29,652 nt of DNA from a virus. Shown in pieces: positions 1-29,652 of the stretch (position 1 is the first letter of the stretch; each line of letters begins with the position of its first letter). The position numbers were made by a program, and so were the translations under genes. The stretch covers positions 1 through 29,652 of the IMG/VR virus record IMGVR_UViG_3300020170_000026; one strand, written 5' to 3'. The notes beneath the pieces were generated by a model. The model was not told the DNA's origin. It worked only from the letters and a program-made list of their open reading frames with translations, and did no database searches.

Positions 1-493
1 AATCAGCAGGTAAATCATAATCATCATCCGCACCAGCAGCAGCATAAGCATCAGCAGCAGCATCAGCAGCAGCAGCAGCATAAGCAGCATAAGCAGCATA
101 AGCAGCAGCAGCAGCAGCATCAGCAGCAGCAGCAGCAGCAGCATAAGCAGCATAAGCACGTTTTTCAATTAATTTATCCAATGAGATATGACCCGAAATA
201 AATAATTTAGCTGCTTCAATTGCTTCCCTGGGTGCTTTATTATCAGGATATTTTTTCTCATATATTGGCAAAACTATTTCAGCGACATCAATTGCAATCT
301 GTTGATTCTGTTCTTTTTTTAGATCACATTTCCGGCAGACAAACCAATATTTATCTTTCAAAGGAATTTCTGAATTGATTAAATCTTCAATTGTGAAGGA
401 TTCATTTTTCATAAAAGATAAAGAAAGTGCCTTTTTTTTATCATAGCAACCTTTATTATCTAATCCTTCTTGTTGTGTGAATAATGTTTTCAT
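1..493 (-). CDS. Imm-5-like alanine-repeat protein (partial, 3' end outside window)
   Basis: Starts at ATG 493 (4-nt ATGA overlap with the preceding 66-residue gene) and stays open to the window edge, 164 codons seen. Residues 1 to about 105 form a mixed domain with a C-x2-C pair (VCRKC) and the segment NKAPREAIEAAKLFISG, which resembles the repeat-rich Imm-5-like 'putative immunity protein' family seen in phages and polymorphic-toxin loci. From about residue 112 the protein is almost only Ala with regular Tyr and Asp (AAYAA, AADAA), encoded by GCT-rich triplet repeats. Family assignment is from memory of the pattern. Function unknown; an immunity role is inherited from the family name only. 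Confidence 0.6.
   Translation of the reverse strand, partial: MKTLFTQQEGLDNKGCYDKKKALSLSFMKNESFTIEDLINSEIPLKDKYWFVCRKCDLKKEQNQQIAIDVAEIVLPIYEKKYPDNKAPREAIEAAKLFISGHISLDKLIEKRAYAAYAAAAAAADAAAAAAYAAYAAYAAAAADAAADAYAAAGADDDYDLPAD
31..162. repeat. GCT/TAT trinucleotide tandem repeat inside a gene
   Basis: On the + strand this is a nearly pure run of AGC with interspersed ATA and ATC triplets; on the coding strand it reads GCT with TAT and GAT. Copy-number changes would add or remove Ala/Tyr/Asp codons without breaking the frame. Confidence 0.9.
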
Positions 494-690
494 GCTGGTT
501 TGTATTTAGAGTTAAAAATTCCTTTTTGTAAATCTTCCCGATATAGGCAATAAGCGATAATATTTGTATAATATCTGGCTTTCTGCATATATGTAGGAAA
601 ATATTGTGTTGTTAAATTATCCTGCGCTAAATCCAAATAAGCATTACTTATTGTCATAGCCTGAAAGGCGATAGCAGTCCAATCAATCAT
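490..690 (-). CDS. Hypothetical 66-aa protein, duplicate copy A
   Basis: Unknown function. Starts MIDWTAIAFQAM and is a close paralogue of the gene at 1749-1949, with the same length and ending (GIFNSKYKP). It is coupled by ATGA to the Ala-repeat gene downstream. Just upstream is a 15-codon mini-ORF (687-734, beginning MTLPNILLWS) whose last 11 codons match the end of the gene that precedes copy B, so the duplicated block carried the tail of its neighbour. No signal peptide or clear motif; aromatic-rich (YCLYREDLQ). Most differences between the copies lie in the middle third. Confidence 0.7.
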   Translation of the reverse strand: MIDWTAIAFQAMTISNAYLDLAQDNLTTQYFPTYMQKARYYTNIIAYCLYREDLQKGIFNSKYKPA

Positions 691-722
691 GGTGTGATAG
701 TTTTAGACCATAATAATATATT
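500..722. repeat. Direct repeat copy A (about 220 bp; partner 1759-1981)
   Basis: Matches 1759-1981 at an offset of 1,259 bp. The stretch 668-720 is identical to its partner while the middle has diverged. The match stops near 722/1981, inside what is a coding sequence in copy B. Confidence 0.85.
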
Positions 723-789
723 TGGTAATGTCATAGATAAAGGTAGTGATATCTTTACTTTATCTTAATATAAATGTACATTATTAAAA

Positions 790-945
790 TTATGGTTTGG
801 GAGCCAACAGTCTTATCACTTCTCTAGCAAGCTGTAATTCCTCATACATCCATATCATGAATAATACATTAAGTACCAGACAGAATATAATAAACAGTTT
901 AAGTAGTAATATCGTATAGTCACGTCTTTGATCCCCTTTCTTCTG
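790..945 (-). other. Open frame with one membrane segment, no standard start
   Basis: After the stop of the P63C-like gene, the +1 frame is open from about 945 to TAA at 790-792. It encodes a charged segment (KKGDQRRDY), a hydrophobic stretch of about 25 residues (ILLLKLFIIFCLVLNVLFM) and a charged tail ending RLLAPKP. There is no ATG before the middle of the hydrophobic part. It could be a frameshifted extension, a small membrane protein with an unusual start, or chance. Confidence 0.3.
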
Positions 946-1450
946 CTAAAAATCTCTCAAGGAATTTTTGCAATGCTTGTTTTTCTCTTTTATCTTGATA
1001 TCCTGTTATTTCATCAACCAAAGCAATGATCCCGACTTTAGCAACAGCTCTAATAATCATCTCTGCCTGTTCAGCATATATTTGTTGGCTTTCCTTCAAA
1101 ACCCCGGCTCTATTTAAACCTATTAATGCATCACAAAGGTCTATTAACTTCGTTGCTTCATAACCATAAGTTATTGGCTGTGAACCGCCTGCGTCTATTC
1201 TCATAAATTTAATAGGCTCGGAAAGCCCGGCTATAATTTCTGGGTCTATCGCCTGAGAAATGGTCTTTGTATTAACGAATTTTTTAAGCCAATCGCCACT
1301 GCTTCCTTCATATCCAATAGCCTTTTGAATTGCCCTACCTGATAATACCCTTGTTCCATCTTCCAATACATAGCAAGGGGCTTCCGTATTTCCTAATTTT
1401 AATGGCGTTTTATCTGAACCATATTCGGCCTTTAAGATTTTTTCTTTCAT
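920..1450 (-). CDS. P63C-type phage protein, probably C-terminally shortened
   Basis: 176 aa. The N-terminal half (APCYVLEDGTRVLSGRAIQKAIGY) and the segment AEMIIRAVAKVGIIALVDE followed by TGYQ match my memory of P63C-domain proteins of phages and mobile elements, whose role is not known to me. Those proteins usually run on for about another 100 residues after this point; here the frame stops at AEERGSKT, so the C-terminal part looks missing. Start ATG 1450 overlaps the stop of the upstream chimera gene (ATGA), indicating coupling. A +1-shifted open frame with a membrane segment follows (790-945). Confidence 0.7.
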   Translation of the reverse strand: MKEKILKAEYGSDKTPLKLGNTEAPCYVLEDGTRVLSGRAIQKAIGYEGSSGDWLKKFVNTKTISQAIDPEIIAGLSEPIKFMRIDAGGSQPITYGYEATKLIDLCDALIGLNRAGVLKESQQIYAEQAEMIIRAVAKVGIIALVDEITGYQDKREKQALQKFLERFLAEERGSKT

Positions 1451-1752
1451 ATTGTTACAGCTTTTAAAATTGTTAAAGAAAAGACGTTTTTATTATCGCG
1501 GTTGTTATACCGAAAACAAAATTCATCAATGTACTTGTTAAGATGTTTTGCAGTTACATAATGGAACTGACCTATAACACCACGTTTTAAAAGGCTCCAA
1601 AAGCCCTCTAATGTATTCGTATGACAGAAGTGAAAACCGGCGTCACATAATTCGAGCTTCCCTTTATCAACATATTTCTTGCCAAGTTCATATTGAAAAC
1701 CACGACATTGCATATTTTTATCGGTGATTTTATATCCTTTTATAATTTTCAT
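1447..1752 (-). CDS. DUF7666-like N-terminus fused to ISXO2/IS1595 transposase C-terminus
   Basis: 101 aa. Residues 1 to about 43 (CRGFQYELGKKY, then DAGFHFC) match the start of phage DUF7666-type proteins. From residue 44 the protein switches to HTNTLEGFWSLLKRG, then HYVTAKHLNKYIDEFCFRYN, which is the C-terminal end of IS1595-group (ISXO2-like) transposases, including the Glu/Lys region of the catalytic core. The first catalytic residues and the zinc region of a transposase are absent, so it cannot transpose. Coupled by ATGA overlaps on both sides. This looks like a fusion left by an old IS event, or a domesticated fragment. Confidence 0.75.
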   Translation of the reverse strand: MKIIKGYKITDKNMQCRGFQYELGKKYVDKGKLELCDAGFHFCHTNTLEGFWSLLKRGVIGQFHYVTAKHLNKYIDEFCFRYNNRDNKNVFSLTILKAVTI

Positions 1753-1949
1753 ATAGGTTTATATTTAGAATTAAAAATTCCTTTTTGTAAATCTTCCCGA
1801 TAGAGACAATAAGCAACAATGCGGCTATAATAACGGGCTTTTATCATATATCCAGGAAAATATTGTGTTGTTAAATTATCATGCGCTAAATCCAGATAAG
1901 TATTGCTCATTGTCATAGCCTGAAAGGCGATAGCAGTCCAATCAATCAT
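1749..1949 (-). CDS. Hypothetical 66-aa protein, duplicate copy B
   Basis: Paralogue of the gene at 490-690 (MIDWTAIAFQAMTMSNTYLD). Start ATG 1949 overlaps the stop of the upstream gene (ATGA), and its stop overlaps the start of the DUF7666/transposase chimera. Here the upstream gene is whole, so this is likely the ancestral position and copy A the duplicate. No recognised domain. Confidence 0.7.
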   Translation of the reverse strand: MIDWTAIAFQAMTMSNTYLDLAHDNLTTQYFPGYMIKARYYSRIVAYCLYREDLQKGIFNSKYKPI

Positions 1950-1981
1950 GGTGTGATAGTTTTAGACCATAATAATATATT
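1759..1981. repeat. Direct repeat copy B (partner 500-722)
   Basis: Covers most of the 66-aa gene and the last 11 codons of the gene upstream of it (ILLWSKTITP and stop). Near-identical to the partner at its upstream end. Confidence 0.85.
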
Positions 1982-2146
1982 TTTATCTATTTCATTCTTG
2001 CATTCTTGAAGTGTACCGATAAATGAGCCATGTGCCCATTTAAAGCCTGATCCGTCATATATTTTATGAATAATGCAGCCTTTGTAATTGGTGAATATAT
2101 CTTCCGTTAAACGATCTAAAATTTTATTTATTGATTCGTCTTTCAT
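1946..2146 (-). CDS. Hypothetical small phage protein
   Basis: 66 aa from ATG 2146 (MKDESINKILDRL). A longer reading from 2179 would need a TTG start overlapping the upstream gene. The part GSGFKWAHGSFIGTLQECKN resembles small Bacteroidota phage proteins of unknown role that end in a GTLxxCKxxID pattern. Stop overlaps the next start (ATGA). The end of this gene is duplicated at 687-722. Confidence 0.6.
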   Translation of the reverse strand: MKDESINKILDRLTEDIFTNYKGCIIHKIYDGSGFKWAHGSFIGTLQECKNEIDKNILLWSKTITP

Positions 2147-2165
2147 AATTGAGATTTTATTTTGG

Positions 2166-2366
2166 TTAAGATAATTCAAAATACTCGGCAGCTTTATCGC
2201 GACCTATAATGTCTAGTATTTCTTCTTTTCCCAAATATTCTATAATATCCTCTATAGCAATTTGATTTAATAGTTCAGGGATTTCTATACCTTCAATTTC
2301 TAAGAAAATTCGTGATCTGAATGTTGAAGTTGTATGAAGCGAATCACATTTTATTTCTATGTTCAT
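2166..2366 (-). CDS. Hypothetical small acidic phage protein
   Basis: 66 aa, start ATG 2366. The C-terminal part (IEDIIEYLGKEEILDIIG, then AAEYF) is a helical acidic segment often seen in small phage proteins of this host group; its role is unknown to me. No signal peptide. Lies 2 nt after the stop of the upstream gene, consistent with one polycistronic message. Confidence 0.55.
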   Translation of the reverse strand: MNIEIKCDSLHTTSTFRSRIFLEIEGIEIPELLNQIAIEDIIEYLGKEEILDIIGRDKAAEYFELS

Positions 2367-2368
2367 GA

Positions 2369-2593
2369 TTATTGTTTTGAAAGTTCAAGAAGGGTGGCTT
2401 TAGCAAAATCAATTGCTATTTGAGCCATTGTAATCTTGGCTGATTCATTATTTTCCGCAGCGATCTTATTTATGTGAGCCATAGTTGTAATATTAGAAAT
2501 TAATGATTGCATTGCAGCCATTGTGAATGTTTCAAGTTTAGATAATCCTATATTGGATGCGTGTAAATGTTCAGAATATTCTTTTGGGTCCAT
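2369..2593 (-). CDS. Hypothetical helical protein
   Basis: 74 aa from ATG 2593. Predicted mostly helical, rich in Ala, Ile and Met (TMAAMQSLISNITTMAH), without Cys or membrane segments. No family recognised. Placed 4 nt after the upstream membrane-protein gene, in the same leftward operon. Confidence 0.5.
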   Translation of the reverse strand: MDPKEYSEHLHASNIGLSKLETFTMAAMQSLISNITTMAHINKIAAENNESAKITMAQIAIDFAKATLLELSKQ

Positions 2594-2597
2594 AATT

Positions 2598-2720
2598 TTA
2601 TCTTTTTGAAGTTAATAATTCCTTTGCACCCGGAATGATAATATAGCGAATCCCGAACACAAGAAAGGTGATTGCTAAAATGGCAGTTAAGCCGATTGAA
2701 GGTAATAACGAATAGTTCAT
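2598..2720 (-). CDS. Small single-pass membrane protein
   Basis: 40 aa from ATG 2720 (MNYSLLPSIGLTAILAITFL), with one hydrophobic helix at about residues 8-30 and a basic tail (KELLTSKR), suggesting a short periplasmic N-terminus and cytoplasmic C-terminus. The frame is open further upstream without ATG, but this start lies 4 nt after the stop of the gene before it. Size and topology would fit a holin-like or accessory membrane peptide; there is no direct evidence for either. Confidence 0.5.
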   Translation of the reverse strand: MNYSLLPSIGLTAILAITFLVFGIRYIIIPGAKELLTSKR

Positions 2721-2724
2721 GGTT

Positions 2725-3024
2725 TTATTGTTTATGATGTTTAGAATATTGTTTATAATGATGTTTGCAGTACCATTTCTGGTCAACCCATATGCTCGCC
2801 TTATGTTTGCATTGGCTGCATATAAAGTCCTCAAATTCGGCCTTAAAGGTGATCTCCTTAGTGAATCCGCAGCTGTCGGTATAGACGCGAACTATATGTT
2901 CTTGTTTAGGATTTGATATACTATACATTGTAGTGCCCATTGTGTCATCATTGTACTTTGTAATCCAGCGCTGAGCAAATAAGGATAAAGGCGACAGTAA
3001 AAAAAGCATCAAAACAGTTTTCAT
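2725..3024 (-). CDS. Secreted or periplasmic protein with Cys/His cluster
   Basis: 99 aa, start ATG 3024. A typical signal peptide covers residues 1-18 (MKTVLMLFLLSPLSLFAQ; likely cleavage after LFA). The C-terminal third has C-x2-C (CSQC), then WYCKHHYKQYSKHH, a possible metal-binding site. A + strand frame overlaps but has no phage-like features. Family not recognised; export suggests action in the periplasm or at the envelope. Confidence 0.6.
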   Translation of the reverse strand: MKTVLMLFLLSPLSLFAQRWITKYNDDTMGTTMYSISNPKQEHIVRVYTDSCGFTKEITFKAEFEDFICSQCKHKASIWVDQKWYCKHHYKQYSKHHKQ

Positions 3025-3092
3025 AATCCTTTTGATTTTAATTCGGTTATCAGTTCTTTTATGCTTTTCATTTTGTTTGTTTTTTGAGCCAT
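3024..3092 (-). CDS. Possible 16- to 22-codon leader peptide
   Basis: Two in-frame ATGs (3092 and 3071) lead to a stop that overlaps the ATG of the secreted protein (ATGA). The peptide ends SIKELITELKSKGL. The second ATG also overlaps the stop of the alternative frame at 3069-3190. Such chained overlaps suggest translational coupling; too short to assign function. Confidence 0.3.
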
Positions 3093-3190
3093 TTAATTTC
3101 TACTGATTCAATTTTGCTTCTAAGATAATCGAGTTCTATGCTGATAGTCTGAAGCCGGGGTGGTTTTACATTTATGCCGAATTGAAAACC
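3069..3190 (-). other. Overlapping alternative reading frame
   Basis: A frame shifted from the Cys-motif gene is open from about 3190 to the TGA at 3069-3071 and reads INVKPPRLQTISIELDYLRS, then IESVEIKWLKKQTK, a credible helical sequence. It ends in an ATGA overlap with the short peptide before the secreted protein. No ATG lies in it (only a GTG near 3187), so it is either a non-ATG gene or the real, frameshifted end of the 3120-3371 gene. Confidence 0.3.
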
Positions 3191-3371
3191 CACAATTAGA
3201 TATTATTCGACCACATCCACACATTTGATAGTCAAAGGATTTTCTATTAATGGGCCGGTTTACCCATACATAATAGCCTTTTCTATAAGGTGATTCAATG
3301 AAGTATTTCCCATCCTGTATAATACCTTCCGGTTTTCTCTTTTTGAATTGCTGCGCTGTTTCTTGCATCAT
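3120..3371 (-). CDS. Hypothetical protein with Cys motif
   Basis: 83 aa, starting at tandem ATGs 3371/3368. Basic N-terminus (QQFKKRKPEG), then YRKGYYVWVNRPINRK, then a cysteine cluster (MCGCGRII...CGF...RHKC) that could bind zinc. The last 20 residues overlap an alternative open frame and a copy of the GGCTACGGATA repeat, so the true C-terminus is uncertain. No family recognised. Confidence 0.45.
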   Translation of the reverse strand: MMQETAQQFKKRKPEGIIQDGKYFIESPYRKGYYVWVNRPINRKSFDYQMCGCGRIISNCGFSIRHKCKTTPASDYQHRTRLS

Positions 3372-3682
3372 TTACCGGTATCCGTAGCCGGGACGGTTAT
3401 TAAAAAAATTAAATCTTTATTTTGTGTTCTCCGTTACTCACTCTGGCAGCTCTTCGACGGGCAAAAGGACTGAAAACCATGCGAGCATGCCATTGCTCAT
3501 ATACGCCTCTTTCAGATATGCGCTGATCAATATTTTTATCAGTCATATATTCTATGCACCGAATGCGGGTATCAGTGCCAAAATTTTTATCCCATCCGTT
3601 TATATGTTCGATATGCATGTTTAAAAATGTGTTCATAGCTTGTTTCATTTTATATTGTTATCCGTAGCCGGGGGGGGCGGTT
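3145..3682. repeat. Three dispersed copies of a GC-rich 18-20 nt motif
   Basis: Coding-strand form is AACCGTCCCGGCTACGGATA. Copies at 3659-3682 (with eight consecutive C on the coding strand, 3670-3677), 3379-3398 and, diverged (14 of 18 bases), 3145-3165. The first two sit between a stop codon and the next start; the third is inside the end of a gene. Confidence 0.65.
3409..3648 (-). CDS. Hypothetical basic small protein
   Basis: 79 aa from ATG 3648, or 75 aa from ATG 3636. The second start has the same 14-nt upstream context as the start of the next gene (3941). The C-terminal part is strongly basic (FSPFARRRAARVSNG), which may bind nucleic acid. No family recognised. The overlapping + strand frame was judged a shadow because all flanking genes run leftward. 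Confidence 0.45.
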   Translation of the reverse strand: MKQAMNTFLNMHIEHINGWDKNFGTDTRIRCIEYMTDKNIDQRISERGVYEQWHARMVFSPFARRRAARVSNGEHKIKI

Positions 3683-3689
3683 TAATTTT

Positions 3690-3941
3690 TTAATAACGTT
3701 CTGGTGCTACTTCAGACCCCAATAGCAATTCGAAATTGTTTTTTTCTCTTTCTCTAGGCGTGGCACCACACCAATCGGCAGAGAAACCATAGTTTTTGTT
3801 TACCCACGCATCAATATATAGAAGTAATATATCATCATATTCTATCATCATAGCCAAATAATGAGTAAAACCATTCTGCATAGTAACTGTAAAGAAAAAA
3901 TGAGTATTTAAATTATCCCAGGTATTAGCGACCATTTTCAT
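3690..3941 (-). CDS. Hypothetical protein
   Basis: 83 aa from ATG 3941 (MKMVANTWDNLNTHFFFTVT); extension to 3983 would need a TTG start. Contains an aromatic-rich central part (YLAMMIEYDDILLLYIDAWV) and ends ATPREREKNNFELLLG. Predicted soluble, family not recognised. Start context AAACAAGCTATGAA is shared with the downstream gene. Confidence 0.5.
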   Translation of the reverse strand: MKMVANTWDNLNTHFFFTVTMQNGFTHYLAMMIEYDDILLLYIDAWVNKNYGFSADWCGATPREREKNNFELLLGSEVAPERY

Positions 3942-4000
3942 AGCTTGTTTATTTTGATAGATCAAAGATACGAAGCTTCGCAATATGATCCAAATAATAT

Positions 4001-4192
4001 TTAGGATTTCGTGAAATATTTTTTATCCAGGACTATCATATAAGGACTAGATCTATGATCATAAAGTTTTTCATAGTGTTTAACACCTTCTATTTTTTTT
4101 CCCTTCAACATGTGGTCATGCAGAGTTCGCGCTTTTTTACCAGTTAATTCAGCCAATTCAGCCACCGTCACATATTTATCTGCTATTGCCAT
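4001..4192 (-). CDS. Helix-turn-helix (MerR/excisionase-like) regulator
   Basis: 63 aa from ATG 4192 (MAIADKYVTVAELAELTGKK); a longer version from 4237 would begin inside the probable promoter region. Residues 7-35 (YVTVAELAELTGKKARTLHD) fit the helix-turn-helix of small MerR/Xis-type DNA-binding proteins. First gene of the leftward operon and next to the divergent control region with inverted repeats, so it probably regulates this operon or the opposite promoter. Could be an excisionase, but no integrase is seen. Confidence 0.6.
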   Translation of the reverse strand: MAIADKYVTVAELAELTGKKARTLHDHMLKGKKIEGVKHYEKLYDHRSSPYMIVLDKKYFTKS

Positions 4193-4206
4193 TATAATGA
4201 TTTTAC

Positions 4207-4235
4207 GCGAAGATAAAATAATTACGATTATTCGC
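4207..4235. promoter_or_regulatory. Inverted repeat, possible operator
   Basis: GCGAA at 4207-4211 and TTCGC at 4231-4235, extended by TAA/TTA inside with a two-base offset. It lies between the regulator gene and the rightward promoter, where an operator would be expected. Confidence 0.3.
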
Positions 4236-4243
4236 AAAATAAA

Positions 4244-4275
4244 TTTGGATAGTTCAAAAATATGTTTTACATTTG
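4244..4275 (+). promoter_or_regulatory. Bacteroidota-type promoter, rightward
   Basis: TTTG at 4244-4247, 20 nt spacing, TACATTTG at 4268-4275, matching the -33/-7 consensus (TTTG, TAnnTTTG). The start of transcription would be near 4282, ahead of the tRNA region. Confidence 0.6.
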
Positions 4276-4297
4276 AATTGAAATGAGGGATTAACTC

Positions 4298-4321
4298 TTA
4301 GTATGTTTTTTGGGATACTAA
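4298..4321. promoter_or_regulatory. Perfect 7-bp inverted repeat just after the promoter
   Basis: TTAGTAT and ATACTAA around a 10-nt centre, about 16 nt downstream of the predicted transcription start. May be an operator for a phage repressor or a small RNA hairpin. Confidence 0.35.
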
Positions 4322-4579
4322 ACAAACACAAATTTTAGCCTGTTGTTTTTACTCCGGGCTTACTTTGAAAGTTCATTGAAATTATTATAAATCATTCCGC
4401 GACAATAGCTGCTGAAGCATTAGCTAACGGTCGGCGAAGATAGCGGGAGTTATTTATGGTTCTGCCCTTCTCCGGTTAAGGAAGTAGATTAAAGAAAATA
4501 TACGCCATAATATTATTGCAGTTTATTAATTTGGGGTTAATATGTAAGAGTAGCCCTACATGTCAATGCGGGGCTTTAT
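4322..4579. other. Gene-free stretch before tRNA-Val
   Basis: No open frame of note and no repeat beyond short chance matches. A weak hairpin (AGCCC/GGGCT) lies at about 4552-4575 just before the tRNA. Presumably the 5' leader of the tRNA transcript. Confidence 0.4.
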
Positions 4580-4651
4580 AGGGAATTAGTTCATTGGTAG
4601 AACGGCTGTTTTACATGCAGCATGCAATCTGTTCGATTCAGATATTGCCTA
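4580..4651 (+). tRNA. tRNA-Val (anticodon UAC)
   Basis: Folds as a cloverleaf: acceptor AGGGAAT/ATTGCCT with a G-G mismatch in the fourth pair, D stem GTTC/GAAC with loop ATTGGTA, anticodon stem GCTGT/GCAGC with loop TTTACAT (anticodon TAC, U33 present), 5-nt variable loop, T stem ATCTG/CAGAT with loop TTCGATT, discriminator A. CCA is not encoded. The UAC anticodon would read GTA and related Val codons, which an AT-rich phage uses often. Confidence 0.8.
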
Positions 4652-4666
4652 CAGTTTATTATAAAA

Positions 4667-4851
4667 GAATAGATGATGGAATTGGTAGACATTAAAAGGT
4701 ATATTTTTTAGCTTAAGTAAGGGTAACAGAGAAATCTGGGGAAAATGGTGGCAAACATACTTTAGCACCAAATCGACTAATATACTATTGCCAGGCAACA
4801 TATGGTAACGCGCATATAATGCCTTTTTAGGTTCGAATCCTAAACTATTCA
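4667..4851 (+). ncRNA. tRNA-Leu-like RNA with a central insert of about 110 nt
   Basis: The 5' part (acceptor GAATAGA, then D arm ATG/CAT around GGAATTGGTAGA, as in bacterial tRNA-Leu) and the 3' part (T stem TTAGG/CCTAA with loop TTCGAAT, acceptor ACTATTC, A) pair as one tRNA, with one A-A mismatch at the bottom of the acceptor. Between them lie about 135 nt instead of the usual 45-50. AAAAGG (4694-4699) can pair with CCTTTT (4822-4827), so the insert sits on a helix where the anticodon arm should be. Inside are hairpins: CAGA-GAAA-TCTG (4727-4738), GGTG/CACC (4747-4769), ATATG/CATAT (4800-4817). No clear Leu anticodon loop. Could be an intron-bearing or tmRNA-like molecule, or a decayed tRNA. 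Confidence 0.5.
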
Positions 4852-5060
4852 CACTTATTGTAAAGGATTGTTTCTTGTTGTAAACTTGTGAATTTTTCTA
4901 ACTGTGCATACCGGATATCTCTATATCTTGTTAAAATTTAAAATATGATCGAATTTATTATGGCTTTATTCAAGGAACATGGCAAAGGACATGGTTAAAT
5001 TTATTAAAATTACTCTAGTTGGCATAGGGTTTTCCATAGGATATAGTTACCAAATAAGAG
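4852..5060 (+). other. Spacer with two tiny overlapping ORFs
   Basis: ATG 4945 opens a 17-codon frame (MIEFIMALFKEHGKG); a second frame starts at ATG 4979 or 4991 (MVKFIKITLVGIGFSIGYSY), overlaps the first stop, and would run to 5119 through the terminator. The second has a hydrophobic stretch. Reading through a terminator makes it doubtful as a gene. Confidence 0.2.
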
Positions 5061-5095
5061 TCCCGGGTTGTTTAGCCTGGGATTTTTTATTTTTA
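5061..5095 (+). terminator. Rho-independent terminator
   Basis: Stem TCCCGGG (5061-5067) with CCTGGGA (5076-5082; one G-T pair), 8-nt loop, then TTTTTTATTTTT. Ends the rightward tRNA transcript. Confidence 0.75.
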
Positions 5096-5189
5096 GTTTA
5101 TTCAGAAAATATTTGGTAATATCGATTTTACTTTGCAACTTTACAACGCGACACTACGTAAAAGATATTGGCAGCAATGCTGAGAAAAC

Positions 5190-5236
5190 AAACCGCCCGT
5201 AGAGTCGCATCATACTTAGGCGGTTTTTTCTTTTTA
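5190..5236 (+). terminator. Terminator-like hairpin
   Basis: Eight-bp stem AAACCGCC (5190-5197) with GGCGGTTT (5219-5226), 21-nt loop, followed by TTTTCTTTTT. A second stop signal for the tRNA transcript or the end of an unseen small RNA. Confidence 0.55.
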
Positions 5237-5269
5237 TATAACATATGCTACAATACACACAATCATCAT

Positions 5270-5489
5270 TTACAAGCTCAAATTCGCCACCAAATACGGT
5301 TGGTGTGCCTTTCACCAGGGCGGCTTTAATGTGCGCGCAACGAACCGATAAACGGGGTTGGCAATCATTCATTCGCTTTAAATGACAGGACGGACGCAAC
5401 ACTTTCCTCTGTCAGCCATACGAACGAGGGTCCTAACTTCGACGCAATTCGGGTAGATAGCGAAGGTGTTTTCTTCTTTTTCCCTTAGG
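5270..5489 (+). pseudogene. Broken coding-like segment of higher GC
   Basis: Two + strand frames look coding one after the other. The first gives KFATKYGWCAFHQGGFNVRA before a stop at 5333-5335; the frame one base back then runs NGVGNHSFALNDRTDATLSS, SHTNEGPNFDAIRVDSEGV and stops at TAG 5487-5489. A single-base deletion near 5332 would join them. GC is visibly higher than in the neighbours. No start codon or promoter. Likely the relic of a receptor-binding or lectin-like domain, or a non-coding template; not identified. Confidence 0.35.
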
Positions 5490-5525
5490 GTAGGGTAGTT
5501 TTTTACTTCTTAAACACCTTCGCTA
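5458..5525. repeat. Perfect 14-bp inverted repeat
   Basis: TAGCGAAGGTGTTT at 5458-5471 and its exact reverse complement at 5512-5525, separated by 40 nt rich in T with CCCTTAGGGTAGGGTAG. The left arm overlaps the end of the broken coding-like segment. No T-run follows either arm. Could fold as a large hairpin ahead of the RNase H gene. Confidence 0.75.
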
Positions 5526-5583
5526 CCTTCCGCCTCCAAAGCCTTCATCTCTGCAATCAGTATCACATTAATTTAATATAAAT

Positions 5584-6063
5584 ATGATAAAGAAAACGAT
5601 TAAAATCTATACAGACGGAGCAGCATTACCGACAAACCCAGGCCGGGGCGGTTGGTCATTTATAATCTTAGAAAACGGTCAAGAAATCGATAGAGACAGC
5701 GGAGGATTTAGATTTACCACTAATAATAGAATGGAGATATTAGCCATTTTAAATTCATTATATGCTTTAAATGAAGGATATAAAGATCATAAAATAATTA
5801 TATTCTGTGATAGCACATATGTTGTAAATGGATGTAATATCTGGTCGCAAAATTGGATAAAAACTGGTGCCAGGAAAAGTAATATGGATTTATGGAAGCA
5901 AATAGTTGAATTAAAAAAAGAATATGATATTGAATTAAGATGGGTAAGGGGGCACAACGGGAATCATTATAACGAATTATGTGATGAACTGGCAAATAAA
6001 GCGGCCAATACGCCATATAATATTGCTGATATTATCTATGAAAAAGTAAAATATAATATTTAA
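5584..6063 (+). CDS. rnhA: Ribonuclease HI
   Basis: 159 aa, near the usual length of bacterial RNase HI. It cleaves the RNA strand of RNA:DNA hybrids, for example primers or R-loops. Catalytic residues visible: D11 (YTDGAA), E51 (NNRMEI), D76 (CDST), H124 (VRGHNGN) and D134 (ELCDELAN), so the enzyme should be active. The WVRGHNGN loop and the NNRMEI motif are typical. It lies just upstream of the packaging genes, apart from any replication gene in the window. Start ATG 5584 follows an AT-rich leader; no promoter of the TAnnTTTG type is visible close by. Confidence 0.92.
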   Translation: MIKKTIKIYTDGAALPTNPGRGGWSFIILENGQEIDRDSGGFRFTTNNRMEILAILNSLYALNEGYKDHKIIIFCDSTYVVNGCNIWSQNWIKTGARKSNMDLWKQIVELKKEYDIELRWVRGHNGNHYNELCDELANKAANTPYNIADIIYEKVKYNI

Positions 6064-6067
6064 CAAA

Positions 6068-6301
6068 ATGACTCAAAAACCCTACAAAGGCGACATATAC
6101 CGGCCTCAATTGCCTACTTCTTGGGAAGACGGAATAGAGTACCCAAACCAGGTCATGATTCAAATTTGGGCCTTAAATGAGCAGGAAATGATATTGTTGG
6201 CAGAAAGCATGGAATATACTTATTCCTTTTTCACAATCACACAATATAGCTCTACCTGGGAGCCAGGATACAAAATTACTTCACCTGATATTTGTAATTA
6301 A
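6068..6301 (+). CDS. Hypothetical protein
   Basis: 77 aa, 4 nt after the RNase H stop, so probably co-transcribed. Aromatic- and acid-rich (SWEDGIEYPNQVMIQIWALN), no signal peptide or membrane helix, no family recognised. Ends before the promoter of the packaging operon. Confidence 0.55.
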   Translation: MTQKPYKGDIYRPQLPTSWEDGIEYPNQVMIQIWALNEQEMILLAESMEYTYSFFTITQYSSTWEPGYKITSPDICN

Positions 6302-6323
6302 AATCATATATTGAGTTGAATAA

Positions 6324-6355
6324 TTTGGTTCGATAATTAATTTTTCATATATTTG
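6324..6355 (+). promoter_or_regulatory. Bacteroidota-type promoter of the packaging operon
   Basis: TTTG at 6324-6327, exactly 20 nt, TATATTTG at 6348-6355. Same spacing as the promoter at 4244-4275. Predicted start near 6362, about 14 nt before the terminase small subunit. Confidence 0.65.
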
Positions 6356-6375
6356 AGTTAACTAAAATTATAGTT

Positions 6376-6888
6376 TTGGCAGCGGCAAAAGGAAATAAAT
6401 ATGCTGTAGGAGCTGATAGCGGAGTTAAAAAAGCTATTGAAACACCTGAAAAAATGTGGGAACTATTTCAGGCTTATGTTAAAAAAACAAAAGCTGATCC
6501 ATTTCTTGTGCATGATTTTGTGGGAAAAGATGGAAAATCAGTATATCGTGAAAAAGAAAGGCCATTATCTTATGAAGGATTTTGTTGTTATTTATGGGAT
6601 GAAAATATTATACTTAGACCGGATCATTACTTCATAAATTGGGAGGGTCGTTACGAAGAATTCGTAGGTATCTGCGCTCATATTAAGCAAGTTATAAGAA
6701 ATAATCAGATTCAAGGTGGCCTCGTTGGAATCTTCAATCCATCGATTACACAGCGGTTAAATGGGCTAGTTGAAAAGGTAGAAAGTGACAATAAACATAC
6801 GGTGAAAGGTGTGAATCTTATTTTTAATCCAGCAGAAGGATGTAAGCCATTGGGAGAAAAAGAGGCTGATGGATCAAAAGATAGTTAA
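6376..6888 (+). CDS. terS: Terminase small subunit (gp3-like)
   Basis: 170 aa, start TTG 6376; the N-terminus AAAKGNKYA is typical of the DNA-packaging protein gp3-like family. It should bind the packaging-start site and recruit the large subunit. Contains the expected SYEGFCCYLWDENIILRPDH region and an FNPSITQRLNGL segment near the C-terminus. Overlaps the large subunit gene by 20 nt, which supports the role. The usual DNA-binding helices are not obvious by eye; assignment rests on N-terminus, size and position. Confidence 0.8.
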   Translation: MAAAKGNKYAVGADSGVKKAIETPEKMWELFQAYVKKTKADPFLVHDFVGKDGKSVYREKERPLSYEGFCCYLWDENIILRPDHYFINWEGRYEEFVGICAHIKQVIRNNQIQGGLVGIFNPSITQRLNGLVEKVESDNKHTVKGVNLIFNPAEGCKPLGEKEADGSKDS

Positions 6889-8053
6889 TTGCACGCCAGT
6901 ATTCTATGCAAACCGGGATGCAATTTTGTCTGGCAAGCATAGGGTAATAGCTAATCAGGGAAGTACTAGAAGTAGTAAAACTTATAGTATATGTCAATTG
7001 CTTCCTACTATAGCGCTCGATCCCGGCGCTTACTTTCCAGGGATGAAGGATATAAGCATAACCATATGCAGCCCATCATTACCACATCTAAAACGTGGTG
7101 CACGTAGGGACTTCCTGGAAATAATGAACGATTGGGAATTATATGACGACAATGATTTCAATAAGACGGATCAAATATATAAATTCGGAAATAGTTTCAT
7201 AGAGTTCTTTGGGGCAGAGGATAATGGGAAAGTCAGAGGCCCGGGCAGAGATATATTATATGTTAATGAGGCGAATCTTATTAATTATGATGTATACAAG
7301 CAAATGGCACTCCGGACAAAAAAAATGATCCTTATTGATTTTAACCCAGCTGATGAATATTCATGGGTATATGATATAGCCGATAAGCCAGGAAATCTGC
7401 TAATACATAGCACATATAAAAATAACCTGGGAAATCTTACGCCGGAGATTATCCAAGAAATAGAGGACTTAGAATTAGGGGATGAAAACCTTTGGCGTGT
7501 ATTCGGATTAGGTTTAAGGGGCACCAGTAGCGAAACAATTTATACGCATTGGAAAATTGTAGATAACTTTCCACCCTGTGACAATGTATGTTTTGGACTG
7601 GATTTTGGTTTCAATCACCCGAATGCCATGATAAAAGTTGGATTATATGAGGGTGCGGTCTATGCTGAAGAGGTTTTATATGAACGGGGATTGACCAATA
7701 ATGATCTGGCATATCTCATTAAAACCTCTGTAGGCATAAATAAGAGGACTTCAGTATATTGTGATACTGCCAGACCGGAATCCATTGAAGAAATAAATAG
7801 AGCCGGAGTGAATGCAAAGCCGGCTGATAAAGCGGTTTGGGAGGGCATAAAGTGCGTTAAACAACGTCCTTTATATGTTACCAGGAATAGTACGAACCTT
7901 ATCAAAGAATTGAAATCTTATAAATGGAAGAAGGATAAAGATGGGAAAGTGTTAGAAGAACCGGTTAAATTTTATGATGACGCCTGTGATGCATTGAGAT
8001 ATGGCATTTATACCGGATTAAATAAACCTAAATTACAAGCATTCGCAATTTGA
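6869..8053 (+). CDS. terL: Terminase large subunit
   Basis: 394 aa, typical of PBSX/Terminase_3-like packaging motors. N-terminal ATPase: deviant Walker A GSTRSSKT (31-38) and Walker B ILYVNE (129-134, catalytic E134). C-terminal RNase H-fold nuclease: D245 (GLDFGFNHP), D299 (YCDTARPE) and D371/D374 (FYDDACDALRYG), all present. It translocates DNA into the prohead and cuts the concatemer. Start ATG 6869 inside the end of terS. No truncation or insertion seen. Confidence 0.95.
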   Translation: MDQKIVNCTPVFYANRDAILSGKHRVIANQGSTRSSKTYSICQLLPTIALDPGAYFPGMKDISITICSPSLPHLKRGARRDFLEIMNDWELYDDNDFNKTDQIYKFGNSFIEFFGAEDNGKVRGPGRDILYVNEANLINYDVYKQMALRTKKMILIDFNPADEYSWVYDIADKPGNLLIHSTYKNNLGNLTPEIIQEIEDLELGDENLWRVFGLGLRGTSSETIYTHWKIVDNFPPCDNVCFGLDFGFNHPNAMIKVGLYEGAVYAEEVLYERGLTNNDLAYLIKTSVGINKRTSVYCDTARPESIEEINRAGVNAKPADKAVWEGIKCVKQRPLYVTRNSTNLIKELKSYKWKKDKDGKVLEEPVKFYDDACDALRYGIYTGLNKPKLQAFAI

Positions 8054-8058
8054 GATAG

Positions 8059-9534
8059 ATGGCAAACATATTACAAAAGTTGTTCGCAAATAAGAAGGCA
8101 GTCAGCATTATACAATCGGCTCCTCCCGGCCAAATACAGCAGCTCTATCAGGCTGCTATTCGCTTTTTAGGGGGTCAGTTGGTACCTTACAATGTTGCAG
8201 ATAGATCGGTATATATTGATCGGGGATATACATATAATGATATAGTATATAGTGTGGTGAAAATTATCCTAGATAAAGCAGCCGTTGCAGAATGGGCACC
8301 TTATCAGGTAGTAGATAAGAAGGCTTATGCTAAGAGCCGGGCCATCTTCAAAAATATGTCTACCGGCATTGGTGGGAACTATGAAGAAGCTAAATTTTAC
8401 CAGGAAAAGGGCCTACAGCCTTATGAAAGCGACGAAGGACTGAACCGATTATTGAAATATCCCAATGAAAATGAAACATTTAACGAGCTTAATTTTGGCC
8501 TTTGGTGTTATAAATTATTGACGGGTGATTACTTTGAGGGAGGATGGGAAGATACAGCGTCCGGCGGTCTTAATCCTGGTGCGCCTCTGCAATTATTTGG
8601 TCTGCCGTCGCAATATATGCGGATTAAGACAGCCACCGCAACATTACCGCTAATCGCAGAATCTTATGAATTATATTTTGGATATGTCATTCCATTTACC
8701 CGGGCAAATATCCTTCATGAGAAGTACTTTAACCCAGAATGGGATAGTTATGGTATTCAGCTATATGGCCTTTCACCTCTGAAAGCATATCTGAAGCGCC
8801 TGCAACGCAATAATCTGGCTCAGACTCGCGGTGCAAAGGCTATGCAAAATGGGGGAGCGGATAATATAGTCTACTTGGATGACGATAAGATCATGCAGGA
8901 TTTTGATCTATCAAAAGAGCAGATGGAAACCATGAAACGCACTTGGGATGCGGAGCAGGGTGGTGTGAATAATGCTGGTAAGGCAGTTTGGAGCCCTTAT
9001 AAAGTGGGATCAACTCGGCTGACCTTATCACCCGTTGAACTAGATTTATTGGCCTCAGAGAAGTTTGATTTGGAAATGGCATGCCATTTATATGGGGTTC
9101 CTTACGCACTTTTCAGCAATGACGCCAGCACATATAACAATTTAACTGTAAGTGAAAGGGCGCTAACTACCCGATGCGCTTTACCTTTATTACTCGCCCG
9201 GGAATCATCTTTTAATCGAAAGTTACAAACGCTTCCAAAATATAAGTCTGGTAATATTATTATAGCACCTGATCTTACTTGTTACTCGGAGTTGGAGATA
9301 AACAAGAAGGAACAAGTTGATTGGGTGGAAAGATCATTATTGCCTATTTATAGGCGTTATGAGATAATGGGCGAAGAAAGGCCACCGGAAATGACTGATG
9401 AAGAATGGAATAGTATATTAGTGCCTTCCGGATTCAGTCTTTTGCAAGATTTATTCATGCAGCCGGGAAGCATTCAGAATGATGTGAATAACTTAGATGC
9501 CATTGGCGCAAATCCATACAGGCAAACAACATAA
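8059..9534 (+). CDS. Portal protein (HK97-type)
   Basis: 491 aa, 5 nt after terL. Forms the dodecameric channel at the head vertex. Recognisable features: the N-terminal YNDIVYSVVKIILDKAA segment, the central GAPLQLFGLPSQYMRI strand, and the C-terminal HLYGVPYALFSNDASTYNNL motif followed by a long helix, as in Bacteroidota phage portals. Length is normal for the family. Starts at ATG 8059. The following gene is separated by a structured 90-nt gap. Confidence 0.9.
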   Translation: MANILQKLFANKKAVSIIQSAPPGQIQQLYQAAIRFLGGQLVPYNVADRSVYIDRGYTYNDIVYSVVKIILDKAAVAEWAPYQVVDKKAYAKSRAIFKNMSTGIGGNYEEAKFYQEKGLQPYESDEGLNRLLKYPNENETFNELNFGLWCYKLLTGDYFEGGWEDTASGGLNPGAPLQLFGLPSQYMRIKTATATLPLIAESYELYFGYVIPFTRANILHEKYFNPEWDSYGIQLYGLSPLKAYLKRLQRNNLAQTRGAKAMQNGGADNIVYLDDDKIMQDFDLSKEQMETMKRTWDAEQGGVNNAGKAVWSPYKVGSTRLTLSPVELDLLASEKFDLEMACHLYGVPYALFSNDASTYNNLTVSERALTTRCALPLLLARESSFNRKLQTLPKYKSGNIIIAPDLTCYSELEINKKEQVDWVERSLLPIYRRYEIMGEERPPEMTDEEWNSILVPSGFSLLQDLFMQPGSIQNDVNNLDAIGANPYRQTT

Positions 9535-9543
9535 CTTTATATA

Positions 9544-9611
9544 GCCACCACAAAAAGTAATTATCGGTAATAGCAAGTAGCTTCGCGTGGTGGCGGGCGA
9601 AAGCTATTACC
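9544..9611 (+). promoter_or_regulatory. Predicted RNA pseudoknot in the leader of the glycosylation genes
   Basis: Two perfect, interleaved inverted repeats: GCCACCAC (9544-9551) with GTGGTGGC (9587-9594), and GGTAATAGC (9566-9574) with GCTATTACC (9603-9611). A third helix, TAGCTTCGC (9578-9586) with GCGAAAGCTA (9597-9606, one bulged A), encloses the 3' arm of the first and competes with the second. So either a hairpin-loop pseudoknot or an alternative long-range fold forms, ending 16 nt before the next ATG. No T-run, so not a plain terminator. Confidence 0.6.
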
Positions 9612-9627
9612 ATTTTAATTTAAACAC

Positions 9628-10899
9628 ATGGAAATAAACGATCTTGACCGGTTCCCTGGTAACAATATTCATTATACGGCAATCATTGGCCCGAATGTGG
9701 CAATGGGAACTGGTAATTATATCGGACCTTATTGTATCATAGGATATCCAGGTGAGCATAAGGCACTTTGGGGAACAGACAAAGGAGTCTTTATCGGCAA
9801 TGATAATATTATAACCGGCGCCGTGACCATTGATTCCGGCATTCAGCGAACCACTACAATCAACAGCGGATGTTTCATAATGAAGCGGGCGCATATTGGC
9901 CATGATGCCATACTGCATAATGATGTGATAGTTTCCTGCAATGCAGTAATAGGAGGTCATGTAACGGTATATGAAGGGGTTAATATTGGACTTAATGTAT
10001 GTATCCATCAATATCAGAATATAGGCAGATATTCTATGCTCGGAATGGGGACAATAGTTATAAAATCATCTATTATTGATGAATTTGGTACTTATGCTGG
10101 AGTACCAGCAAGATATTTACATCAGAATGAAAAAGGCATAGATTTATATTGTGGAACTCAAAGAGAAGAGGTAGCTATTCTTATGTTGTCTTATGAGCGC
10201 TTCGAAGTGATGGAACGGGTTATCAAACATAATCTTGCCAATGCCGGATGCAATGTTGATCTTTTTGTATGGGATAATGGAAGCAAAGATAAAAGAGTTA
10301 CTGATCTGCTTTCTCAATATAAATATGAAATGATCTGCTCGCCGGATGGTGAAAACTGGGGTATAGCAAAGCCTTTCAATATTCTTATGCAACATGCTTA
10401 TAAACTGGGATATAAGTACTTTCAGTTTATGGCAAACGATATATTGGAGCCTGAAGGCTGGATTAAACGAAAGATCGACTATATTAAAACAATACCGAAT
10501 AGTGGTATGGTATCTATTTCACCACATACTACAATACCTTATATAGAGCAGTTCGATAGAGGCATTTCACATCATCCTGGTGACGTTATAGGGCAGTTTA
10601 TGTTCACCCGGGAAGTATATGAGAAGGTTGGTTCATTCTATGAGGGATTCGGCAAATATGGACCTATAGACAATGATTATAATAACCGTTGCACCAAAGC
10701 TGGATTCATTAATTATTATATCCCTGATGCCAGTTCACAGCATATAGATGATAATGCAGTTCCGAATTTGTATGGCTATGATAAAACGACTGAATTGCAA
10801 AAATCCTGGCTGATACATCAAGAGCGATCTAAACTTCCTGATTATTATATAGCGCCTAATGAGGAATATATTATTAACATGGATCAATATTTCAAATGA
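9628..10899 (+). CDS. LpxA-like acyltransferase fused to GT-A glycosyltransferase
   Basis: 423 aa, two domains. Residues 1 to about 165 form a left-handed beta-helix with hexapeptide repeats (IIGPNVAMGTGNYIGPYCII, GGHVTVYEGVNIGLNV) and an LpxA-type AHIGHD segment with the likely catalytic His, ending FGTYAGVPARYL, as in sugar N- or O-acyltransferases. Residues 180 to about 400 form a GT2-like domain (VAILMLSYERFEVMERVI, LFVWDNGSKD, FMANDILEPEGW, FYEGFGKYGPIDNDYNNR). Probably acylates and transfers a sugar. Overlaps the next gene by ATGA. Phages carry glycosyltransferases, but I do not recall this fusion in a head operon. Confidence 0.85.
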   Translation: MEINDLDRFPGNNIHYTAIIGPNVAMGTGNYIGPYCIIGYPGEHKALWGTDKGVFIGNDNIITGAVTIDSGIQRTTTINSGCFIMKRAHIGHDAILHNDVIVSCNAVIGGHVTVYEGVNIGLNVCIHQYQNIGRYSMLGMGTIVIKSSIIDEFGTYAGVPARYLHQNEKGIDLYCGTQREEVAILMLSYERFEVMERVIKHNLANAGCNVDLFVWDNGSKDKRVTDLLSQYKYEMICSPDGENWGIAKPFNILMQHAYKLGYKYFQFMANDILEPEGWIKRKIDYIKTIPNSGMVSISPHTTIPYIEQFDRGISHHPGDVIGQFMFTREVYEKVGSFYEGFGKYGPIDNDYNNRCTKAGFINYYIPDASSQHIDDNAVPNLYGYDKTTELQKSWLIHQERSKLPDYYIAPNEEYIINMDQYFK

Positions 10900-11810
10900 A
10901 AATAAGTTATTATTATAGGCCCGGTGCCAGCTGTGATTATCATAGGATTGAACTTCCCATGAAATATATACAACCGATCTCTGCTGATCTTAATCAAGCT
11001 GATTTTAGCCTATTTTGTCGTGCACCCAGCATGCCTATTATGGATAAATATATTATTGACATTGATGATTATTGGTATTTATATCCACATCATTACATTT
11101 TCAATAGCTGGAATGCGCATAATACGCCCGTTATTTGGATAAAATATATGAAAGGGGCTGAACTAATAACGACTACTACTTCATTGCTCGCCGAAAAAAT
11201 AGCCAGGATCAATAAGAATGTAGAAATCATTCCCAATGCGTTGCCATTCGGTGAAGATCAATTCCGAATAAGTAAATCACAATCAGACATTTGTCGTTTC
11301 TTTTATGCCGGGGGGCCTTCACACTTACATGATCTTGCCATCATAGGGCCCATTATAAGGCAATTGGGCATTGATTTCACTATCCAGGGATATAACCCAT
11401 CAGTAGCGGATTGGAATCGAATAAAGGATGCATTCGGGCATAAAACTAAATTTATAATTAATCAGCCCATTGAATCTTATCTAAATACATATAATGCTGA
11501 TGTAATGCTTATTCCATTGGAAAATAATGTATTCAATCAGCATAAGTCCAATCTCAAGATATTGGAGGCAGCAGCAACCGGCATGGCTGTGATTGCTTCC
11601 AGGATACAGCCTTATTATAATGAGGTTGACGAGCCTTATGTTCTCTATGCTTCTACGCCAGATGAATGGAAGTCACATATAAATTATTGCAGTCATAATC
11701 CTAATTTTGTCAAGGATCAGGCGGCAGCGCTGGGAGAACATTGCAAAGAACAATATGATCTGAATAAGATTAACAAATATCGTGAACAAGTTTATTATAG
11801 TATATTATGA
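10896..11810 (+). CDS. GT-B glycosyltransferase (GT4-like)
   Basis: 304 aa. N-terminal Rossmann half begins MKISYYYRPGASCDYHRIEL and includes DIDDYWY; the C-terminal half has FFYAGGPSHLHD, then LENNVFNQHKSNLKILEAAA followed by TGMAVIAS, the usual nucleotide-sugar-binding motif (K/E, G, PVIAS) of family-4 glycosyltransferases. Length is a little short (usual 340-400). Overlaps both neighbours by 4 nt, so it is translated with the fused enzyme before it and the GT-A enzyme after it. Acceptor unknown; virion or host surface glycan are both possible. Confidence 0.8.
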   Translation: MKISYYYRPGASCDYHRIELPMKYIQPISADLNQADFSLFCRAPSMPIMDKYIIDIDDYWYLYPHHYIFNSWNAHNTPVIWIKYMKGAELITTTTSLLAEKIARINKNVEIIPNALPFGEDQFRISKSQSDICRFFYAGGPSHLHDLAIIGPIIRQLGIDFTIQGYNPSVADWNRIKDAFGHKTKFIINQPIESYLNTYNADVMLIPLENNVFNQHKSNLKILEAAATGMAVIASRIQPYYNEVDEPYVLYASTPDEWKSHINYCSHNPNFVKDQAAALGEHCKEQYDLNKINKYREQVYYSIL

Positions 11811-12346
11811 TCTATTACCGCACATTTTGGGATACTGGAAAAAATTTTGGCAAAGCGATCAACCGGGAAATGGAATTGATTCCGAATAGTGAGGATTGGG
11901 TATGCCTGCGCGACGGGGATACCTTATTTCTGACTGATTATTGGGGTAAACAGATTGAAGATATTATATTTCATAATGGCAATCATTTTGATATTATAGG
12001 GGGAATGCTTAGTCGCTGTAATGTGCCTGATCAATTGCTCGATTCAAAGATTAGTGAAAATTATAATTTAGTCTTTCATAGGGAAGTTGCCTTAATGCGG
12101 GAACAATTATATTATGATCAAATTAAGCCCACAAATGGACCTATTGCCGCTGCCTGTATGTTATTCCAAAAGAAGACATGGGAGGCTATAAAATTCCAGG
12201 AATATAGCGTACATTTTGATAGCTTATTTTGTGGGAATGTCAGGGCTGCTGGTGGTAGACTTGGAATAGCACAAGGACTTTACCTTGCACATTGCTATAG
12301 AATGAGTGTAAGGGATCCAGGATCACATTATAAACATTTGATATGA
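11807..12346 (+). CDS. Small GT-A-type glycosyltransferase
   Basis: 179 aa. Has an aspartate motif LRDGDTLF (D36, D38) that fits the metal/nucleotide-sugar site of GT-A enzymes, followed by DIIGGMLSRCN and GPIAAACMLFQKKTWEAI, like GT2 proteins. The N-terminal half of the nucleotide-binding fold is very short, so the protein may be minimal or work with its neighbours. ATGA overlaps on both sides. Confidence 0.7.
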   Translation: MIYYRTFWDTGKNFGKAINREMELIPNSEDWVCLRDGDTLFLTDYWGKQIEDIIFHNGNHFDIIGGMLSRCNVPDQLLDSKISENYNLVFHREVALMREQLYYDQIKPTNGPIAAACMLFQKKTWEAIKFQEYSVHFDSLFCGNVRAAGGRLGIAQGLYLAHCYRMSVRDPGSHYKHLI

Positions 12347-12624
12347 TTGACATTTCATTACTTGAAGAAATCGTGACTAAGGCAATCCCTTTTGAGCAGG
12401 CCGATTGCAAACGCATTAAAGCAAAAAAGGAATGGCGCCGGGAACAACTGAAGGAACAAATATTGGCATGGCATAAGAAATGTAATCATGAAACTAATAA
12501 AGGATCAATCATGGATTTAATAAATTTAGTATGGGTTTATGGGAATAATGAACAAATTGGATTTCATAATAAATCGGACGCAGAAAGATATATATTTGAA
12601 AATCCAGAATGCTATATAAAATGA
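12343..12624 (+). CDS. Hypothetical charged protein
   Basis: 93 aa. N-terminal helical part rich in Lys/Glu/Arg (KRIKAKKEWRREQLKEQI), C-terminal part with WVYGNNEQIGFHNKSDAE. Coupled by ATGA overlaps to the glycosyltransferase before and the MuF-like gene after. No family recognised. Confidence 0.55.
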   Translation: MIDISLLEEIVTKAIPFEQADCKRIKAKKEWRREQLKEQILAWHKKCNHETNKGSIMDLINLVWVYGNNEQIGFHNKSDAERYIFENPECYIK

Positions 12625-13445
12625 ACCGCCAACAGCAGAATGCCCGCTTTCGCCAATTACAGCGCCAACAGGCGAAGTACGAAAAGATATGGCAACCACG
12701 TATAAAAGAGGCGCTCGATGCCTCATTTAAGCCTATATTGGCCTTTATAAAGGATAATACAATAGAGGCTACAATGGCTCTGGCACCAAGTCTGCTTAAT
12801 GCTGACCAACTGAAAAAAGTATTGAATAATCTCTGGATCAGGACCGGCATTGCGCAGGCAAATGATGAATATGGATTCCTGATAAAGACCTATCCTGAAA
12901 TATTGCAATCTAAAGCATTCGGATTCAATCAGTTGTGGAGAAATATTATTCAGGCATTCCTGGATCAATTTGGTGCAAGAAAAATCGCGCAAATGGCATC
13001 AACGGATCAGCAGATCATTAACCGACTGCTTCAGCAGGCATTGGATGCCGGATATGACACGATTGAGGCAGCTAAACTGATCGAAAGTTCTCTGGTTAAT
13101 ACTTATCGTTCCAGGCTCATTGCCCGCACTGAACTATTGGGCGCATCCTCAATGGGCGCATCTCTGGGAGCTAAAAAGACAGGTTTAGCAATGAATAAGA
13201 CATGGCTTTCAGTGCGCAGGAATACTACCAGAAGATTACCGGGAGATCAATTTGATCATTGGAATATGGATGGTGTGTCCGTAGGGATAGATGAACTATT
13301 TTTGGTAGCTGGAAAAACCGGCGCTGAATTTATGGCTTATCCTGGCGATCAGGAACGCGGATCAGCAGGGGATATTTGCAATTGTTTGTGCAAAGTAATT
13401 CATGAAGCAACAAGGGATGTATCTGGAAGATTAATCAGGATTTAG
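12621..13445 (+). CDS. MuF-like head morphogenesis protein
   Basis: 274 aa from ATG 12621, whose start overlaps the stop of the upstream gene (ATGA); an earlier ATG at 12609 is less likely. N-terminal basic coiled region (NRQQQNARFRQLQRQQ). The C-terminal half has the Mu gpF/SPP1 gp7 pattern: TYRSRLIARTELLGASSMGA, RRLPGDQFDHWNMDG, AYPGDQERGSAGDICNCLC. Minor head protein linked to portal and packaging. It is the last gene before the accessory island. Confidence 0.85.
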   Translation: MNRQQQNARFRQLQRQQAKYEKIWQPRIKEALDASFKPILAFIKDNTIEATMALAPSLLNADQLKKVLNNLWIRTGIAQANDEYGFLIKTYPEILQSKAFGFNQLWRNIIQAFLDQFGARKIAQMASTDQQIINRLLQQALDAGYDTIEAAKLIESSLVNTYRSRLIARTELLGASSMGASLGAKKTGLAMNKTWLSVRRNTTRRLPGDQFDHWNMDGVSVGIDELFLVAGKTGAEFMAYPGDQERGSAGDICNCLCKVIHEATRDVSGRLIRI

Positions 13446-13446
13446 T

Positions 13447-13536
13447 TTATCCAAACATTTGACAAATTAACCAATAACAAAATAATATCATTCCAGTTAC
13501 TATACAGGCTCCCACAATCGATATAATACAATCCAT
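13447..13536 (-). CDS. Possible small membrane peptide
   Basis: 29 aa from ATG 13536: MDCIISIVGACIVTGMILFC and a short tail, a single hydrophobic helix. It ends 2 nt from the convergent MuF-like gene. A second short frame (starting ATG 13598, ATGA overlap with the regulator stop, 32 codons, MIIILIGPVPGLHSG) lies before it. Either could be a real last gene of the leftward operon; neither is supported by homology. Confidence 0.35.
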   Translation of the reverse strand: MDCIISIVGACIVTGMILFCYWLICQMFG

Positions 13537-13594
13537 TGCCCGGCATATCCAAAACCGGAATGCAGTCCCGGAACAGGACCAATTAATATAATTA

Positions 13595-14290
13595 TCATAC
13601 AGGTGTTGCATGTTCAAATATTTTTTCTTGTAATATCCAACCTTTATTACGAATAGTTTTTATTTCTAAAGAAGTGCCATTTAGATATTGTCTCATTCTG
13701 TTAAAATAAACATCTATCACACGTTTTGCAAAAAAGAAATCTTTACTATATCGATCATTGATCGCATAAAGATATTCTGTAAGTTGCTTGTAATAAACGA
13801 TTGTATCTTTTCGCTGAAAAAGGAAACACAATAATTGATAAGGGCGTTCAGGGAGTTTTATCTCCGTGCCATCTGCTTTTATGATTTTGAGGTAGGATAA
13901 TACCACATTGCCCGCTTTATATGAAATCGCTTTATGTTTAACTGAAAAACTATATCTATGAATGAATACCATAATCCTTAAATAGAGTTCTTCTTCATTC
14001 ATGGGCAATGTGCCGCAAAAATCTATGCCGGCTCCGTATAGGTCTAAAATAGCCTTTTCTGTATACCCATTCGATAATGAAATGATTGGCGTATCATTAT
14101 TGATTCTGAATTTCCTTATAATCTCTGTTGTTGGATCGGAGAATTTTGCAGAATGAAAAATTATGATGTTTGCTATATCGGCATTATCTGTCACATTCAT
14201 TTCCTTTTCCGAAAAAAAATGTGTCAAATGTCGCTTATAATATTCATCCTGTGTCTTTATGCAGATCGAATAAATTAGAGGGGTTTTCAT
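13595..14290 (-). CDS. OmpR-type regulator with degenerate receiver domain
   Basis: 231 aa. Residues 125-228 form a winged helix of the Trans_reg_C type (KLPERPYQLLCFLF, RVIDVYFNRMRQYL, IKTIRNKGWIL). Residues 1-115 resemble a receiver domain (PIISLSNGYTEKAILDLYGA), but the phospho-acceptor position after the third strand reads NIIIFHSA (His/Ser, no Asp), the N-terminal acidic pair is absent, and the conserved Lys is Leu (GTLP). So it probably binds DNA without phosphorylation. It sits in the accessory island, coupled to the DUF551 gene. Likely controls host or phage genes; target unknown. Confidence 0.8.
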   Translation of the reverse strand: MKTPLIYSICIKTQDEYYKRHLTHFFSEKEMNVTDNADIANIIIFHSAKFSDPTTEIIRKFRINNDTPIISLSNGYTEKAILDLYGAGIDFCGTLPMNEEELYLRIMVFIHRYSFSVKHKAISYKAGNVVLSYLKIIKADGTEIKLPERPYQLLCFLFQRKDTIVYYKQLTEYLYAINDRYSKDFFFAKRVIDVYFNRMRQYLNGTSLEIKTIRNKGWILQEKIFEHATPV

Positions 14291-14613
14291 TTTTCATCAG
14301 TTTTAAATGGTTCTGGGATGGGCATCCAATGCGTAGGGACGCTTATTTGTCCTTCTAGGCATAAAAATTCTATTTCTTCATTGCTATCATAGCCATTAAA
14401 TGAAGAAATGTAAACTGATTCTCCTTCATTGCATAAAACATATTTTCCTATTTCTGGCAATTGTTCTTTCACGCTTATCCATTCTTGTTGTTCTAATGCC
14501 CATCTTGCGCCACTACGAAAATCAAAACTTGAATTTAATTTGTTTAAATCATCGATACTTAAAACATTGGCATATATTTCAGATGCATTCCATATTTGTC
14601 CTTCAGTTATCAT
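14287..14613 (-). CDS. DUF551-family protein
   Basis: 108 aa. The C-terminal two thirds match DUF551: WISVKEQLPEIGKYVLC near the start, and THWMPIPEPFK at the end. DUF551 proteins are common in phages and prophages and have no known function. The N-terminal 40 residues (SEIYANVLSIDDLNKL) are extra. Stop overlaps the regulator start (ATGA). Confidence 0.75.
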   Translation of the reverse strand: MITEGQIWNASEIYANVLSIDDLNKLNSSFDFRSGARWALEQQEWISVKEQLPEIGKYVLCNEGESVYISSFNGYDSNEEIEFLCLEGQISVPTHWMPIPEPFKTDEK

Positions 14614-14624
14614 GTCTGTTCGTT

Positions 14625-15008
14625 TTAATTATTTTGTTGTATATGAGAAGATGTATCTCCACGCTGCTCCTCAATATCCATATTCTTTTTTGCTAACTGG
14701 ATTAATTCATCAAATGTCATGAATAATTGACCGCTTATATCATGCATAACGGAGATCATGTTAATGGTATCAGTAAGTACTTGTTTATGTTTTTTCTTAT
14801 CCCCTTTAAAATCTTCATTTAATTTAGCCCGTAATCTTATTGCGCCTTTTTCATTATCAATTTTTGCACATGAATAGGAGGTTGCTATATGGAAAAAGAA
14901 TTCCCCGTGCCCGGGCTGATGTAATATTACACTACCCGCAACATCGTTATCTATCAGAAGCTTTTTAATCGCTTCCATTACTTTTTTTAATTTAGGATTG
15001 TATTGCAT
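14625..15008 (-). CDS. Hypothetical phage protein
   Basis: 127 aa. The segment LIDNDVAGSVILHQPGHGEF and SYSCAKIDNEKGAIRLRAK resemble a small Bacteroidota phage family of unknown role. C-terminal part helical and acidic. Overlaps the upstream gene stop by 1 nt and precedes the DUF551 gene by 11 nt. Confidence 0.6.
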   Translation of the reverse strand: MQYNPKLKKVMEAIKKLLIDNDVAGSVILHQPGHGEFFFHIATSYSCAKIDNEKGAIRLRAKLNEDFKGDKKKHKQVLTDTINMISVMHDISGQLFMTFDELIQLAKKNMDIEEQRGDTSSHIQQNN

Positions 15009-15283
15009 TATTTCTGTTCGTTTTTAACTTGTTCAATGGCTTGTAGGATGATTTCTTTATTATAACTGTCTTTAAGATATATATAAATAGCATTCCCAAT
15101 ATCCTCAAAATCTTCAATAAATCCATAGAAAGCTATAATTGGAGCGCAATAAGCCCTCACTTCCCGATAGCACATGAGTGCGGTAAGTTGTTCGGTGGCT
15201 ATTGAAGGGATAATTTGTTCAATAGGGCTAAAAGAAAAAAGACCTCTACTTTTATATAATATTTTATATATTTTATCCTTCAT
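15008..15283 (-). CDS. Hypothetical protein
   Basis: 91 aa, helical (EQLTALMCYREVRAYCAPII), acidic C-terminal half (GFIEDFEDIGNAIYIYLKD). No membrane segment is convincing. Its start overlaps the end of the gene before it by 11 nt. Family unknown. Confidence 0.5.
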   Translation of the reverse strand: MKDKIYKILYKSRGLFSFSPIEQIIPSIATEQLTALMCYREVRAYCAPIIAFYGFIEDFEDIGNAIYIYLKDSYNKEIILQAIEQVKNEQK

Positions 15284-15506
15284 TGTTTATGTATTTTTCG
15301 GTGAGTTGATAATCTGTTTCATAAGCTTTATTATAAAATATATTCGATACTGCCTTTATTATGCCTTTTGTTATTAATGAATAGAATGTGTGAGTATTAA
15401 TCTTCTGAAGAATACCTCTTTTATCCCTCATAAAACAGCCACCATGAATTGTCCATCCTTCTTTCATCTTATCCACGACATCCTGTTGTGATTTTGATAG
15501 CTTCAT
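15273..15506 (-). CDS. Hypothetical phage protein
   Basis: 77 aa from ATG 15506 (MKLSKSQQDVVDKMKEGW), a start pattern often seen in small phage proteins; the frame is open to a GTG at 15545 but that would overlap the neighbour further. Contains TIHGGCFMRDKRGILQKI and a helical C-terminus. Function unknown. Confidence 0.55.
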   Translation of the reverse strand: MKLSKSQQDVVDKMKEGWTIHGGCFMRDKRGILQKINTHTFYSLITKGIIKAVSNIFYNKAYETDYQLTEKYINNEG

Positions 15507-15663
15507 TTCTTTTGGGTTTAAGTATAAAAGCTGTTTTCTTACCACGTACTTTACTTATTGAAAATCCATTGCTAAACCTTAGTATATAAATAGTACCTGT
15601 ATTTCTCACTAACCATAAATTAAAGATATATTGGTGATGCCGATCCCTCCAGGTATTCGTCAT
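15469..15663 (-). CDS. Hypothetical basic protein
   Basis: 64 aa from ATG 15663, which overlaps the stop of the upstream gene (ATGA). Basic (pattern KVRGKKTAFILKPKRNEA) with predicted beta strands (GTIYILRFSNG). Overlaps the next gene by 38 nt in another frame, unusual but supported by the stop/start overlap. Function unknown. Confidence 0.45.
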   Translation of the reverse strand: MTNTWRDRHHQYIFNLWLVRNTGTIYILRFSNGFSISKVRGKKTAFILKPKRNEAIKITTGCRG

Positions 15664-16010
15664 AATTGCCAATTTTCAGGTTCAGGTTCAGGTTCTGGAT
15701 TATCTGGATTATGTCCTTTCCCGGACATTCTGTCGCCGGGTTGTACAACGACTATTTCCGGATCACTGTCGGGTATTAAGCCTTCCTGTTCTAAATATCT
15801 ATCAACAACGGCCCCATCGCTTTCTACTTCATATAGTACCTTTTGTACGGCATCTGCTATATATTTAACTGTTATATGTGCATAATGCTTTGTGGCTTCT
15901 ATTTCAGCTTGTCCATTTGGAGATTGCTTTATATCATTCCAGTATTGGGGTATGTATCGGCACCTGACCATCTCTTCAGCAAGTATCCGTACACGTTCAT
16001 TGTAGTTCAT
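15660..16010 (-). CDS. Hypothetical protein with Pro-Glu tail
   Basis: 116 aa. N-terminal helical part (NYNERVRILAEEMVRCRYIP), middle helices, then VVVQPGDRMSGKGHNPDNP and a PEPEPEPE tail encoded by a short repeat of GGTTCA/GGTTCT triplets. The tail is probably an unstructured spacer. Family not recognised. Confidence 0.5.
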   Translation of the reverse strand: MNYNERVRILAEEMVRCRYIPQYWNDIKQSPNGQAEIEATKHYAHITVKYIADAVQKVLYEVESDGAVVDRYLEQEGLIPDSDPEIVVVQPGDRMSGKGHNPDNPEPEPEPENWQL

Positions 16011-16011
16011 A

Positions 16012-16179
16012 TTATCTATTTTTATAAAAGTAAGATTCTGGCACTATATTGATATCCATCTTAATATAATATCTATTTTCATTCATCCAAATTTCATGTT
16101 TTTTGTTTTCGCATTTATAATAAAGACTGGATAAAACATGCAATACTATATCTCCCTTTTTAATGTTCAATTGTTTCAT
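16012..16179 (-). CDS. Small hypothetical protein
   Basis: 55 aa from ATG 16179, overlapping the upstream stop (ATGA), stop TAA 16012-16014. Sequence begins MKQLNIKKGDIVLHVLSS and continues with a Cys and several Tyr (ENRYYIKMDINIVPESYF). The KKGDIV start suggests a small beta-barrel. Function unknown. Confidence 0.5.
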   Translation of the reverse strand: MKQLNIKKGDIVLHVLSSLYYKCENKKHEIWMNENRYYIKMDINIVPESYFYKNR

Positions 16180-16445
16180 AATTCAAATTTTAGATTTTCT
16201 AATTTATTCAGTTGTGTTTTGAAAAATTCAATTTTGAGTAATCTCATTTGTTCTGCTCTTTCGATAGCTTTTTCTTTGGTTATATGCCAATCTGGTTTAT
16301 AATATCTTTTCTTATAAAAATGATTAGATATTAAACATACAATATCTTCAATTTGACCATCCATTTTTTGAATGCCCTTGCTTAATGCATATTGGGTAAT
16401 ATAAACTTCCATAATTTTATCATTTATATTAAAAATTCCCTTCAT
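16176..16445 (-). CDS. Hypothetical helical protein
   Basis: 89 aa. C-terminal half forms an amphipathic helix (KAIERAEQMRLLKIEFFKTQ). Middle part has FYKKRYYKPDWHITKE. Coupled by overlaps on both sides in the leftward operon. Family not recognised. Confidence 0.5.
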   Translation of the reverse strand: MKGIFNINDKIMEVYITQYALSKGIQKMDGQIEDIVCLISNHFYKKRYYKPDWHITKEKAIERAEQMRLLKIEFFKTQLNKLENLKFEL

Positions 16446-16755
16446 TATTTTCGTCTAAAGTAAAAACTGCCATCGGCGGAAGTGCATTTGAAAGTGTCTT
16501 AATATAAATTGGTTCACCTCTATTGATAGCTTCAATGTCTTCTTTATTTGGTTGCCATGCTGTCATATAATAAGGATAACTTTCTGAATCAATTCCGGCA
16601 TACAATCCACGGGGTAATTGGGCTATACCATTAGATTTGAATATTTTATAAAGTAATCCAAATCCATGCTTAGCCCAAATACTTGTACATTGTTCATCCG
16701 TCATGTCATCAGGTTTTTTAATTTCTTTAGCCCCTTCAAAGTTTATTGGATGCAT
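16429..16755 (-). CDS. Hypothetical phage protein, first gene of leftward island operon
   Basis: 108 aa from ATG 16755 (MHPINFEGAKEIKKPDDMTD); a GTG start at 16773 would lie inside the -7 promoter element and is rejected. Contains MTDEQCTSIWAKHG and a WQPNKEDIEAINRGEPIYI segment ending in PPMAVFTLDE, a layout shared by small Bacteroidota phage proteins of unknown role. Confidence 0.6.
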   Translation of the reverse strand: MHPINFEGAKEIKKPDDMTDEQCTSIWAKHGFGLLYKIFKSNGIAQLPRGLYAGIDSESYPYYMTAWQPNKEDIEAINRGEPIYIKTLSNALPPMAVFTLDENNEGNF

Positions 16756-16772
16756 AATTCTTATTGTTTCCA

Positions 16773-16805
16773 CAAATGTAGATAATTAATTTTTAATTAT
16801 CCAAA
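16773..16805 (-). promoter_or_regulatory. Bacteroidota-type promoter, leftward
   Basis: On the minus strand TTTG (16805-16802), 21 nt, TACATTTG (16780-16773). Predicted start near 16766, about 10 nt before ATG 16755. Confidence 0.55.
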
Positions 16806-16812
16806 TAAATAT

Positions 16813-16820
16813 TATCTTTG
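16813..16820 (+). promoter_or_regulatory. -7 element for the rightward island operon
   Basis: TATCTTTG matches TAnnTTTG and lies 16 nt before ATG 16837. No clear TTTG about 20 nt upstream, only a T-rich tract (16791-16794). It is close to the leftward promoter, so the two may interfere. Confidence 0.4.
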
Positions 16821-16836
16821 CTGAAATTTATACTTT

Positions 16837-17259
16837 ATGAATACATCAGGAATTATTTCTTTGACCGGTTTCTCTTTATTATGTTTGACCGGAATTATTG
16901 TTCTTTCTATGTGGGGATGTCCAAAATATAGGGTCTATTCACAACGCATGGAAGGAGAAGCATTATTAGCACATGCACAGGCTTCAAAAGAGGTTGCAGT
17001 TGCTGAAGCCAGGGCTAAAATGGAAAGTGCCGCTATGTTGGCACAAGCTGATACAATTCGGGCACATGGTGTTGCAAGATCAAATGAAATCATTGGCGCA
17101 TCATTAAAGAATAATGAAGCATATTTACATTGGTTATGGATAGATAACATAGAAAAAAATCCGCAAGCAGTAATATATGTTCCAACAGAGGCTAATCTTC
17201 CTATACTTGAAGCAGGCAGACGGCCAAATACAAAAAGTGATAGCGTTAAAATAAAATAG
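16837..17259 (+). CDS. Band-7/SPFH-like phage membrane protein
   Basis: 140 aa. One membrane helix at residues 5-26 (SLTGFSLLCLTGIIVLSMWG) followed by CPKYRVY, then an Ala/Glu-rich coiled coil (EALLAHAQASKEVAVAEARA) with AHGVARSNEIIGASLKNNEA, and VIYVPTEANLPILEAG. This copies the C-terminal part of stomatin/HflK-HflC proteins without the full SPFH domain. Similar short versions recur in Bacteroidota phages; they may act on host membrane proteases or on superinfection, which is not proven. First gene of the rightward island operon. Confidence 0.7.
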   Translation: MNTSGIISLTGFSLLCLTGIIVLSMWGCPKYRVYSQRMEGEALLAHAQASKEVAVAEARAKMESAAMLAQADTIRAHGVARSNEIIGASLKNNEAYLHWLWIDNIEKNPQAVIYVPTEANLPILEAGRRPNTKSDSVKIK

Positions 17260-17260
17260 A

Positions 17261-17440
17261 ATGACAAAAGAAATAAAACGGCGTCCTGGCAGGCCAAAAG
17301 GAGATTCGGATAAGGTAGTGGTATATATCAATATAGATAAGGATTTGGCCGAAGCAACAAAAAATATAAATAGATCAGAATTTATTAATACATGGCTACG
17401 TAAATGGAAGAATAAAGTCATCTTAAAACAGCAATCATGA
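17261..17440 (+). CDS. AT-hook/ribbon-helix-helix-like small protein
   Basis: 59 aa from ATG 17261. N-terminal RRPGRPKGD is an AT-hook (GRP core), followed by VVVYINIDKDLAEATKN and NRSEFINTWLRKW, the strand-helix-helix pattern of ribbon-helix-helix DNA-binding proteins. Stop overlaps the next start (ATGA). Possibly a regulator of the divergent control region. Confidence 0.55.
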   Translation: MTKEIKRRPGRPKGDSDKVVVYINIDKDLAEATKNINRSEFINTWLRKWKNKVILKQQS

Positions 17441-17658
17441 TATATGCAATATACACAAGCCATGGTCATATGCATCCTGAAGAATGCGAAGACCAGGAAC
17501 AAGCTAAAAGTTATTTAGATTCGGGAGAGGATATGGGCGCTATGTATGCCATCTGCATATTAAATGATGGAAAAATAGAAATATTTCATCCTGAAACAAT
17601 TGACTTAAAAGAATGCAGGACTATTTTGAAATCATTAAAATTAAAATATCATGAATAA
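17437..17658 (+). CDS. Hypothetical acidic protein
   Basis: 73 aa, MIYAIYTSHGHMHPEECEDQ and GAMYAICILNDGKIEIFHPE, an alpha-beta fold with several acidic residues. No family recognised. Overlaps both neighbours by 4-8 nt. Confidence 0.5.
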   Translation: MIYAIYTSHGHMHPEECEDQEQAKSYLDSGEDMGAMYAICILNDGKIEIFHPETIDLKECRTILKSLKLKYHE

Positions 17659-17845
17659 CCTCACTGATGATCAATATAAGGAATTTGTTCTGTTTTATAG
17701 AACCGAACATGAAAAAGAAACAAATGGCAATTGGTTTGAAGACGAGCCAATAAATGATAGAAACGATTATTATGAAGATCATTGGGAAGATGCCGCAGAA
17801 TTAGCATATAAATTTCATGAATACTTAAAACAAAAAGGATTATGA
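17651..17845 (+). CDS. Hypothetical acidic protein
   Basis: 64 aa, strongly acidic (NDRNDYYEDHWEDAAELAYK). High negative charge is typical of DNA-mimic or anti-defence proteins, but also of many unrelated small phage proteins, so no function is given. Its stop overlaps the next start (ATGA). Confidence 0.5.
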   Translation: MNNLTDDQYKEFVLFYRTEHEKETNGNWFEDEPINDRNDYYEDHWEDAAELAYKFHEYLKQKGL

Positions 17846-18000
17846 AACATATCTTATTCTTTTCGGGTTGTGCTATCTTTTTAGCCTCGCTAGTGGCCTA
17901 TCATTCAGATAGGCAGCAATTATCCATACATCTGCTTGGAAGCGCTATAATAGTCTTATTAATGCTTATTGTTTTACAAATAGAAGAAAAAAGGAAATAA
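17842..18000 (+). CDS. Small two-helix membrane protein
   Basis: 52 aa from ATG 17842. Two hydrophobic segments, at about residues 3-19 (HILFFSGCAIFLASLVA) and 29-46 (LLGSAIIVLLMLIVLQ), with a charged turn (HSDRQQ) and basic end (EEKRK). Holin-like size and topology, but it lies far from any lysis gene and no endolysin is seen. Confidence 0.5.
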   Translation: MKHILFFSGCAIFLASLVAYHSDRQQLSIHLLGSAIIVLLMLIVLQIEEKRK

Positions 18001-18001
18001 A

Positions 18002-18601
18002 ATGACAAATAAAAAACGCGGTAGACCGGCACGCATAAAAGGTGCTGATCTCAAACAGGCTGGCTTCAAATACAAACTTGAACATCTTACACCTGAAGAA
18101 AAAGAAGAGCGCCAGAATGGGCGGAAAATGATGAAAGACGGTAAAATGATCACAATGGAATCAACAGATTATGATTATTTCTTCAAGAATATGGATAATG
18201 TGGAAATTCGGCTTTATTATGTAAATAAGGATTTCTTTTATAAGAACGTTCGTTTAACATCCCTGGATCAATTACCGCTCATTGAAAAGGATGCATTGGC
18301 AAATGCTCATTATGCAGAATTGGATAAACAAGTTCAGGATACGAGGCCGGTTGCGGTTCTTATGATTAAAAATAATCAAGGTTCTAAACAAGTGTCATGC
18401 TATAATGAGGATGAAATAATATTGATCGGGGGTCCATTACATGAGAAAATAGTAAATTATTCTACAAAGTTCCCTTTCTATATGGAACAATTTGAAGTAA
18501 CACATCCTGGGACTAATCCGCCAGCGAAATCATATTTGGCGGCACGGTACAAAAGGAATAAGGAGAATCCTAATATTTATAATTATGATCCCAGCATTTG
18601 A
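18002..18601 (+). CDS. AT-hook protein, hypothetical
   Basis: 199 aa. N-terminus KKRGRPARIKG is an AT-hook. The remainder (YDYFFKNMDNVEIRLYYVNK, ARPVA-like strands, EVTHPGTNPPAKSYLAARYK) is a mixed domain I do not recognise. The basic N-terminus suggests DNA binding. One nt after the membrane protein gene; overlaps the next gene by 17 nt. Confidence 0.55.
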   Translation: MTNKKRGRPARIKGADLKQAGFKYKLEHLTPEEKEERQNGRKMMKDGKMITMESTDYDYFFKNMDNVEIRLYYVNKDFFYKNVRLTSLDQLPLIEKDALANAHYAELDKQVQDTRPVAVLMIKNNQGSKQVSCYNEDEIILIGGPLHEKIVNYSTKFPFYMEQFEVTHPGTNPPAKSYLAARYKRNKENPNIYNYDPSI

Positions 18602-18761
18602 TATTGTGCTTCAAGAAGTCAAAACAATTGAACAAGCAGCCTGGATAAGGATCAATCCAAGGATTTTACGCAATATTGAAAAATCATGTTTTTATAAACA
18701 TAAAGCAATGGTGAGCAGATTAAGAAAAGATTATTTCTTCAAGAATTATAAAAAAAGATAA
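18585..18761 (+). CDS. Small basic protein
   Basis: 58 aa from ATG 18585, inside the end of the AT-hook gene. Helical and basic (KTIEQAAWIRINPRILRNIE, then SRLRKDYFFKNYKKR), predicted to bind nucleic acid. Its stop overlaps the following ATG (TAATG). Confidence 0.5.
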   Translation: MIPAFDIVLQEVKTIEQAAWIRINPRILRNIEKSCFYKHKAMVSRLRKDYFFKNYKKR

Positions 18762-19039
18762 TGAATAGAGTAAAATATATTCCCAGAGAAGGATTTATCA
18801 TTTTTAATTCACAAAATGAAAGAATGCCTGATTTGATATATCAAAATGTATCAATAAATGATATGTGGAAGGAAAACGAACAGTCTAAAACTGATGTAAG
18901 AACACAATATATAAAAGAAAATACAGCATTGTATGGGCATGAAAAAGCATGGGATATGTGGATTAATTTGAAAGACTCAATTGCACTTAAACATGTTGTA
19001 AAAGTTACAATTGAAATGGAATGCATTTTTGAACCATAA
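18761..19039 (+). CDS. Hypothetical protein, last gene of the island
   Basis: 92 aa. MNRVKYIPREGFIIFNSQNE at the start, then a helical central part (YGHEKAWDMWINLKDS) and a short strand (VVKVTIEMECIFEP). No family recognised. Followed at once by a terminator. Confidence 0.5.
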   Translation: MNRVKYIPREGFIIFNSQNERMPDLIYQNVSINDMWKENEQSKTDVRTQYIKENTALYGHEKAWDMWINLKDSIALKHVVKVTIEMECIFEP

Positions 19040-19041
19040 AT

Positions 19042-19076
19042 AAAAACCCGCCCTAAAAAGAGCGGGTCAATTTTTT
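19042..19076 (+). terminator. Rho-independent terminator ending the island operon
   Basis: ACCCGC (19046-19051) with GCGGGT (19062-19067), 10-nt loop, then TCAATTTTTT. Confidence 0.75.
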
Positions 19077-19121
19077 GACTTAACCTATGAAAACTTTATT
19101 CCATACAAATCTACATAATTT

Positions 19122-19150
19122 TTTGTATATTAAATAATTAGTTATATTTG
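19122..19150 (+). promoter_or_regulatory. Promoter of the capsid operon
   Basis: TATATTTG (19143-19150) fits the -7 element; TTTG at 19122-19125 is 17 nt upstream, shorter than the 20 nt of the other promoters. Leader of about 30 nt, containing the palindrome CGCAAATTGCG (19173-19183). Confidence 0.5.
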
Positions 19151-19188
19151 TGTAACCTGTGTATGCTTTATTCGCAAATTGCGGATAA

Positions 19189-19914
19189 ATGGAGCTTTTC
19201 AAGAAAAAAACAAATATTTCTAAAGAATTTAGTGTTAAGGACATCGACACAAGCGGTCGTGTCCTTTCTATTTACTGGTCCTCATTTGATAATAAAGATA
19301 GGGATGGGGATGTTATTGTAAAAGGAGCATTTTCTAAAACTATTCGTGAACAAGGACCGCAGGGCTTGGGTGAACAATGGTTTATTAAATTCCATAACCC
19401 AGATATGCCGTTGGCAACTCCATTTGAGCTAACGGAAGATAATTACGGCCTCTTGGCCCGTATAAAAATGCCCAATACCGATCCTGCTAATGAAACCTTA
19501 ACCCTTTATCAGGATGGGCATTATAAACATCAATCTATTGGTTTCCAGACAATAAGACAACAAAAAAGAGATAATTACAACGAAATATCTGAAATAAAAT
19601 TATATGAAGGCTCTGTAGTATTATGGGCCGCGAATCCATCTGCAAAATTTGTAGATATTAAGTCTATTATATCTCCCAAAGAAATTAGTGAAGAACTTGA
19701 ATTAACTATTAAGGGATTACGTAATGGAAAATATAAAGATGAAACATTTGCGCTCTTAGAAATTAAGATGCGCCAACTTATACAGGCTGCTGCTGATATA
19801 GCAAGTAACACTCCTGCCGCTGATCAAGCACCGGAGCCGTCAACGGATGTCAAGCAAGATGATGCCATAATTGAAACAAAATTGGACAACATCTTAAAAT
19901 TATTCATCAAATGA
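19189..19914 (+). CDS. Prohead maturation protease (HK97 S78-like)
   Basis: 241 aa. Core signature: SSFDNKDRDGDVIVKGAFSK, then KFHNPDMPLA with catalytic His69, HYKHQSIGF with catalytic Ser116, and LYEGSVVLWAANP with E140 probably completing the triad. C-terminal 60 residues are Ala/Glu-rich and may act as scaffold. It cleaves the N-terminal arm of the capsid protein that follows. Overlaps the capsid gene by ATGA. First gene after the island. Confidence 0.9.
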   Translation: MELFKKKTNISKEFSVKDIDTSGRVLSIYWSSFDNKDRDGDVIVKGAFSKTIREQGPQGLGEQWFIKFHNPDMPLATPFELTEDNYGLLARIKMPNTDPANETLTLYQDGHYKHQSIGFQTIRQQKRDNYNEISEIKLYEGSVVLWAANPSAKFVDIKSIISPKEISEELELTIKGLRNGKYKDETFALLEIKMRQLIQAAADIASNTPAADQAPEPSTDVKQDDAIIETKLDNILKLFIK

Positions 19915-21143
19915 GTGAAATAAAATTAGATACTATCGAAAAAAGTATCAAAGAATATCAGGATGCCACGCAGGCGGGCCTGAAAGCAACCAAGGAAGAT
20001 TTTGAACTGCTGAAAAAAGCTACAGATGCCTGGGAGGCTAAATTTAAGGCACAGGAAGACTTGGCGGTAACTCTGGATGGAAAGATCAAAACTGTCAATG
20101 AATATGCTGAAAATCTGGAAAAACAATTGAAGGCCAAGCAATTAACGCCTGAACAACAGTTTCAGTTCATTGATCTGCTGGGTAAGGCTGTAGAGGAAAA
20201 TTGGGCAGAAATTGAAAAGTTCAAGAAAGCAAGCAAAGGCCGCGTTTTCCGCTTTGAAGTGAAGGCTCCGGCCGACATGGGCATTACCACCAATGTAACC
20301 GGCGCTGGTGCATATTTTACCACGGTACAGATTGGCATCCGTGCCCTGCCTAATCGTAAGGTACATATGCGGCAGATCATACCGCTTGGTACCATGTCTT
20401 CCAGCTCTGTTACTTATATGAGGGAAGTTCCCAGCGGTGAAGGCAATTTAACTCCGGTACTAGAAAATGGCACTAAACCGCAATTTGATATTGATTTCCA
20501 GGAAGTAACAGTACCGGCAGAATATATTGCCGGTTGGTTACGAGTTTCTCGTAAGATGTTAGATGATATGGCCGCATTCCGGTCATTTCTTCAAATGCGC
20601 CTTATGGAAATGTATCTGAAAGCAGAGGATAATCAGATTCTAAATGGAACTGGTGTTTCTCCCCAATTGCAAGGTTTACTCGTTGTTGCTGTTCCTGCGG
20701 TTGCAACTACCGGCCCGAATGTTGAACGTCTGGTTCATGCCATTGCTCAGCTGGAAACAACCGATTATACTGCTACCGGTATCGTTCTTCACCCTGCCGC
20801 ATATTATGAAATCGCTCTTAATAAGGCTACAGGTTCCGGAGAATATGATCTGCCTAATCCGCTGATCGTGATCCAAAATGGTCAGTTATATGTTGCCGGT
20901 GTGCCGGTATACAAAACAACTGCTATTGGTCTTAGCACTTATTTGGTTGGTGATTTCGATATGGGTTGTCAGTTGTTTATCCGTGAACAGCCGATTGTCG
21001 AATTTTTCGATCAGGACGCGAACAATGTGACCACCAATAAGATTACCGTACGTATTGAAGGACGGGTTGCATTGGCTATTTACAGAGCCGCTGCATTCGT
21101 TCAGGGTACGTTCACAGGTATACCTGCATTCCCAACAACCTAA
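19911..21143 (+). CDS. Major capsid protein (HK97 fold)
   Basis: 410 aa. Residues 1 to about 110 form a charged coiled-coil delta domain (EDFELLKKATDAWEAKFKAQ) expected to be removed by the protease; the HK97 shell domain follows (GITTNVTGAGAYFTTVQIGI, REVPSGEGNLTPVLENG, VPAEYIAGWLRVSRKML, ALAIYRAAAFVQGTFTG). GC content is higher than in neighbours, as usual for a highly expressed gene. Cleavage is probably near residue 110-120. Confidence 0.93.
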   Translation: MSEIKLDTIEKSIKEYQDATQAGLKATKEDFELLKKATDAWEAKFKAQEDLAVTLDGKIKTVNEYAENLEKQLKAKQLTPEQQFQFIDLLGKAVEENWAEIEKFKKASKGRVFRFEVKAPADMGITTNVTGAGAYFTTVQIGIRALPNRKVHMRQIIPLGTMSSSSVTYMREVPSGEGNLTPVLENGTKPQFDIDFQEVTVPAEYIAGWLRVSRKMLDDMAAFRSFLQMRLMEMYLKAEDNQILNGTGVSPQLQGLLVVAVPAVATTGPNVERLVHAIAQLETTDYTATGIVLHPAAYYEIALNKATGSGEYDLPNPLIVIQNGQLYVAGVPVYKTTAIGLSTYLVGDFDMGCQLFIREQPIVEFFDQDANNVTTNKITVRIEGRVALAIYRAAAFVQGTFTGIPAFPTT

Positions 21144-21148
21144 GATAA

Positions 21149-21186
21149 ACCTAAGGGGGCGGTAAATGCGCCGTCCCTTTATTTTA
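21149..21186 (+). terminator. Partial terminator after the capsid gene
   Basis: AAGGGGGCG (21153-21161) with CGCC (21169-21172) and CCCTT (21175-21179), bulge GT, then TTTATTTTATA. Tail genes start only 50 nt later without an obvious promoter, so it likely lets some transcription through and lowers expression of downstream genes. Confidence 0.55.
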
Positions 21187-21233
21187 TATGAAGGAAAAGA
21201 AATATATAAAATATCAGCCTAAAAAGCAATACA

Positions 21234-21794
21234 ATGGCATTCCATCCACCAATATGCACACCAATACTCAGCAACACTGTTGTGGATGTGACAATTGCGG
21301 ATGTGGGTATATTGCCGGAGCCTATAGACCTTACAACCGCGAAAAAGTGGTTGAAAATGGAATCCATAAACGATGACGATGATCTTATAACTGATTTGAT
21401 CGTTCAGGCGCGTTCATGGCTGGAACAATATACTGGAATGCTTCTTATCCAGCGGCAAGTAGTTGCACAATTGGAAATTAAAAACCGGCTTGAATTTCCA
21501 TGTGGACCGGTAGAACTTGCCGGATTGGTAATAAGCCAAAATGGGCAAACGGTACCGGCTCCAAAATTAACCGGCCTGGATGGTGGATTCATGGGTCTTA
21601 TTGGATATGGAATATATGATGTTGAATACATGGGTGGTTATACTATTGTACCAAGTTCTTTGATATTGGCATTGAAGCAATATATTTCTTATGCTTATGA
21701 GCATAGAGGTGATGGCCTGGAAGAAAGCACTAAGGAATATGCCTATGAGGCGAAACGAACAGCATTTCCTTACCGGCATAATATTGGGTTCTGA
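21234..21794 (+). CDS. Head-tail connector (gp6-like)
   Basis: 186 aa from ATG 21234. Contains LTTAKKWLKMESINDDDDLI and IVQARSWLEQYTGMLLI, the helical pattern of phage gp6-like connector proteins, followed by GPVELAGLVISQNGQ strands. The first about 25 residues (MAFHPPICTPILSNTVVDVT) are extra. Binds below the portal. The overlapping frame from 21188 is a shadow. Confidence 0.85.
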   Translation: MAFHPPICTPILSNTVVDVTIADVGILPEPIDLTTAKKWLKMESINDDDDLITDLIVQARSWLEQYTGMLLIQRQVVAQLEIKNRLEFPCGPVELAGLVISQNGQTVPAPKLTGLDGGFMGLIGYGIYDVEYMGGYTIVPSSLILALKQYISYAYEHRGDGLEESTKEYAYEAKRTAFPYRHNIGF

Positions 21795-22138
21795 TGATTG
21801 GAGCAATGCGGGATATAGTAGTATTTAAAGAGCCTATAGATACGCCCGTGCCTGGTGGCGGTGCTGAAAGCACTTATATTGAATCATTCAGGGATTGGAC
21901 GAAAATAGAGCCGCTGACGAGCGATAGAAGGCTTACAGATAATCAGATTCAGTTGCAGGATGGGTTCAGATTTAATATTAGATTCCGCAGTAACCCGCAA
22001 CCAAATAAAAAAATGCTGGTTGAATATCAGGGGCATGATTATACTATAAATAGTATCATTGAACGAAATGAACGCAAAAGATTTTGGCAAATAACGGCTG
22101 TGACCAACAATGATCCAGCAATTGCATATACTACATAA
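21794..22138 (+). CDS. Head-tail adaptor (joining/closure) protein
   Basis: 114 aa. RDIVVFKEPIDTPVPGGGAE, SFRDWTKIEPLTSDRR and KRFWQITAVTNND match the SPP1 gp16-like head-tail adaptor family. Plugs the connector after packaging. Overlaps both neighbours by 1 nt. Confidence 0.8.
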   Translation: MIGAMRDIVVFKEPIDTPVPGGGAESTYIESFRDWTKIEPLTSDRRLTDNQIQLQDGFRFNIRFRSNPQPNKKMLVEYQGHDYTINSIIERNERKRFWQITAVTNNDPAIAYTT

Positions 22139-22740
22139 TGGCAGGAGGCATACAAATAATAGGTCTTGAAAATCTGATCAATAAGATCGGCAGGATAGAA
22201 TTTGCCTTGCGTGAAGAGGTAGGCGCTGAAATCTCTGCTGGGGCTTATGAAATGAATGCTGAAGCCGCAAGGAATATAAAAAGGAATGATAGTATTGGAT
22301 TTTCAGGCGGCTTATTCCGGGATCAGCAAGTAGTAAAAGAGGATGACAATACCTATTTGGTGATCAACTTTGCACCATATGCCGCTTTCGTGGAGTTCGG
22401 GACTGGCGCCCGGGCAAATCCTCCGGGAGAATGGGCCGAATATGCTCTTACTTTTAAGGGAAAGGGGATTCCTGGGGGTGGTAATGATTTCTTCCAAAGA
22501 ATATATCTCTGGGTAAAGGCAAAAGGGATGACCGGAAGATATAGCACAAAAACGAGGCGGAGATTGGGAAAAAGAAGCCAACAGGAACAAGAAGATAGAT
22601 CATTGGCTTATCTTATCATGAGGACTATCTTAAAATATGGAGCACATTCACATCCTTTTCTTTACCCGGCATTCAAAACTATAGGGCCAAAAATTATTGA
22701 TAATGTAAAAAAGGTGCTGGATAAAGCCATTAAATCATGA
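22138..22740 (+). CDS. HK97 gp10-type tail completion protein
   Basis: 200 aa. GLENLINKIGRIEFALREEV, YAAFVEFGTGARANPPG and the end HSHPFLYPAFKTIGPKI are the standard signature of this family. A basic loop (KTRRRLGKRS) is inserted in the middle. Joins head to tail. Confidence 0.85.
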   Translation: MAGGIQIIGLENLINKIGRIEFALREEVGAEISAGAYEMNAEAARNIKRNDSIGFSGGLFRDQQVVKEDDNTYLVINFAPYAAFVEFGTGARANPPGEWAEYALTFKGKGIPGGGNDFFQRIYLWVKAKGMTGRYSTKTRRRLGKRSQQEQEDRSLAYLIMRTILKYGAHSHPFLYPAFKTIGPKIIDNVKKVLDKAIKS

Positions 22741-23171
22741 GGAATCCATCATATGATATAAGGATAGCAGCGGCCAATATACTTTCAGGAATAACCTGGA
22801 ATAGTCAACTGGTTGAAATATTCGATGAACTCGCGGCAGATGAAGGTGGATTTCCACGGATTGTATTACTCGAAGTAACCGGAGGTGGTCCACGAGATAG
22901 CAAATGTGGGTTTGGTGGTGATTGGAATCAATTGATTAAAATAACAATGGCATGGCCTTCTACTTCCCGGGCAACAAAAAATGTCGTTGATCTGATTACA
23001 GATGAAATATTTCAACGTCTTGTACCGGGAGATAGTCAGATGAATATAGGCCCTGATTTCAGCATATGGAAAATAGAAGGGCTGGATTTAGGTAATCAAA
23101 ATTATTCGGACGGCGCAAAAAATTACGTGGACAAAAATATTCGCATAACATATTCACTTACAGAATCTTAA
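22737..23171 (+). CDS. Tail terminator/completion protein (DUF3168-like)
   Basis: 144 aa, starts in ATGA overlap with the gp10-like gene. Contains LVEIFDELAADEGGFPRI, QLIKITMAWPSTSRATK and DIITDEIFQ-like helices, with a terminal IRITYSLTE strand, as in tail terminators that cap the tube. Assignment rests mostly on position and size. Confidence 0.65.
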   Translation: MRNPSYDIRIAAANILSGITWNSQLVEIFDELAADEGGFPRIVLLEVTGGGPRDSKCGFGGDWNQLIKITMAWPSTSRATKNVVDLITDEIFQRLVPGDSQMNIGPDFSIWKIEGLDLGNQNYSDGAKNYVDKNIRITYSLTES

Positions 23172-23175
23172 TACG

Positions 23176-23613
23176 ATGGCAAACACAAAATATCTTGGTA
23201 ATAAAGTTAATCTGGAATTGGATATTTCCCTTACCGCAACTCCGGATTGGCAAGTAGTAGCCTGTATAACACAATCTGATCTGGATGGCACCAGGGAAAC
23301 TATTGATGCATCTACGAAGTGTGGTCCGGATCAATTAGCCGGTCAGCGTACAGATACTTCAAACTTTACCGGATTTTTCATTATTGATCCAACGGTTGAT
23401 CAAGTGTCAATGAATACATTGGCGGCTATTTACGACAGCGGAGATGTGCGTCATTGGCGGTTGATCGATGAAGACGGCGGAGCAACCTATTACCGTGAAT
23501 TTAACGGTTCTATGACCGCTTATAATGAAAGTAGCAATATCAATGAGCCGGTAACTTTTACGGCTACGCTTGGTATCAGCGGTGATATTATAAGAACATT
23601 GCCGACAACTTAA
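23176..23613 (+). CDS. Major tail tube protein
   Basis: 145 aa, small for the TP901-1-like tail tube family. MANTKYLGNKVNLELDISLT, TQSDLDGTRETIDASTKCG, and YNESSNINEPVTFTATLGIS are the expected strands of the tube fold. Hexamers stack around the tape measure. Followed by the chaperone genes. Confidence 0.85.
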   Translation: MANTKYLGNKVNLELDISLTATPDWQVVACITQSDLDGTRETIDASTKCGPDQLAGQRTDTSNFTGFFIIDPTVDQVSMNTLAAIYDSGDVRHWRLIDEDGGATYYREFNGSMTAYNESSNINEPVTFTATLGISGDIIRTLPTT

Positions 23614-23626
23614 TTTATATTTATAT

Positions 23627-23962
23627 ATGAAGAATGTTAACATAGCAGGATTTGAATTACGATTTGATTGGGGAACTCAAAAATTAATGGGGCTGGCTGT
23701 AGGGAAAGACCCAGTAAATCCTCTGGAAGGAATAGAAAAAACAGAAGATCAGGCAGCACTTATTTTATACGGTGGTCTTGCCAGGATAGAACATAAAGCG
23801 GAAAAATCCATTACCAAAAGTTTGCCGGAATGTTATAAGTTTTTGGATGATCTTACACTAGGAGAAATAACAAAGCTGGTAAATGCATATGTTGATTCTT
23901 TAAGAGTGGATATAGGAGATCAGCCGGTAGAAAGTAATGTAAGTGAAGAAAAAAAAAGCTGA
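23627..23962 (+). CDS. Tail assembly chaperone (G)
   Basis: 111 aa. Binds the tape measure during tail assembly, as in lambda gpG and its analogues. Sequence: MKNVNIAGFELRFDWGTQKL, ECYKFLDDLTLGEITKLVNA, then a charged end SEEKKS. Its end overlaps a nine-A tract where a -1 shift gives the longer G-T protein. Identified by position before the tape measure and by the frameshift. Confidence 0.75.
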   Translation: MKNVNIAGFELRFDWGTQKLMGLAVGKDPVNPLEGIEKTEDQAALILYGGLARIEHKAEKSITKSLPECYKFLDDLTLGEITKLVNAYVDSLRVDIGDQPVESNVSEEKKS

Positions 23963-24312
23963 CCTTTCGTGAAATAGAACAATTCGCATATGGTGAATTA
24001 GGGTTACGGCCCTGGGAGTTCCTGGCAATGTCGTTAGACGAACATCACCAATACTGCCAGGGCTATTTTATGAAAGAACAACGCAAGCAAGTACCAGCAA
24101 GAAGAATATATCAATTATTATGGAATGCAAATTCAAAACATCCAATCAGAGGGACTGCATCATTGGCAAATCATTGGCCATTGCCGTTAGTTGATGGGAT
24201 ATTAGATATTGAAATTTCAGTGGAAGATATGGAGGATCGCTGGAAGGAAACAGTAAAGAAAAAGGCTGATCGAGATAAATTAGCAGAAAAACGTAAAGTT
24301 CATGGCGGGTAA
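23627..24312 (+). CDS. Tail assembly chaperone G-T (programmed -1 frameshift product)
   Basis: At the A-run 23949-23957 (A AAA AAA G) the ribosome can slip back one base: zero frame reads GAA AAA AAA AGC TGA, -1 frame reads AAG CTG ACC and stays open to TAA 24310-24312. The T part begins KLTFREIEQFAYGELGLRPW and includes EFLAMSLDEHHQYCQG, YQLLWNANSKHP and a Lys-rich end. This is the usual G-T design of long-tailed phages, giving a small amount of fusion. The T part has no convincing start of its own. Confidence 0.75.
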
Positions 24313-26269
24313 TCAGGAAGAATTAAAAGTTGTCATAACAAGCCAGGTCGATGATGGTGTTAAAGGACTTATTGCATTCGATAAGGCTGCTGAAGACCTC
24401 GTTAAAATAACTAAACAACTTACTTCACAATTTACCAGTTTAAGTTCATCTATACCCAAATTTGATACTGCTGTTAAATCTGGTGCTACTTCAACTAAAA
24501 ATCTAAGCACAAATCTTAATAATGTAAGCAAAAGCGGTACAAATACTTTTCAGGTATTTAATGGACTTAATAATACTATAAGAGATTTACCATTCGGATT
24601 TATTGCGATACAAAATAACTTAACTCAAATTTCTGATGGATTATTAGGAACTGCTACCGCTGGATTGGCAGTTGGTTTTGGTCTTTCAATTGCTGTGACG
24701 GCTATTACTACTGCTGTACAAAAATATGGTTCATTAGGGAATGCGCTTAATCAAATATTGGGTCTTGAAACGGCAGCTGAAAAACAACAAAGAACCTATA
24801 ACACTGTAATAGACGAGGCATCAAAAAATGTATCTACACAAGTTGCACAGCTGGAATTATTACGGTCAAAATTAATTGATCTTAGTTTACCGCAAGCGGA
24901 TCGTGCTAAAGCGCTTGTTGAATATAATAAAATAGCTGATGATAATAATAAAATAGCAAAGCAGGATATAAATAATATTTCCCGAATTAATCAGCTAATT
25001 ACTGAACAAATAAGATTATTTGGTGAACGGGCTATTGCTGCTGCTGCCGAAAAGGAATTAAGTAAAGAAGCAGAAAAGTTTTTTGCTGTTCAACGTAAGA
25101 CAGCACCTATATTAAATCAAACTTCTCAATTTTTAATTGATCAGGCTGACGCAGCAGCTGATGCAGTAAAAGGGATAAAAAATCTAAGGCTGGCTACTGA
25201 AGAAGAAGCGGCTTCCGATACAGGATTACAAAAGAATATAACCAATCAGCTAAAACAATTAGCTAATATACAGAATACACAAGCCTATAAAGATGCACAA
25301 AAAGAACTTCAACAGGCTACTAGAACTTTCAATAATGCATTGGGTGAAATTGAACCCTTTATAAGTATTGAAGGTTTAACGGATAAAGTTACTAAGCCGG
25401 TTAAAAATATAAAAACTATATCTGATATTCTAAAAGAGCTTCAAAAAGATTTGATTGCATTAGATGCAGCATTTGCAGCTACCGGAGGATCATTAAGAGA
25501 TTTATCAGAAGATAAGATAAGAACGCTTGCCGGAGCTTTAAAAGAATTATCTACAGTTGGTGTATTACCTGGATCGGAACTTTTTAAACAATTACAACAA
25601 CAAATTTCTGTCCTTCAATCTACGCTGTTAAGAACACCAGTAAATTTTAAGATTCCTATTACGATAGAGGCATTAGCTAATAATACAAGTAATGCACAAA
25701 CTATTGCAAAGGTAATGGCTGGCGTAAAAGATAGCTTCAGAGCGCAATTAGACCCTTTTACTAATGAAGTAAATGAAATCATAAGATCAGCAACACAAAG
25801 CGGTATTTCAAGCCTTGCAGAAGGAATAGGATCGGCATTAATAAGTGGCAATATAAACGATGTGGTAAGTGGATTTGTAAATGCTATATCTGGATTTTTA
25901 ACCAATTTAGGGAAATTATTAATTGTTCAGGGTGTGGCATTGCAAGCATTTACTGTATCATTAAAATCATTAAATGGTATAACGGCTATTATAGCTGGCG
26001 GAGCGCTTATAGCAGCAGCAGCAGCATTTAAAGCGCTTGCCGGAGGTGGGGTACCAAAATTTGCTACTGGTGGTACAGTATTCGGGCCTACACTGGCAAT
26101 GATCGGGGATAATCCAGGTAGAGAAGAACATATCGTTCCTTCTGAAGTATTAGACAGAATGCAAGGCGGCTGGGGTATGCCGGATCGTATTGAATTTTTT
26201 CTTAGTGGTACAAATGCAGTTCGTGTGTTGACAAGAGGACAACAATCAATTAATAGAGTGAATGGATAA
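24302..26269 (+). CDS. Tape measure protein
   Basis: 655 aa, starts inside the end of the G-T frame. N-terminal helical region with Ser/Thr-rich stretches, a hydrophobic segment at about 111-137 (LLGTATAGLAVGFGLSIAVT), a long coiled coil, a second hydrophobic region at about 530-585, and a C-terminus with ATGGTVFGPTLAMIGDNPGR and EEHIVPSEVLDRM, common in tape measures. Sets tail length: by the rough 1.5 angstrom per residue rule, near 100 nm. No peptidase domain is visible. Confidence 0.88.
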   Translation: MAGNQEELKVVITSQVDDGVKGLIAFDKAAEDLVKITKQLTSQFTSLSSSIPKFDTAVKSGATSTKNLSTNLNNVSKSGTNTFQVFNGLNNTIRDLPFGFIAIQNNLTQISDGLLGTATAGLAVGFGLSIAVTAITTAVQKYGSLGNALNQILGLETAAEKQQRTYNTVIDEASKNVSTQVAQLELLRSKLIDLSLPQADRAKALVEYNKIADDNNKIAKQDINNISRINQLITEQIRLFGERAIAAAAEKELSKEAEKFFAVQRKTAPILNQTSQFLIDQADAAADAVKGIKNLRLATEEEAASDTGLQKNITNQLKQLANIQNTQAYKDAQKELQQATRTFNNALGEIEPFISIEGLTDKVTKPVKNIKTISDILKELQKDLIALDAAFAATGGSLRDLSEDKIRTLAGALKELSTVGVLPGSELFKQLQQQISVLQSTLLRTPVNFKIPITIEALANNTSNAQTIAKVMAGVKDSFRAQLDPFTNEVNEIIRSATQSGISSLAEGIGSALISGNINDVVSGFVNAISGFLTNLGKLLIVQGVALQAFTVSLKSLNGITAIIAGGALIAAAAAFKALAGGGVPKFATGGTVFGPTLAMIGDNPGREEHIVPSEVLDRMQGGWGMPDRIEFFLSGTNAVRVLTRGQQSINRVNG

Positions 26270-28215
26270 TGGCAACATATTTCAATAAATATTATTTTGA
26301 ATTTCAGGATAATCATGTAACAAGTCCGGTTACATGGCGGATGGATATTATGGATAGTGAGGGGTCTGTGCCCACTGATCCATTTCTATTGACTATGAGC
26401 GCAACACCATTGCTGACAGAAAGAATTGATACAAATGATTCAAAAGATACTTATATAATTGGAAGACAAATTACTATCTCTTATGAATATGACGGTAATC
26501 CAAATATTCCTTTACCTATTGAGTTTTTTGAAGCAACAGAACGTAGATTCAGAGTTGAAGTAAGAAGGAATGGTTCTATTGATGGTGTATATTTTATTAA
26601 GCCTGATTTCTGCGAGTATGCGGATCAATATCCACCATTTACTATTCAGCTGAAAGCGGTTGATGGATTTAGTTATGCCAAAGGAATATTATTTAATCCT
26701 TTTGAAGATGATGGCTCATTACATTATGAAATAATAGACTTATATGAAACAATAATGACACGTTCATTATTGCTTATTGCTGATCCAGGAACGATAATAA
26801 ATGTTGTTAATACACTTTTTCCTGAAAATATTGGTCCTACTATAAGGACATTATTTAGATTATTTATACATACCGATATTTTTTATGATTTCGTAAAGGG
26901 GGCAGTATCGGTCCATGATGTTTTGACTGCATTTTGCAAAGCATTTTATGCCCGTTGTTATATGGCACAGGGACAGATTTGGTTTATCAGAACCCAAGAT
27001 TTAACTAATAATTCTTTAACCGGAGATCAGTATATAGATGATACAGTAGTTAATGATCTGGACATAACAAACTTTGTCCTTACTGGCGGTCCTGATCCAT
27101 CTTCTTTTGATGTAATGCCGGTAGATGAAATTGCAAATATCAGAATGATACCAGCAATTAAAAAGGCGGAATTTGAAGTACAATATAAAAGTATTAATCA
27201 ACTTAATAATTTTGATTGGCGTTTATGGGATGGAACAAATTTTGATAATTGGCAGAGAATAGAACAATCGGGAAATCCGTTGATTTTAAATAGAACTGGT
27301 TCAGGAACTATTGATGATCCATATAAAGCAAGCATAGGATATAATTTACCACAAGCAAGTCAAGTATTACAACAAACGATTGGACCTAATTCTATCTTCG
27401 CTGGTGATCGTGTTGAAATATCATTTAAATATAGATTTACAAATTGCACACAATTTTATATTCTTGTAAGAGCTGGCGATAATACAGAATTTTATGTAAC
27501 ATTAGATGAATCTGGCATATGGGATTATACATTCGGCATATCTGCTGGCAGATTTTATATCAATAGAACCGGTAAAAAAAGAGAAGGAACATTAACTATA
27601 CAATCAATACCTATTCCACAAAAAATAACAGGGAATATTGATTTTCCTGCCAATGCAGATTTACGATTTTCAATTTCTATTCCGCAAAATTCAAATACTG
27701 ATGATAATATCTCTGATCCTCCTCTTATAGAAATTTATGCGGTAAAAGTTGGAATTATCCAACCAGAAGATAAAGGAAGACATATTGTTATAACCAATCA
27801 GGCAGATTTCACACAAATAAAGGAGACTGAAGATTTTTCATTCATTGATACCGGAGAAGACGGATTAAGTAATACCATATTTGTATTAGATGGATCGAAT
27901 TTTGTGCCTGCTGAAAATTGGGATAATGATAAATCCGGAGTAAATTCGGCAGATATTGAGCGGCATATGGCAAAAGCACATATTGATCAATATCCTCGTT
28001 CAATTGGGACTTGGGAAGGTTCATTATATTCAAATAATATGGAATTTTATAATGTCATTGAATTCGCACATTTGCCCGGAAAAAGATGGATGCAACTATC
28101 GGATAAATATAATAATCGGACATGTACGCATCAGGTATTACTTACTGAAGTCTTTGCCGAAGGAAATTCAAATATTGATTATTTGGAATATGATATAGAG
28201 GATACCACGAATTAA
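26269..28215 (+). CDS. Tail hub or distal tail protein
   Basis: 648 aa, starts at the tape measure stop. N-terminal part (YYFEFQDNHVTSPVTWRMDI, LLTMSATPLLTERID, ATERRFRVEVRRNG) resembles the start of Bacteroidota phage tail-hub proteins; the middle has AVSVHDVLTAFCKAFYARCY and AQGQIWFIRTQD, the end IEFAHLPGKRWMQLSDKYN. Likely forms the tail tip onto which fibres attach. No lysozyme-like motif seen. Domain-level identity is uncertain, position is strong. Confidence 0.7.
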   Translation: MATYFNKYYFEFQDNHVTSPVTWRMDIMDSEGSVPTDPFLLTMSATPLLTERIDTNDSKDTYIIGRQITISYEYDGNPNIPLPIEFFEATERRFRVEVRRNGSIDGVYFIKPDFCEYADQYPPFTIQLKAVDGFSYAKGILFNPFEDDGSLHYEIIDLYETIMTRSLLLIADPGTIINVVNTLFPENIGPTIRTLFRLFIHTDIFYDFVKGAVSVHDVLTAFCKAFYARCYMAQGQIWFIRTQDLTNNSLTGDQYIDDTVVNDLDITNFVLTGGPDPSSFDVMPVDEIANIRMIPAIKKAEFEVQYKSINQLNNFDWRLWDGTNFDNWQRIEQSGNPLILNRTGSGTIDDPYKASIGYNLPQASQVLQQTIGPNSIFAGDRVEISFKYRFTNCTQFYILVRAGDNTEFYVTLDESGIWDYTFGISAGRFYINRTGKKREGTLTIQSIPIPQKITGNIDFPANADLRFSISIPQNSNTDDNISDPPLIEIYAVKVGIIQPEDKGRHIVITNQADFTQIKETEDFSFIDTGEDGLSNTIFVLDGSNFVPAENWDNDKSGVNSADIERHMAKAHIDQYPRSIGTWEGSLYSNNMEFYNVIEFAHLPGKRWMQLSDKYNNRTCTHQVLLTEVFAEGNSNIDYLEYDIEDTTN

Positions 28216-28232
28216 ATAGTTATATTTGTAAT

Positions 28233-28988
28233 ATGGCCATCAAAGGAAAGGATTTTGTTTTTTCAGTGATGCGGGATGGTTCGCCAGTGCCGGTATGCTA
28301 TGCCACTGACTGCACTATTGATCAGACCTTTGAAAGTCGCGAAATAACGGCGCCAGTAGGACCAGCAAGAGATTATATAGGAGGTTTCCAGGGATATACT
28401 GTGAATGTACCCGGGGCTATTGTATGGGCTGCTGATGTGAATTTTATTCAGCTGGAAGTGCTGGCAAAGAATAGGACAAAGTTTCTCTGGCAGGCATCTG
28501 ATTCAACAAATGGTGGCGTAGTGCATTCTGGAACCATTTTGATAACAAATTTGAGCCTTACCAGCCAATTCCGGGATGCTATGCGGTTTGATATGACGGC
28601 GGTTGGATGTGGACCAAAAGAAACAGTATTATTACCGATTGCAAAAACGGTTTATCTGGCTGATTTTTTTGGTATAAGACTTCCGGGATGTCCAAACCCT
28701 TATCCAGTTGCTCTGTATTGGTATGATGAAACGTTTATTGGGATTGCCAATAATGCAGATGACGTTGTACAATTATTTAATGATTATCCAGGAAATGAAT
28801 TTTATTTGCTCACTGGATATACAACCGGTTGTGATTTTAATATACTGATAGATTGGAACGCCATATTTATACCTGATTTCATAATTGCACAGGCAGCGCC
28901 AGAGCTGGCAATGTGGACCGGATCAGATGACGAAGCAATAAGCAATGACCAAGTAAATGATAATGCAATAAGTCCAGGATATGCCTAA
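28233..28988 (+). CDS. Second tail-tube-like protein
   Basis: 251 aa. Residues 1-130 look like a tail tube: MAIKGKDFVFSVMRDGSPVP, DCTIDQTFESREITAPVG, SLTSQFRDAMRFDMTAVG. Residues 135-251 are an added domain with little homology (FGIRLPGCPNPYPVALYWYD). The phage already has a short tube protein at 23176, so this one may form a tip or decorate the tail. Overlaps the next gene by 8 nt. Confidence 0.6.
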   Translation: MAIKGKDFVFSVMRDGSPVPVCYATDCTIDQTFESREITAPVGPARDYIGGFQGYTVNVPGAIVWAADVNFIQLEVLAKNRTKFLWQASDSTNGGVVHSGTILITNLSLTSQFRDAMRFDMTAVGCGPKETVLLPIAKTVYLADFFGIRLPGCPNPYPVALYWYDETFIGIANNADDVVQLFNDYPGNEFYLLTGYTTGCDFNILIDWNAIFIPDFIIAQAAPELAMWTGSDDEAISNDQVNDNAISPGYA

Positions 28989-29652
28989 ACCAAATGTAGA
29001 TATTGTAACGCTGGTTGCAACCCAGGAACTTTCCACCGCTGTAGGACCAGATAAAACATGGTATATTGGCATGGGTAATTCGACAGTGGGAAATAAGATT
29101 ACCAATAAAGGAACCATTGAAACAATAGGTACTATTATTTCAGAACAGATAGGATCGGCTAGTGACGTACCGGATCGGGCTTATCATGTGAGCGCACTGC
29201 CTCCTGGTGTAACTATAACAAATGACGGGACCGGCTTTCCGCGTATACTCAATGATCCATATCTAGATGGGAAAGATTTTTCATTATTCCGTCGGGGTAC
29301 TGAATATATGGAAAAGGGGCCGCAATGGCAGAATGATGTTGCTGGAGGTGGAATTAGACTTACCGGCGTGGGGGATCAGTTCGAAAGCGGGCAGGATTAT
29401 TTTTTGATCTTCAAACCTGTCATAAGCAATGTAATCGTCACTCCGGATGCAATAGGGAAGTTTTCAGCGGGCGAAGCTATTATTACAGCAACTTCAGTGG
29501 CGAGTGCCGCAAATGACCGGAAAATCATCATTATTCAGGGATCAACAACCGCTGCGGTTACTTATACTTTGAGGGCGCCTTATCCGGAAAATGTGGTTTG
29601 TACTATAGAAACAGGCGGCGGAACGAATAAACAATCTATCATTCTTGCTCCG
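28981..29652 (+). CDS. Tail or baseplate protein (partial, 3' end outside window)
   Basis: Starts ATG 28981 and stays open to the window end (224 codons). MPKPNVDIVTLVATQELSTA, then Gly- and Thr-rich beta-strand sequence (FSAGEAIITATSVASAAN). No clear domain; probably a beta-structured tail-tip or receptor-binding protein by position. The C-terminal part is not visible. Confidence 0.55.
   Translation, partial: MPKPNVDIVTLVATQELSTAVGPDKTWYIGMGNSTVGNKITNKGTIETIGTIISEQIGSASDVPDRAYHVSALPPGVTITNDGTGFPRILNDPYLDGKDFSLFRRGTEYMEKGPQWQNDVAGGGIRLTGVGDQFESGQDYFLIFKPVISNVIVTPDAIGKFSAGEAIITATSVASAANDRKIIIIQGSTTAAVTYTLRAPYPENVVCTIETGGGTNKQSIILAP

Follow-up and report, generated by a model that had tools for sequence, protein, structure and literature searches.

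Why does a phage carry sugar enzymes among its head genes, and how did one of them come to join an LpxA-like left-handed beta-helix (LbH) to a glycosyltransferase (GT)? The question is raised by a 29,652-base viral contig, an incomplete genome (the whole stretch analyzed, here called the window), in which three such genes lie between those for the portal and a MuF-like protein. We propose that they form a virion-glycosylation cassette within the head module, which would carry out an acetyl-type sugar modification and then transfer the sugar to a virion protein; we give this reading a probability of about one half.

Layout of the locus

The features of the window that bear on the question are:

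8059–9534, + strand: portal protein (PF04860, 6.8e-26), upstream flank of the sugar block
9535–9627, + strand: non-coding leader, with interleaved inverted repeats at 9545–9611
9628–10899, + strand: LbH acyl/acetyltransferase-like domain fused to a GT-A domain, 423 aa (Pfam, NCBIfam and PDB matches)
10896–11810, + strand: GT-B glycosyltransferase, 304 aa (PF13524, phrog_7162)
11807–12346, + strand: predicted minimal GT-A enzyme with a DGD motif (DGD enzyme), 179 aa (phrog_14179, AlphaFold2, Foldseek)
12343–12624, + strand: small ORF with no assigned function, 93 aa, ATGA-coupled
12609–13445, + strand: MuF-like head morphogenesis protein (PF04233, 2.3e-4; phrog_2468, 1.7e-29), downstream flank
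19189–19914, + strand: prohead protease (PF04586, 3e-17)
19911–21143, + strand: HK97-type major capsid protein (PF05065, 5e-32), candidate glycan acceptor
23176–23613, + strand: major tail protein (phrog_1407, 1.7e-15), second candidate acceptor

The terminase gene lies upstream of the portal gene, and the protease, HK97-type capsid, adaptor, neck and tail genes follow downstream of MuF. ATGA overlaps of 4 nt each couple the four ORFs from the fusion to the small ORF, and these overlaps, together with the PF04860 and PF04233/phrog_2468 matches on either side, bear out a preliminary description of this DNA that had placed three ATGA-coupled sugar genes (9628–12346) between portal and MuF. Pfam and PHROG searches returned no family for the small ORF, which has a counterpart (57% over 37 aa) at 8567–8965 of L006, one of the viral loci considered below. 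A minus-strand block (13595–16773) sits between MuF and the protease, and includes a 231-aa protein (13595–14290, − strand) with an OmpR-type DNA-binding C-terminus (PF00486, phrog_731).

The block as first described began at 9544 and takes in about 90 nt of the non-coding leader. Read directly from the sequence, CCACCAC/GTGGTGG is interleaved there with GGTAATAGC/GCTATTACC, and the repeats could form a candidate H-type pseudoknot. This is the sole 7+9 interleaved site in the window, 7+7 being reached by 163 of 20,000 shuffles; an Rfam search of the leader gave no family.

Domain identity of the sugar enzymes

Residues ~13–176 of the fusion match LpxA-type LbH proteins (PDB 8e62, E 7.6e-39; LpxA structures to 1.8e-14), and the left-handed beta-helix hexapeptide repeats score over the cut-off of PF00132. 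The AHxxHD, GGH and HQ motifs are kept across the phage LbH genes, with AHIGHD in the window and HxGHD in every phage LbH row of the alignment; we take the His of AHxxHD to be the catalytic His of LpxA. The NCBIfam LpxA equivalog scores of the window LbH (93.9 vs 226 bits and 91.6 vs 231) fall far under the cut-offs. The C-terminal helical domain with which LpxA binds acyl carrier protein is missing: the LbH stops at ~176 and the GT-A domain begins at 181, and free-standing LbH relatives are mostly about 159 aa long. Since the LbH lacks this domain and scores so far under the equivalog cut-off, acetyl is a more likely group to be transferred than an acyl chain. A lipid-type reading of the "acylated" sugar in the preliminary description is thus weakened. 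A literature search found no paper on PDB 8e62 and no relevant paper on phage LpxA-like cassettes.

Residues ~181–423 form a GT-A domain, in which PF00535 (GT2) matches residues 184–295 slightly below its cut-off (8.4e-5; 23.0 against 23.3 bits). The structure model of the fusion was made from an alignment of GT rows only; the LbH assignment therefore rests on sequence, and the LbH half of the model, of low confidence, is not interpretable. The GT-A half (pLDDT mostly 70–94 over most of its length) matched TarP, chondroitin polymerase (K4CP) and GalNAc-T at E ~1e-7 in Foldseek comparisons with the PDB, and also SpsA. The structure prediction that had been suggested as a check of 9628–10899 hence delivers a GT-A fold for the C-terminal half, the LbH half staying at low confidence, and the claimed fusion of an LpxA-like LbH to a GT-A domain stands on the PDB 8e62/LpxA matches for one half and on PF00535 and Foldseek for the other. 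At the DxD place the fused GT-A family has an invariant Asn-Asp (AND), the first Asp being absent and the second kept, which is a point against the virion-glycosylation reading.

The assignment of the second gene to the GT-B class is corroborated by PF13524 (8.5e-8; 32.7 bits against a cut-off of 25) and phrog_7162 (1e-66). The DGD enzyme has no Pfam match and falls in the glycosyltransferase family phrog_14179 (4.1e-41). Its AlphaFold2 structure, predicted with 22 homologues, has a pLDDT of 93.9, and all 18 of its PDB matches at E ≤ 0.001 (Foldseek) are glycosyltransferases or GT-bearing enzymes, among them WrtF, GalNAc-T2, hyaluronan synthase, LH3 and RmlT (TM ~0.5–0.58 by query). The model thus predicts a minimal GT-A fold, and both Asp residues of the DGD motif, D36 and D38, are invariant across the 22 homologues, in agreement with the earlier assignment.

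Origin of the fusion

IMG/VR searches with the fusion and with TerL as single sequences gave no matches, and profiles were needed. A profile of the window LbH and PDB 8e62 retrieved 320 viral stretches in uncultured viral contigs, of which the best 80 were kept. In 76 of these best 80 of 320 loci a separate LbH gene touches a homologous GT-A gene, the overlap being 1 nt in 65 and 4 nt in 9; a homologue of the GT-B gene at 10896–11810 is likewise present in 76. Because 72 of the best 80 fall in one cluster at ≥75% identity, they amount to about seven independent groups. The cassettes (L051–L130 and L157) are homologous to the window at about 44–56% in the LbH and about 25–46% in the GT-A. In the closest pair among the best 80, L051/L052 (55% and 44% to the respective fusion halves), the gene junction reads CTATGAGAG, as against the in-frame linker NEKGIDLYCGTQREE of the window. 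Gene order varies (LbH–GT-A–GT-B in L061, GT-B..LbH–GT-A in L051, GT-B–GT-A–LbH in L157), and despite this LbH and GT-A stay together in all three.

A search for the same fusion in other phages, which the preliminary description had called for next to MuF genes of Bacteroidota phages, came back empty: no fused LbH–GT-A occurs among the loci from the LbH scan (best 80 of 320) or from the GT-A scan, and the fusion is observed in one contig, the window. Among 50,697 phage records the LbH was matched by ordinary lpxA-like genes only, so that the family occurs in no isolated phage of that set. The human-gut record MT835680, considered as a second fusion, was ruled out, its LbH match being an ordinary 266-aa lpxA. 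The novelty suggested earlier for a fusion in a head operon accordingly holds for the fused state, and is tempered by the recurrence of the unfused pair and of head-module GTs. Since homologous separate LbH and GT-A genes adjoin in the relatives, the window fusion joins two adjacent genes into one frame. It provides direct "Rosetta stone" evidence for LbH and GT-A acting together, and gives an otherwise unannotated gene pair a testable activity.

An assembly or sequencing frameshift, with separate LbH and GT-A genes in the true genome, would fit the occurrence of the fusion in one contig when the best 80 of 320 LbH relatives are all unfused, and a one-base deletion would leave an LbH of 170 or 181 aa, near its usual end. 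However, the present frame of the GT-A half offers no ATG, GTG or TTG before residue 186; as that residue lies inside the first conserved beta-strand (VAILMLSY), a separate window GT-A gene would be left without a normal start, which argues for a real fusion. The linker NEKGID also resembles the end of PDB 8e62 (NDKGIE) and not out-of-frame sequence, and we consider a frameshift improbable. We hold it still less probable that the LbH is a non-catalytic trimerization scaffold for the GT-A domain. LbH proteins are trimers, and such a fusion would cluster the GT, but across the phage LbH family both the LpxA-type catalytic motif and the residues of the substrate site are conserved, and the relatives encode the LbH on its own, so that its function does not depend on fusion.

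Genomic position of the gene families

The DGD family was found at 41 loci in viral contigs. In varied HK97/MuF-type phages its members sit between the portal and capsid genes or right after the capsid gene (L006/L010, L011, L013, L015–18, L029–30, L034–35, L039–42, L044 and L046); in Stephanstirmvirinae-like phages they take non-head positions, with a GT-A–GT-B–GT-B set. DGD-family glycosyltransferases in the head modules of several unrelated phages are thus a recurrent pattern. Closest to the window phage is L006 (portal 54%, MuF 57%, DGD enzyme 64%, protease 65%), which keeps the order portal–GT–DGD–MuF, and in the slot of the fusion and GT-B has one 467-aa GT (phrog_1579; L006:6376–7779) that aligns along its length with mycobacteriophage cluster F GTs at 39–42% identity. 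The portal–MuF slot is variable in content. Elsewhere, phrog_1579 is found in hundreds of mycobacteriophages.

Other sugar genes were seen in these surroundings. At L009:6378–8549, just upstream of the terminase, a DGD-family enzyme adjoins a nucleotide-sugar epimerase (PF01370, 1.5e-53), which suggests that certain phages supply sugar-nucleotide synthesis as well. Behind the capsid gene of L004 (MW202801, ctQWt234; 4932–9595) lies a different putative sugar-modification block of the head module, made up of an annotated Fe-S oxidoreductase, two GTs, a PhyH dioxygenase, a methyltransferase and a NodB-like protein.

The LbH loci are tied to the packaging genes. In the 18 loci with sequence reaching the terminase, this gene lies downstream on the same strand, 0.6–3.6 kb off, and so it does in all 11 of the longer contigs checked (about 2.8–6.5 kb, from coordinates). 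The terminases of the window, L052 and L157 are mutually related (30–37% identity); those of the other representatives group separately and, at E 1e-3, do not match this first set, and the LbH gene set therefore crosses terminase lineages. That an acyltransferase–GT–GT set recurs in uncultured phages next to packaging genes, and in more than one such lineage, hints that sugar coats with chemical modifications could be widespread. In the LbH phages, the cassette stands before the terminase, at the replication/packaging boundary and not within the head genes, which counts against the virion-glycosylation reading and makes late expression an assumption there. Between cassette and terminase, L079 carries a putative fusion, judged by eye, of a ParB-like protein and a DNA methyltransferase (4242–5372).

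Proposed role

To our knowledge, virion glycosylation has been established experimentally in very few phages. In the mechanism that we propose, the LbH domain would place a small acyl group, most likely acetyl, on a sugar or nucleotide-sugar, the fused GT-A domain would transfer the modified sugar, and the GT-B and DGD enzymes would add linking or further sugars. The acceptor would be one of the abundant proteins of the virion, for example the major capsid or the tail protein. Joining the LbH and GT-A genes, which overlap by 1–4 nt in the relatives, would fix the two activities at 1:1. From gene position, and from the lack of support for DNA glycosylation, we infer the virion as target, and the acetyl donor and the sugar order are likewise conjectural. 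More tentatively, and with less confidence than in a virion-glycosylation cassette as such, the whole may be an undescribed cassette, abundant among uncultured phages and absent from about 50,000 annotated phage records, that makes an acetylated sugar and puts it onto virion proteins beside the packaging machinery, and whose two core enzymes form one bifunctional acetyltransferase-glycosyltransferase in the window.

Other targets were weighed against the virion. Pathways for surface polysaccharides typically include LpxA-like and O-acetylating enzymes, and the cassette could act on LPS or capsule in the infected cell, either to prevent superinfection or to alter receptor sugars. For gp41 of phage phi18:1, which has a DGD-family domain, LPS modification for superinfection exclusion is among the authors' suggestions (PMC11946311). 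Set against this, the genes of several lineages lie within late packaging/head modules or next to them, no GtrA-type flippase scored over the cut-off in 23 records (0/23), and an integrase is absent from the window and 21 of 22 others, most of these records being fragments; lysogenic conversion is accordingly not indicated. We regard modification of the host surface as rather unlikely, and favor the virion over it by position only. No glycan has so far been reported on any phage of the window group, which speaks against the virion. Phage GTs are DNA-directed in many cases, and those of the window might decorate hydroxymethylated bases of the phage genome against restriction. Where PMC12619734 cites Pyle et al. 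2024, phage GTs are indeed described as often DNA-directed. Nevertheless, thymidylate synthase/hydroxymethylase (PF00303) is absent in 23 of 24 records, including the incomplete window and the complete phi18:1, ctQWt234 and ESCO13, with control genomes positive; the sole match is interrupted by a stop. A Tet/JBP search, run without a positive control signal, gave no matches. Moreover, phi92-like phages (Vequintavirinae group), which have a putative machinery for dTDP glycosylation, are sensitive to restriction (PMC8594841), and DNA as the target is less probable than the host surface.

Comparison with known systems

Mycobacteriophage GTs glycosylate capsid and tail tube, according to the passages of PMC12363180 and PMC11256854 that cite Freeman et al. 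2023. These virion GTs (Che8 gp110, cluster F) put a glycan on capsid or tail, as we propose for the window; unlike those of the window, their genes lie at the right genome end, and no acyltransferase was seen there. Che8 gp108–110, of which gp110 is reported essential for capsid glycosylation, matched neither the window GTs nor the L006 GT; a direct homology link was rejected on this sequence comparison, and the likeness is an analogy, with no homology to a proven enzyme.

The four-GT cluster of E. coli Stephanstirmvirinae (ESCO13 gp230–gp233) shares with the window a pair of GT-B and small GT-A enzymes: the DGD enzyme has 36% identity to gp230, and the window GT-B 33% to gp232 and 28% to gp233; gp231 shows weak similarity to the fused GT-A. 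In contrast to the window, the cluster has no LbH domain, and it stands away from head genes, which counts against the virion reading. The LbH of the window has the fold and the AHxxHD active-site motif of LpxA and PDB 8e62, and differs from LpxA in lacking the C-terminal helical domain, in its score and in being joined to a GT (adjacent in relatives).

Among isolated phages, Cellulophaga phi18:1 provides a published structural-module case (PMC11946311): gp41 is a head-module glycosyltransferase between MuF and prohead protease, and shares 41% identity with the DGD enzyme over its C-terminal half. Unlike that enzyme, gp41 has in addition an N-terminal GT domain that is TOD1/MUCI70-like (as indicated by the match of its L008 homologue), and phi18:1 has neither LbH nor GT-B. 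The LbH, GT-A and GT-B cassettes of the uncultured phages (L051–L130, L157) resemble the window in their homologous enzymes, in the adjacency of LbH and GT-A and in lying close to packaging genes; they differ in that their genes are separate, overlap and lie upstream of the terminase, and the DGD enzyme was not found in the DNA fetched for them. On these comparisons, the window carries, in fused form, a gene pair that recurs in uncultured phages, set within a recurrent pattern of head-module glycosyltransferases.
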